Part shown: positions 1-64,000 of the stretch, piece by piece
How the letters are laid out: every line of letters starts with the position of its first letter
How positions within the stretch are numbered: the first letter of the stretch is position 1
NCBI GenBank assembly: GCA_020846135.1
Contig: JADLEK010000076.1
Span: forward strand, 1 to 64,000
DNA: 64,000 bases
From: Gammaproteobacteria bacterium
GTDB taxonomy: Bacteria; Pseudomonadota; Gammaproteobacteria; Competibacterales; Competibacteraceae
Direction: 5' to 3'
Made by a program: the position numbers and the translations under genes
Notes under the pieces: model-generated
Databases searched by the model: none
Told to the model about the DNA's origin: nothing
The model's input: only the letters and a program-made list of their open reading frames with translations

Positions 1-2
1 AG

Positions 3-164
3 GTCAGCGGTAGTTTTCGCACCGTTGCAGGGGCTTGCGTCTATGCCCGCCTTCAGGCCGTCATCTCCACCTTTCGCAAACAAGGCGAGGGCGTCTTTGC
101 ACGGTTGCGTGAATTATTCTCGCCCCCGCTGCTACAACGGCATGCGCTGGTAGGTAGTAGGTAG
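3..164 (+). mobile_element. C-terminal remnant of IS66-family transposase
   Basis: The first 54 codons of the window, open from the left edge to a TAG at 162-164, read like the extreme C-terminus of IS66-type DDE transposases: VSGSFRT, then a stretch containing YARLQAVISTFRKQG and a short tail. In that family a similar block (SG-FR, then a run ending in RKQG) lies just before the stop. The rest of the gene, including the DDE core, is outside the window, so it cannot be told whether the element is intact. It abuts the broken 3' end of another gene (211-358), which suggests that the insertion truncated that gene. I did not identify a terminal inverted repeat. Confidence 0.6.
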
Positions 165-210
165 TTACGTTAATTTTAATGAGAATTATTTTTGCTACCG
201 CACAAAATAT

Positions 211-358
211 GCTAAGGATATCACATTCGCCCTGCAACCCGGCCCACACCGTCGCCTGATCGAAGCGATCTAATGATGCGCTGATCAAGAGCGACTTTAC
301 CGCGCTGGCCGGACCGATGGCCGAGCTGTCCGACATCCTGTTTTATCTGGAGTCGTAA
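211..358 (+). pseudogene. 3' remnant of an unrecognised gene, frameshifted
   Basis: Two reading frames join to give a plausible C-terminus. Frame one runs from 211 to a TAA at 271-273 and ends RRLIEAI. Frame two starts at 272 with NDALIKSDFTALAGPMAEL and ends FYLES at a TAA at 356-358. Removing the single T at 271 restores one continuous helical-looking tail. The 5' part is missing, presumably displaced by the IS remnant on the left. The stop overlaps the ATG of the next gene (TAATG), which is typical of translational coupling and supports this having been a real gene. I do not recognise the family. Confidence 0.45.
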
Positions 359-637
359 TGGAGCGTTGCCCCATCTGCCGCCCGGTTCAAGGATGAACCG
401 ATCTGCTATCGCTGTGGCGCGGATCTGGGTCCGGTACTGGCGATTGAGGCTGAAGCCGCCGCGCTGGAGGAACAGGCGGTGGCGCTGGCCGATGCCGGGC
501 AATGGCTGGACCCCCGCCAGGCTGCCGAACAAGCGCTGGCGTTGCAATACCGGCTGCTGACGTTCGCGGTGCGCGGGTTTGCCCGGCGCGAGGCCATCGC
601 CGGCGAAACCCGGCGCTGGGAGCAGTTGTTGCGCTGA
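358..637 (+). pseudogene. Small zinc-ribbon protein gene, frameshifted
   Basis: ATG at 358 reads MERCPICR and then runs out of frame to a TGA at 394. The frame beginning at 383 continues RFKDEPICYRCGADL and then a helical region rich in Ala, Glu and Gln, to a TGA at 635-637. Together they make a roughly 93-residue protein with a CPIC...CYRC zinc ribbon followed by helices. Restoring two bases (a GC pair in the run tgccgc/ccgg near 380) would give a continuous CPICRARFKDEP. The start overlaps the stop of the preceding fragment, so the two were probably an operon. The function is unknown. The cause could be a true deletion or an assembly error in a GC run. Confidence 0.5.
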
Positions 638-762
638 CCGGCGCGGATCAGGCGCGCATGGCACTTTGTCCGGGTGTGGATTAACCTTAAGGAAACAAAG
701 GGCGCTGCGTCATTGCTGATGGGCGTGGCCACTAAAATTCCTGAGAGTCCGTACTCGCCGCC

Positions 763-1530
763 ATGGAAATCTTTGTCTATCACACCCCCGATCAAGTCCC
801 CGATTTAAGTCCGAAAGCCCGTAAGGGTGGCCTCAGTCTCAATTTACCCGCCTGCGCTATTGTGATTGACGTTCTCCGCGCCACGACCACCATGGCGACC
901 GCGCTGCAATCCGGTGCGGAGGCGATTCAGGTCTTCGCCGACATTGATGAACTGTTCAAGACCAGTAAACGCTGGCCGAAAGACCAGCGCTTGCTGGCCG
1001 GCGAGCGTGGCGGCGAAAAACTGGAAGGGTTCGATCTCGGCAATTCGCCCACGGAATGCACTCCCGACCGGGTTGGCGGCAAGCGCTTGTTTATGAGTAC
1101 CACCAATGGCACCCGCGCTCTGGAGCGGGTGCAAAAGGTTCCGATTCTGATGAGCGCGTCGCTGACCAATCGCGCCGCTGTGGTACGTTACTTGCTTGAG
1201 GAACAACCGCATACGATCTGGATCGTCGCGGCGGGCTGGCGCGGCGGGTTCTCGCTGGAAGATACGATTTGCGCCGGGGCGATTGCCTGCGCGTTGCGGG
1301 TTGAACGCGACAGCGACTGCGCCGGGGATGATGAATCGATTGCGGCAATGGCCCTGTTTGAGCAATGGCAAACCCGCCTGCCGCAGTTGCTGCGCTACGC
1401 TCATCATGGACGGGGGCTGGCGGCGCTGGGTTGTGACGAAGATTTGGATTACTGCGCCCAACTCGACAGCGTCAACGTCGTACCGCTGCAAACTGAGCCG
1501 GGCGTGTTAAAGCCGGTGGTGATGAATTAA
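763..1530 (+). CDS. comB: 2-phosphosulfolactate phosphatase (ComB family)
   Basis: The 255-residue product matches the ComB family in length and motifs. These include an N-terminal VIDVLRATTTMATAL block, a GERGGEKLEGFDLGNSP segment, STTNGTRAL, and an ED-containing CAGA region. In methanogens ComB removes phosphate from 2-phosphosulfolactate during coenzyme M synthesis. Many bacteria, including gammaproteobacteria that make no coenzyme M, carry homologues whose substrate is not settled, so the name gives family rather than proven role. ATG at 763 follows a 125-base gap after the frameshifted zinc-ribbon gene. The next gene, sbcD, is 36 bases downstream on the same strand. Confidence 0.85.
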   Translation: MEIFVYHTPDQVPDLSPKARKGGLSLNLPACAIVIDVLRATTTMATALQSGAEAIQVFADIDELFKTSKRWPKDQRLLAGERGGEKLEGFDLGNSPTECTPDRVGGKRLFMSTTNGTRALERVQKVPILMSASLTNRAAVVRYLLEEQPHTIWIVAAGWRGGFSLEDTICAGAIACALRVERDSDCAGDDESIAAMALFEQWQTRLPQLLRYAHHGRGLAALGCDEDLDYCAQLDSVNVVPLQTEPGVLKPVVMN

Positions 1531-1566
1531 GGCGGAGCTGAATTCGCCAACTAAGAGGGATCTATC

Positions 1567-2808
1567 GTGCGTCTGTTGCATACCTCGGATTGGCATCTCG
1601 GCCAGACCTTGCATGACTTTGAGCGGGATTACGAGCATCAAGCTTTTCTGGACTGGCTGCTCGACACTCTCGCAACCGAACAAGTTGATGTCCTGCTGAT
1701 CGCCGGCGACATCTTCGATAATTCCAATCCGTCCGCCGCCGCCCAGAAGCAGTTCTACCGTTTTCTCACTGCCGCCAAGCAGCGTATTCCGCACCTGAAT
1801 ATCGTCATCATCGCCGGCAATCACGACTCGCCGGGCCGACTGGAAGCGCCCGCGCCGCTGTTTGCCGCGTTTGATGCCACTGCCGTCGGTTATGTCACCC
1901 GCGATGCCCATGGCGATATTGACCTCGACCGACTGGTGACGCCGCTGCGGAATCGCACAGGCGAGATTGCTGCTTGGGCGCTGGCGATTCCGTTCCTGCG
2001 ACCCGGCGATGTGCCGTCGGTGGAAGCCGAGGGCGATCGCTACCTCAAAGGCGTCGAATTGCTCTACCGGCAGGCGCTGGATCAGGCGGTGAGTCGCCGG
2101 GAACCGGGGCAGGCGATTATCGCGCTGGGCCATTGCCACATGAGCGGCGGACAGACTTCGGAAGATTCGGAGCGGCGCATTATCGTCGGCGGCACTGAGG
2201 CGTTGCCGGTGGAAATTTTCGATCCGGCCATCGCCTATGCCGCCTTGGGCCATTTGCACCGCGCCCAGAAGGTTGGCGGTCAGGAGCGGGTGCGCTATTC
2301 CGGTAGTCCATTGCCGATGTCCTTCACCGAGATGAACTATCCGCATCAGGTAATTCGGATTGATTTGGACGGTGAAGCGGTGCAGAGCATCACCCCGATC
2401 CGGGTGCCGCGTTTCGTCGAATTGTTGCGAATCCCTGAACAACCCGCTCCGGTTGACGAAGTATTAGCATTACTGGCGGCGTTGAATTTGCCTGATACGC
2501 CCTTCAATGCCCGGCCTTATCTGGAAGTGCAAGTGCAGTTGACCGGCCCGGAGCCGGGGTTGGCCGTCCGGATTGATGCCGCACTGGATGGCAAGCCGGT
2601 GCGCCGGGCTAAAATTAAGACGTTCAGCACCCATACTCGCGGCGAGACCGGAACCGGTCCGCAATCGCTGGATGATCTGGGCCGACTGCAACCTGACGAC
2701 ATTTTTCGCAAACTGCATCAAGGCCGTTATGGCGAAGAACCCTCTGCGGCGCTGCTGGCGGCATTCGTGGAACTGCTGCGCGACTCGGGCAAGGAGACCG
2801 CGCCATGA
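1567..2808 (+). CDS. sbcD: Exonuclease subunit SbcD
   Basis: This is the nuclease subunit of the SbcCD (Mre11-Rad50-like) complex, which opens DNA hairpins and trims protein-blocked ends. The 413-residue product carries the calcineurin-type metallophosphoesterase motifs in order: DWH at residues 8-10, GDIFD near 46, GNHDS near 84, GHCHMS near 188 and GHLHR near 228. The C-terminal capping domain follows. The start is GTG at 1567, preceded by a purine-rich AGAGGG. It overlaps sbcC by four bases (ATGA at 2805-2808), so the two subunits are translationally coupled. Confidence 0.96.
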   Translation: MRLLHTSDWHLGQTLHDFERDYEHQAFLDWLLDTLATEQVDVLLIAGDIFDNSNPSAAAQKQFYRFLTAAKQRIPHLNIVIIAGNHDSPGRLEAPAPLFAAFDATAVGYVTRDAHGDIDLDRLVTPLRNRTGEIAAWALAIPFLRPGDVPSVEAEGDRYLKGVELLYRQALDQAVSRREPGQAIIALGHCHMSGGQTSEDSERRIIVGGTEALPVEIFDPAIAYAALGHLHRAQKVGGQERVRYSGSPLPMSFTEMNYPHQVIRIDLDGEAVQSITPIRVPRFVELLRIPEQPAPVDEVLALLAALNLPDTPFNARPYLEVQVQLTGPEPGLAVRIDAALDGKPVRRAKIKTFSTHTRGETGTGPQSLDDLGRLQPDDIFRKLHQGRYGEEPSAALLAAFVELLRDSGKETAP

Positions 2809-5800
2809 AAATTCTCGCGATTCGCGGCAAGAATCTGGCGTCGCTGGCGGGTGAGTTTGAGATTCAGTTTCATCAGGAACCCTTGGCGTCCGCCGGGCTG
2901 TTCGCCATTGCCGGGCCGACCGGATCGGGCAAAAGCACCCTGCTCGATGCTTTATGTCTGGCGTTGTACGACGAAACTCCGCGCCTGACCCGCGCTGCCG
3001 TCAAAGGCGTCAGTCTGCCTGACGTGGGCGATGACACCATCACTCCGCAAGATCCGCGCAACCTGCTCAGGCGCGGCGCGGGCGAAGCACTGGCCGAGGT
3101 CGATTTTGTCGGCAATGACGGTATTGGATACCGCGCCCGCTGGAGTGTGCGCCGCGCTCGTGGCAAGGCCAACGGCAAACTGCAAAACACCGAAATGCTG
3201 CTGCAAACCCTCGTTGGCGAACAGCGAATCGGCGGGGTGAAAAATGAAGTCCAGCAGGCGATCCGGGAACGATTGGGGTTGTCCTTTACCCAGTTCACCC
3301 GTGCGGTGCTTCTAGCCCAGAACGAGTTTTCTGCCTTCCTGAAAGCCAACGACAATGACCGGGCGGAACTGCTTGAAACCCTGACCGGGCTGGATGTTTA
3401 CACCGGGATTTCAATGCGCACCTACGAACGGGCCAAGGCTGAACAGCAGGCGTTGCAAGCCTTGATCGATCAATGTGCCGGTCAGCAACCGCTTCCTGCC
3501 GAGGCTCGTGCGCAATTGGAGCAGGGTTTGAACACCGCCAAGGCGGAAGCGGCGCAACTGGAACAGGGCAAGACCGAACTGGATCGGCAACTCCAGTGGC
3601 ATCAGGCGTGGGAAAAGCTGAAACAGGCGGAACAACAGGCCGTTGAAACCGTCCAGCAAACCCGCGCCGCCCAGAATGATGCTGCGCCCCGAACCGCCTA
3701 TCTCGCCCAAGTGGAAGCGGTGCGGGATTCCCGTTCACTGCTGGACGAAATGGATCGGGCTGCCGGGGCCGTTGAGAAAAATCGTCAGGCCGTTAGTGAT
3801 GCCGAAAGAAAGCGGGATGACACTCAACGAAGCCAGCAACAGGCCGATGAGGGATGGGAAAAAGCGCAACAACGAGTTGCCGACGCCGAGCAAGCCAGGC
3901 TTGCCGCCAGTCCTGATCTGGATCGCGCTAAGGAACTTGAGGCGGAAATTAGAACACTGGTCCACTCTCATGCTGATGCCCTGAAAAACCGCAATGACGC
4001 TCGCGATGCTGAAACCAGGGCGCAGCACACGCTCGCCGGCAAACAGTCCGAGCACCAGAAAACCACCCACGCTCTGCAAACCGCCCAGGATTGGCTGGCG
4101 GCGCATGAACCGTTGCGGGTTTTGGCCGAGGGCTGGCCGCGCTGGGAAGTGTTATTTGATGAAGCTGCCACTGCGCAAGCCCGGTTGTGCGCCATCGAGC
4201 GGAATATCGCGGTCCACCGGCAGGATGAACAGCAAAAACAGCAGGCGCGGGATCAGGCCGGCATTGTGCTGACTAAGGCAGAAACCGCTTTTCAGGCTAC
4301 AGAAGCGCAACTGCAAACGGTGATTCAGGCATTGTCCGGCTGTGATGGCGAAGCGTTGGCGATGCGCCGCGCTACAACCGAACGCCGCCGTGACCAGCTT
4401 GCCGAGGCTGAAAAACTCTGGACTCAATTAGCTCATACGCTCAGTCGCCGACAGGAGCTGAATACTGAAACCAGCATCATGCAGGACAAGATCGCTCAGG
4501 CGGAAACCGCATTGGCGCAGCTCCGCGCTGAACAGCCAGCGACGATGGCCCGACTGGAACAGGCCGAAAAATCGTTGAAAATTGCCGAAATCGCCTGCGC
4601 CAAAAATGTTGAAACCTTGCGCGCTGCTTTGGAAACCGGATCACCCTGTCCGGTTTGCGGCGCCATCGATCATCCTTATGCCACTGGCAATGCGCCTTCC
4701 CGCACCCTGTTGGCTAGTCTCAATACCGAAGTAGACCAGTCCCGAAAAGCGCGGGATACCTTGGTCGAACAGGAAGCGATTCATCAGACGATTCTTGATA
4801 GCAGTCGGCAGCGGTTGGCGACCATTGATAAAGAGCGTGGACCGTTGCTCGCTGCCATTGCCCGAAATACCGCGCTATGGAATGTCCAACCGCTGGCTGC
4901 GGAATTAACCGCCGTGGCGAATGAGGATCGCCTGGCCTGGTTCGCCACGCAAAATCAGCAGATTCGACAACAGATTGAGGTCATCTCCGGGCAGGAAAAT
5001 GTCCAACGCCAGGCTATTAAAATCAGGGATAAGGCGCAACAGGATCGGGATAAAGCTCAACAGCAGCATTCCGCAGCGCGAGATACTTGCAATGCCGCAC
5101 TCACTGCATTGGATCAAGTCACTGCTCAAATTACAGTTGCTTTGGATCGGCAAACTGAAGCTGTCCACCAACTCAATAACCGACTGACTAATCTTAATCC
5201 AGCATTATCTGGTATGGATTGGCGGCCAGCCTGGGAAAAAGATTCCAGCGCTTTTTATCAGCACCAACAACAGCAAGCAACGCAGTGGAGCAAGCAGCGC
5301 AAACAGGCTGAAGAACTGCAAGGCCGTCTCGATAATCTCGCTATTGAGATTAACAATCTCGGTGAAATTGCTGCTGACAAAACTACGGAACTGCAACGCG
5401 CCACTGCTAATTTTGAGGAAGCTGACCGTTATCTTCAAGACAAGCGCCAGCAACGGCAAAGCCTGTTTAACGGACGTCCAGTTGCAGAGATTGAGAAATC
5501 GCTCGAAAAGGCAATGACAGATGCTAGGACATTGCTTAAACAACAAGAACAGGTGGCGCAAAAAGCGAGAGATGATAATACCCAAGCAGTGACAGCCCTG
5601 GATACTGTGCGGCAGCATCTTGCGGAAGCAGTCAACACCGTAGAGAAAGTCAGTATCGCCTTGAATAGTTGGATGGTGGCGTTCAACACTGATCATCCAG
5701 GAAAACCACTGGATTTAAACCAGCTCCGTGCTCTGCTTCATCACAACAATGAATGGATTCAACAAGAGCGTCGGGCATTGCAAAAACTGATTGCCGATGT

Positions 5801-6542
5801 GCAGAACGCGGAAGCAACGCTCAAGGAACGGCAGTCGCAACGACAGGATCATGAACGGCAACGCGCCGGTTCCGATTCCCTGGAAGCGGTGCAAACCGCG
5901 CAACAGCACAGCAGCGATGCCTTGAAAGTTGCGATGAGTCGCCAGACTGAAGCGGCGCTTGATCTACGCCGGGATGATGATCGCAAAAAGACTACTGCCG
6001 CCTTGCAGGAAAAAATCGCCAAACAAGAAGCGAAGACTGAAATCTGGTGCAAACTGGATGACCTGATTGGTTCTGCCAACGGTAAGAAATTCCGCAATTA
6101 CGCCCAGCAATTGACGCTGGATGTCCTGCTCCGCTCCGCCAATCATCATTTAGCCGGCCTGTCCCGTCGTTACCGGTTGGAGCGAGTCAAGGATACCCTG
6201 GCGCTGATGGTCGTCGATCAGGATATGGGCGATGAAATTCGCTCGGTGCATTCCCTGTCCGGCGGCGAGTCATTTCTGGTTTCGCTGGCCCTGGCGCTCG
6301 GTCTGGCTTCGCTGTCCTCCAATCTGGTGCGCGTTGAATCGCTGTTCATTGACGAAGGCTTTGGCAGTCTCGATGCCGACACCTTGCGCGTAGCAATGGA
6401 CACGCTGGACCATTTGCAATCCCAGGGCCGCAAAGTGGGCGTTATTTCCCATGTCCAGGAAATGACCGAGCGCATTAGCGTACAGATTCAGGTGCAGCGC
6501 CAGTCCGGCGGTCAGAGCCGGGTTGAAGTGCGGGGTTTCTAA
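2805..6542 (+). CDS. sbcC: Exonuclease subunit SbcC (SMC-like ATPase)
   Basis: The 1245-residue product is the Rad50-like partner of SbcD. The N-terminal ATPase half has Walker A GPTGSGKST near residue 37. A long Gln/Glu/Ala-rich coiled coil follows, interrupted near residue 615 by the CPVCG zinc hook that dimerises the arms. The C-terminal half has the signature LSGGES near 1150 and Walker B LFIDEGFGSLD near 1179. It is longer than the E. coli protein (1048 residues), mostly in the coiled coil. The part between about 4900 and 5800 is visibly less GC-rich than the flanking ATPase halves, as expected for a weakly constrained coiled coil. Confidence 0.96.
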   Translation: MKILAIRGKNLASLAGEFEIQFHQEPLASAGLFAIAGPTGSGKSTLLDALCLALYDETPRLTRAAVKGVSLPDVGDDTITPQDPRNLLRRGAGEALAEVDFVGNDGIGYRARWSVRRARGKANGKLQNTEMLLQTLVGEQRIGGVKNEVQQAIRERLGLSFTQFTRAVLLAQNEFSAFLKANDNDRAELLETLTGLDVYTGISMRTYERAKAEQQALQALIDQCAGQQPLPAEARAQLEQGLNTAKAEAAQLEQGKTELDRQLQWHQAWEKLKQAEQQAVETVQQTRAAQNDAAPRTAYLAQVEAVRDSRSLLDEMDRAAGAVEKNRQAVSDAERKRDDTQRSQQQADEGWEKAQQRVADAEQARLAASPDLDRAKELEAEIRTLVHSHADALKNRNDARDAETRAQHTLAGKQSEHQKTTHALQTAQDWLAAHEPLRVLAEGWPRWEVLFDEAATAQARLCAIERNIAVHRQDEQQKQQARDQAGIVLTKAETAFQATEAQLQTVIQALSGCDGEALAMRRATTERRRDQLAEAEKLWTQLAHTLSRRQELNTETSIMQDKIAQAETALAQLRAEQPATMARLEQAEKSLKIAEIACAKNVETLRAALETGSPCPVCGAIDHPYATGNAPSRTLLASLNTEVDQSRKARDTLVEQEAIHQTILDSSRQRLATIDKERGPLLAAIARNTALWNVQPLAAELTAVANEDRLAWFATQNQQIRQQIEVISGQENVQRQAIKIRDKAQQDRDKAQQQHSAARDTCNAALTALDQVTAQITVALDRQTEAVHQLNNRLTNLNPALSGMDWRPAWEKDSSAFYQHQQQQATQWSKQRKQAEELQGRLDNLAIEINNLGEIAADKTTELQRATANFEEADRYLQDKRQQRQSLFNGRPVAEIEKSLEKAMTDARTLLKQQEQVAQKARDDNTQAVTALDTVRQHLAEAVNTVEKVSIALNSWMVAFNTDHPGKPLDLNQLRALLHHNNEWIQQERRALQKLIADVQNAEATLKERQSQRQDHERQRAGSDSLEAVQTAQQHSSDALKVAMSRQTEAALDLRRDDDRKKTTAALQEKIAKQEAKTEIWCKLDDLIGSANGKKFRNYAQQLTLDVLLRSANHHLAGLSRRYRLERVKDTLALMVVDQDMGDEIRSVHSLSGGESFLVSLALALGLASLSSNLVRVESLFIDEGFGSLDADTLRVAMDTLDHLQSQGRKVGVISHVQEMTERISVQIQVQRQSGGQSRVEVRGF

Positions 6543-6588
6543 CCCTGTTGCAGAGTCGCAAAAATCCAATTGATCAGGAGCATCGGCG

Positions 6589-7605
6589 ATGAGAAGCGCC
6601 AGGCGTCATTCCCCAAAATCGCACCCGGCTAAACCGGTTTCAAGCATCGTGGTAGGTAAGGAAACTGTTGAACTCAAGCGGTTGGAAAAGCGGATCGGTC
6701 GGGTGCATTTACAGCAGCGGATCGGGATTGAAGCTGATCACGCCACCCAGGTCTTTGGGCGAGGCCGGACCTTTTTCCATATCGAAAACTGGTATTCCAT
6801 TCATACTCTGATTCGTCTGGCCTTGCGCTGCACTGGACTTTATGGCCGAGGGTTACGCAATGCCACCAATCTCCAGATTCGCCATAATGAGGTGGTGATT
6901 CCGCATTTGCCCGACGAGTTTGACGGTTTTACCCTACTGCATCTCAGCGACCTGCATTTGGACATGGATACGGCTTATCCGGTGACGCTGATTGAGCGGT
7001 TGCAGCAGGTGGATTACGACATTTGCGTGATAACTGGCGATTTTCGGGCTAAAACCCACGGCCCTTACGATGCAGCGATTGCCGCTTTGGCGCAAGTGTG
7101 TTCGTATCTGCAAAAGCCGGTTTACGCCATTCTCGGCAACCACGATTCCATTCGGATGATTTCGGGGATCGAAGCACTGGGAATTACCCTGCTGATTAAC
7201 GAATCGCTCACGCTGGAGCGTAATGGCGCGGTCATTTATCTAGCCGGCATTGACGATCCGCATTACTTCCAAGTGGACAATTTTGATAAGGCTGCCCAGC
7301 ACATTCCGCCGGACGCCACTGCCATTTTGCTGTCGCATTCCCCGGAACCGTACCGCCTGGCGGCGCACGCCGGGTTTGATCTGATGCTCAGCGGTCATAC
7401 CCACGGTGGCCAGATTTGTCTGCCGGGCGGGATTGCAGTGATGACCAATGCCGCGTGCCCGCGCCTATTCTGCAAAGGCGCGTGGCGTTACCACGCCATG
7501 CAAGGCTACACCTCGGTCGGATCGGGGTCGTCGGTGGTTGGCGTCCGGTTCAACTGTCTGCCGGAAATCACCCTGCATCACTTGCGGATAGCGCCGGCTC
7601 AATAA
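6589..7605 (+). CDS. Calcineurin-like metallophosphoesterase
   Basis: The 338-residue protein has a metallophosphoesterase core beginning near residue 110. Motifs are DLHLD near 121, GDF near 150, GNHD near 183 and GHTHGGQ near 269. This pattern, ending in GHTHGGQ, resembles the YkuE/YaeI branch of membrane-associated phosphoesterases, some of which cleave UDP-diacylglucosamine or other lipid-linked diphosphates. The first ~110 residues are basic and lack a clear signal peptide. The chosen ATG follows TCAGGAG at a usual distance. The usual GD(F/L)V(S/T) block reads GDFRAKT here. The substrate cannot be read from sequence. The 3' end overlaps the convergent carS-like gene. Confidence 0.8.
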   Translation: MRSARRHSPKSHPAKPVSSIVVGKETVELKRLEKRIGRVHLQQRIGIEADHATQVFGRGRTFFHIENWYSIHTLIRLALRCTGLYGRGLRNATNLQIRHNEVVIPHLPDEFDGFTLLHLSDLHLDMDTAYPVTLIERLQQVDYDICVITGDFRAKTHGPYDAAIAALAQVCSYLQKPVYAILGNHDSIRMISGIEALGITLLINESLTLERNGAVIYLAGIDDPHYFQVDNFDKAAQHIPPDATAILLSHSPEPYRLAAHAGFDLMLSGHTHGGQICLPGGIAVMTNAACPRLFCKGAWRYHAMQGYTSVGSGSSVVGVRFNCLPEITLHHLRIAPAQ

Positions 7606-8084
7606 GGCCGGTTGCGGACGCCCAGCCGAAACAGCACCTGCGACAACGCCAGTTCTGCTACGACAAACCCGAGGGTGATCAGAATGATCGTGGTCCAGGT
7701 CAGCCCAAATTCGCCCGCTACCGCCAGCAGTGGCAATAACGATTCAGGAATTTGATCCAGCCCCAGCGCCATGCTGCTGGAGGCCATGCCCAACCGCCGC
7801 TTAATGAAGCTGGATAGCAGATCGCCCGCCATCGCCGCCGCACCGATAATGATGCCAATCTGCGCCGGCAATCCCAGCGCCGACGCCGCCAAACTGGTGA
7901 CTGATAACGCCAGCAACAGCCCCCGCCAGGTTTTGGAATCGCCCCACAGCCGCTGCCCATCGTCCAATCTCCGCCCGCCATCCAGTGTGCGAGCGCCCCG
8001 CTGACCACAAATTGCGGTTGCGATTACGGGAATGCCGTTAGCGATCAGAATCAGCAACAGCAATTTCAATTCAATGGGCAGCAT
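7599..8084 (-). CDS. CarS-like CDP-archaeol synthase family membrane protein
   Basis: The 161-residue, strongly hydrophobic protein has about four predicted membrane segments. A polar cytoplasmic loop has LDGGRR, followed by GDSKTWRGL and GDLLSSFIKRRLG. The last two resemble the conserved G(D/S)-KTWRG and GDL--SFIKRR blocks of the CDP-archaeol synthase (CarS, formerly DUF46) family, related to CDP-diglyceride synthase. In archaea CarS moves CTP onto unsaturated archaeol. Bacterial members are widespread and uncharacterised, so a role in lipid head-group activation is inference. Its stop overlaps the convergent metallophosphoesterase stop by seven bases. Confidence 0.75.
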   Translation of the reverse strand: MLPIELKLLLLILIANGIPVIATAICGQRGARTLDGGRRLDDGQRLWGDSKTWRGLLLALSVTSLAASALGLPAQIGIIIGAAAMAGDLLSSFIKRRLGMASSSMALGLDQIPESLLPLLAVAGEFGLTWTTIILITLGFVVAELALSQVLFRLGVRNRPY

Positions 8085-8200
8085 CGGGTCATTCGCTCCA
8101 TTGTGGCCAGTCTGTGCCAGGCAAGCGCAAGCAGCTCATCCTACAATCATTCAACCACCCTGCGACGGTGGAAACCACCCAGAATCGAGGAGAACCCGAA

Positions 8201-8644
8201 ATGAAACTGACCCCTTTCAGCGCCGGATTCGGCGCACTGTGCGGAATGTTGCTGATGGTCTCGGCGCAAGCCGCTGATCCCGATTCGCCGGTCGGAAAAT
8301 GGAAGACCATCGACAAGGACTCCGGCAAGCCGAAAAGCATTGTCCAGATCACGGAAAATAATGGCGTACTGACTGGCAAGATTGTGGAACTGCTGGAAGG
8401 AGCCAACGAGAAAACCTGTAGCAAGTGCGAAGGCGATCTGAAAGACAAGCCGCTGGTGGGGATGAAGATCGTGTGGGACTTGAAGAAAGAGGGCGATGAA
8501 TGGACCGGCGGCAAAATTTTCAACCCGGCGGACGGCGGCACTTACGACAGCAAAGCCAAAGTGATTGACGGCGGCAAAACCCTGGAAGTCACCGGAAAGT
8601 GGATGTTCATCAGCAAGCAGCAACAGTGGCAACGGGTGAATTGA
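8201..8644 (+). CDS. Secreted DUF2147-family protein
   Basis: The predicted 147-residue protein has a Sec signal peptide (basic MKLTPF start, hydrophobic core, cleavage after AQAAD). A mature beta-rich domain follows: GKWKTIDKDSGKPKSIVQI, CSKCEGDLKDKPLVGM, and a C-terminal WMFISKQQQWQRV. This is the DUF2147 pattern of small periplasmic or outer-membrane-associated lipocalin-like proteins, in which GxWxTID near the N-terminus and a final W-RV are conserved. The two cysteines (C-x2-C) could form a disulphide. The start at 8201 was chosen over an upstream ATG at 8114 because it has a GAGGAG ribosome site and gives the signal peptide at the N-terminus. The function is unknown. Confidence 0.82.
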   Translation: MKLTPFSAGFGALCGMLLMVSAQAADPDSPVGKWKTIDKDSGKPKSIVQITENNGVLTGKIVELLEGANEKTCSKCEGDLKDKPLVGMKIVWDLKKEGDEWTGGKIFNPADGGTYDSKAKVIDGGKTLEVTGKWMFISKQQQWQRVN

Positions 8645-8663
8645 CGCAAAACTTTTCCCAGTG

Positions 8664-8736
8664 TCGTCATACCCGCGAAAGCGGGTATCCAGTTGTTCAG
8701 CGGCTGACCGGATTCCCGCATCCGCGGGAATGACGG
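8664..8736. repeat. Intergenic palindromic (REP-like) element
   Basis: Two inverted GC-rich arms, the first containing ACCCGCGAAAGCGGGTAT and the second TTCCCGCATCCGCGGGAA, are flanked by complementary GTCAT/ATGAC ends. Each arm is itself a short hairpin. The element is of the dispersed type commonly found between proteobacterial genes. It sits between the convergent DUF2147 and folD genes and could serve as an mRNA 3' stabiliser or terminator for both. Confidence 0.75.
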
Positions 8737-8749
8737 AAAGAAAATCGCC

Positions 8750-9652
8750 TTATCCCGCCGCCGGTTTGACCTCGGGAACCGGAATGCCGTGTTGCCGACA
8801 GGCCGCAGTCAGGGTGTTGAGCAGCAGGCAGGCAATGGTCATCGGCCCCACCCCGCCCGGCACCGGCGTGATCGCCCCCGCCACCTCCACTGCTGCGGCA
8901 AAATCCACATCGCCGACCAGCCGGCCCTTGCCGTCCGGGGTGGGAATCCGGTTGATCCCGACATCGATCACCGTCGCCCCCGGCTTAATCCAGTCGCCCT
9001 TGACCATCTGCGCCTTGCCCACTGCTGCGACCAGGATATCCGCCCGCCGACACTCTTCAGCCAGATCACGGGTGCGAGAATGAGCGAGGGTGACGGTGCA
9101 ATGCTCGCGCAGCAGCAGCGCCGCCAGCGGTTTGCCGACGATGTTGGACCGTCCCAGCACCACCGCCCGCAGTCCGGCCAGATTCCCTACCTGCGCCTTA
9201 ATCAGCATCAGGCAACCGAGCGGGGTGCAGGGAACCATCGCGGTTCCACCCACCGCCAGCAGACCGGCGTTGAGCGGATGAAACCCGTCGACATCCTTGC
9301 TGACCGTAATCGCTCCAATCACCGGCTGCGGATCAATCTGCGGGGGCAACGGCAATTGCACCAGAATGCCGTTGATCGCCGGATCGCGGTTCAATTCCGC
9401 AATCCGGGCCAACAACCCGGTTTGAGTCACGGTCACTGGCGGGCGGTATTCAAAGGAATTCATGCCCGCCTCCCGCGCCTGCAAACCCTTGTTGCGGACA
9501 TAGATTTGACTGGCGGGATCGTCGCCGGCCAGCACCACCGCCAAACCAGGGGTGATGCCGTGATCGGCCTTGAGTTGGGCAACGTGAACGGCGATGCTGG
9601 CGCGTAGCCGGGCAGCGAACTGTTTACCATCGATGAGAGTAGCCGTAGCCAT
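8750..9652 (-). CDS. folD: Bifunctional methylenetetrahydrofolate dehydrogenase/cyclohydrolase
   Basis: FolD interconverts 5,10-methylene-THF and 10-formyl-THF in the cytoplasm. The 300-residue product has the YVRNK motif with the cyclohydrolase lysine near residue 54, the QLPLP block, and the PCTPLGC motif. It also has the NADP-binding GRSNIVGKP and a [11 protein letters not shown]-terminal motif. The length is a little above the 285-290 typical of the family because of a short C-terminal tail. It stands alone, convergent with the DUF2147 gene and divergent from the malonyltransferase gene. Confidence 0.96.
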
Positions 9653-9783
9653 GAGCGTCCTCGTAAGCGCTGAACTGAATCGGTGAATGCTACTACAACC
9701 CGCCTGCGGTGAGCCCTTGCCTTGTCCGCGCCTTGTCCGTACCCTTGCGCGCTTTCCTACAATTCAACCGGAGCGCGTCAGCC

Positions 9784-10767
9784 GTGTCGAGCCAGAACCA
9801 GCAGATCATGTTCGTCTTTCCGGGGCAAGGCTCCCAGTACGTCGGAATGGGCAGCGACCTGATCCGGGATTTTCCGGTCGCCCAACGACGCTACGAACAG
9901 GCCAACGCCATTCTCGGCTATGACCTGGTCAAGCTCTGCCTGGAAGGGCCGGAAGAGCGGCTGCGCCTGACGCGTCACACCCAGCCCGCTTTGCTGACCC
10001 ACTCGCTGATCTGTCTCGAAATTTTCCGCGAACTCACCGAGGGGCAAGTCCAGCCGGTGCTGGCCGCCGGTCATAGCCTTGGCGAATACTGCGCCCTGGT
10101 CGCCGCCGACGCGCTGGATTTCGAGACCGCCCTGCGCCTCGTCCAGCAACGCGGCGAGTGCATGGGAACCTACGGCGAAGGCGAAATGCTGGCCTTCCCG
10201 CTACATCTGGACAATGTGCGTCCGCTGGCGGAAAAACACTTCTGCGCGATCGCGGCCTGCAACCTGCCAGATCAAACGGTGGTCGGCGGGCGCGGTCCCG
10301 ACCTCGACCGGCTGACTGAAGAAGCGCTGACCCACTTCCCGCGCAAGAAGCCGACCCGGCTCAAAACCGAAGGCGCATTCCACACCTTCTACATGATCGC
10401 CGCCGCGCTGCATTTCCGCCCGACCCTGGACACCGCCGCAATGCAAGCCCCCGCCATCCGGGTGTTATCCAACTACACCGGGACCCACCACGATCCCGAT
10501 CCTGCAACGATTAAAACCCGGCTGTTCTTCCAGCTCTTTCATCCAGTCAACTGGATGGGCAACCTGGAAACCGCCTTTCACGATGAAATCACCACCATTG
10601 TTGAATTTGGCGGCGGTCTGGGCAGCGGCCCTAATCCCGAAGACAAGCGCCCTAATCTGGAAAGCATGGTCAAAAAAGCGCTGCGCGGCTCGGATTACAG
10701 CGTTCACTACCATGCCGCAATCAACAGCCAGACCCTGCGCAACGCAGCCAAGGCGCTGCGGTCATGA
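9784..10767 (+). CDS. Stand-alone ACP S-malonyltransferase / trans-acyltransferase
   Basis: The product (about 327 residues from the GTG at 9784) is an acyltransferase of the FabD fold. It has FPGQGSQ near the N-terminus, nucleophile motif GHSLGEY, the substrate-contacting arginine in LVQQRGECM, and the catalytic-histidine region GAFHTFYM. The FHTFYM block differs from housekeeping FabD and resembles free-standing acyltransferases that serve PKS or polyunsaturated-lipid pathways in trans. No fab or PKS gene adjoins it. GTG at 9784 is favoured by an upstream GGAG; an ATG at 9808 would also keep the whole domain. It overlaps the next small ORF by ATGA. Confidence 0.8.
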   Translation: MSSQNQQIMFVFPGQGSQYVGMGSDLIRDFPVAQRRYEQANAILGYDLVKLCLEGPEERLRLTRHTQPALLTHSLICLEIFRELTEGQVQPVLAAGHSLGEYCALVAADALDFETALRLVQQRGECMGTYGEGEMLAFPLHLDNVRPLAEKHFCAIAACNLPDQTVVGGRGPDLDRLTEEALTHFPRKKPTRLKTEGAFHTFYMIAAALHFRPTLDTAAMQAPAIRVLSNYTGTHHDPDPATIKTRLFFQLFHPVNWMGNLETAFHDEITTIVEFGGGLGSGPNPEDKRPNLESMVKKALRGSDYSVHYHAAINSQTLRNAAKALRS

Positions 10768-10958
10768 CTCGTCCCCCCAGCCCGGCCCAACACGCCCGCC
10801 GCCAGCTCAATCAGGTCGCCATGCAACATTTACATCGCCGTTGTGAAGCGATCCGGGTGCTGCCGGCGGAGGAACCGCCAGCTCAGACCCTGCGATCCGG
10901 CGAGAACGTCGCTTTGCAGTCCGAAGACATGGCGGCGGAACGACCCATTTACCGTTAA
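10764..10958 (+). CDS. Small basic ORF coupled to the malonyltransferase
   Basis: The 64-residue ORF starts at the ATGA overlap with the malonyltransferase stop, the arrangement used elsewhere in this window for real coupled genes. The product has a basic, His/Gln/Arg-rich N-terminal half (QHARRQLNQVAMQHLHRR) and an acidic, Glu-rich C-terminal half. It has no signal peptide or membrane helix. I do not recognise it. The overlap is the only real support, so it could be a chance ORF. Confidence 0.4.
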   Translation: MTRPPSPAQHARRQLNQVAMQHLHRRCEAIRVLPAEEPPAQTLRSGENVALQSEDMAAERPIYR

Positions 10959-10992
10959 CGGCTGACCAAGGCTAAAGGCAAGGCGCCGCCTG

Positions 10993-11808
10993 TTAGCGGC
11001 TAAACCTGCGCAAGCAGGCCAGACTGTAGGCCAGCGCCTTGCTCATATCCCGTTGCCGCCGCAGATAAAACCGGGCGGCGGAATCGGGATGCCAACCCAC
11101 CCGAATCCCCAGAATGTCGGGATGCTCCAGGCGGAAGACCGCTTCATCGGTGTCATCATCGCCAAAGAAGATCGCCCGGCCAACGCCCTGTTCCGCCATG
11201 AGCCGCAGCAAGGCGCTGCCTTTGTTGGTCTCGGTATCGGGGAACAGGTTAACCACCCGTTTGCCACCGCTGACCTGCGGGGCCGGCTGTAATCCGGCTA
11301 CGGCGGCGGTGACTGCCGCCAGCGCCTGATCGGGATCGGCCACGTTGCGGTAGTGCAGCGTCAGGGTGTACTGCTTGTCCTCGACCCACACCCCCGGCAG
11401 ATCAACCTGCCCCCCGCTCCAGCGCCGGGACCAGCCCGCCGGGGCGACCGTCGGCAAGGGCGCGACCTGCAATTGCTCCAGCCAGCCGTTCACCAGGTTC
11501 TGCGCCCGTTGCAATTCGGGGCGGGTCGGATCGCCCCAGTCCAGCCCGTGATTGCCGATCATGAAATCGACGTCCACCCCATCCAGCAGGGTTGCCAGTT
11601 CGGGCCGATGCCGCCCGGACAGGATCGCCACCGGGACGTATTGGCGCAGGCGGCGCACCAGCGTCTGGATATTCGCGGCCAGCAGCGCCTCGCGGGGATC
11701 GTTGGCCAGCGTGGTCAACGTGCCGTCATAGTCCAGGGCGAACAGCGGACGCTGGCGACACCATTCGCGCAAGGCCGCGATGCCGGTTTTGGAAAAAAAA
11801 GGTTGCAC
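10993..11808 (-). CDS. otsB: Trehalose-6-phosphate phosphatase
   Basis: This HAD-superfamily phosphatase (271 residues) makes trehalose from trehalose-6-phosphate in the cytoplasm. Visible motifs are DYDGTLTTL (nucleophile and acid/base aspartates) near residue 25, LSGRHRPEL, a NHGLDW stretch, and the C-terminal Mg-binding GDDDTDEAVF near 218. The length and motif order agree with OtsB. It lies 29 bases downstream of otsA on the same strand, so the two steps of the OtsAB pathway are co-transcribed. Trehalose is an osmoprotectant and in some bacteria a carbon store. Confidence 0.94.
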   Translation of the reverse strand: MQPFFSKTGIAALREWCRQRPLFALDYDGTLTTLANDPREALLAANIQTLVRRLRQYVPVAILSGRHRPELATLLDGVDVDFMIGNHGLDWGDPTRPELQRAQNLVNGWLEQLQVAPLPTVAPAGWSRRWSGGQVDLPGVWVEDKQYTLTLHYRNVADPDQALAAVTAAVAGLQPAPQVSGGKRVVNLFPDTETNKGSALLRLMAEQGVGRAIFFGDDDTDEAVFRLEHPDILGIRVGWHPDSAARFYLRRQRDMSKALAYSLACLRRFSR

Positions 11809-11837
11809 GAACGATGTCCCGTAGATGGCAAAGAGAT

Positions 11838-14192
11838 TCAGGAGGGTTCTTTGAGTAGCGGCGCATTCGCGCCCAGGCTGGACAGCTTGAGGGCGAAGCG
11901 GTTTTTCCGACGCACCGCCGCCGCATCAAGCAACATCCGCCCGGCCCAGCGGAAGATATTAAATTCACTGACATAACTCCGCATGGCGTGCATCCGTTCC
12001 CGCTGTTCAGTTTCGGGCATGGACAAGGCGACATGCAGCGCCTCGGCGCATTGCTCAATATCGTAAGGATTCACGATCAGCGCCTCGGTCAGTTCCCGCG
12101 AGGCCCCGGCAAACATGCTGAGAATCAACACACCTTGCTCATCATCGCGAGCGGACAGATATTCCTTGGCGACCAGATTCATCCCGTCATGCAGGCTGCT
12201 GACCAGGCACAGCACGGCGGCGCGGAAATACTGAAACACATCAACCGGCTCATGGTGTTCGATCTTGAGGATGATCGGCAGATAACGGCCATCGCCATAC
12301 TTGATATTGACCTGCTCGGCCATGGCCCGCACCTCGGCGTCAAAGTGCTGATAGGCCGGCAGCGAGGAGCGTGACGGCGCGGCAATCTGGACAAAAGCAA
12401 ACTGCCCAATCCATTCCGGGTGTTTCTCCAGCAACCGTTCGATGGCGCGGAATCGTTCGACAATGCCCTTGGTGTAGTCGAGCCGGTCAACCCCGACCCC
12501 GATCCGGACGCCGTCAGGAATGTTGTCGCGGGCATGAATCCGCAGGCGGCAGTCCGGGCCGGGCGGCACCTCGGCCAGCCAGCGCGGCGGCCATTCAATC
12601 GAGATCGGGTAGGGCCGCACTAGGGTCATTTTGCCGTTGTAGGAGATCGATGAGGTCTCCCGTTCGATCCGCGATTCCAGAAACCGATCTACCGTGTCGA
12701 TGAAATTGTTGGCGTGATAGCGGGTATGGAAGCCCATGATGGTGCTGCCGAGCAGTCCTTCCAGAATCGCTTCCCGCCACGGGCAGATGCCGAAAACTTC
12801 CTGATTCGGCCAGGGAATGTGCCAGAAGGTGATAATGGTCGCCTGTGGCAACTGAGCGCGAATCATCTGCGGCAATAGCGCAAAGTGGTAATCCTGAATC
12901 AGCACCACCGGGTCGGCGCTCCGCGCATCCCGCACCACCGCATCAGCGAATTTCTGGTTGACCTTGATGTATTCCTCCCAGTCCGAACCCCGGAAAACCG
13001 GACGGGTATGGGCGATATGGCACAGCGGCCACAACCCCTCGTTGGAAAAGCCGTAGTAGTAACCCAGTTCCTCGTCCTTGCTCAGCCACACCCGGTGAAT
13101 TTCATACTGCGGATCATCGGGTGGCACCCGGACCCGGTCGCGTTCATCGACCACCTCACGGTCAGCCGAGCCGTTGCCATGCGCCACCCACACCCCGGAA
13201 CAGGCGCGAACAATCGGCTCCATCGCCGTCACCAGCCCGCTGGCCGGAAAATGAACCTCAATCGTGTTGCCGACCCGGCTGTGGATGTAGGGCTGGCGGT
13301 TGGACACCACAATCACTTCATCGCCGGACAGTTCGTTGGACAGGATTTCACGCAGTTTTTGCGGGGTCCAGTGCAGTTGCAGGTCATCGCGGATGGCGCG
13401 GTTATCTTCCAGATCCCGCATCAGGTTTTTGATGTCGCGCAGGATCGGCTGAAATTCCCGATGCTGGGGCGCCACCGGATCATTCGCGGCGCTGGGTTTA
13501 CGCGCCTCGTTAAGCAAGGTTCGCATCGAGTTCATCCATTCCCGGCGACTCCAGCGCACCATGATCAGCGCTACCAGCGAGGTGACAACCCCAATGATCA
13601 GGATCAACGCGATCAGGTAATTGCGGGTGTCGGCGCTGCGCCGGGCGGCTACGCTCAGATCATGGACCATGATTAACTGGCCCAGGATCGCAGCCGGCGC
13701 GGCGGCGTCCGTACCAGCGGTTTCCTCAGCGGCCATTGGCGCTACCCACATGGTGTCGGTAGTGAAATGATAGGTTTGGCCCTTGATGGTTTTGACGATC
13801 AGATTCAGGGTTTCATCATCAGTCGCCTGATCGGCCACCTTAACGGAGGGATCCGGTGTAGGCAGGCTCTGACAGCTCAGGTCGGCGGGAAACAGCACCG
13901 TCTTGAATTCCAGAACCTGATTGGCGTTGCAATAGCCCATCGCCAGAATCCGTTCATCCTGAGCCACCTTGTCCAGCAGCGCCTGAATAATGGTTTTGCG
14001 TTCCCGCCCTTTCAGCAACAGCAAGGGCCGCAGGCTTTCCTGAAGGGTGCCGAGCACCAGTTGGCTGCGCCGTTCCAGATCACTGACAAACCAGCGCCGG
14101 GTGATCAGGTCAACCGCGGGAACCAGCAGCGCACCGCCGATCCCTAAGACTACGATCAGCGGGATCACGAATTTCAGCATCAGTTTCACCAA
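11838..14192 (-). CDS. otsA: Trehalose-6-phosphate synthase with N-terminal membrane sensor-like module
   Basis: The 784-residue protein is much longer than a plain OtsA (about 470). Residues 291 to the end form the GT20 trehalose-6-phosphate synthase, which joins UDP-glucose to glucose-6-phosphate. Motifs are VVSNRQP near 295, FWHIPWPN, RLDYTKGI and HDGMNLVAKEY. The first 290 residues are extra. A membrane helix lies at about 7-27, a non-cytoplasmic region of about 160 residues at 28-190, a second helix at about 192-212, and a charged helical linker follows. This is the layout of a histidine-kinase or chemoreceptor input module, so the synthase is probably membrane-anchored and may respond to an extracytoplasmic signal (inference). 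It is the first gene of an otsA-otsB unit and is divergent from the GH15 gene. Confidence 0.93.
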   Translation of the reverse strand: MVKLMLKFVIPLIVVLGIGGALLVPAVDLITRRWFVSDLERRSQLVLGTLQESLRPLLLLKGRERKTIIQALLDKVAQDERILAMGYCNANQVLEFKTVLFPADLSCQSLPTPDPSVKVADQATDDETLNLIVKTIKGQTYHFTTDTMWVAPMAAEETAGTDAAAPAAILGQLIMVHDLSVAARRSADTRNYLIALILIIGVVTSLVALIMVRWSRREWMNSMRTLLNEARKPSAANDPVAPQHREFQPILRDIKNLMRDLEDNRAIRDDLQLHWTPQKLREILSNELSGDEVIVVSNRQPYIHSRVGNTIEVHFPASGLVTAMEPIVRACSGVWVAHGNGSADREVVDERDRVRVPPDDPQYEIHRVWLSKDEELGYYYGFSNEGLWPLCHIAHTRPVFRGSDWEEYIKVNQKFADAVVRDARSADPVVLIQDYHFALLPQMIRAQLPQATIITFWHIPWPNQEVFGICPWREAILEGLLGSTIMGFHTRYHANNFIDTVDRFLESRIERETSSISYNGKMTLVRPYPISIEWPPRWLAEVPPGPDCRLRIHARDNIPDGVRIGVGVDRLDYTKGIVERFRAIERLLEKHPEWIGQFAFVQIAAPSRSSLPAYQHFDAEVRAMAEQVNIKYGDGRYLPIILKIEHHEPVDVFQYFRAAVLCLVSSLHDGMNLVAKEYLSARDDEQGVLILSMFAGASRELTEALIVNPYDIEQCAEALHVALSMPETEQRERMHAMRSYVSEFNIFRWAGRMLLDAAAVRRKNRFALKLSSLGANAPLLKEPS

Positions 14193-14195
14193 GCC

Positions 14196-14313
14196 TCCTA
14201 CCGCATAATTTGGAGTGGATGTTCAGCCTCCAGCAACACACATGTCCCGCTGTATATACGACTTACCGCAGTCCTACCGCATAATTTGGAGTGGATGTTC
14301 AGCCTCCAGCAAC
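14196..14313. repeat. 42-bp perfect direct repeat in the otsA/GH15 divergent region
   Basis: Positions 14196-14237 and 14272-14313 are identical over 42 bases (beginning TCCTACCGCATAATTTGG), with 34 bases between them. The pair occupies most of the 145-base gap between the divergent otsA and GH15 starts and includes an AT-rich TAATTT core in each copy. It may be a recent tandem duplication, or duplicated promoter or operator sites for the two trehalose/glucan transcription units. Confidence 0.85.
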
Positions 14314-14337
14314 CCTTCAGACCCGGAGCCAACCGCC

Positions 14338-16108
14338 ATGTATCCCTACGCCATCATCGGCAATTGCCAGGTCAGCGCCCTGGTGAGCGAACAGGCCAGC
14401 ATTGACTGGTACTGCGCGCCGCGCCCGGATTCGGAACCGCTGTTTGGTCGGCTGCTCGATCCGGCTGGCGGTCATTTTACCTTGGCGGCGCCCCATCCCG
14501 ATCAGGTCGTCCAAAGTTATATCGAGAATACCTAATGTGCTGGAGACCCGGTTTACCGACGCCGCAGGCAACAGCCTGGCGGTGATCGATTTTGCGCCCT
14601 GCTTTGAACAGTACGGGCGGATGTACCGGCCCACCCTGCTGATTCGCATCATCCGCCCGCTCAACGGCGCGCCGCAGGTGGTGGCCTCCTGCCAGCCGGT
14701 GCGCGGCTGGAGCAAGCAGCCGCTACAACCCCGGCGCGGCAACAGTCATCTCGATTTTCCCGGACTGAGCGATGAACTGCGCCTGACCACCACCATGCCG
14801 CTGACCTATTTGCTGGACGGCGCGCCGGTGGTCGTCACCCAGCCGCTTTATTTCGCCTTCACCTGGGGGATTCCGGTGCAGGACGATCTGCCGTTCGTTT
14901 GCGAATCGTTTCTGCAAAAGACCATCCAGCACTGGCGCTACTGGGTCAAGCACTGCTCGATTCCCAGCCAGTTCCAGCGCGAAGTGATCCGCTCGGCGCT
15001 GACCCTGAAACTGCACTGCTATGAGGAAACCGGGGCGATTCTGGCGGCGATCACCACCAGTCTGCCGGAGGAAATCGGTGGGGTTCGCAACTGGGATTAC
15101 CGCTACTGCTGGCTGCGCGATGCCTGCTTCATCGTCTCGGCGTTCTACCGCCTGGGGCATTTTGCCGAACTGGAAGGGCTGTTGCTGTTCCTGCTCAATG
15201 TGTTGCAACGCGACGACGGCCAACGGCTCCATCCGGTCTACAAGGTGGACGGCAGCTTGCCGCTGCCGGAACTGAGCCTGGATCACTGGGAAGGTTATCA
15301 GCACAGCCGCCCGGTGCGGGTGGGCAATCAGGCGGCGGAACATATCCAGAATGATGTGTACGGCGAAGTGCTGCTGACCCTGGCCCCGCTGTATTTCGAT
15401 GACCGTTTTTCCTATCTGCGCTCGGAACGGTACGCCGCCATTTTCCACCGGCTGGCAGCGCAGGCGTATCAGGCGCTGACCGAACCGGACGCCGGGTTGT
15501 GGGAACAGCGCGATGGCTGGAAAGTGCATTCCTTCACGCTGCTGATGTCCTGGGCGGGCCTGGATCGGTATGTACGACTGCTGGAGGAACAGCGGATCAG
15601 CGGCGATCTGGCCGAGGCGACCGGCTGGCGCGACGCCGCTTATCAGGCGCTGTTGCAGGCCGCGCATCAGGGCGTCATCACCAATAGCCCCAGCGATCCC
15701 AGCCCGGACGCTTCGCTGTTGCTGTTGCCGGGGGTGCGGTTCCCGGTGACCGCGATCAACCGCGATACAGTGGCGGCGATTCAGGCGCAGTTGGGAGCTG
15801 ATTCGGACCATGCGGAACTGCCGGCTTTTCTGTACCGCTATCGGCGTCAGGACGATTTTGGCCGCCCGGCGCACGCTTTTCTGATCTGCACCTACTGGCT
15901 GGTTGAGGCGCTGGCGCAGCTGGGCGAGCCGGATCAGGCGCGGGACATCCTGCAACGCTCCCTGGCGGCCAATCGGCTGGGGTTGTGTGCCGAGCATTTT
16001 GACCCGGCCCACCAGCAGCAGACCGACAACTTCCCGCAGTGTTATTCGCACGTCGGCCTGATCAACGGCGCGTTTGCGGTCAGCCCGCCGTGGGCCGACA
16101 TTCTCTGA
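14338..16108 (+). pseudogene. GH15 glucoamylase/trehalase-like gene with a single frameshift
   Basis: ATG at 14338 (MYPYAIIGN) starts a typical bacterial GH15 protein with IDWYCAPRPDSE, FGRLLDP and SYIENT. The frame stops at TAA 14533-14535. The next frame continues at once with NVLETRF and runs to TGA at 16106-16108. It carries the family blocks PEEIGGVRNWDYRYCWLRDA, HIQNDVYGE and a C-terminal CAEHFDP motif. Dropping one T at 14533 gives IENTNVLETRF and a full-length product of about 589 residues. GH15 enzymes hydrolyse alpha-glucans, and some split trehalose. With otsAB divergent from it, a trehalose or glycogen role is plausible. It is either a recent mutation or a sequencing error, because the downstream frame shows no other damage. 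Confidence 0.85.
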
Positions 16109-16358
16109 ACGGGGCAATCTGCAATCCCCGGCTATCGCGTTTGACCGGATTTCGACTACCCTTAAACGGCGACGCATCGCCGGAACGGGCCTTTGTGGGC
16201 GGAGCAGGCATTGGTGCCCGCTGCTGTTCGCCTATCCATCCCAGCGATTTCCCCCGTACATAATGATCATTATCCGCCCGCGTTACCCGGATGCGGGCCG
16301 GCGGGGAACTGTTGACCGTCCATTCGATTATCCACTTCAAGACCACGAGGTAAGGTTC

Positions 16359-17909
16359 ATGATCGCTGAGAAACATCTCGATATCCTGCATGAACGTCGC
16401 GCCAAGGTACTGGCCGGCGGCGGCGAGGACAAAATTCAGGAGCGCCACGCCAAAGGATTGCTGGGCGCCCGCGAACGGTTGCTGGCGCTGTTTCAGCCCG
16501 ATACCTTTCAGGAAATCGGCACCCACGCCAAACACGCCGGCAAGCATTTCGGGCTGGCCGACAAGGAACTGCCTTCGGACGGCGTCGTGGTCGGCACCGG
16601 CTTTGTCGATGGTCGGCCGGTCGCGGCGTTCAGCCAGGATTTCACCGTGATGGGCGGCACCCTGGGGAAGATGCACGCCAAAAAGATCGTCCAGTCCCTG
16701 CAAATGGCGCTGAAGATTGGCGTGCCGGTGGTGGCGTTCAAGGATTCCGCCGGCGCCCGAATTCAGGAAGGGGTCGATGCCCTGTCCGGCTATGGCGAGG
16801 TGTTCTACAACAACGTGCTGTTGTCGGGGGTGGTGCCGCAGATCGCGATCATCGCCGGACCCTGTGCGGGCGGCGCGGCGTATTCGCCGGCCTTGATGGA
16901 TTACATCATCATGACCCGCAATGACGCCTACATGTTTATCACCGGCCCGGAAGTGATCAAGGCGGTGACCGGGCGCACCACCAGTCTGGAGGATGTCGGC
17001 AGCGCCCAGATGCACGCTACGGTCAGCGGCAATGTTCACTTTGTCGCTGAAGATGACCGCCACGCGGTGCAGATCGCCAAGGCGCTGCTGAGCTATCTAC
17101 CGTCCAATAACACCGAAGACCCGCCGCACCGGCCCTATCCCGATCTCGATCTGTCGCCGGACGAGGGGATCAACACGCTGATCCCGGAAACTTCGTCGGA
17201 GCCGATGGACGTGCAGCCGATCATCAAGCGGTTGCTGGACAACGGCCAGTTTCTGGAAGTCCACGCCGGCTGGGCGGGCAATATCGTGGTCGGCTTCGGT
17301 CGGGTGCAAGGCATTGTGGTGGGCCTGATCGCCAATCAGTCGATGGTCCGGGCCGGTGCAATGGATATTGACGCTTCTGACAAGGGCGCTCGCTTTATCC
17401 GCTTCTGCAACGCTTTTAATATCCCACTGGTGACGCTGGTGGATGTGCCCGGCTTCCTGCCCGGCATCGAGCAGGAACGCGGCGGCATCATTCGCCATGG
17501 CGCGAAGATGCTCTACACCTACGCCTCCGCCACGGTGCCGAAGATCACCATCATTCTGCGCAAGGCGTATGGCGGTTCCTATCTGGCGATGTGCGCTCAG
17601 GAAATGGGCGCGGATATGGTGTTCGCCTGGCCGACCGCTGAAATCGCGGTGATGGGCGCAGAGGGCGCGGTCAACATTCTCTATCGCAGCGAACTCAAGG
17701 GCGCGGAGGATCGCAAGGCCATGGCTAAGGAGCTGGCCGATGAATACCGCGCCAAGTTCGCCTCGCCGTACATGTCGGCTTCACGCGGCTACATCACCGA
17801 TGTCATCGAACCCGCCGATACCCGCGCCACCATTACGCTGGCGTTGCGGAAGTTGTTGACCAAGCGTGAATTGCGTCCGGCCAAGAAGCACGGCGATATT
17901 CCACTGTGA
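16359..17909 (+). CDS. mmdA: Methylmalonyl-CoA decarboxylase alpha subunit / carboxyltransferase
   Basis: The 516-residue carboxyltransferase belongs to the propionyl-CoA-carboxylase-beta family. Motifs are SAGARIQEGVDALSGY, GPCAGGAAYSPAL and, in the C-terminal half, DVPGFLPGIEQE, YGGSYLAMC and MGAEGAVNILY. The downstream genes (OadG-like, biotin carrier, OadB-like) identify it as the alpha subunit of a Na+-translocating acyl-CoA decarboxylase. It would move CO2 from (S)-methylmalonyl-CoA onto carrier biotin. Malonyl- or glutaconyl-CoA as substrate is possible but less likely from the overall pattern. The start at 16359 has a GAGGTAAGG ribosome site; the frame is open further upstream but overlaps GH15. 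Confidence 0.88.
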   Translation: MIAEKHLDILHERRAKVLAGGGEDKIQERHAKGLLGARERLLALFQPDTFQEIGTHAKHAGKHFGLADKELPSDGVVVGTGFVDGRPVAAFSQDFTVMGGTLGKMHAKKIVQSLQMALKIGVPVVAFKDSAGARIQEGVDALSGYGEVFYNNVLLSGVVPQIAIIAGPCAGGAAYSPALMDYIIMTRNDAYMFITGPEVIKAVTGRTTSLEDVGSAQMHATVSGNVHFVAEDDRHAVQIAKALLSYLPSNNTEDPPHRPYPDLDLSPDEGINTLIPETSSEPMDVQPIIKRLLDNGQFLEVHAGWAGNIVVGFGRVQGIVVGLIANQSMVRAGAMDIDASDKGARFIRFCNAFNIPLVTLVDVPGFLPGIEQERGGIIRHGAKMLYTYASATVPKITIILRKAYGGSYLAMCAQEMGADMVFAWPTAEIAVMGAEGAVNILYRSELKGAEDRKAMAKELADEYRAKFASPYMSASRGYITDVIEPADTRATITLALRKLLTKRELRPAKKHGDIPL

Positions 17910-17940
17910 TCTGTTCAGGCCCCTCACCGGAAACACACCG

Positions 17941-18288
17941 ATGACCTACACCACACTCAACGCCGTCCGCGACATTCTCATTATCTACGGCATCGTGATT
18001 GTCGTTTCGATGCTGGTCGCGCTGGTCATTCGCGGCATCGTCATGGTGCTGTCGCGGCATGCTGAAAAAGAAGCGGCCAATGCCCCGGCCAAGCCAGCGC
18101 CGGTCGCACCGGCGCCGATGATCACCGGCATTCCCCACGAACATCTGGCAGTGATAACCGCTGCCATTGCCACCATGCTGGGATCGCACCGGATTATCCG
18201 GATTGAAACTCCGGAACGCGGCTTCGGCTGGACGGCTGAAGCGCGCACCACTCATCACACCTCCCATGCACCCCGCGGATCGCACTGA
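17941..18288 (+). CDS. OadG-like delta/gamma subunit of the Na+-pumping decarboxylase
   Basis: The 115-residue protein has one N-terminal membrane helix (ILIIYGIVIVVSMLVALVI), an Ala/Pro-rich linker and a soluble tail with IPHEHLAVITAAIATMLG, followed by RIIRIETP. This is the layout of OadG/MmdD small subunits, which hold the carboxyltransferase on the membrane pump. The second block matches the usual EE-A-I-AAV-----R-repeat that follows the linker in the family. The start is the ATG at 17941, 31 bases after mmdA. The tail is His-rich, as in OadG proteins that bind Zn2+. Confidence 0.8.
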   Translation: MTYTTLNAVRDILIIYGIVIVVSMLVALVIRGIVMVLSRHAEKEAANAPAKPAPVAPAPMITGIPHEHLAVITAAIATMLGSHRIIRIETPERGFGWTAEARTTHHTSHAPRGSH

Positions 18289-18333
18289 TTTAAACCCCTT
18301 TCTCCCTTATCCCTTGTTACGAGAACAGCACCC

Positions 18334-18735
18334 ATGGAAAAGAAATTCCGCATCACCGTCGAAGGCAAGCAGTACATCGTCGCAGTTGAAGACATCTCCG
18401 TTGACAGCGGCCAGAACCTCTATCCCGAGCCGGGCAGCATGGGCGCTACACCCGTCGCTCCGGTCGCCGCACCCGTGATCGCAGCGGCCCCGGCCGCAGC
18501 GGCCCCGATTGGCGCTGCCGGGCCGGGCGATGAACTCGCGCCCTTGGGCGGGGTGGTGCAGACCATTCATGTCAGCGTCGGCCAAATCGTCAATGAGGGC
18601 GATAAAGTGGTGTCGCTGGAAGCGATGAAGATGGTCACTCACGTTGTCGCCCGCCGGGGCGGCAAAGTCATCAGCATCGCGGTGAAGCCGGGCGATCCGG
18701 TGGACGCCGGACAGACTTTGCTGACGATCGGCTGA
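18334..18735 (+). CDS. mmdC: Biotin carboxyl carrier subunit of the decarboxylase
   Basis: The 133-residue protein has a short N-terminal strand region (KKFRITVEGKQYIV), an Ala/Pro linker and a C-terminal biotinyl domain. The canonical EAMKM lysine lies near residue 98 and the domain ends in DAGQTLLTIG. It carries carboxybiotin between the alpha subunit and the membrane beta subunit. The linker is a repetitive Ala-Pro-Val run typical of mobile swinging arms. It lies between the OadG-like and OadB-like genes with gaps of 45 and 19 bases. Confidence 0.92.
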   Translation: MEKKFRITVEGKQYIVAVEDISVDSGQNLYPEPGSMGATPVAPVAAPVIAAAPAAAAPIGAAGPGDELAPLGGVVQTIHVSVGQIVNEGDKVVSLEAMKMVTHVVARRGGKVISIAVKPGDPVDAGQTLLTIG

Positions 18736-18754
18736 GGCCGGGGAGCGTTCCATT

Positions 18755-20032
18755 ATGGAATCCCTCAACTTTCTCGACATCTTCCAGGGCCTTAACACCC
18801 TGGTGCAAGGATTCTCGACCGACCCGAAGATTGCGTTTGGCCGGATTTTCCTGATGGTGCTGGGCGTGGTGTTGCTCTATCTGGGCCGCAAGGGGGTGCT
18901 GGAAGCCCTGCTGATGATCCCGATGGGGCTGGGCATGGCGACCATTAACGCGGGGGTGATGTTCTTCTCCGCCTATGACCCGGCGACCGGCATGAACATC
19001 GCCGCCGGTCAGGCCGCACAATTGCCGGGTACGCTGTTTGTCGCTCCGCTGGCTTCGAACACCGACGCACTGGTCAACATCCTCCAGATCAACTGGCTGC
19101 AACCGATCTACACCTTCATGTTCAGCAATGGTCTGATCGCCTGTCTGGTGTTCATGGGGATCGGCACCCTGCTGGACGTGGGTTTCGTGATGGCCCGGCC
19201 TTTCCAGAGCATGATCATCGCCCTGTTCGCCGAACTGGGGACAGTGTTTGTGTTCCCGCTGGCGGTGGCGCTGGGGCTGAATCCGGGTCAGGCGGCGTCG
19301 GTAGCAACGATTGGCGGCGCGGACGGGCCGATGGTGCTGTTCACCTCGCTGCAACTGGCGCGGGATTTGTTCGTGCCGATCACGGTGGTGGCCTATCTGT
19401 ATCTGGGCCTGACCTACGGTGGCTATCCGTACCTGATCAAGCTGCTGATTCCGGCCAACCTGCGGGCGTTGCCGATGCCGGTGGAGAAAACCCGACCGAT
19501 CACCTCCAATGAAAAGCTGGTGTTCGCGGTCATTGCCTGCGTCCTGCTCAGCTTGCTGTTTCCGGTGGCTTCGCCGCTGTTTCTGTCGCTGTTCATCGGG
19601 GTCGTGGTTCGGGAAAGCGAACTCACCTACTTCTTTGACTTGTTCTCGAACACGGTGCTGTACGGCTCGACCTTCTTTTTGGGGCTGTTGCTGGGAGTGT
19701 TGTGCGAAGCCGGTACGATCCTGAATCCGATCGTGCTGAAACTGCTGATTCTGGGCATTCTGGCGCTGCTGATTTCCGGGATTGGCGGGATTCTGGGCGG
19801 CTATGTGCTGTATTACTGGTCAGGTAAAAAGTACAACCCGGTGATTGGCATTGCCGGGGTGAGCTGCGTTCCCACCTGCGCCAAGGTGGCGCAGAAATCG
19901 GTGGGTCCCGGGGTCGTTGTCCTGCCGCACGCCTTGGGCGCCAGCATCAGTGGCGTGATCACCAGCGCCATTTTTGCGGCAACCTTTATCGCGTTGCTGA
20001 TGCCGGTGATGGCAAAGCTGCCCAAAGGCTGA
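18755..20032 (+). CDS. mmdB: Na+-translocating decarboxylase beta subunit
   Basis: The 425-residue, highly hydrophobic protein is of the OadB/MmdB/GcdB family. It decarboxylates carboxybiotin and uses the energy to export Na+. Visible family blocks are GLMPMG-like segments near the N-terminus, the ATIGGADGPMVLFTS motif (with the Na+-binding aspartate) near residue 190, and a C-terminal GISCVPTCAKV-like segment (GVSCVPTCAKVAQK), followed by ANASGVIT-like GASISGVIT. It is the last gene of the four-gene operon and ends just before a strong hairpin shared with the convergent transporter gene. Confidence 0.94.
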   Translation: MESLNFLDIFQGLNTLVQGFSTDPKIAFGRIFLMVLGVVLLYLGRKGVLEALLMIPMGLGMATINAGVMFFSAYDPATGMNIAAGQAAQLPGTLFVAPLASNTDALVNILQINWLQPIYTFMFSNGLIACLVFMGIGTLLDVGFVMARPFQSMIIALFAELGTVFVFPLAVALGLNPGQAASVATIGGADGPMVLFTSLQLARDLFVPITVVAYLYLGLTYGGYPYLIKLLIPANLRALPMPVEKTRPITSNEKLVFAVIACVLLSLLFPVASPLFLSLFIGVVVRESELTYFFDLFSNTVLYGSTFFLGLLLGVLCEAGTILNPIVLKLLILGILALLISGIGGILGGYVLYYWSGKKYNPVIGIAGVSCVPTCAKVAQKSVGPGVVVLPHALGASISGVITSAIFAATFIALLMPVMAKLPKG

Positions 20033-20040
20033 TTCCACTT

Positions 20041-20077
20041 AACCCGGCGGGCTGCAGCGGATGCAGCCCGCCGGGTT
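20041..20077. terminator. Bidirectional hairpin between convergent operons
   Basis: A perfect 16-bp stem (arms 20041-20056 and 20062-20077) closes a five-base loop. It occupies the 50-base gap between the stops of the decarboxylase beta gene and the convergent NhaD/ArsB-type gene. A GG-rich stem with short T/A ends fits a shared terminator, although no long T-tract follows on either strand. Confidence 0.8.
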
Positions 20078-20082
20078 CTGGA

Positions 20083-21429
20083 TTAGAGATACCGCCAGTA
20101 CAGATAGACCGTGCAGATCGCGATCGACATGAGCATCAGCGGGAACGCGGTCAGCAGAAAGGGCACGAAGCGGATGGGCTGACCCGCGCGTTCGGCGAAA
20201 CCGGCAACCACCAGATTGGCGCTGGCCCCGATCAAGGTGCCGTTGCCGCCCAGACATGCGCCCAGCGACAGCGCCCACCACAATGGCATCAATCCCTCCG
20301 GGCCGCCGAAGGTCGGAGCCATGGCTTTGATCAGCGGAATCATGGTCGCGACGAACGGAATATTGTCCACGAACGCCGAGAGCACGGCTGAAGACCACAG
20401 GATCGTCATCACTGTGGCGTTCAGGTCGCCACCGGTCAGGGTCAGTAAATGGTCGGCCAGCAGTTTGAGCAGACCGGTGCTGTCCAGGCCATGCACCACG
20501 ATAAACAGTCCGACGAAGAAGAAAATGGTGATCCATTCGGTCTCGGTGAAGGCATGGGTCACCAGCTTGGATTGCTCGTCGGCGCCGTGCGGCCAGCATT
20601 GCAGCAGCAGCAGGGCAGCAGCGCCAAACAGACCAATGGTGGCGGCTTCCAATCCCAGGGAGCGGGCGAAGACGAACGACAGCACCACCACCCCGATCAC
20701 CGCCAGACACTTTTTCAGCAGCATTGGGTCGGTGATCGCCTCGCGCTCGTTAAAATCCATCACCCGCTTGCGGTCCTCGGCGGCGGCGGTGAGATGCCGG
20801 CCCCAGATGAAATAAATCGGGATCAAGGTAGCGGCCATGACCACGACGACAACTGGCGCTAAATTCACCACGAAATCGTTGAAGGTCAGCCCGATTGCCG
20901 AACCGATCATGATGTTGGGCGGATCGCCAATCAGGGTCGCGGTGCCGCCGATGTTCGAGGAAATGATCATCGAGAACAGGTAGGGATACGCCTTGACCTT
21001 GAGTTCTTCCGTGATCAGCAGGGCGACCGGCACGATCAGTAGCACGGTGGTGACGTTATCCAAGAGCGCCGAGACCACGGCGGTGACCACCGACAGCATC
21101 GCCAGAATGCCCCAGGGGCTGGCGTTGACCTTCTTGGCCGACCAGATCGCCAGATACTGAAACACGCCGGACTGACGGGTAATGGCGACGATTACCATCA
21201 TCCCGATCAACAGGCCGATGGTGTTGAAGTCGATGCCGCGAACGGCGGCTTCCTGATTCAGCACCCCACCGAAGATCATCAGTCCGGCAGCGAGCAAAGC
21301 CACGATGGCGCGATTGATCCGCTCGGTCATGATCACCACATAGGTGAAGATGAACAGGATCGCGGCGTACCACATCGGGTTCATGCCGAAGATGACCGTG
21401 CTGGCCAGTTGCGTTTCGGAACCATGCAT
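20083..21429 (-). CDS. ArsB/NhaD-family ion transporter (probable Na+/H+ antiporter)
   Basis: The 448-residue protein has about 11-12 membrane helices. Ion-transporter-superfamily repeats include LLDNVTTVLLIVP with SSNIGGTATLIGDPPN in the first half, and SAFVDNIPFVATM with LGGNGTLIGASAN in the second. The DNVTT / DNIPF pair and the GDPPN block are the hallmarks of the NhaD/ArsB group. Its position opposite the Na+-pumping decarboxylase suggests sodium cycling, but arsenite, citrate or sulphate specificity cannot be excluded from sequence. Its start lies immediately next to the stop of the upstream CBS gene, so the two are probably one operon. Confidence 0.85.
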   Translation of the reverse strand: MHGSETQLASTVIFGMNPMWYAAILFIFTYVVIMTERINRAIVALLAAGLMIFGGVLNQEAAVRGIDFNTIGLLIGMMVIVAITRQSGVFQYLAIWSAKKVNASPWGILAMLSVVTAVVSALLDNVTTVLLIVPVALLITEELKVKAYPYLFSMIISSNIGGTATLIGDPPNIMIGSAIGLTFNDFVVNLAPVVVVVMAATLIPIYFIWGRHLTAAAEDRKRVMDFNEREAITDPMLLKKCLAVIGVVVLSFVFARSLGLEAATIGLFGAAALLLLQCWPHGADEQSKLVTHAFTETEWITIFFFVGLFIVVHGLDSTGLLKLLADHLLTLTGGDLNATVMTILWSSAVLSAFVDNIPFVATMIPLIKAMAPTFGGPEGLMPLWWALSLGACLGGNGTLIGASANLVVAGFAERAGQPIRFVPFLLTAFPLMLMSIAICTVYLYWRYL

Positions 21430-21888
21430 TCAGGCGTTCTCCCCCAGCAGCTTTTCCAGCACGTCCCAGAAGGAAACGATGCCCTCCAGCCGACCGCTCT
21501 CCTTATCCACCACCGGTACGCTGGTGGTGCGGCCATGCAGCATCAGCAGCATGACCTCCATCGCGGGCGTATCGGGATGCGCCACTTCGTGCTGGTTCAG
21601 CCAGTTTTGCACCGGTTCCTGACCGCGTCCGCCCAGGCGCCGGGCCAGATCGCTGACGTGTTCGGTCACGAAGGACACATTATCGAGTCCGTGTTTATCC
21701 AGCACCGCCTTGGGCAAGGTCAGTTGCAGCAGCGAATAAATGCTAAACGTGCCCAGATAGCGCCCATGCTCGTTCACGATCGGCAGATGGCGCAGGTGGT
21801 GTTCAAGAATGTAATCGGCGGCAGTCGCTACCGTATCCGACGGACGCAGCGTCTTCGGATCGGGGTTCATCAGGGTTCTTGCAGTCAT
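21430..21888 (-). CDS. CBS-domain protein
   Basis: The 152-residue protein is built of two CBS motifs. The first contains MNPDPKTLRPSDTV and LRHLPIVNEHGRYLGTFS; the second contains TPAMEVMLLML, TTSVPVVDKESG and LEGIVSF. CBS pairs bind adenosine nucleotides and act as regulatory modules. Between them lies an unusual insert of about 60 residues (SLLQLTLPKAVLDKHGLDN and onward). Its stop directly abuts the start of the ion transporter gene, so it may be the separate regulatory subunit of that transporter (inference from neighbourhood). Confidence 0.86.
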   Translation of the reverse strand: MTARTLMNPDPKTLRPSDTVATAADYILEHHLRHLPIVNEHGRYLGTFSIYSLLQLTLPKAVLDKHGLDNVSFVTEHVSDLARRLGGRGQEPVQNWLNQHEVAHPDTPAMEVMLLMLHGRTTSVPVVDKESGRLEGIVSFWDVLEKLLGENA

Positions 21889-22395
21889 GAAAAGTCCTTA
21901 AGGTTTTGAAAAAGATTGCGTTGTCACTGACGGCCAGCCCATTGCCGCTGGCCCCAAAACATCTCGCGTCTGGCCGGAAGCCCCGCAACGCGGTAGGCAA
22001 CGCTTCGCTTTTGCCGACTACAGCATAGGTTTTTTGTCAGGCAGGATCTATGCGGGATACATCTATAGGAATCCGATCTGAGGTGTGGAATCGCCGCTTC
22101 AAACCACCTCAGCCCCTAACGGGGACCCCTCCTTGGCTAAGGAGGGGGCGCGAAGCGCCGGGGTGGTTCGCTCATCTATACTTGCCTGCTGACGCCAAAC
22201 AAGACTGGTTTTGATCGAGAACTGTTCAATCCTGACGCTGAGGAGCCATCGCCCATAGGATGAACAACTAACCATTCTGGTGCTTAAAATTGGCCATCGT
22301 AGCGATGATTTATCAAAAACTACCCGAACCGTGAGGACTCGTGAACCAAACTCCATAATCCCTCCCTCTCGTCATCAGCTTCCAGGCGCATCCCC
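21889..22395. other. 507-base intergenic region with one repeat
   Basis: The region lies between the divergent CBS gene and DUF2721 gene and must hold both promoters. Apart from the palindromic repeat at 22125-22168 I see no convincing gene. A minus-strand frame of 85 codons (22099-22356) runs through the repeat and has no recognisable features. Confidence 0.6.
22125..22168. repeat. Dispersed palindromic repeat, copy 1
   Basis: A hairpin (CCCCTCCTTGG / AAGGAGGGG) is followed by GCGCGAAGCGCC and GGGGTGGTT. A near-identical copy occurs at 46889-46935, with two changed loop bases and a two-base insertion. The pair shows a dispersed family of intergenic elements in this genome. Confidence 0.85.
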
Positions 22396-22839
22396 ATGGA
22401 ATCACGCATCGCTGACATCACCCACGTTATCCAGCTTTCAGTAGCCCCGGCGTTTTTGCTGGTCGCCATCGGCAATCTGCTCATGATTCTGAGCGCGCGG
22501 TTGGGGCGGATCGTGGATCGTCGGCGGGTCCTTGAAGACCGGTTAGGCGGACTCAGCGGTGACGCAGCCGCCGGGATCGAGACGGAACTGGCGCATTTGA
22601 ACCGGCGAGCTGCTTTGATCTACTTCGCTACCCTATCTGCGGTGCTGGGGGCGCTGGCGGTATGCCTGGTCGTGGCGGGCGCGTTTCTCGGGGCGCTGCT
22701 GGAGGTGGAGATGAAACTGGCCGAAGGGGTAGCCGGCCTGTTCGTGCTGGCCATGATCTCGATGCTCGTCTCCTGGAGCCTGCTGCTGCGCGAGGTCTAT
22801 CTCACCATCCGGGTCGGCGCTGCTCGCCTTCACCGGTAG
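22396..22839 (+). CDS. DUF2721 family membrane protein
   Basis: The 147-residue protein has three hydrophobic segments: one near residues 12-32, two between about 75 and 135. A conserved-looking N-terminal half contains ITHVIQLSVAPAFLLVAIG, ARLGRIVDRRRVLE and LNRRAALIYFAT. These blocks match the DUF2721 family of small bacterial inner-membrane proteins of unknown function. It is 80 bases upstream of the NRPS start on the same strand and could share its promoter, but its family is not otherwise linked to peptide synthesis. Confidence 0.8.
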   Translation: MESRIADITHVIQLSVAPAFLLVAIGNLLMILSARLGRIVDRRRVLEDRLGGLSGDAAAGIETELAHLNRRAALIYFATLSAVLGALAVCLVVAGAFLGALLEVEMKLAEGVAGLFVLAMISMLVSWSLLLREVYLTIRVGAARLHR

Positions 22840-22919
22840 CGCCGTCATTTTCACTAACTCCGAATATGCCCCGCATACCTTCTGTCAGAGTCCGATCTGA
22901 ATTAACCGAGGAGACAACC

Positions 22920-25900
22920 ATGACTCGCCAGTATTACCCGCTGACTCATCCTCAAAAACGCATCTGGTTTGGTGAGAAATTAACGCCCGGCTATGACTTC
23001 GCGACCATTGCCGGACGCATCACCATTCAGGGTCCGGCCAGTGCGACCTTGCTGAGTCAGGCGCTGAACCGGATTCTGGAAAAAAACGCCGGTTTACGCT
23101 TACGTTTTGTCGAGCTTGAGGGTGAAGGCGACGCCTTTACCAATACCCGGCAATATGTCGCCGATTACCAGCCAGTTAAAATTTTAATTCTTGACTTTTC
23201 CCATGCGTCTCTGGCTGAAGTGGATGACTGGTGCCTGGCGGAAAGCGCCAAACCTTTTCAGTTACTGGATGCCGATTTATATCAGTTCGCCATTCTGAAA
23301 ACCGCTGACAGCACCACGCTCTTTCTGAAATTTCATCATCTGATTGCCGATGGACTGAGTTGCTGGGGACCGTTTCTTGAACAACTGATCAGCTTTTACA
23401 CCAGTCTGATTAACAAGGTCGGCTTTGAAGACAAGCCTATCGTTTCCTATCTGAATTTTATTGAAGAAGAAGCGGCTTATCAGGAATCTGCGCTGTTCGC
23501 TGAAGATCGCCAGTTCTGGCTGGAAAAATTTGCCGATCCTCTGGAAGAACAACCCTTTTATCTGGATAAAGGCCCGGCCAGCGATCTTTCCGTACAATCC
23601 TTGACCTGTCATATCCCGGATGAGTTATGGCAAGCCTTAAAACAATTCAGTCGCGAGAATAAAACCCCGCCCTTCCGCCTGTTATTAACCGGGTTGTATC
23701 TCTATTTCGCCCGCATCGGTCAACACTATGATCAGGTGCTGGATCTGGCTCATCACAATCGCAACCAGAAAGCGGATTTACAGACCATCGGCATGTTTGT
23801 CAGTACTGTGCCACTGCGCCTGACGCTGGATCCCGAAACCTCGTTCCTGGACGCACTGCGCATTGTCAGTCAGGAACTGGAAACGGTGCTGAAAGGCCCG
23901 CAACGCTTCCCCTATAACCTGCTGGTCGAGGCGTTGCGCACCCGGCACGGAACCGGCCTGAACAGCGCCTGTTCGATTTCCCAGGTTCGCCTGCCCAGCC
24001 TGCCCGGCATGGACTTTCGGCATTATCAGAACACCTCCGCCACCGAGCCATTGAGCCTGTTTATCTATCCCAATGGCGATTTCGGCTTTCTGTTTCAACG
24101 GGCCTGTTTCAGCGCCGCCGATATCGAGGCGCTGTTTAACCGGCTGTTGACGCTGTTGCAAGATGCGCTGACCCAGCCGGAGCGGCCGCTCTGGCAACTG
24201 AATCTGCTGCCGGCGGTGGAGCAACAACAGCTTTTGCAGGACTTCAACGCGACGGCACTGCCGGTTCCCACCGACCGCACCTTCCCGGAACTGTTCGCCG
24301 AGCAAGTCGCCCGGACTCCAGACCGGCTGGCGCTGGTCTATCGGGATGAGCGTTATACCTATCAGCAACTCGACGCCAAAACCAACGCGCTGGCGCGGGT
24401 GCTGCGGGATCGCGGGGTTCAGCCCGACGCTATTGTGCCGATCCTGCTGCATCGGTCGGCGGAAATGCTGATTGCCGCCTTGGCGATCATGAAGGCGGGC
24501 GGCGCGTATTTGCCGGTTGACGCTGATTATCCCCAGCCGCGCATTGATTTCATGCTGGCCGACAGCGGCGCGACGCTGTTGGTGTCCCAGATCGAATTGC
24601 GCGAGAAAGCCGGCGCATTTACCGGCCTCTGGCTGGATATTCACGACCAGGCCCTCTATGCCGGCGGCGATTTGCCCCTGTGGACCGGCAGCCGCCCGGA
24701 GCGTCTGGCCTACGTCATCTATACCTCCGGCTCCACCGGCCAGCCCAAGGGCGTCCTGATCGAGCAGCGCAATCTGGTCAACGTGTGCTTCAGTGAAAAC
24801 CGGGACAACGCGCTGACCGCCGAAGACGCCTTCGCCAATTTTGCCAGCTTCAGCTTCGATACCTCGGTCACTTGCCTGTTTCCGCCGTTGCTGGTAGGCG
24901 CGGCAGTGCATATCGCGCCGGAAGAATTGCGGCTGGCCCCGGAACTGCTCAGCGCCTGGTTTGAAGAGCAGGGCATCACCCTCTGCGACTTTCCAACCCA
25001 GTTCGGTGAGCAATTCATGCAGTTGACCCGGAACCGGTCGCTGCGCCTGCTGATCGTGGGCGGCGACCAGTTGAAAGGGGTCACTCCCCAGTCCTACACG
25101 CTGGTCAATGAATACGGTCCGACTGAATGCACGGTCGTCACGACCCGTTTTCAGGTTGACCCGACCGATGTCGCCAACATCCCGATTGGCCGGCCCGTCG
25201 CGAACACCCAAGCGTATGTGGTCGATGCCCACGGCCAGTTGCAACCGATTGGCGTCCCCGGCGAATTGTGGCTGGGCGGGGCGCAAGTGGCGCGCGGCTA
25301 CTGGAATCGCCCGGAATTGACGGCTGAGAAGTTTATTGCCGATCCCTTCGCCTCCCCTCTCCCCGTGGGAGAGGGGCCGGGGGCGAGGTCGTCCCGCGTC
25401 TACCGCACTGGCGACATCGTGCGCTGGCGGGCGGATGGGAATCTGGAGTTCATTGGCCGGCGCGATTTTCAGATCAAGATTCGCGGCTTCCGGGTGGAAC
25501 TGGGCGATATTGAAGCCGCCTTGCGCCAGCATCCGGAGGTGGCCGATGCGGCGGTGATCAGCGGTCAAAATGCCGGCGGCACCGCGTTCATTGCCGCTTA
25601 TGCGGTGTTGCGCGATAGCCAAGGCGCGACCGATCAGGACGATTTGCGCCGCTTCCTGGCGGAGCGCTTGCCCGATTACATGGTCCCGGCCCGCCTTGGC
25701 CTGGTCCCACACCTCCCGATGACCACTCACGGCAAACTGGATCGGCAGGCGCTACTGGCGACCCTGCCGCCGGAAACCACCGTGGACCGGATCACGCCAC
25801 GCAATGACCGGGAGCAAATCCTGGCGGACATCTGGCAGGAAGTTCTCAGGCTGGAGGAAGTGGGCGTCACTGAAAACTTCTTCCATCTGGGCGGCGACTC

Positions 25901-28900
25901 GATCATGAGCATCCAGATTCTGTCGCGGGCGCGCAGTCGGGGACTGGGGATCAAGGGAGCGCACTTTTTCGCTCATCCCACCATTGCCGGGCTGGCCGAA
26001 GTTGCCGAAACCCTGGCTCCGGCGAGCAGCGACCATCCGGCTGAGGGTCTGGCTCAGTTGTTGCCGATTCAGCGCTGGTTCTTCGCCCTGGCTTCGCCGG
26101 AACCGCATTACTTCAATCAGTCCTTTTGCCTGAAACCCCGGCAACCGCTGACGGCGGCGTTCCTTGAGCAGGCGCTGGAGTGCGTGGGCCGTCATCACGA
26201 CGCGCTGCGGCTACGCTTTCAACCCTTGGCGGACGGGGCTTGGGAGCAGCGCTACGCCGCCCTCGATACCCCGATCTTCCGGTTTACCGAAGTCGATTTG
26301 CGCCCGGTTGCCGAGTCCGAGCGCACCGCCCGACAAGCCCGCCTCCTTGATCAATTACAACACGGATTTGATCTGCAACACGGACCGCTGGCCGCTGCAA
26401 TCCTGGCTCATGGCTGGACGGCGGGCGAACAGCGTCTGCTGATCGCCGCGCATCACTTGGTGGTGGATGTGGTCTCCTGGCGGATTCTGCTGGAAGACCT
26501 GGAAAGCGCTTATTCGGCGCTTGAACGGGGTCAGGCGCCGGCGCTGCCGCCTCGGACCGCCGCCTATGCCGAATGGGGCGCGGCTTTACAGCGCTATGCC
26601 CAAAGTCCGGCTTTAGCCGAAATTCAACCGTACTGGACGCGGATCAGCGAGAACCCGCCGCCCTTAAAGCGGGATCGCGACGCGCCGTTGCCGGTCCTGC
26701 GCGACACCGCAACGCTGACCTTGCATCTGCCGATGGGGCAAACCGCGCCCTTGCTGGAAAAACCCTTTGGCCTGTACCGCGCCCGCGCCAACGATGTGCT
26801 GCTGACCGCGCTGACCCTGGCGATCTTCCGCTGGAGCGGCGCCCGCGAGTGGCGGCTCGACCTGGAGGGGCATGGCCGCGAGGAAGAGATCGGCCAACTC
26901 GACGTGTCCCGCACCGTCGGCTGGTTCACCAGCCTGTTCCCGGTACGGCTGCGCTTGCCCGAACACTTCACTGCCGATCCAGCCCCGACTGATCTGGTCC
27001 GGGCGCTGCTGACGATCAAGGAAACGCTGCGTGGCATTCCCGGCAATGGCATCAGTTACGGCGTCCTGCGCTACCTAGGTGCGGGCATCGTCCACAGCCC
27101 CGACCCGGAGGTCAGTTTCAATTACCTGGGCAGTCTGGCCGGCGACCCACGCGCCTTTCTCGCGTTCAGCGATGAAGCCAGTGGTGAGCCGGTCGCGCCG
27201 GATACCCCGCTGGCGCATCTGCTGGAAATTGACGGCTGGGAGTCAGGGGGCGAACTGACCTTTCTGCTTCGCTACAGCCTGAAGCATTTCGACCCGGCGA
27301 CGATCCAGGCGCTGGCCGCCGCTTTCCAGTCCAGTCTGGAACACTTGTCGGCGCTGTTCGCTCCCGCCGTCACCCGCGCCTTCTCGCCTGCGGACTTCCC
27401 TCATACCGGCCTCAGCCAGTCGCAACTCGACCAACTCGCTGCTACCGGGGACATCGAGGACATTTACCGGTTGACGCCCCTGCAGGAAGGGATTTTGTTC
27501 CATACCTGCCTGCATCCCGAAGCGGGTGAATACCTGACCCAGACCCATTGGCGCTTCCTCGATCCAGTGGATTTGCCGGCGCTGCGCCAGGCGTGGACCG
27601 CGACGATGCGCCATCACCCGGTGTTTCGCACCGCTTTTGCCTGGGAAGATCTGCCCGCTCCGGTTCAGATCGTGTACGCCACCGTTGATTTTGAATGGGT
27701 GGAACTGGACTGGCGGGAGATTCCCGAAGATCAGTTCCCCGCTCAATTTCAGACCCTCCTCGACGACGATCGCCGCCGGGGCTTTGATCTGCGGCGACCG
27801 GGACTGACCCGGGTGATCCTGATCCGGCGGCCCGAAGGCGACCGGCTGGTCTGGACCGATCACCACATTCTGACCGACGGCTGGTGTCTGCCCCTGCTGC
27901 TTGGCGAGCTGAATGAACGCACTGTGGCGCTGCGTGAACACCGCGCTCCCCGCCTGGAATCCGCGCCACCCTTTGCGCGAATGATCGACTGGCTGTTCCA
28001 GCAGGATCGCAGCGAAGCCGAGCAGTTCTGGCGACAACAGGTCGGCGATCTGGAAGCGCCCTCCCGGCTGGGCATCGAGAAAGCCGGCGTCAACCTGGCG
28101 GATCGGACCCTGGCGGCGCAGATGCAGGAACGCGAGCAGCGCTTATCGGTCGCCCTGACCGCCCGCTGCACCGAATTTGCCCGCCAGATGGGTTGCACGA
28201 TCAACACGCTGCTGCAAACCGCCTGGGCGATGAGTCTGGCGGTGAGCAGCGGCCAAGATGATCTCACCTTTGGCATGGTGTCTTCGGGCCGCCCCGGAGA
28301 GTTGCCGGGGGTGGAAAAAATCATCGGCCTGTTTATCAGCAGCGCGCCGATGCGGATTCGCCTGGATGACCCCAGGCCGGTCCGTGAGGCGATTCAGGCG
28401 ATTGCCCAGACTGGCCGCGAGGTCAACCGGCTCAGTTTCATTGGTCTGGAGCAGATTCGCGCCCTGAGCAGGGTTCGCCCACCGGAGCCGCTGTTTCATA
28501 GCATTTTCGCGTTTGAAAATTATCCGGTCACCGAATACTGCGACCGCTCCGACGGGCTGCGACTGGGCGACATCGCCTCGCTGGAACGGGCCGATATGCC
28601 GCTGGCGCTGGTGATTTTCCCCGGCGAAGGCATCACGGTGCGGGCCGCGTTCAACGACCGTCTGATCGAAGCGGTGGGAATTGAACAGTTGCTGGAGCTG
28701 TATCCACAGGCCATTGAGGGCCTGCTGAACCACCCGGAGCGTTCACTCAGCGCCTTGGTGGATGAACTGGCGCAGGCAGCGTATCCGGATCGGCGGCGCG
28801 GCCCGCTGGCTTTACTGTCCGCCGAGGAACAGCAACGAATTCTGGTGGATTTCAACGCCAATAGCCTGCCCGTACCGACTGAACGCACCTTCCCAGACCT

Positions 28901-31900
28901 GTTCGCCGAACAGGTCGCGAAAACCCCGGATCGGCTGGCGCTGGCCTACCAGGAGGATCGCTATACCTATCAGCAACTCGACGCCAAAACCAATGCCCTG
29001 GCGCGAGTGCTGCGGGATCAGGGTGTTCAACCTGACGCTATCGTGCCGATCATGCTCCACCGGTCGGCGGAAATACTGATCGCCGCGCTGGCGATCATGA
29101 AAGCGGGCGGGGCCTATTTGCCGGTTGATCCAGACTACCCGCAGACCCGCATTGATTTCATGCTGGCCGACAGCGGCGCAACCCTGCTGCTGTCGGAAAC
29201 CGCGTTGCGCGAGAAGGCCGGCGCATTCACCGGCGCGTGGCTGGATCTGCGTGACCCGGCGCTGTATGCCGGTCCTGGAACGCCGCTCAAACCGCGCAGT
29301 CGCCCGGAGCATCTGGCCTATGTGATTTATACCTCCGGCTCTACCGGCCAGCCCAAGGGCGTCCTCATCGAACAGCGCAATCTGGTCAACATGTGCTTCG
29401 TCGAAAACCGGGAAAATGCGCTCACGGCTGAGGACGCCTTTGCGATCTACGCCAGTTTCGGTTTCGACTCCTCGGTGATTGGCCTGTTTTCACCGTTGCT
29501 GGGCGGCGCGGCGGTCCATATCGTTCCTGAAGAACTGCGGCTGGCGCCCGAAGCCCTCAGCGCCTGGTTTGAAGAACACCACGTCACCTTGACCATCCTG
29601 CCCACCCAGTTCGGTGAGCAGTTCATGCAACTGACCCGGAACCAGTCGTTGCGTATGTTGATCATGGGTGGCGAGAAGCTGAAGCTGGTCACGCCGCAGT
29701 CGTACCGGGTGATGAATGAATACGGTCCGACGGAATGTACGGTGGTGGCGACCCGTTTTCAGGTTGACCCGACCGATGTCGCCAACATCCCGATTGGCCG
29801 ACCGCTGGCGAACACGCAAGCGTATGTGGTTAATCCACAGGGTCAATTACAGCCGATCGGCGTCCCCGGCGAACTGTGGCTGGGCGGGGCGCAGGTGGCG
29901 CGGGGCTATTGGAATCGGCCTGAACTGACTGCCGAAAAGTTCATAGCTAATCCCTTTGACTCGCCTCGCCCGGAGGGAGATGGGTCGGGGGCGAGGGCGT
30001 CTTGCGTCTATCGCACCGGCGACATCGTGCGCTGGCTGCCGGATGGCAATCTGGAATTCATTGGCCGGCGCGATTTTCAGATCAAGATTCGCGGCTTCCG
30101 GGTGGAGTTGGGCGAAATCGATCAGGCCCTGATCCAGCATCCCGCTGTCCACGATGCCATCGTCATCGCCCGCGAAGACCCCAGCGGCGGGCATTATCTA
30201 TGCGGCTACTACGTCAGCGCCCCGCCAGTAGAGCCTGCGGAAATCAAGGCGTTCCTGGGCTGCGACCTGCCCGCTTACATGATCCCCGCCTTTCTGATGC
30301 CGCTACCCGCCTTGCCGGTCAATACTCATGGCAAAGTGGATCGCAAGGCGTTACCCGACCCGCATCAGGGCGTGGAACGACCCTATCTGGCCCCGCGCAA
30401 CGAGACCGAAGAACAGATCGCCGCGATTTGGCAGGACCTCCTGCATCCTGGACGCAGTCTGAGCCTGGATGATGATTTCTTCGCCTTGGGTGGCAACTCG
30501 CTCAAGGTCATGGCGCTGGCGGCGCGGCTGGAGAAAGCCTTCGGGGTCAAACTGGCTCTGGCGGATCTGTTCAATCGGCCGATTTTGCAGGATTTGGCGG
30601 CGGACATGACGCAGCGCGCCCGGCGGCAGCGCTATACGCCGATTGCGCCGTTGCCGGAGCGCGACTATTACCCGACTTCGGCGGTGCAGAAACGGATGTA
30701 TGTGCTGCAAAGCCTGCCAGGGGTTGGCTCGACCTACAACATTCCCCAGACCTTGCTGCTGGAAGGCCCGCTGGATAGCGCCCGCTTGGCGGAAACCCTG
30801 GATCGGCTGGTGGAGCGCCATGAAATCCTGCGCACCCGGTTCACCTTGATCAACGGCGACATCGTCCAGCAGGCGCAGCTGCAACTGCGCTACAAAAAGC
30901 TGTTCAAGGAAGTCCCGGAAGCCGATTTGGCGGAAGCGCTCAATGAATTTTGCCAGCCCTTTGATCTGAGCGAAGCGCCGCTGTTCCGCATGGGGCTGTT
31001 CAAACTCGCGCCGGAGCGCCATCTGCTGATCATCGACATGCACCACAGCATCAGCGATGGCGCTTCCTCGCTGATTCTGTTCGACGAGTTGTTCACCCTG
31101 TACGAAGGCGGCGCGTTGCCGCCGATGCCGATCCAGTACCGGGATTTTGCCGCCTGGCAAAATCAGTTGCTGGATTCCCCGGTCATGCAGACCCATGAAG
31201 CGTACTGGTTGACGACGCTGGCTGGTGAATTGCCGGTGCTGCAATTACCCACGGATCGCCCCCGCCCGGCCCACCAGCAGTTTTCCGGGGCCAGCATCGA
31301 GTTCGCGCTGGACGAGGCGCTGGTGGCGCAACTGACTGGGATCGCGCAGCGCACTGGCGGCACCCTGTTTATGATGATGCTGGCCGCCTATCAGGTTTTA
31401 TTGAGCAAATATGCCGGGCAGGAAGACCTTATCATCGGTACGGTCGCCTCCGGGCGAACCCATCCCGATACGGAAAACCTGATCGGCATGTTTGTCACTA
31501 CGTTGCCGATTCGGAGTTTCCCCCAGGCCGACAAACCGTTCGTCCAGTACCTGCATGAGGTCCGTCAGGCGGTGTTGGACGCGCTGGAGCATCAGGATTA
31601 TCCGTTTGACCGGATCGTTGAAAACCTGCATCTGCCCCGCGATCCCAGCCGCAACCCGCTGTTCACCGCCTCGTTTGGCCTGCTGGCGGCGGAATCGATT
31701 CAGCAAGCCGCCCAGCTCACCATCCGCCCCTATCCAATCGCCTCGACGGCTTCCCATTTTGATTTAAGCCTGGATATTGGGGTACAAACCGACCGTATCG
31801 ACGGTTATTTCAACTACGCAACCCACCTGTTTGACGCCGCCACCATTGAGCGCATGGCCGGCCATTTCGTTCGGCTGTTGCAGCAGATCGCGGCGGATCC

Positions 31901-34900
31901 GGAGCTGCGACTGGGCGAGATTGAGCTGATGTCCGCCGAGGAACGGCAGCGCCTTCTGGTTGATTTCAACGCTACCGGGTGGCCGGTTCCCACGGATCGC
32001 ACCTTCCCGGAATTGTTTGCCGAGCAGGCTGCAAAAACGCCGGATCGTCCGGCGTTGGTCTATCGGGACCAGCGTTATACCTATCAGCAACTCGACGCCA
32101 AAACCAATGCCTTGGCGCGGGTATTGCGGGATCGCGGGGTTCGGCCCGACGCCATTGTGCCGATTCTGCTGCAGCGTTCCGCCGAAATGCTGATCGCGGC
32201 GCTGGCGATTATGAAAGCGGGCGGCGCGTATTTGCCGGTCGATCCGGAGTACCCACAGGCTCGCATTGACTTCATGCTGGCCGACAGCGGCGCAACGCTG
32301 TTGCTGTCCGAAACTGCGTTGCGCGCGAAGGTCGGCGCGTTTACCGGCGCATGGCTGGATGTCCACGATCCGGCGCTGGATGCCGGACCCGAGACGCCGC
32401 TGGAGCCGCTGGCCGGTCCTGAACATCTGGCCTACGTCATCTACACCTCCGGCTCCACCGGTCAGCCCAAGGGTGTGCTGATCGAGCAACGCAACCTGGT
32501 CAACCTCTGCATCGGGGAAAACGCCGCCAACGCCACGACTGCCGAGGACGCGGTCGCTAATCACTACAGTTTCAGCTTCGATTCGGCGGTTAGTTGCCTG
32601 TTTCCGCCCCTGCTGGTCGGTGCTGCGGTCCATCTGATTCCCGACGAACTGCGCTTGGCTCCGGACGCCCTCAGCGCCTATTTTGAAGCGCAGGGCATCA
32701 CCATCACCGACTTCCCGACCCAGTTTGGCGAGCAGTTCATGCAACTGACCCGCAACCAGTCGCTGCGGCTGTTGCTGATGGGTGGCGAGCGGCTGAAAAC
32801 CGCCGCGCTCCAGCCTTACACGCTCATCAACGCCTACGGTCCGACGGAATGCACGGTCACCGCGACCCGATTCATCATTGACCGGGCGGATTACGCCAAC
32901 ATCCCGATTGGCCGGCCCGTCGCGAACACTCAGGCGTATGTGGTCAATGCGCGTGGTCAGTTGCAGCCGATTGGCGTTCCGGGGGAACTGTGGCTGGGTG
33001 GGGCGCAAGTAGCGCGGGGCTATTGGAATCGGCCCGAATTGACGGCGGAGAAATTCATCGACAATCCGTTTGCAGCCGCCAATACCCCCCACCCCACCCC
33101 TCCCCCCGCGGGGGTGAGGGCGTCCCGCGTCTACCGCACCGGCGACATCGTGCGCTGGAGGCCTGATGGCACACTGGAGTTCTCTGCCCGGCAGGATCAT
33201 CAAGTCAAGATTCGCGGCTTCCGAGTGGAACTGGGCGAGATCGAACAGGTGATCCTCAGTTTGCCCGCCGTCCGGGAAACCGTGGTCGTGGCGCTGGATG
33301 ACGACCACGGCAATCAATATCTGGCCGGGTATCTGGTCGCCGAACCGCCAACGCTGGAACTGGATCTGCCTGCGTTGCGCCAAACCCTGCAAAAAACCCT
33401 GCCGGACTATCTGATCCCGGCGCATTTCGTCCAGTTGGAACACTTGCCCCTGACCGTGAATGGCAAGGTTGATACCCGCGCCTTGCCCAAACCGAGCGCC
33501 ACCACCGAGGAGATCGTCCGGGGCTATATCGCCCCGCGTAATGAGCTGGAACAGACCCTGGCGACGGTTTGGGCTGCGGTGCTGGGGGTCAAAAACGTCG
33601 GGATTCACGACAACTTCTTTGCCCTCGGCGGCAACTCCCTGCAAGCGATTACCCTCATTGCCCGGCTGCAAAAGCACTTCGTAGTCACCATCAACGATCT
33701 CTACCAATGGCAGACCATCGCTGAACTGGCGCCGAAGATCAAACCCCGGCAGGACTATCTGAACCTGTTCCTGAATGAACTGAAGGAGAATCCCGAAGCC
33801 TGGGCCGATCCGCTGGCGGCGAATCCGGGGTTCCAGGCGCAGCTTGGAAAAGCGCAACAGCAGTACCGGCAAACCTGGGCGCGCTATGAACATCTGGATT
33901 TGACGGCCCGGCGTCGCTATCAAAACTTGTTACTGACCGGCGCGACCGGGTTCTTGGGCGCGTATCTGCTCCATGAACTGCTGCGGCAACCGGAGACCAG
34001 CGGGCTGGTCGTGATCGTTCGGGGCGCGGATCAGGCTGATGCGGCGGCGCGGTTGCGCAGCAAGTTCGCGTACTACTTCGGCGCCGCCGCCTGGGATGAT
34101 TTGCAGGTTCCCGACCGGATTACCGTGCTGTGCGGCGACCTGAGCCAGCCGCAATTTGGCCTCAGCGCCGACGAGTATCAGCACTGGACGCAACAGATTG
34201 ACGGGATTCTTAATTCCGCCGCCAATGTCCGCCACTACGGCCATTATCAGGAGTTCTATCAGGCCAACGTGCAGTCGGTCATCAACCTGATCGACTTCGC
34301 CCAGACCGGGGTTCCCAAGGACCTGCACCATATTTCCACGCTGTCGGTGGCGTCAGGCGCATTCCCCGACCGTGATTATGTGGTGTTCACCGAAGATAAC
34401 GCCGATGAAGGCCAGGTCAGCGGCAATCATTACCTCACCACCAAACTGGCGGCGGAAAAGCTGCTGATCGACCGTCGGGCGGATGGGCTGAACGCCAGCA
34501 TTTACCGGGTCGGCAACATCGTGTTCAGCGAAAAAACCGGGCGCTATCAGGAGAACATCGAGGACAACGCCTTCTTCAGTCAGATGCAATCCTTCGTCAA
34601 TCTCGGCGTCACCCCGGCGATGAAAGACGACATCGATTTCACCTATGTGGACAGTCTGGCCCAGGCGATTCTGCGGCTGATGTACGCTACAGCGTTGCGC
34701 AATGAAACCTGGCACCTGGCCAATCCCCGGCGGTTAAGACTGTCCGAGGTGTTGAACGACCCCGGTCTGGGTCTGGCGGTTAGCACCGTACCGTTTGCCG
34801 ATTTCGTCGATACTCTGCTCAACCACCTCGAACAATGGGGTTTTAGCCACCACATTGAAAATATCCTCACCCACATGGGCTGGCTGGGCGGCGAGCTGGA

Positions 34901-35456
34901 ACAACAAACCCTGGTTACCCCGCTGGCGGATCGCACCGAGTTCCTGCTGGAGCGGCTGGGCTTCAACTGGCCGGCGCTGACCCTGCCCAATCTGCTGCCG
35001 ATGCTCCACCAAGCGCTGGCCGAGCGGATCGCTTTCATGGCGCAAACCCCACTGTTTGCCCAGTTAACCCCCGAACAACAGGCCATCCTGGCCGGTCAGG
35101 CCACCATGACCGCCTTCCGCAATGAAAAACCGCTGGTCTGGGAAGGCGATCCGTCCGATGCGCTCTACCTGGTGATGAACGGCTATCTGGAAATTTCCAG
35201 CACCTCGACCAGCGGCTGGACCGGCACTCTCGGCGTCATGGGCGAGAAGGACTTCATTGGCGAGGAAAGTCTGTTCCCCGGCAAGCGCGCAATCCTGACT
35301 GCCGAAGCGCTGTTGGGCGATGTAGTGGCGCTGCAATTCCCGGGGGCGATACTCCGGGCGATGATTCAGCAGCATCCGCAACTGGCGCTGAATCTGATCG
35401 AGGCGCTGGAAACCCGGTTGCAGCGGCTGGCCAAGCTGGTGATCAGCATCAGTTGA
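22920..35456 (+). CDS. Three-module NRPS with terminal reductase and cNMP-binding-like domain
   Basis: The 4178-residue synthetase starts at the ATG at 22920 with a GAGGAG site; an open frame upstream overlaps DUF2721. Approximate domain starts in residues: C 1 (HHLIADG near 139), A 441, T 975 (GGDS), E 1040 (HHLVVDVVSW, EGHGRE), C 1510 (HHILTDG), A 1980, T 2505 (GGNS), C 2580 (HHSISDG), A 3016, T 3550 (GGNS), thioester reductase 3665 (TGATGFLG; Y-x3-K in YLTTK near 3838), cNMP-binding-like 4040-4178 (EGDPSDALYLVMNGYLEI, GEESLF). Hand-aligned pocket codes are DTTDIGEVVK, DSIIIGEVVK and DSSDLGAVTK; none points firmly to a substrate. The predicted product is a tripeptide with a D-residue at position 1, possibly N-acylated, released as an aldehyde or alcohol. 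No phosphopantetheinyl transferase or exporter lies nearby. Confidence 0.95.
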   Translation: MTRQYYPLTHPQKRIWFGEKLTPGYDFATIAGRITIQGPASATLLSQALNRILEKNAGLRLRFVELEGEGDAFTNTRQYVADYQPVKILILDFSHASLAEVDDWCLAESAKPFQLLDADLYQFAILKTADSTTLFLKFHHLIADGLSCWGPFLEQLISFYTSLINKVGFEDKPIVSYLNFIEEEAAYQESALFAEDRQFWLEKFADPLEEQPFYLDKGPASDLSVQSLTCHIPDELWQALKQFSRENKTPPFRLLLTGLYLYFARIGQHYDQVLDLAHHNRNQKADLQTIGMFVSTVPLRLTLDPETSFLDALRIVSQELETVLKGPQRFPYNLLVEALRTRHGTGLNSACSISQVRLPSLPGMDFRHYQNTSATEPLSLFIYPNGDFGFLFQRACFSAADIEALFNRLLTLLQDALTQPERPLWQLNLLPAVEQQQLLQDFNATALPVPTDRTFPELFAEQVARTPDRLALVYRDERYTYQQLDAKTNALARVLRDRGVQPDAIVPILLHRSAEMLIAALAIMKAGGAYLPVDADYPQPRIDFMLADSGATLLVSQIELREKAGAFTGLWLDIHDQALYAGGDLPLWTGSRPERLAYVIYTSGSTGQPKGVLIEQRNLVNVCFSENRDNALTAEDAFANFASFSFDTSVTCLFPPLLVGAAVHIAPEELRLAPELLSAWFEEQGITLCDFPTQFGEQFMQLTRNRSLRLLIVGGDQLKGVTPQSYTLVNEYGPTECTVVTTRFQVDPTDVANIPIGRPVANTQAYVVDAHGQLQPIGVPGELWLGGAQVARGYWNRPELTAEKFIADPFASPLPVGEGPGARSSRVYRTGDIVRWRADGNLEFIGRRDFQIKIRGFRVELGDIEAALRQHPEVADAAVISGQNAGGTAFIAAYAVLRDSQGATDQDDLRRFLAERLPDYMVPARLGLVPHLPMTTHGKLDRQALLATLPPETTVDRITPRNDREQILADIWQEVLRLEEVGVTENFFHLGGDSIMSIQILSRARSRGLGIKGAHFFAHPTIAGLAEVAETLAPASSDHPAEGLAQLLPIQRWFFALASPEPHYFNQSFCLKPRQPLTAAFLEQALECVGRHHDALRLRFQPLADGAWEQRYAALDTPIFRFTEVDLRPVAESERTARQARLLDQLQHGFDLQHGPLAAAILAHGWTAGEQRLLIAAHHLVVDVVSWRILLEDLESAYSALERGQAPALPPRTAAYAEWGAALQRYAQSPALAEIQPYWTRISENPPPLKRDRDAPLPVLRDTATLTLHLPMGQTAPLLEKPFGLYRARANDVLLTALTLAIFRWSGAREWRLDLEGHGREEEIGQLDVSRTVGWFTSLFPVRLRLPEHFTADPAPTDLVRALLTIKETLRGIPGNGISYGVLRYLGAGIVHSPDPEVSFNYLGSLAGDPRAFLAFSDEASGEPVAPDTPLAHLLEIDGWESGGELTFLLRYSLKHFDPATIQALAAAFQSSLEHLSALFAPAVTRAFSPADFPHTGLSQSQLDQLAATGDIEDIYRLTPLQEGILFHTCLHPEAGEYLTQTHWRFLDPVDLPALRQAWTATMRHHPVFRTAFAWEDLPAPVQIVYATVDFEWVELDWREIPEDQFPAQFQTLLDDDRRRGFDLRRPGLTRVILIRRPEGDRLVWTDHHILTDGWCLPLLLGELNERTVALREHRAPRLESAPPFARMIDWLFQQDRSEAEQFWRQQVGDLEAPSRLGIEKAGVNLADRTLAAQMQEREQRLSVALTARCTEFARQMGCTINTLLQTAWAMSLAVSSGQDDLTFGMVSSGRPGELPGVEKIIGLFISSAPMRIRLDDPRPVREAIQAIAQTGREVNRLSFIGLEQIRALSRVRPPEPLFHSIFAFENYPVTEYCDRSDGLRLGDIASLERADMPLALVIFPGEGITVRAAFNDRLIEAVGIEQLLELYPQAIEGLLNHPERSLSALVDELAQAAYPDRRRGPLALLSAEEQQRILVDFNANSLPVPTERTFPDLFAEQVAKTPDRLALAYQEDRYTYQQLDAKTNALARVLRDQGVQPDAIVPIMLHRSAEILIAALAIMKAGGAYLPVDPDYPQTRIDFMLADSGATLLLSETALREKAGAFTGAWLDLRDPALYAGPGTPLKPRSRPEHLAYVIYTSGSTGQPKGVLIEQRNLVNMCFVENRENALTAEDAFAIYASFGFDSSVIGLFSPLLGGAAVHIVPEELRLAPEALSAWFEEHHVTLTILPTQFGEQFMQLTRNQSLRMLIMGGEKLKLVTPQSYRVMNEYGPTECTVVATRFQVDPTDVANIPIGRPLANTQAYVVNPQGQLQPIGVPGELWLGGAQVARGYWNRPELTAEKFIANPFDSPRPEGDGSGARASCVYRTGDIVRWLPDGNLEFIGRRDFQIKIRGFRVELGEIDQALIQHPAVHDAIVIAREDPSGGHYLCGYYVSAPPVEPAEIKAFLGCDLPAYMIPAFLMPLPALPVNTHGKVDRKALPDPHQGVERPYLAPRNETEEQIAAIWQDLLHPGRSLSLDDDFFALGGNSLKVMALAARLEKAFGVKLALADLFNRPILQDLAADMTQRARRQRYTPIAPLPERDYYPTSAVQKRMYVLQSLPGVGSTYNIPQTLLLEGPLDSARLAETLDRLVERHEILRTRFTLINGDIVQQAQLQLRYKKLFKEVPEADLAEALNEFCQPFDLSEAPLFRMGLFKLAPERHLLIIDMHHSISDGASSLILFDELFTLYEGGALPPMPIQYRDFAAWQNQLLDSPVMQTHEAYWLTTLAGELPVLQLPTDRPRPAHQQFSGASIEFALDEALVAQLTGIAQRTGGTLFMMMLAAYQVLLSKYAGQEDLIIGTVASGRTHPDTENLIGMFVTTLPIRSFPQADKPFVQYLHEVRQAVLDALEHQDYPFDRIVENLHLPRDPSRNPLFTASFGLLAAESIQQAAQLTIRPYPIASTASHFDLSLDIGVQTDRIDGYFNYATHLFDAATIERMAGHFVRLLQQIAADPELRLGEIELMSAEERQRLLVDFNATGWPVPTDRTFPELFAEQAAKTPDRPALVYRDQRYTYQQLDAKTNALARVLRDRGVRPDAIVPILLQRSAEMLIAALAIMKAGGAYLPVDPEYPQARIDFMLADSGATLLLSETALRAKVGAFTGAWLDVHDPALDAGPETPLEPLAGPEHLAYVIYTSGSTGQPKGVLIEQRNLVNLCIGENAANATTAEDAVANHYSFSFDSAVSCLFPPLLVGAAVHLIPDELRLAPDALSAYFEAQGITITDFPTQFGEQFMQLTRNQSLRLLLMGGERLKTAALQPYTLINAYGPTECTVTATRFIIDRADYANIPIGRPVANTQAYVVNARGQLQPIGVPGELWLGGAQVARGYWNRPELTAEKFIDNPFAAANTPHPTPPPAGVRASRVYRTGDIVRWRPDGTLEFSARQDHQVKIRGFRVELGEIEQVILSLPAVRETVVVALDDDHGNQYLAGYLVAEPPTLELDLPALRQTLQKTLPDYLIPAHFVQLEHLPLTVNGKVDTRALPKPSATTEEIVRGYIAPRNELEQTLATVWAAVLGVKNVGIHDNFFALGGNSLQAITLIARLQKHFVVTINDLYQWQTIAELAPKIKPRQDYLNLFLNELKENPEAWADPLAANPGFQAQLGKAQQQYRQTWARYEHLDLTARRRYQNLLLTGATGFLGAYLLHELLRQPETSGLVVIVRGADQADAAARLRSKFAYYFGAAAWDDLQVPDRITVLCGDLSQPQFGLSADEYQHWTQQIDGILNSAANVRHYGHYQEFYQANVQSVINLIDFAQTGVPKDLHHISTLSVASGAFPDRDYVVFTEDNADEGQVSGNHYLTTKLAAEKLLIDRRADGLNASIYRVGNIVFSEKTGRYQENIEDNAFFSQMQSFVNLGVTPAMKDDIDFTYVDSLAQAILRLMYATALRNETWHLANPRRLRLSEVLNDPGLGLAVSTVPFADFVDTLLNHLEQWGFSHHIENILTHMGWLGGELEQQTLVTPLADRTEFLLERLGFNWPALTLPNLLPMLHQALAERIAFMAQTPLFAQLTPEQQAILAGQATMTAFRNEKPLVWEGDPSDALYLVMNGYLEISSTSTSGWTGTLGVMGEKDFIGEESLFPGKRAILTAEALLGDVVALQFPGAILRAMIQQHPQLALNLIEALETRLQRLAKLVISIS
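25351..25393 (+). repeat. In-frame palindromic repeat in adenylation domain 1
   Basis: A near-perfect hairpin (CCCCTCTCCC / GGGAGAGGGG) followed by CCGGGGGCGAGG lies inside the NRPS frame. It encodes the loop SPLPVGEGPGARSS just before the VYRTGDIVRW motif. The DNA looks like a dispersed repeat of the CCCTCTCCC...GGGAGAGGG type and not like ordinary A-domain sequence. It lengthens the loop without breaking the frame. Confidence 0.75.
29961..30001 (+). repeat. In-frame repeat at the same loop of adenylation domain 2
   Basis: This is a diverged version of the element in A domain 1: CGCCCGGAGGGAGATGGG, then TCGGGGGCGAGGGCG. It encodes SPRPEGDGSGARAS at the equivalent loop before VYRTGDIVRW. The 3' half keeps the GGGGGCGAGG core, while the hairpin arm is degenerate. 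Confidence 0.65.
33084..33121 (+). repeat. In-frame repeat at the same loop of adenylation domain 3
   Basis: A C-rich run followed by TCCCCCCGCGGGGGTGAGGG encodes TPHPTPPPAGVRAS at the same loop before VYRTGDIVRW. The sequence is clearly different from those in A domains 1 and 2 but has the same hairpin-plus-GAGGGCG design. Confidence 0.65.
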
Positions 35457-35463
35457 CCGGAAC

Positions 35464-38400
35464 TTGAGAGAAAACCCGCGACGCGCTGTTGACGATCCGC
35501 CCGTACTCGACTCGGACGTTCTCGATCAATTCATCACGGTCTGGAGCGAGGCGACGGGGCCGGAGCGGGCCAATTATCAGTTGTTTCTGACCGGATTCGC
35601 CGTCCTGGCCGTACCGCCGCCCGAACCTGCCAGCGATGATCCGGCCCGGAATGCCTACGTTTTCGAGCGGCGGGTCGAGATTCGCCATCCCGACGGCAAT
35701 GTCACCAAGGGCTATATCGATCTGTACCTCCAGCATTTTGTGCTGGAGGTCAAGCAGACTGGCCAGGCGCTGGAGACGCCGGGTTGGAGTCAGGCGATGC
35801 TGGCGGCGCATCATCAGGCTGACCGCTATGTGCGCAATCTGCCGCCCGAGGAGGGGCGTCCGCCGTTCCTCATTTTGACCGACGTGGGCCGGGTGCTGGA
35901 GCTGTATGCCGAGTTCAGCGGCTCCGGGGGGATTTATACGCCGTTCCCGGACCCCGGCCATCACCGGATTCGCCTGGAGGATTTGCGCGATCCAGCGATT
36001 CAGCAGCGGCTGCGGCAGGTGTGGCGGGACCCGCTAAGTTTGGATCCCAGTCGTTATGCGGCGCGAGTGACGCGGGAAATCAGCGCGGCTTTGGCGAATC
36101 TGGCGCGGTCGCTGGAAGCGCAAGGGTATGCCGTTGAACGGGTGGCCGGATTTCTGATGCAGTGCCTGTTCACGATGTTCGCCGAGGATGTGGAGTTGTT
36201 GTCAGCAGACGGCTTTACCCGGTTACTGGAGTGGTTGCAGGCGCAACCGGCGTCGTTTGTCGATGCGGTGTCGGCGCTGTGGCGGAATATGGACGCCGGG
36301 GGTTACGACGGACAGTTGATGGTGAAGGTCAAGCGCTTCAACGGTGGGTTGTTCCACACGATTGACCCGCTGCCGCTGACCGCCGGGCAGATTGGGCAGT
36401 TGCTCGAAGCGGCCCGGCAGGATTGGCGGTTCGTGGAACCGGCGATTTTCGGGACCTTGCTGGAACGCGCGATCAATCCCCGCGAACGGCACAAACTTGG
36501 CGCATATTACACGCCCCGCGCTTATGTGGAACGACTGGTGATGCCGACGGTGATTGAACCGCTGCGCCGGGAATGGAGTTTGGTACAGGTTGCGGCGGCG
36601 GCCTGGGTACGGCAGAACCAGTTGGATGGGGCGCTGGCCGAAGTGCAGACCTTTCATCATCGGTTGTGCAGTCTGCGGATTCTCGACCCGGCCTGTGGCA
36701 GCGGCAATTTCCTCTATGTGACGCTGGAGCATTTGAAACGGCTGGAGGGGGAAGTGCTGAACCTGCTGTGCGAACTGAGTAGCGGGCAGGAGGCGCTGGA
36801 TACAAGCGGGCTGACGGTCGATCCGCATCAGTTTCTCGGTCTGGAGCGCAATCCCCGGGCGGCGGCGATTGCCGAAATGGTGCTGTGGATTGGCTATCTG
36901 CAATGGCATTACCGGATTCATCGGCGGCTGGATTTGCCAGAGCCGATCCTGCGCGATTGCCACAACATCGAAGGTCGGGACGCCCTGATCGCGTTTGATG
37001 GGTGTGAACCGGAATTGGACGATCACGGCCAGCCGGTGACGCGCCGGGATGGCGTGAGTTTCAAACCCAGTCTGATCACCGGCGAACCGCTCCCGGATGA
37101 GAACCGGCGCATTCCCCAGGAACGCTCTGTCAATCCCCGCCCGGCGGTGTGGCCTGCAGCGGATGCGGATTATGTGGTGGGCAATCCACCGTTTATTGGC
37201 GCTTCGGCGATGCGTCGGGCGCTGGGCGATGGCTATGTGGATGCGGTGCGGGCGGCGTGGCCGGCGGTTCCGGAATCGGCGGATTTTGTGATGTACTGGT
37301 GGCAGATCGCCGCGACCGCAGTCCGGCAGGGTGAATTGCAACAGTTCGGTTTCATCACCACCAATTCGATCCGGCAGGCCTTCAATCGGCGGGTGATGGA
37401 AGCGCATTTAGCGCCCCGCAATGGGGAGTCATTATCTCTGGTCTTCGCCATTCCCGATCATCCCTGGGTCGATGCCGGCGATGGCGCGGCGGTGCGGATC
37501 GCCATGACCGTGGCGGAAGCCGGGGAACGGGAGGGCGTGTTGCAGACGGTGCGCCGGGAAATGGCCTGTGAGGAAGACGCCCGCGCTGTCGAGTTGACCA
37601 CCCGCACCGGCCGACTCCATGCCGATTTGACCATCGGGGCGAATGTGGCAGGGTCTAAGATTCTGTTAGCCAATGCAAATTTGAGTAATCGTGGCGTCAG
37701 CTTGTTTGGGTCCGGGTTTATCGTTTCTCCAGCGGAGGCCATCACGCTGGGATTAGGCGCGATACCCGGTCTTGAACAACACATCCGTCACTACCGCAAT
37801 GGCCGTGATCTCACCCAAAACTCACGCGGCGCGATGGTGATTGATCTTCTTGGTCTCACCCTCGCCGAGGTACGGCAACATTTCCCGGAGGTCTGCCAAT
37901 GGGTACTGGAGCGGGTTAAACCGGAGCGCGATCAAAATAACCGGGAAAGCCGTCGCCGCAATTGGTGGTTGTTTGGCGAAACCAATCCGAAGTTGCGTCA
38001 CCAGTTAGCGAGTCTCTCCCGCTATATCGCCACCGTAGAAACCACGAAACATCGTATTTTCCAGTTCCTCGATGCCGACATTCTGCCGGATAACAAGCTC
38101 ATTAATATCGCCTTGAATGAAGTCTTTTACCTCGGTGTTTTATCAAGCCGCGTTCATTTGGTCTGGGCTACAGCTAATTCAGCATCTCCAAGCGCTTATA
38201 AAGGCGATGTGGTTTATGTAAAAACCCGCTGCTTTGAAACCTTCCCTTTCCCGGATGCCCCCGCCGAATCCGCTGCCTGTATCCGCGACTTGGCCGAACA
38301 ACTCGATGCCCACCGCAAGCGTCAGCAGGCGCAATCTCCCGGCTTGACCCTGACCGGGATGTACAACGTCCTGGAGCAACTGCGCGCCGGCCAATCCCTG

Positions 38401-38988
38401 AACGCTAAAGAGCAGGCCATTCACCAGCAGGGTCTGATCTCCCTGCTGCAGGAACTGCACGACGATCTGGATCGCGCGGTATTCGCCGCCTACGGCTGGG
38501 CGGATCTCGCCGATGCCCTGGTCGGGCAACCCGGCGCGACGACACCCCTTCCCGATAAACCCGCCGCCCAGCAGGAAGCCGAGGAAGAGCTGCTGCGCCG
38601 ACTGTTCGATCTCAACACCCAACGCGCCCGCGAAGAAGCGCAGGGGCACATCCGCTGGCTGCGTCCCGCCTGGCAACAGCCGACCGCGACGACTGAACAA
38701 CGCTTGGCGCAGCAGGAACCACTCACCGATCTGGAAACCGACGTTGCCCCGGAACCTGCCGCCAAACAGCCCTGGCCGAAAGCCATGCGCGACCAGATTG
38801 AGGCGGTCCGCGAACGACTAGGTGTCGGTCCACGAACCGTTGATCAACTCGCCGCCCGGTTCCAGCGCAAACCGGTCAAAGCGGTACAGATGGTGCTGGA
38901 TACCCTGGAGGCCATGAATCTGGCCCAGCGGATCGTTGACCATTGGCAGTTGAACCACATTCAAATTTGCTCCCGGATGATGAGTTGA
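35464..38988 (+). CDS. Single-chain MmeI-type (Type IIL/IIG) restriction-modification enzyme
   Basis: The 1174-residue protein combines endonuclease and adenine-N6 methyltransferase. The N-terminal PD-(D/E)XK nuclease has D near residue 85 in YIDLYLQ and EVK near 95 in FVLEVKQ. A helical spacer leads to LGAYYTPRAYV. The methyltransferase has motif I LDPACGSGNFL near 408 and motif IV VGNPPF near 573. A target-recognition region (about 37640-38240) is visibly more AT-rich than its flanks. The last ~60 residues look like a winged helix (TVDQLAARFQ). MmeI itself is 919 residues, so this one is longer. No ATG is available; TTG at 35464 is the only start that keeps the nuclease, seven bases after the NRPS stop. 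No separate methylase or specificity gene is present. Confidence 0.87.
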   Translation: MRENPRRAVDDPPVLDSDVLDQFITVWSEATGPERANYQLFLTGFAVLAVPPPEPASDDPARNAYVFERRVEIRHPDGNVTKGYIDLYLQHFVLEVKQTGQALETPGWSQAMLAAHHQADRYVRNLPPEEGRPPFLILTDVGRVLELYAEFSGSGGIYTPFPDPGHHRIRLEDLRDPAIQQRLRQVWRDPLSLDPSRYAARVTREISAALANLARSLEAQGYAVERVAGFLMQCLFTMFAEDVELLSADGFTRLLEWLQAQPASFVDAVSALWRNMDAGGYDGQLMVKVKRFNGGLFHTIDPLPLTAGQIGQLLEAARQDWRFVEPAIFGTLLERAINPRERHKLGAYYTPRAYVERLVMPTVIEPLRREWSLVQVAAAAWVRQNQLDGALAEVQTFHHRLCSLRILDPACGSGNFLYVTLEHLKRLEGEVLNLLCELSSGQEALDTSGLTVDPHQFLGLERNPRAAAIAEMVLWIGYLQWHYRIHRRLDLPEPILRDCHNIEGRDALIAFDGCEPELDDHGQPVTRRDGVSFKPSLITGEPLPDENRRIPQERSVNPRPAVWPAADADYVVGNPPFIGASAMRRALGDGYVDAVRAAWPAVPESADFVMYWWQIAATAVRQGELQQFGFITTNSIRQAFNRRVMEAHLAPRNGESLSLVFAIPDHPWVDAGDGAAVRIAMTVAEAGEREGVLQTVRREMACEEDARAVELTTRTGRLHADLTIGANVAGSKILLANANLSNRGVSLFGSGFIVSPAEAITLGLGAIPGLEQHIRHYRNGRDLTQNSRGAMVIDLLGLTLAEVRQHFPEVCQWVLERVKPERDQNNRESRRRNWWLFGETNPKLRHQLASLSRYIATVETTKHRIFQFLDADILPDNKLINIALNEVFYLGVLSSRVHLVWATANSASPSAYKGDVVYVKTRCFETFPFPDAPAESAACIRDLAEQLDAHRKRQQAQSPGLTLTGMYNVLEQLRAGQSLNAKEQAIHQQGLISLLQELHDDLDRAVFAAYGWADLADALVGQPGATTPLPDKPAAQQEAEEELLRRLFDLNTQRAREEAQGHIRWLRPAWQQPTATTEQRLAQQEPLTDLETDVAPEPAAKQPWPKAMRDQIEAVRERLGVGPRTVDQLAARFQRKPVKAVQMVLDTLEAMNLAQRIVDHWQLNHIQICSRMMS

Positions 38989-38999
38989 AAAAGGACCTC

Positions 39000-39980
39000 A
39001 TGGCGCTACGCATCCTGTTATTAGGCAAACGCGGCAGCCTGGTGCTGTGGCTCGAAAATCTGCAATGCGCCTGTGTTCAACTGGGCCATTGTGCGCAGGC
39101 GTTCGCCGTTAACGGCGATACCCTCGCCTCGCGGTTGCGGGTCAAATGGCAGGGCCGCTCTTCAATGAATGCGGGCTGGATGCTGGCCCGATTTGAGCGA
39201 ACCTTGCGCCAGTTTCAGCCGGATTTAGTGATCGTTGCGGGAGTCTTCGGAGTTCCGCTGGATTATTACCGGTTATTACACGCTTGGCCGCGCCGGCCAG
39301 TGATCGCCGGATTGATTGGCGACCGGTTCTCACCAGACAGTCGGGAGCGGGCTAATCATTGCGACCGGCTGTATTTTACCGATACCCGGTTTTTCGCTGC
39401 GGCGGAAGCTGCTGGTTTTACCGTTCCCAGTCATTATTTACCGCTGGCGGTAGACCCGGAGCTGTTTACGCCCGGTCATCAACCGCGCCATTCCGAGCTA
39501 CTGTTTGTCGCCAGCCGCACCGAGTTTCGGGAAAGCATCGTGCGGGGTTTGACCACGCCAGCCCGGATCATTGGCACCGATTGGAGCGAGTTGGCGCAGG
39601 ATCGGTTTCATTCCGTGCAAAACCGTAAAATCAGCCGCACCGCGTTGATCCAGCTTTATCAACGTTATGGCGCGGTGCTGAATGTGCGTAATGAGGCGAA
39701 TGTGGACGATGGGCTGAATCAACGCAGTTTTGAACCACTGGCCTGTGGCGCAGTGGTCTTGAATGATGATCTAGCTGACCTGCCGCGCTGTTTCGAGCCG
39801 GGTCGGGAAATTCTGGTTTATCGGGATATTAACGAATTGAATGGGTTGATTGAGCGACTGCAACGAGAGCCGGCTTTTGGGGCAAAAATTGTGGAACAAG
39901 GGCGACAGCGGATTCTGGCTGAGCATACCTATCAACATCGGGTCCGATTTATTCTTAACGACTTGGGATTGCAGCCATGA
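39000..39980 (+). CDS. CgeB-like family glycosyltransferase
   Basis: The 326-residue protein has the two-domain GT-B look of CgeB/DUF3880-type glycosyltransferases. The N-terminal half has LLGKRGSLVLWLEN and PDLVIVAGVFGVPLDYY. The C-terminal half has the sugar-nucleotide-binding block RSFEPLACGAVVLND, then EPGREILVYRD and the final HTYQHRVRFIL helix. ATG at 39000 has an AAAAAGGA ribosome site 11 bases after the restriction-enzyme stop. It overlaps the phosphoribosyltransferase gene by ATGA, so it is tied to the four-gene Ter-type module and may glycosylate that pathway's product (inference). Acceptor and donor are unknown. Confidence 0.78.
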   Translation: MALRILLLGKRGSLVLWLENLQCACVQLGHCAQAFAVNGDTLASRLRVKWQGRSSMNAGWMLARFERTLRQFQPDLVIVAGVFGVPLDYYRLLHAWPRRPVIAGLIGDRFSPDSRERANHCDRLYFTDTRFFAAAEAAGFTVPSHYLPLAVDPELFTPGHQPRHSELLFVASRTEFRESIVRGLTTPARIIGTDWSELAQDRFHSVQNRKISRTALIQLYQRYGAVLNVRNEANVDDGLNQRSFEPLACGAVVLNDDLADLPRCFEPGREILVYRDINELNGLIERLQREPAFGAKIVEQGRQRILAEHTYQHRVRFILNDLGLQP

Positions 39981-41140
39981 CCGCGCCGGTATTGCGAACC
40001 GTGATTGCGCCGATTCAGGCTGGGCGGTTGATGATTACTCTTCAGCACGAGGAATTACCGCTTGAAGAGTGCCTGACTTTTGCTACCCGCCAGAATCCCC
40101 GCCGCCTGTACCTTTTCGTCAGCAAGGTGCTGGGCAAACATTGGCCAGTGCGTCCCAGCGTTATGCATGATGTGCATCGCCGACTTGCGGCTAAAATAGC
40201 TGATTTACCGGGACCATTATTAGTCATTGGTCTGGCAGAAACCGCGACGGCATTGGGGCGCGGCGTTGCTGAAGAAGCGGCATTATTAACCGGGCGCGAT
40301 GATATTCTGTATGTGCAAACCACCCGCTACCGGTTAAATCGCCCCCTGGCGTTCGGCTTTGATGAATCTCACAGCCACGCCCCGGAACATGCAGTTTATC
40401 GCCCAGATTCCGCGTTGCAACCGTTATTCAATGCAGCGCAGAGTCTGATTCTGGTTGATGATGAAATCTCCACAGGCCGCACCCTGGCTGAATTAGTCAA
40501 GGCTTATCTGGCGATCAATCCCAGCGTTGAGCAGATCGCATTCGCCTGCATAACGAACTGGTTAAATCCGGCGCATCGGGAAGCCTTGGCAAGGCAACTG
40601 GAGCGGTCATTATTATTTCCGGCGCTGATTGAAGGCGGTTTCCAGTTTGAACCCGATCCCACATTTCCACCACCGGTGCTGCCCCTGGTTGTCGCTGATT
40701 CCACCCGGAATCACGATCATCTGGTCGCTGATCCAGCGCGAACCGGATTAATAGCCGGGTCTGCGATAACTACCCATCTCCCCCTTTTTAAAAATGGGGG
40801 CGCGGGGGATTTCGCGCCGGTTAATCCGATCGCGGTGATTGGCACTGGGGAATATGCTTACACACCATTTCGCATTGCGCTGGCATTGGAAGAAGCCGGC
40901 CACGACGTGCTGTTTCAATCGACCACTCGTTCACCAATTCTGGTCGGCAATGCTATTGCCAACCGCCGGGAGTTTCTGGATAACTATGGCGACAGTATTC
41001 CTAATTATCTCTATAACTTGGATTCAAACCGGTCGCCGATGGTGATTTACGAACATTCAGCCATGCTGGCCAACCACTCGCTGGCTAATGACTTGAACGG
41101 GTTGGCTCTGCATGGAGAAGTATCATGCCGCGTATCGTAA
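39977..41140 (+). CDS. Phosphoribosyltransferase-TRSP domain protein (Ter-associated)
   Basis: The 387-residue protein has an N-terminal type-I phosphoribosyltransferase domain. The PRPP loop is LILVDDEISTGRT near residues 155-167, and the block LLVIGLAETATALG precedes it. A C-terminal TRSP domain (about 275-380) shows VIGTGEYAYTPFRIA, FQSTTRSPI and an NRSPMVIYEH-type ending. This pairing is known from tellurite-resistance (Ter) operons, where it is predicted to build a nucleoside-like metabolite from PRPP. The linker carries an in-frame repeat (40778-40816). It overlaps the glycosyltransferase by 4 bases and the HAD gene by 16. Confidence 0.86.
   Translation: MTAPVLRTVIAPIQAGRLMITLQHEELPLEECLTFATRQNPRRLYLFVSKVLGKHWPVRPSVMHDVHRRLAAKIADLPGPLLVIGLAETATALGRGVAEEAALLTGRDDILYVQTTRYRLNRPLAFGFDESHSHAPEHAVYRPDSALQPLFNAAQSLILVDDEISTGRTLAELVKAYLAINPSVEQIAFACITNWLNPAHREALARQLERSLLFPALIEGGFQFEPDPTFPPPVLPLVVADSTRNHDHLVADPARTGLIAGSAITTHLPLFKNGGAGDFAPVNPIAVIGTGEYAYTPFRIALALEEAGHDVLFQSTTRSPILVGNAIANRREFLDNYGDSIPNYLYNLDSNRSPMVIYEHSAMLANHSLANDLNGLALHGEVSCRVS
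40778..40816 (+). repeat. In-frame palindromic repeat inside the PRTase-TRSP gene
   Basis: A CCCCCTTTTT / AAAAATGGGGG hairpin is followed by CGCGGGGGATTTCGCG. It spans 13 codons (about LPLFKNGGAGDFA) in the linker between the phosphoribosyltransferase and TRSP domains. The composition is unlike the surrounding coding sequence and typical of a dispersed repeat. The reading frame is preserved. Confidence 0.7.
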
Positions 41141-41865
41141 TCTTTCTCGATCTGGACGACACTATTTTACAAACTGCGCCTAAATGTCCAACCGATCAGG
41201 CATTAACTCCAGCCGCATTTAATCACACGGGTGAGGTATTGTCGTTCATGACTCCCGCCCAACGGCGTTTACTGGAATTCTGGCGGGAACAGGCGACAGT
41301 CATTCCAGTGACCGGACGCACGGACAGCGCCTTAGACCGGGTGGCGATTAGCTTCACCTCCTGGCGGATTACCTATCATGGCGCGCTGATTCGCCAGCCT
41401 GACGGTACATTACCCGTCTGGTGGCATAACGAAATTCAGCCCTTATTAAATACAGCGCGGCCATTATTAAATGAATACGCCGCCTGGTTAAATGCCAATG
41501 CTGCGGCAGGCGGTTATCGAGTCAGCGATCATGCTGTTGAAGAGTGCCTGACCTATATTTCAGTTAAATCAGAAGATGATGGCGCTGCATTAACCCGATT
41601 ACAAACGCAATTACTTTCCACCGGATTGCCGCCGGAACTGGCGCTGCATTGCAATGGCAACAATCTGGCGCTGATGGTCAAAGGCGCGCAAAAACATGAT
41701 GCAGTGCGGCGAGTCACAGCGGAACTAAAGCAGGACGGGCCACTGGTCACGATTGGCGCTGGCGATAGTCTGACTGACCTTCCCTTCATGCAAATCTGTG
41801 ATTTCGCACTCGTGCCGCAAGCCAGTCAGATTCAGACCGAAACCTGGAGCCAATACACGCCATGA
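41125..41865 (+). CDS. HAD-superfamily phosphatase (Ter-associated module)
   Basis: The 246-residue protein starts MPRIVIFLDLDDTILQT. The DLDDT is HAD motif I with nucleophile and acid/base aspartates. Motif II is VTGRTDSAL, and the C-terminal motif IV GAGDSLTDLPFM supplies the Mg ligands. The long cap between 90 and 190 fits the HAD-IIB type (sucrose-phosphate phosphatase-like). In the Ter-linked module such a phosphatase is predicted to dephosphorylate the ribosylated intermediate. It overlaps both neighbours (16 bases upstream, ATGA downstream), showing tight coupling. Confidence 0.86.
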   Translation: MPRIVIFLDLDDTILQTAPKCPTDQALTPAAFNHTGEVLSFMTPAQRRLLEFWREQATVIPVTGRTDSALDRVAISFTSWRITYHGALIRQPDGTLPVWWHNEIQPLLNTARPLLNEYAAWLNANAAAGGYRVSDHAVEECLTYISVKSEDDGAALTRLQTQLLSTGLPPELALHCNGNNLALMVKGAQKHDAVRRVTAELKQDGPLVTIGAGDSLTDLPFMQICDFALVPQASQIQTETWSQYTP

Positions 41866-42944
41866 CGCCTTTTTCCGGCAGTTATTCGCCTGAAGACGTT
41901 ATCTTTCTGCTCAAACCCATGGCATTGGCGATGGTGGACATTGCTAATAAAGAGCGGCTGATTCAGTCCGGCGCTTGCCATTACAGCGAACTGCTGTCCC
42001 CTGAACAGATGCCGGGACCAAGCTATCTGCAACTGTTCGAGGCGCTAACGGCTCGTTACGCCCCGCGACTGGCTTTAGAAATCATGGCCTTGGCGCGGCA
42101 TCTAATCGAAACCCGGCCCCAGCCCATCACCATCGTTTCACTGGCCCGCGCTGGAACGCCCATTGGCGCATTGCTGGTGCGGGCCTTGCGCAAATTAGGC
42201 CAGACCGATGCCCGTCATTATTCAATCTCGATTATTCGCGACCGGGGCATTGATCAAAATGCGTTGGTGTTTATTCTTCGTCAGGAACAGCGGGAACCGG
42301 CAGGCTTGGCGTTTGTGGATGGCTGGACCGCGAAAGGCGCCATTGCCGGGGAATTGCGGCAGGCGATCCGGGACTGGAATGCCCGCCAGCCGGAATTATT
42401 GGATGAAGCGCTATATGTTGTTTCCGACATTGGCGGCGTGGCTGATGTCGCGGCAACTGATGATGATTACGCGATTCCCAGCGGGATTCTGAACGCCACC
42501 GTTTCCGGACTAACCAGCCGCTCCATTCTCAATGCCGAAATTGGCCCGGACGATTTTCATGGCTGCGTATTTTATGAGCAATTCCAGCCGCAGGATTGTT
42601 CGCAATGGTTTCTCGATCAAGTGAGCGCACACTTTACCGGGGTTATTTCCAAGCCGATCTACAGCGATTCGGATCAGCGCCTGGAGCGCCGTCAGGCCAT
42701 GCTGGATTTTCTGGCCAAGATTCATAAACATTATCTGATTAACAATCAGAATTTTATTAAACCCGGTGTTGCCGAAGCGACGCGAGTGCTACTGCGCCGC
42801 CTGCCGGATTTATTGTTACTACGCGATCCTGCGCATCCTGATGTTGAACATTTGCAATTACTGGCCAGAGAAAAAAATATTCCCATGATCATTGATTCGA
42901 CCATGCCGATTCAAGCTGCCACCTTGATCAAGGATCTGTTATGA
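41862..42944 (+). CDS. StiP/PELOTA-type phosphoribosyltransferase (Ter-associated)
   Basis: The 360-residue protein opens with FSGSYSPEDVIFLLKP, the signature start of the family annotated as 'cysteine protease StiP'. Comparative work reinterpreted this family as a phosphoribosyltransferase joined to a PELOTA RNA-binding domain. The PRTase-like core has PITIVSLARAGTPIGALL near residues 87-104 and FVDGWTAKGAIAGEL near 148 as the PRPP-loop-like segment. The last ~100 residues, from HYLINNQNFIKPG onward, match the PELOTA-like part. No protease triad is evident. It overlaps both neighbours by ATGA. Confidence 0.84.
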   Translation: MTPFSGSYSPEDVIFLLKPMALAMVDIANKERLIQSGACHYSELLSPEQMPGPSYLQLFEALTARYAPRLALEIMALARHLIETRPQPITIVSLARAGTPIGALLVRALRKLGQTDARHYSISIIRDRGIDQNALVFILRQEQREPAGLAFVDGWTAKGAIAGELRQAIRDWNARQPELLDEALYVVSDIGGVADVAATDDDYAIPSGILNATVSGLTSRSILNAEIGPDDFHGCVFYEQFQPQDCSQWFLDQVSAHFTGVISKPIYSDSDQRLERRQAMLDFLAKIHKHYLINNQNFIKPGVAEATRVLLRRLPDLLLLRDPAHPDVEHLQLLAREKNIPMIIDSTMPIQAATLIKDLL

Positions 42945-43903
42945 GCGTGATACCGGTCTGTTTCCGCACTTTTCTGCAGGACTCGCCGGATGGTTTTTAT
43001 CCCCAGTATCCTCAGATAAAACCAGCATTATCGGCGATTTACTTGGGAGCATCCCTGTATGCGCCCGCCCATCGCGCTGATTTAGCGGAAATTGCCAGTG
43101 GCTATAAATTTCCACAGTTGCGGTCGATCATTTTATGCACTGAAGATGCGGTCCACGAGCAGGATTTGCCGCTGGCGCTGGCTAATTTGGCGGCGCTATT
43201 GCCGGCATTGGAGCCGGGACCGCTGTTGCGCTTCATTCGCCCGCGTAATCCGGCAGTTTTGCAGAAATTGTTGCAAATGGATGGAATTGAGCAGATTCAG
43301 GGTTTTGTCCTGCCCAAGTTTGGCCTGCATGGTTTAACCGACTGGCTGCGGGTCTGGGATAACCGGCATCGCCATTGGCTGATGCCGATTCTGGAAACCG
43401 CTGAAGCTTTTGATCGGCGCAAGATGGAACTGCTGCGTGACCGACTGGAAGAATACGGCTGGCGCGATCAAGTGTTGTGTTTACGCATTGGCGGCAATGA
43501 TCTGTTGAATCTGCTGGGCATCCGGCGGGGGCGCACTGCGACGGTTTACGATACGCCATTGCGAAATGTCATTGCCGATCTGGCCTGTATTTTTCTGCCC
43601 GCTGGACACCAGCTTAGCGCCCCGGTTTTCGAGTATCTCGATGCGCCAGAGACTTTAGCCCGGGAAGTAGAACTTGATTTGCTTCACGGACTGATGGGCA
43701 AAACTGCGATTCATCCCGCCCAGATTTCAGTGATCGAAAACGGCTACCGTGTGGGTCATGATGATTATGAAATGGCTACGGCTGTATTAGCGCACGATGC
43801 GGCAGCGGTATTCAGGTTGCACGATACTTTTTGCGAGCCAGCGACTCATCGGCGCTGGGCTGCGGGAGTGCTGGAGCGGGCGCGAGTGTTCGGGGTGGCT
43901 TAA
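42941..43903 (+). CDS. CitE-like TIM-barrel C-C bond lyase (Ter-associated)
   Basis: The 320-residue protein resembles HpcH/HpaI/CitE lyases. It has LRSIILCTEDAV with an acidic residue, LLRFIRPRNP, a VLPKFG strand, WLMPILETAEAF and the C-terminal GLMGKTAIHPAQISVIE block typical of citrate-lyase beta subunits. The Ter-linked version is predicted to make or break a C-C bond in the nucleoside-like product. It is the last gene of the + strand run. Its stop overlaps the convergent LysR gene by three bases, and no terminator hairpin was seen. Confidence 0.85.
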   Translation: MSVIPVCFRTFLQDSPDGFYPQYPQIKPALSAIYLGASLYAPAHRADLAEIASGYKFPQLRSIILCTEDAVHEQDLPLALANLAALLPALEPGPLLRFIRPRNPAVLQKLLQMDGIEQIQGFVLPKFGLHGLTDWLRVWDNRHRHWLMPILETAEAFDRRKMELLRDRLEEYGWRDQVLCLRIGGNDLLNLLGIRRGRTATVYDTPLRNVIADLACIFLPAGHQLSAPVFEYLDAPETLAREVELDLLHGLMGKTAIHPAQISVIENGYRVGHDDYEMATAVLAHDAAAVFRLHDTFCEPATHRRWAAGVLERARVFGVA

Positions 43904-44829
43904 AGAATATCGGGCGCATTTTCCAATCCGTCCAGAACCGCTTTCAACTGTTCGCGCAACCAGCGGTGACCCAAATCGGACGTCATTTCCCGATGCCAGA
44001 TGAGGTGGCTTCTGAGCGGCGGCACGTCAATCGGCAGCCGGTAATAGCGGATGCCGTGGATTTCCCGGAACCGCTCGGCCAGCCGGCGGTGGGTCAGGAC
44101 CAGCAAATCGGTTTGATCAAAGGCGTGAGTGATCACCAGCGGACTGGTGACTTCCAGAACGGTGCGTTCCCGAATGTCCTCAAGAAATGTGTTCAGCGCC
44201 TCATCATGGGCGCGGTCCAGCAGATTGATCGAGCAAACGAATTTTTCCTCAAGACAGGCTTCCAGCGTGGGGGTTTCCCGGATGCGCGGATGGTCGGCCC
44301 GCACCATGATGATCAGTTCATCTTCCGCGAACACCGGTTGCTCCAGCGCCGGATCGTCAAATCGCCCATGACGGATGGCGAGATCCAGCCGACGCTCACG
44401 CAACAGGCCAGGCATCTGCTCTTCCGGATCGATGGTGCGAATCTTCAGCCGGGCCTGAGGCGCTTGCTGCTGCATTCGCTCATAGAGCAACGGGCCATAG
44501 AACAGGCCAGTGCTGGAGGCCACCCCAATCGCAAAAGTCCGAAAACAGGCCGACGGCTCGAAATCCGCCTGCGTCCCCAGCGCCTCCCGGATGCCATCCA
44601 AGGCCCGATGAATCTCCTGGTAAACCTGATCGGCGCGGGGCGTGGACGACAGCCCCCGGGTTCGACCCCGGAACAGCGGATCGGCCAGCAGATGCCGCAA
44701 GCGCGCCAGGGCGTTGCTGACAGCCGGTTGAGTCATGCCCAGCCGCTCGGAGGCTTTTACCTGACTGCGTTCCTGATAGACGGCTTCAAAAACGGTTAGG
44801 AGGTTGAGATCGATGCTGCGGAGGTTCAT
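43900..44829 (-). CDS. LysR-family transcriptional regulator
   Basis: The 309-residue protein (start at 44829, MNLRSIDLNLLTVFEAV) has the usual N-terminal winged helix-turn-helix with KASERLGMTQPAVSNALARL. A periplasmic-binding-like effector domain follows, starting near ASACFRTFAIGV-type sequence. Similar regulators of the NodD/LinR-like branch share the LNLL-VFEA start and the MTQPAVSNALARLR helix. A start 12 codons upstream is possible but poorer. It is divergent from the GH5 gene across 159 bases, so it may control that gene. It is convergent with the lyase gene. Confidence 0.9.
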   Translation of the reverse strand: MNLRSIDLNLLTVFEAVYQERSQVKASERLGMTQPAVSNALARLRHLLADPLFRGRTRGLSSTPRADQVYQEIHRALDGIREALGTQADFEPSACFRTFAIGVASSTGLFYGPLLYERMQQQAPQARLKIRTIDPEEQMPGLLRERRLDLAIRHGRFDDPALEQPVFAEDELIIMVRADHPRIRETPTLEACLEEKFVCSINLLDRAHDEALNTFLEDIRERTVLEVTSPLVITHAFDQTDLLVLTHRRLAERFREIHGIRYYRLPIDVPPLRSHLIWHREMTSDLGHRWLREQLKAVLDGLENAPDIL

Positions 44830-44912
44830 GGAAACACTCTGGATATTCAGGAGAAACAGTCTCAAACCGGATGGTGGCCAGAAGATCCATCTTACGTTTT
44901 TGTCATTGGACG

Positions 44913-44952
44913 GGGTAGCAATAAGCCGCTTAGGGTAGCGGCTTCAACCCCG
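44913..44952 (+). promoter_or_regulatory. Hairpin in the leader of the GH5 gene
   Basis: A perfect 8-bp stem (AAGCCGCT / AGCGGCTT, 44924-44945) is extended by outer arms GGGGT / ACCCC (44913-44917 and 44948-44952) about 37 bases before the GH5 ATG. No T-run follows. It could be a leader structure or operator of the LysR/GH5 divergent region; the role is a guess. Confidence 0.4.
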
Positions 44953-44988
44953 AACCTATCCATCATCCATGACGGAAAGGAGAATCTG

Positions 44989-46848
44989 ATGAAAACCCGC
45001 TTGCCTCATTGGCTGAAGATGGTCCTGCTTATGCTGGCCCCGCTGTCCGCCCAGGCTTTTTCGGTCGATCAGGGCGCGATCCACGACACGTCCGGCCGGG
45101 CCGTCCAGTTGCGCGGCGTCAACTGGTTCGGCTTTGAAACCGCCGACCACATTGTCCATGGCCTCTGGGCGCGCAACTGGAAGGACATGATCGCCCAGAT
45201 CAAGGCGGTAGGCTTCAATGCCGTGCGCATTCCAATTTGCCCCGCCACCCTGGCTGGCGCAGAGGTCAACAGCGTGAATGCAGCGCTGAATCCCGATCTG
45301 ACCGGCAAAAACTCGTTGCAAGTGTTGGATGCCGTACTCGGCGAATTCGACCGGCAAGGATTGTATATCCTGCTCGATCATCATCGGCTGGATTGCAACG
45401 GCGAGATTACCGAACTCTGGTACAACCCGACGTACCCGGAATCACAGTGGATCAACGATCTGGCATTCATGGCGGGGCGCTACAAGAATCTGCCGCATTT
45501 CATCGGTATTGATCTGAAGAATGAGCCGCATGGCGCGGCGACCTGGGGGCTGGGCAACCCCGCCACCGACTGGAATAGCGCAGCGGAAAAAGCCGCCCGC
45601 GCCGTGCTAAACGCCGCGCCCGAGACGCTGATCTTCGTCGAAGGAATTCAGGACAACCCGACCTGCAGCGGGCCGGTCAATCACTGGTGGGGCGGCAATC
45701 TGGAGCCGCTAGCCTGTACTCCGCTGACGATCCCGGCCAACCGGCTGGTCCTGTCGCCGCATGTCTACGGGCCGGACGTCTACAACCAGCCGTATTTCAA
45801 CGCGGCGGATTTCCCCAAGAACCTCCCGGCCATCTGGGACGCGCATTTCGGCCAGTTCCGCGCCGCCGGCTACGCCATTGCCATCGGCGAAACCGGCGGA
45901 CGCTATGGCCATGGCGGCGATCCCAAGGACCGGATTTGGCAGGACGCCCTGATTGATTTCCTGATCCAGCGCGATATTCAGCACCTGTTCTACTGGTCAT
46001 GGAACCCGAACAGCGGCGACACCGGCGGCATCCTCCAGGATGACTGGAAATCGGTCTGGCCGGACAAGATCGACCTGCTGAACCGCCTCTGGGGCGGAAC
46101 GTCCACGCCGGCCGCTTGCGCCGATGACGTTGATAATGATGGCGATGGGCTGACTGACTACCCGTCCGATCCCGGCTGTAGTGCGGCTAACGACCATGAC
46201 GAGAGCAATCTGGTCCCGCCTTCCGGCCTGAATTTGCCGGCGAAACTCACGATCAGCAGCGATTGGGGCGTGGGCTACTGCGCCGATGCGACTGTCGTCA
46301 ATACCACCACCGCGACCGGAAAGTGGAACACCAGCTTCACGGTCCAGGGCCGCATCAATAACCTCTGGAATGCTGTATACGCGCAGAGTGGCGATCAGGT
46401 GACGGCTTCGGGCGCGGGCTGGAATGACATTCTGGCGCCCGGCGCTACCGCCCGCTTTGGCTTCTGCGCCGACCGCCCGAAACCACAAGCGGCTTGCAGC
46501 GATGGACTCGATAACGACGGCGATGGCCGCATCGACTATCCCGCAGACCGGGGTTGCAACTCCGCTACCGACAGCGACGAAACCGATCCCGCCAGGGGCG
46601 GCGTTACGGCCAGCCTGAGCCTCCGCTCCGACTGGGGCAGCGGCTATTGCGCCGACGTCGCCGTCAGCAACCCCACGGCGCAGCCGGTCGAGTGGCAGGT
46701 CAACCTGACGGTTGATGGCCGGATCGACAACCTCTGGAACGCGGTCTACACCCAGACCGGCACCACCCTGACAGCCCGGGGACTGGACTGGAACCGGCTC
46801 GCGCCCGCCAACGGCAAGGTCCAGTTCGGCTTCTGCGCCCAGCGTTGA
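44989..46848 (+). CDS. Secreted GH5 endoglucanase with two cellulose-binding modules
   Basis: The 619-residue protein has a Sec signal peptide (LLMLAPLSAQAF) and a GH5 catalytic domain to about residue 370: RGVNWFGFET, acid/base glutamate in DLKNEPHGA near 180, SPHVYGPDVY, and nucleophile glutamate in AIGETGG near 302. Two linker-plus-module units follow. Each has a Cys-bounded Ca-binding-like linker (DNDGDGLTDYPSDPGC near 380; DNDGDGRIDYPADRGC near 508) and a CBM2-like domain containing GYCAD, NLWNAVY and FGFCA. It should cut cellulose or a related beta-glucan outside the cell. Strong AGGAG before ATG 44989. The two modules look like an internal duplication. Confidence 0.92.
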   Translation: MKTRLPHWLKMVLLMLAPLSAQAFSVDQGAIHDTSGRAVQLRGVNWFGFETADHIVHGLWARNWKDMIAQIKAVGFNAVRIPICPATLAGAEVNSVNAALNPDLTGKNSLQVLDAVLGEFDRQGLYILLDHHRLDCNGEITELWYNPTYPESQWINDLAFMAGRYKNLPHFIGIDLKNEPHGAATWGLGNPATDWNSAAEKAARAVLNAAPETLIFVEGIQDNPTCSGPVNHWWGGNLEPLACTPLTIPANRLVLSPHVYGPDVYNQPYFNAADFPKNLPAIWDAHFGQFRAAGYAIAIGETGGRYGHGGDPKDRIWQDALIDFLIQRDIQHLFYWSWNPNSGDTGGILQDDWKSVWPDKIDLLNRLWGGTSTPAACADDVDNDGDGLTDYPSDPGCSAANDHDESNLVPPSGLNLPAKLTISSDWGVGYCADATVVNTTTATGKWNTSFTVQGRINNLWNAVYAQSGDQVTASGAGWNDILAPGATARFGFCADRPKPQAACSDGLDNDGDGRIDYPADRGCNSATDSDETDPARGGVTASLSLRSDWGSGYCADVAVSNPTAQPVEWQVNLTVDGRIDNLWNAVYTQTGTTLTARGLDWNRLAPANGKVQFGFCAQR

Positions 46849-46888
46849 ATCGTCGAACGATAGCCATCCGGTTGGAGCTATGGAAATT

Positions 46889-46935
46889 CCCCTCCTTGGA
46901 CAAGGAGGGGTGGCGCGAAGCGCCGGGGTGGTTCG
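46889..46935. repeat. Dispersed palindromic repeat, copy 2
   Basis: This copy carries CCCCTCCTTGG / AAGGAGGGG, then TGGCGCGAAGCGCC and GGGGTGGTTCG, closely matching 22125-22168. It lies between the convergent GH5 and nadB genes. Confidence 0.85.
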
Positions 46936-46997
46936 AAGTAGCGCGGATGCCATTTAGGGTTGGTTGGATCATGGGGATTCGCACGGATGATCAAACG

Positions 46998-48623
46998 CTA
47001 CCAGTACGGCGGCGCATCCGCCCCGGCGAAATTGACCGGCACCAGCACCGTATCCCGCACCGGCGCGGTTGCGCTGGCCTGCGGATAATCCAGGCTGTAA
47101 TGCAGCCCCCGGCTTTCCTTGCGGGCCAGGGCGCAGCGGATAATCAGGTCCGCGACCTGCGCCAGATTGCGCAGCTCCACCAGATTGCCGCTGATTCGGA
47201 AATTGCCGTAGTACTCGGCGATCTCCCGCAACAGCAAGTCCACCCGGTGCTGGGCGCGTTGCAACCGCTTGTTGGTGCGAACGATCCCAACGTAATCCCA
47301 CATAAATTGCCGCAATTCCGCCCAGTTATGGCTCACCACCACTTCCTCATCGGAATCGGTGACCCGGCTCTCGTCCCAGTCGGGCAAGGCCGGCAGGGGC
47401 GAGGCGCGATCCAGTTGCGGACGAATCTGCTCCGCCGCCGCCGCCGCAAAGACCAAGCATTCCAGCAGTGAGTTGCTGGCCATGCGATTCGCGCCATGCA
47501 GCCCGGTAAACGCGACTTCACCCACGGCATACAGCCCTTCCACATCGGTCCGCCCGTGCAGATCGGTCAGCACGCCACCGCAGGTATAGTGCGCCGCCGG
47601 CACCACCGGAATCGGCTGACGGGTCATATCGAAGCCAAACTCCAGGCATTTGGCGTAAATATTCGGGAAATGCTCCTGAATAAACGCCGCCGGCTTATAG
47701 CTGATGTCCAGATACACACATTCCGCGCCTAGCCGCTTCATTTCGTGGTCAATGGCCCGGGCCACGATGTCACGCGGGGCCAGTTCCATCCGCACGTCGA
47801 AATTGCGCATAAACCGGGTTCCGTCCGGCAACAGCAAATAACCACCTTCGCCGCGCACTGCCTCGGAAATCAGGAAATTCTTGGCCTGCGGGTGATAGAG
47901 ACAGGTCGGATGAAACTGCATGAACTCCAGATTCCCGACCCGGCAGCCGGCCCGCCAGGCCATTGCAATCCCATCGCCGGTCGAGCCGTCGGGATTGCTG
48001 GAATAGAGATAAACCCGGCTGGCCCCGCCGGTCGCCAGCACGGTAAACCGCGCCGCCAGCGGCTCCACCCGGCCACTGCGCCGATCCAGGATATAAGCCC
48101 CCAGACAGCGGTTGCTGGCCAGACCCAGTTTGCGTCCGGTCAGCAAATCCACCGCGATATGCTGTTCCAGCAAGGTGATATTGGGGTGGTTCCGGGCGCG
48201 TTCATCGAGGGTGGTCTGAATCGCCCGCCCGGTGGCGTCAGCGACATGGGCCACCCGCCGGTGGCTGTGACCGCCCTCGCGGGTCAGGTGATAATCGGCG
48301 CCGGGTTCGCGGGTGAACGGCACCCCCTGCGCGCTGAGCCACTCGATCACCGCCCGGCCATGCTCAACCGTAAACTGCACCGCATCGGCATGGCACAAAC
48401 CCGCCCCGGCGATTAGCGTATCCTCAATATGCGAGGCGGTGGAATCGGCAGCGTCCAGCACCGCCGACACCCCGCCCTGGGCATAGTAGGTGCTGCCCTC
48501 ATGCAGCGGCCCTTTGGTCAGGACCGTGACCTGGGCGGCGTCGGCCAGCCGCAGCGCCAAACTGAGGCCGGCAGCGCCGCCGCCCAGGATCAAAACGTCA
48601 GTGGAAACCGGGGGGGTCGTCAT
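46998..48623 (-). CDS. nadB: L-aspartate oxidase
   Basis: NadB oxidises L-aspartate to iminoaspartate, the first step of de novo NAD synthesis. The 541-residue product (start at 48623, [10 protein letters not shown]) has the FAD dinucleotide motif [12 protein letters not shown]. It also has HHARNHPN-like [37 protein letters not shown], the RGEGG and HYTCGG blocks, and [13 protein letters not shown] longer frame begins at 48689, but the extra 22 residues have no family support. It is divergent from rpoE, as in many gammaproteobacteria. The C-terminus ends PYW. Confidence 0.96.
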
Positions 48624-48862
48624 CGCTTTGAGCAACTCCGCGAATAGGCTATTTTGAGGGTAATGTTGAGTACAATAGGTCAAGTACAATGGCGTTGCCG
48701 GACGCCGGACTCAGGGAATTAGAGAACAAACGGACTCTCCGCCGCCGGTTTAACACTATAACCATATCCCGGCGACCCTGCGAACTAACGGAACCGACCC
48801 CGGTCTACCGTGCTTGCAGGGATTCGCCATTGCCTGATTGATAAAGTAAGGGGTCTGCCCGG

Positions 48863-49438
48863 ATGGGCGAAGGTCATCTGGATCGCGATCTGGTGCTACG
48901 GGTCCAAAAGGGCGATAAAGGCGCGTTTGATCTGCTGGTGCTGAAGTACCAGCACAAGATCATCAAGCTGATCTCCCGTTATGTGCATGATCCCAGCGAA
49001 GCCCTGGATGTGTCCCAAGAGGCGTTTCTCAAAGCCTACCGGGCCTTGCCGGCGTTTCGTGGCGACAGTGCGTTCTATACCTGGCTGTACCGGATCGCCA
49101 TTAACACCGCCAAGAACTATCTGGTCGCCCAGGGTCGGCGGCCGCCAGGTTCCGACATCGACGCCCAGGAAGCCGAGCAGTACGAAGGCGCGGCGGCGCT
49201 CAAGGAATACGAGACCCCCGAACGGTTGCTGCTCAAGGACGAAATCGCCGCGACGATCTTCAAGGCGATCGAGGATCTGCCCGAGGACCTGCGGACCGCG
49301 ATCACCCTGCGCGAACTCGAAGGGATGAGTTATGAAGAAATTGCCCAAACCATGGGGTGTCCAATCGGCACCGTGCGTTCCCGGATTTTCCGGGCGCGGG
49401 AAGCGATTGACGCCAAATTGCGTCCACTATTGAGCTAG
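48863..49438 (+). CDS. rpoE: RNA polymerase sigma-E factor
   Basis: The 191-residue ECF sigma factor directs the envelope-stress regulon. Region 2 contains PSEALDVSQEAFLKAYRAL, FRGDSAFYTWLYRIAINT and AKNYLVAQGRR. Region 4 contains LPEDLRTAITLRELEGMSY and GCPIGTVRSRIFRAREAI. The sequence is close to E. coli RpoE, including the start MGE-LDRDLVLRVQKGDK. It is followed by rseA, rseB and rseC, so it is held inactive by the RseA/RseB pair until misfolded outer-membrane proteins trigger proteolysis. The 239-base divergent region with nadB must hold its promoter, but I could not assign a sigma-E-type site confidently. Confidence 0.97.
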   Translation: MGEGHLDRDLVLRVQKGDKGAFDLLVLKYQHKIIKLISRYVHDPSEALDVSQEAFLKAYRALPAFRGDSAFYTWLYRIAINTAKNYLVAQGRRPPGSDIDAQEAEQYEGAAALKEYETPERLLLKDEIAATIFKAIEDLPEDLRTAITLRELEGMSYEEIAQTMGCPIGTVRSRIFRAREAIDAKLRPLLS

Positions 49439-49453
49439 TTTCGAGATACAGTC

Positions 49454-50098
49454 ATGGCTGAACAGACGGCTGAACAACTTTCGGCTCCGGTCGCTGCCGA
49501 TGCAAACATCGAACTCGCGGCCAGCCAGCTTTCGGCGCTGGTCGATGAACAACTCGACACGATGGAAATCAACCTGGCTTTGCGCCGCCTGAGCCGGGAT
49601 CGCGGGTTGCAGGCCCGCTGGGAGCGCTATCATCTGATTAGCGACACGCTCCAGGGCCATCTGCCCGACGTGGTGGATCCCGCCTTCGCCGCCCGCCTCC
49701 ATGAGGCCATTGTCAACGAATCCTTGCCGCAGCAACCCGCCATCAAATCATTGCCCGCGTGGTACAAACCGGTCACCGGCTTCGGCCTGGCCGCCTCGGT
49801 CGCCCTGGCCGCTTTGGTTGGGATGCAGATGAATGCGCCCGACCTGGCATCCGTTCCGACCGCGCTGACCGCTGTTTCCTCTACCCCCGCCGTTGCCTTT
49901 GCCGCCGCGCCTGCCCGTGCAACCGGCATCCCGGTTCGAATCGCCGCGCTGAACCCACTGCCGGCCAACGATCCCGCCCAGGCCCGTCTGAACCGTTACC
50001 TGGTCAACCACAACGGCTACGCCTCCATGAACAGCGTCCAGGGCGTCTTACCCTATGTGCGCATGGTCGGCTACCAGACCGGTTCCAGCAACCGCTAA
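49454..50098 (+). CDS. rseA: Anti-sigma-E factor RseA
   Basis: The 214-residue protein has a cytoplasmic N-terminal sigma-binding domain (QLSALVDEQLD, RWERYHLISDTLQG). One membrane helix follows at about 105-122 (TGFGLAASVALAALVG), with a periplasmic C-terminal part ending HNGYASMNSVQGVLPYVRMVGY. The N-terminal domain blocks sigma-E from polymerase. It is 15 bases after rpoE and eight bases before rseB. The C-terminal block with N-Y-xx-H and PYVR(M/L)VG resembles MucA-like RseA proteins. Confidence 0.92.
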   Translation: MAEQTAEQLSAPVAADANIELAASQLSALVDEQLDTMEINLALRRLSRDRGLQARWERYHLISDTLQGHLPDVVDPAFAARLHEAIVNESLPQQPAIKSLPAWYKPVTGFGLAASVALAALVGMQMNAPDLASVPTALTAVSSTPAVAFAAAPARATGIPVRIAALNPLPANDPAQARLNRYLVNHNGYASMNSVQGVLPYVRMVGYQTGSSNR

Positions 50099-50106
50099 CG
50101 CGCCGC

Positions 50107-51102
50107 ATGAAGCAAACGCTGATCCATGGCGCCATCCTGGCGCTCGCTGTCGGCTACTGGTCTGCCGCCGGTGCGACTCCACCCGATACCGCCTCGGCCA
50201 GACAATGGCTGGAACGGATGATCCAGGCGACTCAGACCCTCAATTACGAAGGCGTCTTCATCTATGTTCAGGGTCCACATATTGAAGCGATGCGCATCGT
50301 GCATGGCGGCGGTCCTGAAGGCGAACGCCAGCGATTGTTCTCGCTGAGCGGGCCAAGCCGGGAAATCGTGGTCGCCAATAACAGCGTGATCTGCCGGTCG
50401 GCGGATCCACAAGCCAACCCTGCCGGCGATCACTACCCGCGTTCCCCCTTTCCGGTTTCCATTCCCAGCGAACTGGGCCGGCTGGAAGGCCATTACGACT
50501 TTACCCTGTTGGGTGAAGATCGGGTCGCCGGGCTGGATACCCAGATCATCGCCATCCAGCCTCGGGATCATTGGCGGTTCGGCTATCGGCTGTGGCTGGA
50601 TCGGAACACCGGCATGGTGCTGCGTTCAGCGCTGCTGGATGAAAAGGGCCACCCGGTGGAACAACTGATGTTCACCGACTTCCAGATTAAACCGCAGATC
50701 GATGAAGCTGAATTCAAGGCTCCAGCCGCATCGCCAGCTAACCCGACTGGCGATCCGGCGCAGGCGACCTCCGGCGAGCCGGTGACGCAATCGTTTTGGC
50801 GGGTCGAGCAAATTCCGGCGGGCTTCGCCCAAGTGCTGCATAACCGCTTTGCCAAGACTGCCGACCGGCGGCAGACCGAACATCTGGTCTTCGCCGACGG
50901 GCTGGCCACCATTTCCGTATTTCTGGAAAAGCTGGATGGAACCCCGGCGCTGTTGCAGGGCGCGTCTCAACTCGGCTCGATGAACGCTTTTGGAACCACA
51001 GTCGAGGGCTATCAGGTGCTGGTGGTCGGCGAAGCGCCGGCGGCGACGGTAGCGCGGATCGCGACCGCCATTCACCGCGCTGATGAGGTCGCCAAGCCAT
51101 GA
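50107..51102 (+). CDS. rseB: Periplasmic sigma-E regulator RseB (MucB)
   Basis: The 331-residue protein has a signal peptide (MKQTLIHGAILALAVGYW, cleaved near SAAGA) and two lobes. The N-terminal lobe is LolA-like, with SARQWLERMIQATQTLNYEGVFIYVQG. The C-terminal lobe contains FWRVEQIPAGFAQVLHNR and TEHLVFADGLATISVFLE. RseB binds RseA and senses lipopolysaccharide intermediates, so it protects RseA from cleavage. The start at 50107 follows the stop of rseA by eight bases. The frame extends further upstream within rseA, but that portion is a shadow. It overlaps rseC by four bases. Confidence 0.93.
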   Translation: MKQTLIHGAILALAVGYWSAAGATPPDTASARQWLERMIQATQTLNYEGVFIYVQGPHIEAMRIVHGGGPEGERQRLFSLSGPSREIVVANNSVICRSADPQANPAGDHYPRSPFPVSIPSELGRLEGHYDFTLLGEDRVAGLDTQIIAIQPRDHWRFGYRLWLDRNTGMVLRSALLDEKGHPVEQLMFTDFQIKPQIDEAEFKAPAASPANPTGDPAQATSGEPVTQSFWRVEQIPAGFAQVLHNRFAKTADRRQTEHLVFADGLATISVFLEKLDGTPALLQGASQLGSMNAFGTTVEGYQVLVVGEAPAATVARIATAIHRADEVAKP

Positions 51103-51572
51103 TCGAAGAACGCGCGGTGGTCGCGGAAGCCGGTCCCGGCTATGCCTGGCTGGACATTCAGCGCCAGTCGGCCTGCGGTTCCTGCCACGCCAGCGCCGGG
51201 TGCGGGACGGCAGCGCTGGCCAAGGTTTGGGGCGGGAAATCGACCCGGGTGCGGGCGATCTCGGAGTTGCCATTGCAAGCCGGCGATGCCGTGATCGTGG
51301 GCCTGGCTGATGGCGTGTTGCTGCGCGGGGCGCTGCTGGCCTATCTGCTGCCGGTGGTGCTGTTGCTGACCGGCGCGGTGCTGGGCGAGTCCGCTTTCGC
51401 CGGGGCCGGTGAAGAACCGGTGATCCTGCTCGGGGCGCTGGGTCTGGGACTGGGCTTTCTGGTGGTGCGCCTCCGGTCCCGCCGCTTGCGGAATGATCCT
51501 CGCTATCAACCCGTAGTGCTGCGCCGTTTACTGTCGGAGGCTGCGTCCGGCGGTGTGCTTTCCAAATGCTGA
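51099..51572 (+). CDS. rseC: Sigma-E positive regulator RseC/MucC
   Basis: The 157-residue inner-membrane protein has a cytoplasmic N-terminal domain with a cysteine cluster (CGSCHASAGCG near residues 26-36). Two membrane helices lie at about 76-98 and 107-125, with a short basic tail. This matches the RseC/RsxC-associated family, which affects SoxR reduction and sigma-E activity. It is the last gene of the sigma-E operon; a TATAAT promoter for lepA lies at its end. Confidence 0.9.
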   Translation: MIEERAVVAEAGPGYAWLDIQRQSACGSCHASAGCGTAALAKVWGGKSTRVRAISELPLQAGDAVIVGLADGVLLRGALLAYLLPVVLLLTGAVLGESAFAGAGEEPVILLGALGLGLGFLVVRLRSRRLRNDPRYQPVVLRRLLSEAASGGVLSKC

Positions 51573-51584
51573 TCCCGCTATAAT
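51556..51584 (+). promoter_or_regulatory. Candidate sigma-70 promoter upstream of lepA
   Basis: A perfect TATAAT (51579-51584, in GCTATAATCC) lies just after the rseC stop with a weak -35 TGCTTT at 51556-51561 and a 17-base spacer. It precedes the lepA TTG start by about 120 bases and would give the lepA-lepB-rnc-era-recO genes their own transcript. Confidence 0.5.
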
Positions 51585-51703
51585 CCCCGCCCTGGTTTTT
51601 GCCCGCCGCAATGACTCATCCACGGGAACCGGAGTTGATCCGCCGGCAAAGCCACTCCTTCGCCCCTTTTGCAGCATCGCGCCTTTTTCCAAGAGAATCC
51701 GGA

Positions 51704-53506
51704 TTGAAACAGGACACCGTTCGCAATTTTTCCATTATTGCCCACATCGATCACGGCAAATCAACGCTCGCTGATCGATTCATCCAGATTTGCGGCGGCC
51801 TCAGCGAACGGGAAATGGCCGATCAGGTGCTTGACTCGATGGACTTGGAGCGAGAGCGCGGCATCACCATCAAGGCGCAGAGCGTCTCGTTGCGCTACCC
51901 GGCTCACGACGGTCAGACTTACCAGTTGAATTTCATCGACACCCCGGGCCATGTGGACTTTTCCTACGAAGTCTCCCGCTCGCTGGCCGCCTGTGAAGGC
52001 GCATTGCTGGTGGTGGACGCCGCCCAGGGGGTCGAGGCGCAGAGCGTCGCCAACTGCTATACCGCGATGGAGCAGGGTCTGGAAGTGCTGCCGGTGCTGA
52101 ACAAGATCGACCTGCCCTCGGCGGACCCGGAGCGGGCGGCGCATGAAATCGGCGACATCATCGGCCTGGACGCCAGCCATGCCCTGCGGGTCAGCGCTAA
52201 AAGCGGCCTGGGCGTTCCTGAGCTACTCGAAGAAATTATCGCCCGCATCCCAGCTCCCGAAGGCGATCCGGACGGCCCGCTCAAGGCGCTGATTATCGAC
52301 TCCTGGTTCGATAACTTTGTCGGCGTGATCTCGCTGGTGCGGGTCATGGATGGCCGGATCACCCCCAAACAGAAGCTACAAGTGATGTCGACTGGGCGCA
52401 ATTTCCAGGTCGAATCGGTCGGTATTTTCACCCCCAAGCGTACCGATCAGCCGGTGTTGAATGCCGGCGAGGTTGGCTACGTCATTGCCGGGATCAAGGA
52501 CATTGACGGCGCACCGGTCGGCGATACCTTCACCAGCACGGATCGACCGGCGACCGAGCCGTTGCCGGGGTTTCAGAAAATCCAGCCGCGGGTATTCGCC
52601 GGGCTGTTTCCGGTCGAGTCTGATGATTTCGGTAACCTGCGTGAAGCCTTGCAGAAGCTGCGACTGAATGATGCCTCCCTGTATTTCGAGCCGGAAACTT
52701 CACAGGCGATGGGCTTTGGCTTCCGCTGCGGCTTTCTAGGTCTGCTGCACATGGAAATCGTGCAGGAACGGCTGGAGCGGGAATATCAACTGGATCTGAT
52801 CACCACCGCGCCGACCGTGATCTACCAGGTGCTGACCACCGGCAATGAAACGCTGACGATTGATAATCCCGCCAAATTACCGCCGGTTAATGAAATCGCT
52901 GAAGTGCGCGAACCGATCATCATCGCCCACATCCTGACCCCGCAGGAACATCTGGGGCCGATCATTACCCTGTGCATCGAAAAGCGCGGGGTGCAGCGCA
53001 GCCTGCATTACACCAGCAGCCAGGTCCAACTGAGTTTTGAACTGCCGATGAGCGAAGTCGTCATGGACTTTTTCGACCGGCTAAAATCAGTCAGTCGCGG
53101 CTTTGCCTCTTTTGAATACAGCTTCGAACGCTTCCAGGCTGCGCCACTGGTCCGGCTGGACGTGCTGATCAATGGTGAGAAGCTGGACGCGCTATCAGCC
53201 ATCGTCCACCGCGACCAGGCCCAACGCCGGGGTCATGAGCTGGCGGTCAAGCTCAAGCAACTGATTCCTCAACAGATGTTTGAAGTTGCGATTCAGGCGG
53301 CGATTGGCAGCCAAATCATCGCTCGCACCACGGTCAAGGCGCTGCGCAAGAACGTCATCGCCAAATGCTACGGCGGCGACATCACCCGCAAGCGCAAGCT
53401 GCTGGAAAAACAGAAGGCCGGCAAGAAGCGGATGAAGCAGGTCGGTAAGGTAGAAATCCCGCAGGACGCCTTTTTGGCGGTGCTGCAAATGGATAAGAAC
53501 TCGTGA
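51704..53506 (+). CDS. lepA: Elongation factor 4 (LepA)
   Basis: LepA is a ribosome-bound GTPase that back-translocates or monitors elongating ribosomes. The product from the TTG at 51704 has 600 residues, matching the family's usual 599-600. G-motifs are [17 protein letters not shown] and [11 protein letters not shown]. The C-terminal domain contains [21 protein letters not shown] longer frame from 51599 adds 35 residues with no family support; the TTG has AAGAGAAT before it and is followed by [11 protein letters not shown]. The downstream genes are lepB, rnc, era, recO in canonical order. Confidence 0.96.
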
Positions 53507-53515
53507 GATGCTCCT

Positions 53516-54355
53516 ATGAACATTGATTTTGCTGCGGTATTGGTGGTGCTAACTGGATTGACCGGCGGCATCTGGTTGTTGGATGCGCTGGTGCTGGCGC
53601 CCCGCCGGGTTGCGGTCGGTAATGCTGCGTCGGGAACGTCCGCCGCCGCGATCAAACTGCCGTGGTACGTCGATCTGTCCAAATCCTTCTTCCCGGTGAT
53701 TCTGGCGGTGCTGGTGCTGCGCTCATTCATTGTCGAACCGTTCCGGATTCCCTCGGATTCGATGGTGCCAACCCTGCTCAATGGCGATTTCATTCTGGTC
53801 AACAAGTTTTCCTATGGGCTGCGCTTGCCGGTGCTGAACGCCAAGTTCTTCGGCAGCGGCCAGCCGGCGCGGGGCGATGTCGCGGTGTTCCGTTATCCGC
53901 GCGAACCGGCAGTCGCCTACATCAAGCGGGTGGTTGGCCTGCCCGGCGACCGGCTGGAGTATCGGAACCGGCAGTTGCTGATCAACGGTCAGCCCGTGGC
54001 GCTGACGCCGTTGCCGGCCAATCCGGCGGATCCGGGTTACCAGCAATTTGATGAACAATTGGGCCAGATCAACCATCAGATCCAGATGCTGGCCGATGGC
54101 CGCTGGTCGATGGCCGGATTCTGGCCGGGCCTGCAATTGCGCCGGGAGCCGGATGGAACGGCCGCCTGGGACTATCAGGTACCTGATCGCCACTACTTCA
54201 TGATGGGCGACAACCGCGACAATAGCAGCGATAGCCGGGTGTGGGGGCCGCTGCCGGAAGAAAACCTGATCGGCAAGGCGTTTTTCATCTGGATGAACCT
54301 GGATTGCATTACTTTGAACGGCCGGTGTGGGCGAATTGGCAACAGCATTCATTAG
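53516..54355 (+). CDS. lepB: Signal peptidase I
   Basis: The 279-residue inner-membrane serine protease removes Sec signal peptides. It has two N-terminal membrane segments and then the Ser box RIPSDSMVPTLLNGDFILV (nucleophile SM). The Lys box is YIKRVVGLPGDRLEYRNRQ. The C-terminal box is YFMMGDNRDNSSDSRVWG. It is nine bases after lepA. The length is a little shorter than E. coli LepB (324). Confidence 0.96.
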   Translation: MNIDFAAVLVVLTGLTGGIWLLDALVLAPRRVAVGNAASGTSAAAIKLPWYVDLSKSFFPVILAVLVLRSFIVEPFRIPSDSMVPTLLNGDFILVNKFSYGLRLPVLNAKFFGSGQPARGDVAVFRYPREPAVAYIKRVVGLPGDRLEYRNRQLLINGQPVALTPLPANPADPGYQQFDEQLGQINHQIQMLADGRWSMAGFWPGLQLRREPDGTAAWDYQVPDRHYFMMGDNRDNSSDSRVWGPLPEENLIGKAFFIWMNLDCITLNGRCGRIGNSIH

Positions 54356-54378
54356 GCAACCGAGGGGGGAAACGAAAG

Positions 54379-54777
54379 ATGCAAACCAGACTGTGGCTGA
54401 AAGGGAAGCTGAAACAAAACGGGCGGCAGGGTGGCATGACCTTGATTGGCATGTTGCTGATCGTCATTGTGATCGCGTTCATCGGGTTGATTGCAATGAA
54501 GGTGGTTCCGATGTACATCCAGTACTACACGATCAAATCCACCATCGAGAGCATCCGCAAGGAGCCGCAACTAGCGCAGATGAGTCCGTCGGACATTCAG
54601 AACGCGATCCAGAAACGGTTTGATATCGGTTATGTCGATAAAGTCACGGCCCGTGAATTGAAAATCAAGAACGAGCGCAATGGCCGGGTCATCGAACTGG
54701 TCTATCAGCAGGAGACCGAGCTGTTTTACGGACTGTATGTGGTGCTGAAGATCAACGAAACTCTGCCGCTCCAGTGA
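54379..54777 (+). CDS. DUF4845 small membrane protein
   Basis: The 132-residue protein begins with a basic stretch, then GGMTLIGMLLIVIVIAF as a single membrane helix that looks like a type-IV-pilin-like leader. A conserved soluble region follows (KVVPMYIQYYTI, KRFDIGYVDKV, YQQETELFYGLYVVLKI). This is the DUF4845 family, often encoded between lepB and rnc in gammaproteobacteria. The function is unknown. Its stop overlaps the GTG start of rnc (GTGA). Confidence 0.88.
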   Translation: MQTRLWLKGKLKQNGRQGGMTLIGMLLIVIVIAFIGLIAMKVVPMYIQYYTIKSTIESIRKEPQLAQMSPSDIQNAIQKRFDIGYVDKVTARELKIKNERNGRVIELVYQQETELFYGLYVVLKINETLPLQ

Positions 54778-55439
54778 ATCCACCGCTCAGCCGGTTATGT
54801 GCGGCGCTGGATTATGTTTTCCAGCAGCCCGACCTGCTTGAAGAAGCGCTGACCCATCGCAGCGTCGCGGTCCGCAATAATGAACGGCTGGAATTTCTGG
54901 GCGATGCACTGTTGAACCTGATCATCGCTGAGTATCTGTTCCAGCAGTATCCCGGCGCCAGCGAGGGCGAGATGAGCCGGTTGCGGGCCAGTCTGGTCAA
55001 GGGCGAAACCCTGGCGGAACTGGCTCGTGGCCTGAAACTGGGTGACTGGTTGCGGATGGGGCCGGGGGAATTGAAAAGTGGCAGCTTCCGACGCGAATCG
55101 ATCCTATCGGACACGCTGGAGGCAATTTTCGCGGCGGTGTATCTGGATAGCGGGTTCGCCGCCTGCCGTGATCTCATCCTGCGGCTATACCGGGACTGGT
55201 TGGCAAGATTGGTCAGCGCCGGCGAGCTGAAAGATCCCAAAACCCGGTTGCAGGAGCATCTGCAAGCTCGCCAACAACCTTTACCTATCTACAATGTGCT
55301 GGAAATTCGCGGTGAGCCGCATTTACAGAGTTTTGTCGTGGAATGCATCACTGCGGCCTCGCGCACGGTCGCGCTGGGCAGTAGCCGCCGCAAAGCCGAA
55401 CAGGAAGCCGCCCGCCAGGCGTTGGAGCAAACACGATGA
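54774..55439 (+). CDS. rnc: Ribonuclease III
   Basis: The 221-residue double-strand RNA endonuclease processes rRNA and other structured RNAs. The catalytic signature is ERLEFLGDALLNLII near residue 40, with the second acidic motif DTLEAIFAAVYLDSG near 114. The C-terminal dsRNA-binding domain ends in RRKAEQEAARQALEQ. It starts with GTG at 54774 (overlap with the DUF4845 gene) and overlaps era by ATGA, a conserved rnc-era coupling. Confidence 0.97.
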   Translation: MNPPLSRLCAALDYVFQQPDLLEEALTHRSVAVRNNERLEFLGDALLNLIIAEYLFQQYPGASEGEMSRLRASLVKGETLAELARGLKLGDWLRMGPGELKSGSFRRESILSDTLEAIFAAVYLDSGFAACRDLILRLYRDWLARLVSAGELKDPKTRLQEHLQARQQPLPIYNVLEIRGEPHLQSFVVECITAASRTVALGSSRRKAEQEAARQALEQTR

Positions 55440-56335
55440 CCACCCCGGTTCACGCCGGTTACGCCGCCTTGCTGGGCCGGCCTAACGTCGGCAAGTCCAC
55501 CCTCATCAACCGTTTGCTCGGCCAAAAGCTCAGCATCATCGCCCCTAAACCACAAACCACCCGCCACGTCATCCTCGGTATTCAAACCCTGCCGGACGCG
55601 CAAATCGTCTACGTTGACACACCGGGTCTGCACCGCCAAGGCCAGCGGGCGATGAACCGCTACCTGAATCGCGCTGCGGCCAGCGTGATCGGCTATGTGG
55701 ATGCGGTGATCTTCCTGATTGAGGCGTTGCGCTGGACCGATGAAGACCAGGATGTTTTGCATCGACTGGCCGATTTTACCGGACCGGTGGTGCTGGCGGT
55801 CAACAAGGTTGACCGGATCGCCGACAAATCGCGCCTGTTGCCGTTCCTGCAAGAGATCGCCGCCAAACGGAATTTCACCGAAGTAACGCCACTGTCGGCG
55901 CTCAAGGGCGACAACGTGGCGGAACTGGAACAGGCCATTGCCCGGTTGCTGCCGGTCCAGGATTTCCTGTTTCCGGAAGACCAGCTCACCACCGCCAGCG
56001 AGCGGTTCCTGGCGGCGGAACTGATCCGCGAGAAGCTGACCCGGTTACTGCGCGAAGAATTGCCTTATGCGCTGACGGTTGAGATCGAACAGTTCGTTGA
56101 AGAGGAGCGGCTGGTGCGCATTCATGCCCTGATCTGGGTTGAGCGCGACAGCCAGAAAGGGATCGTCATCGGCGAAAAAGGTGCGACCTTGCGCGAAGTC
56201 GGTCGCCAGGCCCGCCAGGATCTGGAGCGGATGCTGGATCGCAAGGTCTATCTGGAAACCTGGGTCAAGGTCCGCGAGGGCTGGTCTGACGACGAACGGG
56301 CGTTGCGTAGTCTGGGCTACGCCGACCCGTCCTGA
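55436..56335 (+). CDS. era: GTPase Era
   Basis: This 299-residue GTPase helps assemble the 30S subunit and binds 16S rRNA. Motifs: G1 GRPNVGKSTLINRLLGQ, the KPQTTRH effector block, G3 DTPGLHRQG and G4 NKVDR. The C-terminal KH domain shows GEKGATLREVGRQAR. The length is typical. It sits between rnc (ATGA overlap) and recO. Confidence 0.97.
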   Translation: MTTPVHAGYAALLGRPNVGKSTLINRLLGQKLSIIAPKPQTTRHVILGIQTLPDAQIVYVDTPGLHRQGQRAMNRYLNRAAASVIGYVDAVIFLIEALRWTDEDQDVLHRLADFTGPVVLAVNKVDRIADKSRLLPFLQEIAAKRNFTEVTPLSALKGDNVAELEQAIARLLPVQDFLFPEDQLTTASERFLAAELIREKLTRLLREELPYALTVEIEQFVEEERLVRIHALIWVERDSQKGIVIGEKGATLREVGRQARQDLERMLDRKVYLETWVKVREGWSDDERALRSLGYADPS

Positions 56336-56370
56336 TCCGGTCGCTTCTCCCGCCAAATCCCATCATTCTG

Positions 56371-57090
56371 ATGCGCGTTCTGCTGCAACCCGCCTTCATT
56401 CTGCATCGCCGCCCCTATCGCAATACCAGCCTGCTGCTGGACGCTCTCAGTCGTGATCATGGCCGGATCGGGCTGGTGGCGCGCGGCGCGACCGCGCCCC
56501 GTTCGCGGCTCAAAGGCGTATTGCAACCCTTCACCCCGCTGCTGTTGTCCTGGAGCGGCGCAGATGAGCTGGCGACCCTCACCGGGACCGAGGAAGCAGG
56601 ACTGCCGACCGCCTTGCCGTCCCAGCGGATTCTGGCCGGACTCTATGTCAACGAACTGCTGGTGCGGCTGTTGCAGCGTCTGGACCCGCAACCGGTGGTG
56701 TTCAGCGCTTACCAAACCCTGCTGACCCAACTGGCGCAGGCTACCAATGAGGAACCAGCGTTGCGCGGGTTCGAGAAGCAGTTGCTGGACCAGATCGGCT
56801 ACGGTCTCAGCCTGGATTGCGAGGCGGTGAGCGGCCAGCCGATTGTCGCCGAGGCCCAGTATTGCTATGTGCTGGATCAGGGGCCGCTGACCGCTGAGCG
56901 GACTGAAGCCGGCGTACCGATTTCCGGCCAAGGGCTATTGGCGCTGCGCGATGGGAGCTTTACCGATCCGGAGGTGTTGCGGGAGGTCAAGCGCCTGACC
57001 CGCGCCGCGCTGGCGGAACAATTGCGGGGCCGGGCGCTCAAGACCCGGGAGCTGTACCGGTTCCGGCGGGAGTCGCAAAAACCCGCTTGA
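56371..57090 (+). CDS. recO: DNA repair protein RecO
   Basis: The 239-residue protein loads RecA with RecR at gaps. The N-terminal OB fold has QPAFILHRRPYRNTSLLLD and LVARGATAPRSRLKGVLQPF. A helical C-terminal part follows with LYVNELLVRLLQRLDP and FEKQLLDQIGYGL. No Cys4 zinc site is visible, as in E. coli RecO. It follows era by 35 bases and is the last gene of this housekeeping block; pdxJ, often next in other genomes, is absent here. Confidence 0.94.
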   Translation: MRVLLQPAFILHRRPYRNTSLLLDALSRDHGRIGLVARGATAPRSRLKGVLQPFTPLLLSWSGADELATLTGTEEAGLPTALPSQRILAGLYVNELLVRLLQRLDPQPVVFSAYQTLLTQLAQATNEEPALRGFEKQLLDQIGYGLSLDCEAVSGQPIVAEAQYCYVLDQGPLTAERTEAGVPISGQGLLALRDGSFTDPEVLREVKRLTRAALAEQLRGRALKTRELYRFRRESQKPA

Positions 57091-57152
57091 AATGACTTTC
57101 GCCAAGACGTTTACGGACTATTCTTCTCCAAAAGGCGTAGCTGAAGAGAGGC

Positions 57153-58241
57153 TCAGTCCAGATGCTTCTCGGCGAGAAACTTCGACATAAGATCGGCGAT
57201 CTGGACGTTGTTGAGGTCGGAGAACGGGAAATGAGTATTGCCCCGAATACCGATTTCCGGCAGATGCACAACCGTGGCATCGCCGCCGTGGCGCTTGATC
57301 GCCGCGGCCCACAGCCTGGCCATGGCCAGGCGCACCCGCCAACCGTCCTGACCGGGATTGGACACGGGTTCTTTGGGGATAAAATCGCCGTAGTAGATCA
57401 TGATCGGAATCCTGGTGAGTTTTATGAACTCGCTCAGCGGTATGTTGGCGGCTTCGAGCGTCCCGGCAGAACTGGGCATCGCTGCCGGCGCTTCGCCTTC
57501 TGGAAAGACGAAGCCACTGCCCGGTTCGTAGGACACAATGGCCCGGATGCCTGGATTCTTCATCGCAGCAAGCCAGCCCATGCCGCCGCTGTGCGAATGG
57601 GTGACGAGAATGCCGGGGCCGATCCTGGCAAATAGCGCCGAGACCGCATCGCTGGCGACCTGAACATCGATCGGGCCAGTGTCCGGCGTCATCGCCCGAA
57701 AATACTGGTTCAGCGTGTCCGGCGAACGGGAGAACTGCACATCAGGAAAATAGTCCGGCCAGATCCCTACGCGGAAGGTATTGAACCAGCGCTGGTCGTC
57801 CGGCGTGGGGTTAATCGTCGCGCCTGCCGTGCCTCGGCCTGCCGCGCCGCGCCGGGGTTGATCGATCAGATAGGTCGCGAATCCCCGCCGCAGAAAGAGG
57901 TTCTGGTAACCCTCGCGGCCATCCGGCGTCGTTTCCCAGGTCTTGGAGAACTGGCCGAAGCCATGCCACATCACGAGCGGCAGCTTCCGGGCCTTGACCG
58001 GGATCTGATAGAACACACGGGCATGGTCGCCATGGAGCGTCTGCCCGCCGGAGGATGGATTCAGCGTATCGAAGGCGCCAGGACTTTGAGTGACCGTGCC
58101 GCCAACGGCAAAGCTACCCTGTTCCTGAATCATGAGTGGTGTCGCTTGGGTTGCCGAGGCGGCGATGACCGGCGGTGATGCGGCCAAGGAACCAAGCACA
58201 AACACGGCGAGCATTCGAACACTGAGGCGTTTGATGGTCAT
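57153..58241 (-). CDS. Secreted alpha/beta-hydrolase (esterase-like)
   Basis: The product of about 362 residues has a signal peptide (MTIKRLSVRMLAVFVLGSLAAS). An alpha/beta-hydrolase fold follows with oxyanion-like LVMWHGFGQF, nucleophile motif THSHSGGMG, and C-terminal aspartate/histidine region GNTHFPFSDLNN. A proline/glycine-rich RRGAAGRGTAGATINPTP insert precedes the core. The start at 58241 has a GGAAG site; an upstream ATG at 58256 is possible. The substrate is unknown. It belongs to the minus-strand group with the next three genes, possibly for breakdown of small aromatic or lactone compounds. Confidence 0.82.
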   Translation of the reverse strand: MTIKRLSVRMLAVFVLGSLAASPPVIAASATQATPLMIQEQGSFAVGGTVTQSPGAFDTLNPSSGGQTLHGDHARVFYQIPVKARKLPLVMWHGFGQFSKTWETTPDGREGYQNLFLRRGFATYLIDQPRRGAAGRGTAGATINPTPDDQRWFNTFRVGIWPDYFPDVQFSRSPDTLNQYFRAMTPDTGPIDVQVASDAVSALFARIGPGILVTHSHSGGMGWLAAMKNPGIRAIVSYEPGSGFVFPEGEAPAAMPSSAGTLEAANIPLSEFIKLTRIPIMIYYGDFIPKEPVSNPGQDGWRVRLAMARLWAAAIKRHGGDATVVHLPEIGIRGNTHFPFSDLNNVQIADLMSKFLAEKHLD

Positions 58242-58349
58242 GAACTTCCATTCCAATGGGTTGCGGGCTCAAGGCGCAAATGCCGGCTTGAGCGATTTTT
58301 GTCGCCTTGCTTGGCGACTTCCGGGTAAGGGTCTGTTCAGGGGAATATC

Positions 58350-59405
58350 TCAGAGCGTTTTGCCATAGAAGTGGGTCAGCTTTTCCACCGCTTGATTCAC
58401 ATACTTCGGCACCCAGTAGGATTCGATGTGCGTCGCGCCTTCGATTTTGAACAGTTCCTTGTCCTTCGTGCCGGTTGCCTTGGCGAAGGCATCCTCGGTC
58501 ATATACAAGCTGTCGGCCTTGCTACCCGCGATCATCAGCAACGGCTTGTCGATCAACTCGATCTGGTTGGTGGCGTCGAAGCGCATCAGGTCCAGCAAAC
58601 TGCTCGTGGTGTACTTGAAGGTCGAGTTGGGGTGCGCATGCATTTTCCAGTAGCACTCGTAACCCTGCCGATATAGATCAAACGGCAGCTTGGCGATCTG
58701 CTCATCGGTCAGGTTGGCGTCACCGGAATAGAGAACCGTCCCGCCGGCCGCCTCCTGGGCGCGGGCAACCGAGGCTTGCTGCAAGCGTGCCTGGATCGTG
58801 TTCAGTTGCGAATCCACGTAGCCATTGCGACGAACGCGCCCGGAGTTGAACATGCTCACCGTCGCGATCGACTTGAAGCGCTGGTCCGTTTGCGCGGCGG
58901 CCAGCGAATAGCCGGCCCCACCACAAATACCCAGCAAGCCAAGGCGTGCTGTATCGACGCCGGCGTATTGGCTGATGAAGTCCGCCATGCCGTGGATGTC
59001 TTCGATGCGATGGGACGGCTTGTCCACATTGCGAGGTTGGCCGCCGCTTGCGCCTTGATACGCAGCATCCGCTGCGATGGTGATATAGCCTTGTTCTGCC
59101 AAGCGCTGGGCATACAAACCCGCCACTTGTTCTTTCACACCGCCATTGGGGTGGGCAACCACCACCGCCGGATATTTATTGCCTGCGTCATAGTTCGCGG
59201 GGGTATACACATTGGCGGAAATATCGAGGCCATTGAGCTGGTACGTCACCGTGCGAATATTGACCTTTCCTTTCACATTTTCGGCAATCGCGCCCTCATA
59301 GACCAGCGTGAAGGGATTTTGCTTGTAGTCTGCCGCCATAGAGCCTCCGGATAACGCGCCAATGGTTACGACCAGCAAAACGGAATGGATGACTTTGAAT
59401 TTCAT
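58350..59405 (-). CDS. Periplasmic dienelactone-hydrolase-like alpha/beta-hydrolase
   Basis: The 351-residue protein has a signal peptide ending SMAAD, then an alpha/beta-hydrolase core. It has YPAVVVAHPNGGVKEQ as the oxyanion region, nucleophile loop LGICGGAGYS (a cysteine nucleophile, as in dienelactone hydrolases), and a late ATHIES histidine. A long helical insert lies between residues 190 and 240. The start at 59405 was chosen because it gives the signal peptide and has a GGGAGT ribosome site. The substrate is unknown. Confidence 0.82.
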   Translation of the reverse strand: MKFKVIHSVLLVVTIGALSGGSMAADYKQNPFTLVYEGAIAENVKGKVNIRTVTYQLNGLDISANVYTPANYDAGNKYPAVVVAHPNGGVKEQVAGLYAQRLAEQGYITIAADAAYQGASGGQPRNVDKPSHRIEDIHGMADFISQYAGVDTARLGLLGICGGAGYSLAAAQTDQRFKSIATVSMFNSGRVRRNGYVDSQLNTIQARLQQASVARAQEAAGGTVLYSGDANLTDEQIAKLPFDLYRQGYECYWKMHAHPNSTFKYTTSSLLDLMRFDATNQIELIDKPLLMIAGSKADSLYMTEDAFAKATGTKDKELFKIEGATHIESYWVPKYVNQAVEKLTHFYGKTL

Positions 59406-59445
59406 ATCAATTACTCCCACGGAATTCAATTGATCATCAGATCAA

Positions 59446-60270
59446 TTACTTCGGCTGGAGAACTTCTTTGGCGATGGTTGCTGCCGATACACTGCTCGGC
59501 CATCCCGAATAGAACGCAAGGTGCGTGATGGCCTCAGCCAGTTCTTCGCGGGTCAGGCCGTTCCGTGTGGCCAGCTCGAGGTGCGAACGGAGTTGATCCG
59601 GGCGATTCAGCGCGATTAGGACGCTGACGGTGATCAGGCTTCGGTCTCGCTTCGAAAGTCCGGGGCGCTCCCAAACATCCGCGTAGAGAACCTTGTCCGT
59701 GAGTTCGGCGAACTTTGGCGCAATCTCGCCGAACAACTGTTGCGCGCGCGAATTCTTGTCGGGCGCCGGCGGCGTCGCCATGGTGGCGATGCCGTATTGT
59801 TCGTCAGTGACTTTTTCAAACCACTCCGCAGTCTTGCCATTGGCCTGTTCCTGAATGGCGATGTGCGTCATGGAGGTTCCGGGCGAAGCGCCATGCCAGT
59901 GCTTGGTAGTGGGTGGAATGGAAACGACATCGCCCGTCCTGATTTCTTGTATGACCCCGCCCCAGAACTGGATGCGCCCGGTACCTGCTGTCACGATGAG
60001 GGTCTGCCCCACTGGATGGGCATGCCAAGCCGTGCGGGCGTCGGACTCGAAAGTGACCTGACCGCCGGTTACGCGTGATGGAGCATTGGCAGGAAACAGG
60101 CTTGTGATCCTGGCATTACCGGTGAACCGGTCGTCAGTCCCTTTGGTAACAGAACGCAATGCTTCGCGAGAAATCGATGCATTCACAGGCAATTCCCGCT
60201 CTTGTGCCAGAATGCCCCATGAACCGGTGGCAAGCGCGATCAACAGGATAGGTGTGGCAAGCGTTTTCAT
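59446..60270 (-). CDS. Secreted cupin plus carboxymuconolactone-decarboxylase fusion
   Basis: The 274-residue protein has a signal peptide (LLIALATGSWGILA). A cupin domain follows (WHAHPVGQTLIVTAGTGRIQ and TTKHWHGASPGT, with several metal-binding histidines near residues 80-125). The C-terminal half is a carboxymuconolactone-decarboxylase-like domain with APKFAELTDKVLYADVWE and RPGLSKRDRSLITVSVLIAL. Separate cupin and CMD proteins are common in redox-stress and aromatic-catabolic settings. The combined secreted form suggests a periplasmic redox or decarboxylation role. No CXXC pair, as used by AhpD, is present. Confidence 0.85.
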   Translation of the reverse strand: MKTLATPILLIALATGSWGILAQERELPVNASISREALRSVTKGTDDRFTGNARITSLFPANAPSRVTGGQVTFESDARTAWHAHPVGQTLIVTAGTGRIQFWGGVIQEIRTGDVVSIPPTTKHWHGASPGTSMTHIAIQEQANGKTAEWFEKVTDEQYGIATMATPPAPDKNSRAQQLFGEIAPKFAELTDKVLYADVWERPGLSKRDRSLITVSVLIALNRPDQLRSHLELATRNGLTREELAEAITHLAFYSGWPSSVSAATIAKEVLQPK

Positions 60271-60300
60271 GGCATTCCCTCGATAGTGATGAGCGGCGTT

Positions 60301-61557
<1,257 letters not shown>

Positions 61558-62451
61558 ATGGCACACCGGGACTTCAACGATCTATTGGCTTTTGTCCTGG
61601 TGGCGCGCGAGGGTAGCTTTACCCGTGCTGCCGCCCAGCTTGGAGTCTCTCAATCCGCGTTGAGCCATACGATTCGCGGGTTGGAGTCGCGGTTGGGGCT
61701 GCGCCTCCTGACGCGCACGACGCGCAGCGTCTCCCCGACCGAGGCGGGTGAACGGCTCTTGCAAACCGTGGGGCCGCGACTGGACGAAATCGAGGAAGAG
61801 GTTTCGGCGCTGAGCGAACTGCGCGACAAACCGGCCGGAACGATTCGGATCACGACGGCCGAACACGCGGCCCACTCGGTGCTGTGGCCGAAGCTGGCGA
61901 AGTTCCTGCCGAACTATCCGGACATCAAGGTTGAGATCAATGTTGACTACACCATGACGGATATCGTCGCACAGCGATTCGATGCTGGCGTGCGCCTGGG
62001 GGATCAGGTCGCTAAAGACATGATCGCTGTTCGCATCGGTCCAGATCTGCGCATTGCCGTGGTGGGATCACCTGCTTATTTTGCACAACGGCCGCCGCCT
62101 GAGACCCCCAAGGATCTCACCGCACACAATTGCATCAATCTTCGTCTGCCGACTCATGGGCAACTATTGCTTTGGGATTTTGAGAAGATCGGCCAGGCGC
62201 TCAATGTCCGCACCGAGGGGCAATTAGTCTTCAACAGTAGTTCGGCGATCCTGCGTGCGGCTCTGGAGGGGTTCGGTCTGGCCTTCGTGCCTGAAGACAT
62301 GGCTGAGCCACATCTTGGCAAGGGGTGTCTAATGCGGGTGCTTGAGGATTGGTGCCAGCCGTACCCCGGTTATCACCTGTATTACCCCAGCCGTCGACAG
62401 AGTTCACCGGCATTCAGGTTGGTGGTCGAGGCTTTGCGTTATCGCCGCTAG
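61558..62451 (+). CDS. LysR-family transcriptional regulator
   Basis: The 297-residue protein has an N-terminal LysR winged helix: LLAFVLVAREGSFTRAAAQL, then QSALSHTIRGLESRLGLRLL and TRTTRSVSPTEAGERLL. The effector domain follows with GTIRITTAEHAAHSVLWPKL and an FNSSSAILRAAL block. Its divergent position from the aldo/keto reductase operon is the classical arrangement for regulator and target. Confidence 0.93.
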   Translation: MAHRDFNDLLAFVLVAREGSFTRAAAQLGVSQSALSHTIRGLESRLGLRLLTRTTRSVSPTEAGERLLQTVGPRLDEIEEEVSALSELRDKPAGTIRITTAEHAAHSVLWPKLAKFLPNYPDIKVEINVDYTMTDIVAQRFDAGVRLGDQVAKDMIAVRIGPDLRIAVVGSPAYFAQRPPPETPKDLTAHNCINLRLPTHGQLLLWDFEKIGQALNVRTEGQLVFNSSSAILRAALEGFGLAFVPEDMAEPHLGKGCLMRVLEDWCQPYPGYHLYYPSRRQSSPAFRLVVEALRYRR

Positions 62452-62484
62452 TGGGCTGTTGCAAAAGTTTTGATAGGTTAGAAA

Positions 62485-62564
62485 GCGTAGGGTGGATAAG
62501 CGTAGCGCATCCACCAGGTCAGGCCACTGGTGGATGCGGCGCAAGCGCCTTATCCACCCTACGC
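62485..62564. repeat. 80-base inverted repeat
   Basis: Arms beginning GCGTAGGGTGGATAAGCG and ending CGCTTATCC-type CTTATCCACCCTACGC pair around an inner CATCCACCAG / CTGGTGGATG hairpin. The element is of the GGGTGGATAAGC / GCATCCACC dispersed type and lies just after the LysR stop. Confidence 0.8.
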
Positions 62565-62723
62565 CAGATCAAGACCTGTCAGAATTTATGCGGTAATCCA
62601 CTAGGCAAATTTGACCATCAGGTCTTGCTGTCCGCGTGTCCAGGATAGATCACGCCTTTTGAGTCCACTATCCCATAAAACAGTGTGAGGTTCTTCGAGG
62701 GCTGGAGCCGCAAAAGCGGAGCG

Positions 62724-62754
62724 TTGCCCGACCGGAATGTGCGTTGTCGGGCAA
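62724..62754 (-). terminator. Hairpin downstream of the adenosine-kinase-like gene
   Basis: A 9-bp perfect stem (TTGCCCGAC / GTCGGGCAA) with a 13-base loop lies 18-48 bases after the minus-strand stop. There is no T-tract, so it is a weak terminator candidate. Confidence 0.35.
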
Positions 62755-62771
62755 GTCCTGTATCCGACCGA

Positions 62772-63761
62772 CTACCGAAAGCCTTGCAAAATCGTCTGGG
62801 TCTCCGCTGCCGCCATCCGCGGTCCCAGGCGCGTCACCAGCCGGGCCGCCGCCGCTGAAGCCAAGGCCCCGGCGCGCTGGTGTTTCCAACCCCGAGCCCG
62901 GCCATAGAGAAACGCTCCGGCGAACATGTCCCCGGCGCCGACCGTGTCTATCGCGTCCACCGCAACCGGGTCAATCTCGATCAGCGCCTGACCGTCCCAA
63001 ACCAGCGCGCCTTTGGAACCTCGGGTGATCACAAACTCGCGGCTGAGGGTTTTCAGATACTCGACCGTGCCGCCCAGGTCCGCCGCACCCGCCATGTCCC
63101 TGGCCTCGTCCTCATTGGCGAACAGCAGGTCCACGCCGGAACCGATCATCTCCAGCACTCCGGTCTTGAAAAACCGGACCATATTGGGATCGGACAGGGA
63201 AATCGCGGTCCTGACCCCGGACGCCTCGGCTGTGCGCTTGGCGGCAATACAGGCTTGGCGGGCGGTTTCCGAAGTGACCAGATAGCCTTCCATATAGAAC
63301 CAGGCTGAATCATGCAGGGCGTCTTCGACCAGTTCTTTCGCCGACAACTCGCCGCTGATCCCCAAGAAGGTGCAAAGAGTACGGTCGCTGTCTGGCGTAA
63401 CCAGCACCACACACCGTCCGGTATGGCCCGGTTCCCGTTCGGTGTGGTGATTGGTGTTTACCCCGCCATCGAGCAGGTCCTGCATGTAGAAGTGACCGAG
63501 AGCATCGCCCGCCACCTTGCAGGAATAGAAACTGCTCCCGCCGAACTGGCTGACCGCGATCATCGAATTGGCCGCCGACCCGCCCGAACTGCGCTGATGC
63601 GGATGAGCGGCCAGATGCGCCATCATCCGCAACTGCTGCTCCTCATCGACCAGGGTCATCACGCCCTTGTCAATGCCCAGTGCCTCCAAGTCGCTCATCT
63701 CGACCTCATACTCCATATCCACCAGCGCATTGCCGATTCCGTAAACGTCGTACTTTGCCAT
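62772..63761 (-). CDS. Adenosine kinase-like PfkB sugar/nucleoside kinase
   Basis: The 329-residue PfkB-family kinase starts MAKYDVYGIGNALVDMEYEV. N-terminal motif RSSGGSAANSMIAVSQFGG (substrate-binding) and C-terminal signature DTVGAGDMFAGAFLYG (catalytic Asp in GAGD) are both present, with FANEDEARDM between. This N-terminus and the GSAANS block are typical of bacterial adenosine-kinase-like members that phosphorylate adenosine or related nucleosides; ribokinase or fructokinase activity is not excluded. It is a single gene divergent from the putative antitoxin at the right edge. Confidence 0.88.
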   Translation of the reverse strand: MAKYDVYGIGNALVDMEYEVEMSDLEALGIDKGVMTLVDEEQQLRMMAHLAAHPHQRSSGGSAANSMIAVSQFGGSSFYSCKVAGDALGHFYMQDLLDGGVNTNHHTEREPGHTGRCVVLVTPDSDRTLCTFLGISGELSAKELVEDALHDSAWFYMEGYLVTSETARQACIAAKRTAEASGVRTAISLSDPNMVRFFKTGVLEMIGSGVDLLFANEDEARDMAGAADLGGTVEYLKTLSREFVITRGSKGALVWDGQALIEIDPVAVDAIDTVGAGDMFAGAFLYGRARGWKHQRAGALASAAAARLVTRLGPRMAAAETQTILQGFR

Positions 63762-63795
63762 CGCGTCCCCATCGTCGAGTCGTCAAAAAGAGTGG

Positions 63796-63821
63796 ATTAT
63801 ACGTCCCTGCCTTTTCGTCAA
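63796..63821 (-). promoter_or_regulatory. Candidate promoter of the adenosine-kinase-like gene
   Basis: On the minus strand a TTGACG (63816-63821) and a perfect TATAAT (63796-63801) lie 35-60 bases before the ATG. The spacer of 14 is short for sigma-70, so the true -35 may be shifted. Confidence 0.4.
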
Positions 63822-63980
63822 CAGCCATTTGCTTCGATCATTACATCGGAACGGATCCGGATCGCGCCGGGGAAGAACTCCAGCAATTGACCGGTGCGCC
63901 GCGACTTGCCGGAATATGAGCCTTGCGTTTGGAGATCACGCGACTTAGAGTTGTACGATAAACAGCACAGGTTAGCCCTT

Positions 63981-64000
63981 ATGCAGGTCATCAACTTTTC
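63981..64000 (+). CDS. Start of a possible Phd/YefM-type antitoxin (cut by the window edge)
   Basis: ATG at 63981 reads MQVINF before the window ends. Phd/YefM antitoxins often begin M-(Q/R)-(V/T)-I-(N/S)-F/Y followed by SEAR, and the ORF is in the right context for a small gene divergent from the kinase. Six residues are too few for a firm call. Confidence 0.25.

Follow-up and report, generated by a model that had tools for sequence, protein, structure and literature searches.

Within a 64,000-nucleotide stretch of the genome of a wastewater-type bacterium of the Competibacteraceae (hereafter the window), we identified a minus-strand gene whose product is probably a one-piece receptor-enzyme, in which a Cache-type sensor with two transmembrane (TM) helices is joined to a GT20 glycosyltransferase output, so that an extracytoplasmic cue would set trehalose-6-phosphate (T6P) synthesis. 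At the level of sequence, the gene is established as one frame with a conserved layout, intact catalytic positions and an adjacent otsB; dimerization, the direction of control, the signal and T6P as the product are what we infer. Both halves are of known kinds, and it is their combination that appears to be new.

Reading frame, start codon and conservation

The minus-strand frame at 11838-14192, counted from a TTG at 14192, comprises 784 codons. The fusion described in the earlier note was borne out, with the start corrected to GTG 14189; the resulting gene (11838..14189, stop 11838-11840) encodes a membrane-module T6P synthase (TPS) of 783 amino acids, with the TTG chosen by the earlier note lying in frame. 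GTG 14189 is most likely the translation start, rather than TTG 14192, because the bases 5' of it read TAGGAGG-CTTG-GTG, placing an AGGAGG ribosome-binding site (14194..14199, minus strand) 4 nt ahead of the GTG, and because 14 of 20 relatives have an ATG aligned exactly to this codon. Residues are numbered from GTG 14189 except where TTG numbering is named. Directly upstream of the start is a perfect 42-bp direct repeat (14196-14237 and 14272-14313, 76 bp from start to start), which overlaps the ribosome-binding site; exact copies of it are absent from the related loci L002, L003, L004 and L023.

The gene is the sole GT20 gene of the source genome. Searches of genome contigs with tblastn recovered 29 confirmed related loci, 25 of them with the N-terminal module (match starting at residue <=30), including one (L028) with a frame break around residue 463. 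The other four are three loci cut by contig ends (L019, L024 and L030) and one from Eisenbacteria (L027) that is without the module. Carriers are found in Beta-, Gamma- and Alphaproteobacteria, Bdellovibrionota/Oligoflexia, a metagenome-assembled genome (MAG) labeled Myxococcota and an Acidobacteriota MAG; the MAG labels Synechococcaceae (L004) and Bordetella parapertussis (L007) are perhaps wrong, the latter being a suspicion only. In a 21-row alignment of genes with the same type of module as that of the window (type I, as distinct from a second type, II), invariant residues occur in the N-terminal and catalytic halves alike. Across the ten pairs among the window, L002, L003, L023 and L004, dN/dS is 0.107-0.192 for the N-terminal module and 0.047-0.071 for the catalytic part, these being rough ratios as dS ranges from 0.2 to 1.7 and is partly near saturation. 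By these estimates the module is under in-frame purifying selection. The frame is not a chance one, since GC3 is similar across both halves of the gene (0.72 and 0.74), 25 of the 29 tblastn relatives share the N-terminal module and the dN/dS of the latter is low; a chance open frame, or a misassembly joining two genes, is excluded by conservation across independent genomes.

The N-terminal membrane module

Two hydrophobic segments, separated by about 165 residues, have their best 19-residue spans at residues 8-26 (TM1, 14112..14168; hydropathy 2.57, within the helix 2-57 of the models) and 193-211 (TM2, 13557..13613; hydropathy 3.06, with positive residues after it), both on the minus strand. 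A charged, helical cytoplasmic linker (residues 212-288, 13326..13556, minus strand), with invariant W274, L279 and L287, then reaches to about residue 288 and runs into the catalytic domain. The N-terminal side of TM1 carries a net charge of +1 to +3 in all 26 module rows (18 of type I and 8 of type II), and the segment after TM2 does so in 23 of the 26, being neutral in three. Because of this positive charge before TM1 and after TM2, both termini are predicted to be cytoplasmic, which fits an N-in/C-in topology. One type I fused TPS (L043/L051, G248:C53) has an in-frame loss of TM2 with the catalytic domain kept; the loss, if real, would alter the topology, and the same genome holds an intact type II gene (L073).

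Between the two TM helices lies a putative extracytoplasmic Cache-like domain (residues 28-190, 13620..14108, minus strand), with two helices followed by five strands and the invariant Cys87 and Cys106. The module modeled alone from 18 rows has a mean pLDDT of 75.9, with residues 116-127 below 50, and we place moderate confidence in the model. It comprises helices at 2-57 and 62-78, strands at 81-88, 93-96, 130-135, 138-149 and 167-176, and a helix at 179-229; this predicted structure has the long N-terminal helix, second helix and five-stranded sheet, set between two TM helices, by which we recognize the Cache fold. Its top structural match is an integrative whole-protein model of WalK (Z 12.9, rmsd 15.0, 224 aligned residues), followed by crystal structures of the input domains of WalK (4ywz_B; Z 11.3, rmsd 2.8, 131 aligned), YycG (5is1; Z 11.0, rmsd 2.9, 123 aligned), LuxQ (2hj9_D; Z 10.7, rmsd 2.7, 118 aligned) and CitA (8biy_A; Z 10.4, rmsd 2.8, 114 aligned). 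Foldseek gave modest E-values, with 8e-4 for 4ywz_B and four rows at or below 0.001.

In sequence searches, the module of the window matches no Pfam family above cut-off, Cache families included. The 18 type I rows yielded no Cache or HAMP matches other than weak ones, to CHASE4 in two rows and to SMP_2 in three (best E 0.005). Searching PDB sequences with the module profile returned no meaningful match. A HAMP linker was accordingly rejected for type I, and among type II rows one of eight matched HAMP after TM2, at E 0.11 and below cut-off. Type II rows match dCache_1 in four of eight cases, with a best E of 8e-6 and, in one row, 24.7 of the 45 bits needed, which is below cut-off. Profiles of the periplasmic parts of the two types align with each other (hhalign 97.1%, E 6.9e-11, 138 columns). 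The residues W33, D37, R41, R80, C87, C106, D177 and R184 are invariant in the periplasmic part of the 21-row type I alignment, and the two cysteines are missing from all eight type II rows; no ligand-binding motif was recognized in the module. A search for the module in other proteins, as the earlier note had advised, found a histidine kinase (L048, E 1.4e-5, with HisKA/HATPase present) and a receptor-like frame (L113, E 4e-5), along with the weaker L049, L114 and L115; all eight class loci at E <1e-20 are TPS fusions. Taken as modeled, the module is predicted to adopt a Cache/PAS-like sensor fold. The claim that the N-terminal region is of sensor type and not part of OtsA thus gains support from the input domains of sensor kinases and chemoreceptors that its predicted fold matches, and from the type II profile match. 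The earlier note as a whole is upheld in this structural part, and its further proposal, that osmotic or other input controls trehalose synthesis, is plausible.

A fold of 165 residues, with eight invariant residues and a dN/dS of 0.10-0.22 in the periplasmic part, exceeds the needs of an anchor, and the module is kept in two types. The main rival to a sensory role is nonetheless that the module is a mere membrane anchor or scaffold, which would hold the synthase close to a channel or transporter of the inner membrane, and that its Cache-like domain does not signal. Consistent with this are the lack of TM2 in L043/L051 and the rate of change of the periplasmic part, which evolves fastest (dN between the window and near relatives of 0.27-0.29, versus 0.02-0.06 for the catalytic part); rapid change is usual in the ligand domains of receptors. 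As the periplasmic residues are conserved, we consider a plain anchor the less likely reading, though one with an appreciable minority share of the probability.

If the protein is instead a receptor with an enzymatic output, the cue might be a small molecule, the ionic or osmotic state, or the redox state of the two cysteines, any of which would alter a Cache dimer. As in Cache-type kinases, TM2 and the linker helices would relay the movement to the catalytic domain, whose T6P output would rise or fall, and the adjacent phosphatase OtsB would complete trehalose. A piston-type movement of TM2 is described for DcuS (PMC7857512).

The catalytic half and its gene neighborhood

The GT20 domain occupies residues 289-764 (11898..13325, minus strand), as assigned from PF00982, structure and substrate-site residues. 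The PF00982 match has an E-value of 3.2e-118 and 395.9 bits against a cut-off of 32.5, and covers residues 292-754 in TTG numbering and profile positions 2-468 of 473. In an AlphaFold2 model of the whole protein (21 aligned rows; mean pLDDT 81.6, pTM 0.66), solved structures of TPS enzymes align with the catalytic half at Z 37-45, among them the E. coli enzyme (1gz5_A; Z 43.7, rmsd 2.2, 447 aligned). Comparison was made at 15 positions that we take to be the substrate contacts of E. coli OtsA, and 14 of them are the same in the window; the exception, Gly22 of OtsA, corresponds to Ser317, and serine occupies this site in each of the 20 type I relatives checked, and so in 21 of 21 rows of that type. 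The score against the OtsA equivalog TIGR02400 is 412.6 bits, short of its cut-off of 564.85, and the PRK14501 cut-off was likewise missed. Because the equivalog cut-off was missed, we file the enzyme as GT20 with T6P synthesis as its likely reaction; by these comparisons the catalytic half is likely a T6P synthase.

The trehalose-6-phosphate phosphatase gene otsB (10993..11808, minus strand; TIGR00685 93 bits against a cut-off of 68, PF02358 E 2e-23) begins 29 bp beyond the TPS stop on the same strand, and many relatives of both types have a same-strand OtsB match within 170 bp downstream of the TPS. The position of this TPP-family gene, immediately after the TPS both here and in many relatives, and the 14 retained substrate-site positions argue against the reading that the GT20 half, still governed by the sensor, is a relative of T6P synthase with different substrates. 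We hold that reading to be quite improbable, even though it would accord with the missed TIGR02400 and PRK14501 cut-offs, with the serine in place of Gly22 in every type I row and with a branch separate from 31 of the 32 other TPS.

An internal start near residue 280, which the earlier note had named as the finding that would undo a fusion, was looked for, and no start with a ribosome site is present there. The possibility of two products, a sensor-like protein plus a soluble OtsA initiated internally around residue 280-290, is very slight: ATG 257 and GTG 292, 294 and 295 do occur in frame, but no start codon lies between ATG 257 and GTG 292, none of the starts listed at residues 180 to 345 has a Shine-Dalgarno sequence as good as the AGGAGG of GTG 14189, GTG 292 and the following starts fall within the strand that opens the catalytic fold in the predicted model, and W274, L279 and L287 of the linker are invariant across the join, where the frame is open in all 21 aligned rows.

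A divergent GH15 gene (14338..16108, plus strand) is broken near 14530, whether by sequencing error or by decay, its first 65 residues being in a different frame from the rest; a relative at L003 reads through. Many loci have GH15 divergent from, upstream of or downstream of the TPS. By analogy with Ramlibacter, whose GH15 is called a candidate intracellular trehalase (PMC3164672), the GH15 neighbor is likely a trehalase. Since the source genome also encodes TreS-maltokinase, TreY and TreZ, the fused TPS is, on gene content, one of several trehalose routes within a glycogen-rich metabolism. Besides these genes, contigs C7, C25, C28, C36, C44 and C53 of the source genome hold three GlgB-type and two GlgX-type genes, an expanded glycogen/trehalose set.

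A strong match to MscS lies directly upstream of the type II genes L076 and L077, and near the type I gene L028. In L076 and L077 the MscS-family channel gene extends to the TPS start, a possible osmotic operon. As a hallmark of the fused TPS this adjacency was rejected, MscS being also found beside ordinary TPS (L055-L058, L060), and the best match of the source genome to that MscS is on a different contig from the TPS.

Relation to known systems and distribution

The protein shares with OtsA/GT20 TPS (E. coli OtsA; Mycobacterium thermoresistibile 5jio, Z 45.5, rmsd 2.1, 455 aligned) the fold, the substrate-site residues and a neighboring TPP. The known enzymes of this kind, however, are soluble and without TM or sensor regions, the solved chains being mostly of about 450-500 residues, whereas the window protein clusters separately and misses the OtsA equivalog cut-off. 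With Cache-type receptors, namely the WalK, DctB and CitA/DcuS kinases and chemoreceptors, it shares the layout TM1-Cache-TM2-cytoplasmic helix and the predicted input fold, but its output is a biosynthetic glycosyltransferase. Cache protein architectures have known signal-transduction outputs except for SMP_2, in a survey whose models were derived from sequences chosen beforehand for outputs of that kind (PMC4822843). Control of TPS at the protein level, with an adjoining mechanosensitive-channel gene, is seen in the TPSP-GT-MSC operon of Thermoproteus tenax, where a TPS-TPP fusion is switched on by a separate glycosyltransferase and the available text mentions no sensor domain in the enzyme (PMC3634074). 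The otsB-GH15-otsA cluster of Ramlibacter tataouinensis groups TPS, TPP and GH15 as at the window locus, and the excerpted account does not speak of a membrane module (PMC3164672). A full-text literature search, with most subscription papers and preprints outside its scope, found no account of a TPS joined to TM segments or to a sensor. Databases may hold fused TPS under the plain enzyme name.

The control of bacterial trehalose synthesis is usually discussed in terms of transcription and metabolite supply. If our reading is true, a sensor joined to the synthase would offer a direct and fast route from the environment to an osmoprotectant, and Cache receptors would gain a biosynthetic output. 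The fused TPS is also relevant to how glycogen-accumulating sludge bacteria store carbon.

A quick IQ-TREE phylogeny (483 columns, midpoint root) was built from 74 catalytic domains, after removal of nine loci that duplicated genes already included, of L028 and L030 because they are broken or cut short, and of L089, whose alignment was too partial. In it, types I and II group away from 31 of the 32 remaining TPS; caution is due because the long branch leading to L063 and two others joins the fused cluster. SH-aLRT support is 100 for type I (34 rows), 99 for type II (8 rows), 81 for both together and 99 for both with L027. The fused enzymes thus appear to form a separate GT20 branch, which is not proof of a single fusion event.

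In the class sample of 369 genomes, GT20 was matched in 53 and above cut-off in 49. All 46 full-length GT20 genes were classed, from 44 of the 49 genomes, the other five having fragments or a split divergent match only: 14 carry the two-TM module, one is the type I gene without TM2 and 31 have no TM before the domain. The fused form is accordingly present in 14 of the 44 class genomes with full-length GT20, and a phylum sample of 398 genomes added three further type I genes (L110-L112). The tallies by the N-terminal module profile (14 of 369 in the class, 7 of 398 in the phylum and 7 of 59 relatives) are undercounts, as the profile misses most type II genes. We give about even chances to the broader proposal that such proteins are widespread one-component receptors with a compatible-solute enzyme as output, in which the signal gates T6P synthesis directly, without passing through a kinase, a second messenger or transcription, and that they are the usual TPS of glycogen-accumulating Competibacteraceae. 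Among the 59 relatives, 37 genomes are of the window's family, its own included, and 20 of these have GT20: six of type I, 12 of type II, one without the module (G016) and one cut by a contig end (G017), so that 18 of the 20 bear the fused form.

Follow-up and report, generated by a model that had tools for sequence, protein, structure and literature searches.

Which kind of DNA fills the loop that precedes VYRTGD in all three adenylation (A) domains of a single NRPS, and how did it come to be there? The gene lies in a window of 64 kb, the whole stretch of DNA analysed here, from a 3.71-Mb genome of the Competibacteraceae (G000). According to Pfam, its 4264-aa product consists of three C-A-T modules followed by a thioester-reductase-like NAD_binding_4 domain and a C-terminal cNMP-binding domain. 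The core motifs of the A domains, for which we assume the usual names and of which we take VYRTGD to be the A7 motif, are retained in the alignment. An initial annotation had reported a GC-rich, hairpin-like insert, kept in frame, in this loop of each A domain, and had proposed that the loop is a tolerated landing site for dispersed repeats. All three inserts were confirmed where it had placed them. Two are copies of a hairpin repeat, here called F1, and the third resembles it; the features are as follows, with E-values from R1, a covariance model of F1.

22662..35456, + strand: NRPS gene, 4264 aa (ORF list, Pfam)
24162..25778, + strand: adenylation domain A1 (core and A-sub), 539 aa, the domain whose structure was modelled
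25344..25394, + strand: F1 hairpin repeat in the A1 loop, conceptual translation ASPLPVGEGPGARSSR; R1 E 6.1e-9, pattern match with 1 mismatch
29952..30002, + strand: F1 hairpin repeat in the A2 loop, conceptual translation DSPRPEGDGSGARASC; R1 E 2.9e-8
33084..33125, + strand: degenerate F1-like insert in the A3 loop, conceptual translation within AAANTPHPTPPPAGVRASR; R1 E 0.0084 at 33092-33125

The loop between PF and VYRTGD comprises 16 residues in A1, 16 in A2, and 19 in A3, compared with 8 in empty orthologues. The insert of A3 has the same right junction as those of A1 and A2, and can be assigned to F1 only weakly, as a degenerate copy. As to the description of the inserts as hairpins, only A1 gives a fold clearly superior to those of its dinucleotide shuffles (z -2.6); A2 (z -0.8) and A3 (z -1.2) are worn hairpins not clearly above the shuffles. 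Neither a recognisable target duplication nor an outer inverted repeat was seen at the F1 inserts of the A domains, and a scan of the 64-kb window at the Rfam gathering thresholds yielded no match.

F1 consists of a hairpin, e.g., CTCCCCTCTCCC-loop-GGGAGAGGGG, with the tail YYGGGGGTGAGGG after it. Its 22-base core pattern, with up to three mismatches, was found at 18 places in G000, and the reversed control pattern at none. R1, built from 15 copies and applied with a cut-off of E <= 0.01, matched 22 places in G000, 11 in G001, 3 in G002, and 0 in G039; its left arm is aligned without gaps and paired in an alternative register, and its bit scores are weighted to the right half. Some of the G000 copies are situated inside named protein domains, others have no spanning ORF of at least 150 aa, so that the dispersal presupposed by the initial annotation is directly observed. 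In a search of 115 genomes, 41 contained matches to the F1 pattern, and the high counts were nearly all from the same family; the reversed control was mostly 0 in this search, with the exception of G006 (20 and 13), whose count is therefore not trusted. An association with RAYT transposases was rejected: none of 20 Y1_Tnp loci has a convincing F1 copy beside it, a single weak match with four mismatches being judged spurious.

A trivial explanation would be that the loop resembles repeats by composition only, being a variable GC-rich linker of the ordinary kind. The inserts are indeed 73–85% GC. However, apart from the empty reversed control, BLASTN with the A1 region retrieves dispersed copies at E 1e-6, and the number of F1 matches (up to four mismatches) expected after codon shuffling of the megasynthase genes is 0.07 for G000 and likewise for G003, the observed numbers being 9 and 16, respectively. 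We reject this explanation, to which we assign next to no probability.

Orthologues without the loop extension exist in two relatives, G003 from the same genus and G028 from the same family. Three of their A-domain loops are empty, namely, A2 of G003 (TDGDHNAR) and A2 and A3 of G028 (TDEDSTDR and ADGDLNAR). Since this native 8-residue loop is alike across modules and species, it most simply represents the ancestral state. The remaining loops are filled. A1 and A3 of G003 hold F1, and in A1 of G028 the intact native loop (VDGDSTDR) is followed by an unrelated repeat, F2. The F1 copies of the A domains take the place of native loop sequence instead of being added to it (45 nt for 21 in A1 of G003). 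All six inserted loops are in frame, with lengths of 16, 16, 19, 17, 16, and 49 residues. The initial annotation had also considered that the same loop might occur in unrelated NRPSs with no dispersed copies; the 41 other distinct loop matches across the fetched loci, one of them a regex artefact, contain no comparable insert.

The inserts had been said to differ from one another although the surrounding A-domain DNA is nearly identical. In fact, the window modules are about 82–85% identical upstream and 67–79% just downstream of the insert, within an A-core block that is ~80% identical between modules and ends ~110 nt beyond the insert. The A1 and A2 inserts share their junctions, align without gaps, and differ at 10/51 positions (counted by eye), a divergence similar to that of their flanks. 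All this would fit one ancestral insertion, of which gene conversion or the duplication of modules made the further copies, with no repeated use of a landing site. The relatives speak against it. The flanks of A2 in G000 are 92% and 94% identical to those of the empty A2 of G003, but 82% and 79% identical to those of A1 in G000; hence the simplest view is that A2 acquired its insert once G000 and G003 had separated, and an origin of this insert by long-tract gene conversion is ruled out. A very short conversion tract into A2 of G000, or a loss in G003, may also have produced this pattern. Further arguments against the spread of a single insertion are the F2 insert in A1 of G028, which is unrelated to F1 and has its own ends, and the ACP-KS linker, which contains F1 in G000, F1 in the opposite orientation in G003, and F2 in G028. 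We thus consider such a spread a serious but rather doubtful alternative. At the same time, the three copies in the window need not correspond to three separate landings, as micro-conversion between modules may have contributed.

The reading of the loop as a tolerated landing site is supported by the dispersal of F1 and by the empty orthologues, and most strongly by F2, an unrelated repeat with transposon ends that occupies this loop in an orthologue. Exact matches to the F2 palindrome, CCCCCCTTT..AAAGGGGGG, number 86 in G028, 11 in G003, 3 in G000, and 0 in G039, with 0 matches of the reversed pattern in all nine genomes searched. The palindrome is arranged as inverted pairs in units of 113–116 bp with the ends GTAAGC/GTAACC...GTTAC. 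In A1 of G028, a unit of 115 bp with the ends GTAAGC and GGTTAT, together with an 8-bp flank, makes up 123 nt, or exactly 41 codons, and the target duplication is eroded, with 5/8 positions matching.

A search for units bounded by terminal inverted repeats in 20 fetched stretches and 13 earlier loci yielded 11 distinct ones. The 8-bp flanking repeat is perfect in four of them, matches at 7/8 positions in two, is perfect at a one-base offset in another two (as read from the printed flanks), matches at 5/8 in the A-domain copy of G028, and is lacking in the remaining two. One composite in G000 (C18) consists of F1-like hairpins with GTAA-type inverted ends and a perfect 8-bp duplication. Inverted ends and target duplications are thus directly observed for F2 units and for this F1-like composite. 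IS66 elements are described as having GTAAGCG ends and 8-bp repeats (cf. PMC11946415). At an IS66 transposase locus from the same family (L260), the end GTAACCGTTCAGTTCCC adjoins the transposase frame and coincides with bases 1–17 of an F2-unit end. From the GTAAGC-type ends, the 8-bp duplications, and the matching end at L260, we infer that the F2 units and C18 are IS66-type MITEs. The best IS66 match in G000 (L254) has none of such ends, the other one (L261) is a short remnant adjoining the end GTAGCCGTTCAG, and the ends at L255 show no target duplication; no complete mobile IS66 was verified among the loci examined (L254, L255, L260, and L261). Single F1 hairpins, including those of the window, lack target repeats as well as the inverted GTAA ends, and because these ends are missing the window inserts are not classed as MITEs. 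Single F1 hairpins would be either trimmed remnants of composites or a separately moving REP-like unit.

The inserts of the window are, very probably, copies or trimmed remnants of the mobile palindromic repeat F1. The A domain would possess, between PF and VYRTGD, a permissive surface loop into which F1 inserted; only frame-keeping insertions would survive there, with later in-frame trimming, and the repeat would then be translated as a Pro/Gly-rich disordered loop in an enzyme that remains intact. F1- and F2-type hairpins are also present as inverted pairs in short non-autonomous units that have GTAAGC-type inverted ends and duplicate 8 bp of the target, presumably mobilised in trans by IS66 transposases. 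Judging by the sequences, the loop peptides are probably translated, the activity of the A domains is probably kept, and IS66 is the likely mover of the composites. The same selection for frame and tolerance could account for copies in the linkers of PKSs and of DNA polymerase I.

In G000, in-frame F1 copies are found in PKSs with frames of 5187 aa (three copies), 3799 aa (two copies in tandem), and 2385 aa (in the AT-DH linker), and at one PKS C-terminus after the ACP; outside PKSs, they occur in HypF and in a type ISP restriction enzyme. Likewise in frame is a tail-less F1 palindrome with MITE-like outer arms in the linker of DNA polymerase I of G000; this linker has repeat matches in G018 and G021 as well (alignment of 28 rows, after 2/30 wrong-frame rows were dropped). 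F2 is similarly in excess in the megasynthase loci of G028, with 14 copies seen and 0.06 expected after codon shuffling.

The retained frame bears on another possibility, that ribosomes pass over the hairpins, or splicing removes them, as with mobile bypassing elements, so that they never become protein. The A1 hairpin is indeed stable and GC-rich. However, skipping does not require multiples of three, yet the six inserted A-domain loops and all the listed megasynthase copies are in frame. We consider skipping extremely improbable and reject it on these grounds.

A different question is whether the repeats are kept as useful, either as flexible loops that tune domain movement or as shared sequences that aid recombination between modules. 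F1 is far denser in megasynthase genes than in the genome on average: 8/22 covariance-model copies in G000 (binomial P 1e-8) fall into NRPS/PKS frames, which amount to about 2.2% of the genome, and in G003 10/21 copies, found with the pattern of the 115-genome search, lie within six fetched megasynthase loci totalling 71.9 kb. Tolerance of linkers, module duplication, or an insertion bias could yield the same picture, and usefulness seems to us unlikely. It is a tentative suggestion, and one we hold with reservations, that hairpins of the Competibacteraceae colonise NRPS and PKS genes preferentially, beyond mere tolerance, make up a real share of their loops and linkers, and offer homology for swapping or homogenising modules, the type of repeat being the one abundant in the respective genome. 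The megasynthase sets of G000 and G003 hold no F2, while that of G028 holds 14 F2 and 2 F1 copies.

Protein-coding palindromes are already known, as RPEs and intragenic REPs. RPEs of Rickettsia are described as palindromic repeats of about 150 bp that are dispersed in the genome and lie in frame in unrelated metabolic genes (e.g., PMC10969869, PMC3733652). The comparison drawn by the initial annotation stands, as both dispersal inside and outside genes and in-frame insertion relative to homologues were found here. To judge from these descriptions, F1 and F2 are set apart as hairpins of 45–50 nt or composites of 113–126 bp that crowd equivalent loops and linkers of NRPSs and PKSs. GTAG/CGTC REPs, in the available account (Di Nocera et al., 2013, PMC3733652), are small hairpins within ORFs, DNA polymerase I included, and recB of two Xanthomonas species has different REPs at approximately the same position; that account, so far as available, names no NRPS or PKS as a carrier. 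F1 is likewise a small intragenic hairpin with DNA polymerase I among its carriers, but it has the YYGGGGGTGAGGG tail, and among the 15 aligned copies most lack a terminal GTAG or CGTC, a minority ending in GGGCGTC. The composites resemble IS66-family MITEs (cf. PMC11946415) in their GTAAGC/GTAACC inverted ends and 8-bp duplications, and differ from them in that the interior is formed by hairpins of two dissimilar types (F1 or F2) and in that most F1 copies stand alone without ends. QMITEs of Coxiella similarly extend or enter proteins in frame, but these are mostly hypothetical proteins or gene ends, and the available text describes no repeated use of one homologous loop (PMC5896051). Searches of the open-licence PMC literature listed no paper describing such repeats in the loops of NRPSs or PKSs, and as far as these searches show, it is new that two types of repeat have repeatedly made use of equivalent sites in megasynthases.

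Examples of mobile DNA turning into protein are mostly regarded as isolated and scattered. The present enzymes offer natural replicates, in which homologous loops and linkers from several modules and species can be compared with and without an insert, the inserts belonging to two unrelated repeats. They permit testing where assembly-line enzymes tolerate extra residues and whether repeats aid the recombination of modules, both questions being useful to NRPS and PKS engineering. Mobile DNA would now supply a part of these assembly-line proteins, comprising the A-domain loop and many linkers of the sister enzymes.

For A1, the effect on the protein was assessed with an AlphaFold2 model based on 16 sequences (mean pLDDT 86.5). 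The model matches solved A domains, e.g., that of LgrA, and predicts that the insert makes the loop disordered while leaving the rest of the A domain intact. Residues 401–410, within the repeat-encoded loop, have a mean pLDDT of 43 and form a coil between strands; in the sequence alignment with LgrA, the insert appears as extra residues.

The linker joining the two exonuclease domains of DNA polymerase I is a further repeated landing site in several genera. Three loci of G000, the genome of the window itself, are considered here:

L112:7195-9906 (contig C55), DNA polymerase I, whose linker serves as a landing site here and in family orthologues
L116:5498-6262 (contig C41), pilin-like protein with an in-frame copy of F1, the short dispersed hairpin repeat
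L122:1192-1316 (contig C18), F1-like composite of 125 bp, bounded by GTAAGC ends and flanked by a target duplication

In the pilin-like protein, the F1 copy lies in frame immediately ahead of the GFTLLEM methylation motif, and the leader peptide would be longer through it. The 8-bp target duplication of the C18 composite is perfect. Head-to-tail tandem F1 copies, spaced by 45 or 48 bases, were observed in two other genomes, at L069 (G018, contig C152) and L066 (G021, contig C65).

Within the NRPS, identity between modules is approximately 80% across the A-core block (window 24162-25500 and the homologous stretches of A2 and A3) and is only some 50% from the A8 hinge, a drop which suggests that A-core cassettes were exchanged in the past. 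Two features are situated at and beyond its C-terminal end:

34100-35456, thioester-reductase-like domain and, C-terminal to it in one frame, a cNMP-binding domain (Pfam)
35464-38985, MmeI-like restriction-modification enzyme gene, directly 3' of the NRPS gene

The joining of thioester-reductase-like and cNMP-binding domains in one NRPS frame is an unusual fusion.

Follow-up and report, generated by a model that had tools for sequence, protein, structure and literature searches.

The window, a 64,000-nucleotide stretch of DNA from an uncultured Competibacteraceae bacterium, holds the gene of a giant nonribosomal peptide synthetase (NRPS) in which a genuine sensor-type (cNMP) domain of the CRP/PKA fold, a kind that as a rule binds cAMP, is fused directly behind the terminal thioester reductase (TR). 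In our reading, this tail is a domain of the CRP fold that serves regulation or docking at the release step, with a ligand that is divergent or none, and we tentatively lean toward a regulatory module that would act on reductive release. The features of the gene are as follows.

22920..35456, forward strand: NRPS gene, C-A-T-E-C-A-T-C-A-T-TR-cNMP; the open frame reaches upstream to 22662
22920..27350 (approximate limits), forward strand: module 1, with C (HHLIADG ~23334), A (24720), T (GGDS ~25890), and E (HHLVVDVVSW ~26451); from motifs and Pfam
27350..30640 (approximate limits), forward strand: module 2, with C (HHILTDG ~27861), A (29328), and T (GGNS ~30489); from motifs and Pfam
30660..33740, forward strand: module 3, with C (HHSISDG ~31041), A (32442), and T (GGNS ~33627); from motifs and Pfam
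33933..34990, forward strand: terminal thioester reductase (NAD_binding_4 core 33933-34670; TGATGFLG 33936; YLTTK 34431)
35007..35453, forward strand: CRP/PKA-type (cNMP_binding) domain with a short N-terminal and a long C-terminal helix; from Pfam, AF2, Foldseek, and VIA-align
35142..35225, forward strand: family signature EGDPSDALYLVMNGYLEISSTSTSGWTG (E-G...Y..M.G.LE.S..S..GW.G); columns invariant in all four NRPS tails
35253..35318, forward strand: phosphate-binding-cassette region FIGEESLFPGKRAILTAEALLG, degenerate; from alignment

A single open frame with zero stops runs from 22662 to 35456 on the forward strand, the TR/tail boundary included. Its likeliest start, judging from a GAGGAG just 5' of it, is the ATG at 22920, which with the stop at 35456 would give a protein of 4178 aa, the length on which the preliminary description had based its residue numbering. 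That description also named an independent frame or a stop ahead of the tail as the sign of a separate gene, and neither was found in 22662-35456. Moreover, a separate gene is unlikely because the internal ATG at 35037 is missing from two of the four members of the tailed set. With the frame continuous and this ATG not conserved, we ruled out a separate gene or a frame break, and likewise an assembly chimera, as the same TR-tail junction recurs in three further genomes from different assemblies.

Pfam matches along the whole protein comprise four condensation-type, three adenylation, and three carrier domains together with NAD_binding_4 (residues 3758-4003, numbered from 22662) and cNMP_binding; those of module 3 are Condensation (2667-3099) and AMP-binding (3119-3455). 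Motif reading gives three modules in the order C-A-T-E-C-A-T-C-A-T and then a reductase with TGATGFLG and YLTTK, where the second 'condensation' match is read as an epimerisation domain from its HHLVVDVVSW motif. Here, a carrier domain is followed by an NAD(P)-binding reductase carrying GxxGxxG and YxxxK, as is characteristic of a reductase-terminated NRPS, and the product predicted from the domain order is a tripeptide aldehyde or alcohol. In AusA (aureusimine) and MxcG (myxochelin), too, the C-A-T modules are followed by a terminal thioester reductase that depends on NAD(P), and the models of both match the window NRPS strongly, yet below their own cut-offs. In contrast to the window NRPS, which continues into the CRP-fold domain, the best-matching stretches of these models stop within the TR.

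Several lines of evidence identify the tail. Pfam places cNMP_binding (PF00027) at residues 4152-4238, numbered from 22662 (nt 35115-35375), with an E-value of 5.1e-12 and 46.0 bits in the whole protein, and with 5.2e-14 and 52.4 bits in the tail alone, both scores being above the curated cut-off of 27.5. A sequence search of the PDB with the tail returned sensor domains of the CRP family, with 2pqq as the best match (E 3.4e-14), and an AlphaFold2 model of 35007-35453 from nine sequences (pLDDT 85.5, pTM 0.79) shows a CRP/PKA-type beta-roll with a cassette helix and, over residues 124-148 of 149, a long C-terminal helix like that of CRP. In Foldseek and VIA-align, CRP and GlxR came out on top: the best Foldseek match of this model was M. 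tuberculosis CRP (E 6e-12), and its superposition with GlxR (3r6s) in VIA-align gave a Z of 19.4 and a rmsd of 1.9 over 143 residues. The profile search and the structure prediction that the preliminary description proposed thus bear out its central claim of an NRPS with a cNMP-like domain after the terminal reductase. While the tail resembles the sensor half of CRP/FNR regulators in both fold and sequence (23-26% identity to MtbCRP and GlxR), these regulators also carry a DNA-binding helix-turn-helix, for which the whole window protein has no Pfam family match; the protein stops at the C-terminal helix. A joint model of the TR and tail (567 residues) is of low confidence (pLDDT 50).

The search for other reductase-cNMP NRPSs, also proposed earlier, turned up three more, all from Competibacteraceae, so that the TR-cNMP tail is found in four of the 39 genomes of this family (the window genome, G003, G028, and G020). 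Tail identity to the window is 84-85% for G003 and G028 and 29% for G020, the last being about 40% identical over reductase and tail together. Moreover, the G020 tail sits on a different NRPS, a two-module protein of 2610 aa with two adenylation domains. Among 40 genomes of the order, all four tailed members match a TR-tail profile at 567 of 567 positions, while five other reductases match it in the reductase core alone; the tail is therefore not general to the reductase-ended NRPSs of these bacteria and marks one reductase lineage. A single label change suffices for the four tailed TRs in a 25-row reductase tree, and the simplest reading, not a proven one, would be one fusion, as the branch toward an untailed Azospirillum reductase is unresolved in that tree. 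Partial samples of the class (369 genomes) and the phylum (398 genomes), one further class (48 genomes), plasmids, and IMG/VR yielded no further NRPS with a cNMP tail. A short-pattern contig scan, which can miss distant members, found only the three relatives and stand-alone rhizobial cNMP proteins. As for selection, dN/dS among the three close tails (0.08-0.14) is similar to that of their TR (0.09-0.11), and the tail is under purifying selection.

Untailed second reductases occur in the same order (L099/L140 in G003:C109, L139 in G020:C151, and L136-L138), some of them on other NRPSs. A further reductase frame (L087, G116:C61) ends in a stretch resembling, by eye, the C-terminal end of RlmJ, an rRNA methyltransferase, which could be a fusion, a recombination, or an assembly fault.

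The phosphate-binding cassette of the window tail is GEESLFPGKRAILTA (GEESLFPGKR), in which Glu and Arg are 8 residues apart. As the spacing between the acidic residue and Arg is 9 in the other aligned cNMP domains that are complete (e.g., GEIAILCDVSRTA and GELAMLDGRGRSA), the phosphate-binding Arg comes one residue early in the window and is out of register. In G003, this Arg (CGC) is replaced by Cys (TGC), and the G020 cassette, GKEALLHQLPSPV (GKEALLHQLPS), has neither the ribose Glu nor the phosphate Arg. The ribose-binding Glu is kept in the window, G003, and G028, and is a Lys in G020. Across the four-tail alignment, the residues for ligand contact have degenerated, but the fold is retained, as are the C-terminal helix and the strand region with GW.G. 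To judge from these residues, a canonical cAMP/cGMP switch conserved across the tail family is unlikely, and the ligand, if any, would probably differ from a canonical cyclic nucleotide in at least part of the family. The preliminary description had suggested that the domain could tie peptide release to cAMP, cGMP, or a related signal; a regulatory link to release stays plausible, while cAMP or cGMP as the signal is not supported, the cassette residues not being conserved. Still, a ligand of some kind is possible, because modulation by cyclic nucleotides is reported even for some CNB domains that lack the Arg (PMC545951), and the regulatory subunits of trypanosomatid PKA, with altered cassettes, bind purine nucleosides rather than cAMP (PMC10959531). 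These subunits share with the tail the CNB fold and an altered phosphate cassette and so set a precedent for ligand change, though the residues altered are different (the invariant second Glu of the tail lies one position before the site that corresponds to their Glu311) and the host protein is unrelated to an NRPS.

Were the tail a cAMP/cGMP sensor, binding in the canonical pocket would turn peptide release on or off, which appears improbable to us. The closest structural and sequence matches are indeed cAMP-binding CRPs, and the window and G028 each have the ribose Glu together with an Arg close by, but the spacing of the two is short by one, G003 has Cys for the Arg, and G020 is without either residue, both of which a canonical sensor would be expected to retain. 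With two class III nucleotidyl cyclases encoded in its genome, the host probably has cyclic nucleotides at hand, and the Arg-less domains cited above also count in favour of this explanation. (Two phosphopantetheinyl transferases are found in the host genome as well.) That the tail is a mere passenger, a captured Crp-family gene fragment functionless in the synthetase, would suit its rarity in the family, but we consider it very improbable, given its retention down to 29% identity on different NRPSs and its low dN/dS.

The main rival to the regulatory reading is a ligand-free structural domain, which would either use its long C-terminal helix to dimerise the synthetase, in the manner of CRP, or dock a partner, for example a downstream tailoring or export protein. 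Purifying selection, the CRP-like helix in the model, and the retention of fold, helix, and GW.G region beside degenerate ligand residues all fit such a domain, which we nonetheless regard as rather unlikely, as neighbouring genes are mostly not conserved and there is accordingly no obvious docking partner. We favour the regulatory role because the tail always adjoins the TR, tracks the TR lineage on two assembly lines, and has been kept by selection. Here, the tail would be a CRP-fold regulatory module that, as a covalent part of the synthetase, modulates the NADPH-dependent release of the tripeptide aldehyde or alcohol, through a conformational change or the recruitment of a partner, in answer to a ligand; across the family, this ligand is unlikely to be a canonical cyclic nucleotide throughout. 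The more specific proposal, that the assembly line contains a CRP-fold domain which senses a small molecule and allosterically gates reductive release, is a possibility we advance with some doubt; if true, a metabolite or second messenger would directly control natural-product output post-translationally.

In the 25-row reductase tree, the tailed TRs have as their neighbour a lineage with links to PAS-histidine kinases; a regulatory role of the tail is thereby plausible, by analogy only. In other gammaproteobacteria, this sister TR lineage lies directly before a PAS-PAS-histidine kinase and is fused to it in G133. Signalling proteins thus recur at this end of such NRPSs, downstream of or fused to the TR (G133, G351, and Cysteiniphilum), which is an analogy and not proof. 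Here, the pairs carry PAS and kinase domains, mostly as separate genes, whereas the window tail is of the CRP fold and fused; the linkage, being that of a sister lineage with another domain type, can back regulation only by likeness. The fused example is a 4514-aa open frame on the reverse strand of G133:C6 (L103:2543-16087), with a formyltransferase-like start, NRPS modules, a terminal reductase, PAS-PAS-HATPase, and a weak receiver match, while the kinase is a separate, next gene in G351:C63 and G133:C37. A single-module reductase-ended NRPS of the same lineage is found on a Cysteiniphilum plasmid (NZ_CP103984.1; L130:2740-8521), with a PAS-domain gene directly downstream. Its C-terminal extension is hydrophobic and is not a cNMP domain.

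NRPS control is known mostly at the level of transcription. A conserved sensor-type domain on the release unit would amount to a direct, testable case in which the assembly line itself is under allosteric control, and at about 570 aa the TR-cNMP pair is compact enough for expression and assay. Even without a ligand, this C-terminal domain type has no earlier description for the release end of an NRPS, within the literature searched. No description of an NRPS with a fused cNMP domain was found in that literature, in which subscription journals were thinly covered, and the TR-cNMP fusion thus seems undescribed there; the earlier remark that no established role is known for such a domain at an NRPS end agrees with this, as neither the collections nor the literature searched had a precedent. 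Co-mentions of NRPS and cNMP domains in PMC4558948 and PMC8346489 concern other proteins. Among natural-product and compartment systems, cyclic-nucleotide-type domains are also known in or beside geosmin gene clusters (PMC4558948), and family 2B encapsulins have an HK97 shell with an inserted PF00027 domain of proposed regulatory role (PMC8346489). The family 2B encapsulin profile matches the window protein weakly (E 5e-7), though its host protein is an HK97 shell and the window cNMP domain sits on an NRPS; the Pfam search over its full length gave no HK97-fold shell domain.

Directly behind the NRPS, an MmeI-type restriction-modification gene lies at 35464-38988 of the window. A homologue with 76% identity (L042:1-2037) lies upstream of the NRPS in G020, a few genes away, the two NRPSs themselves not being close. 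Further on, the gene run at 38943-43903 carries Glyco_trans_1_2, PRTase_2/TRSP, StiP/PELOTA_1, and C-C_Bond_Lyase domains and resembles tellurite-resistance-associated stress clusters.
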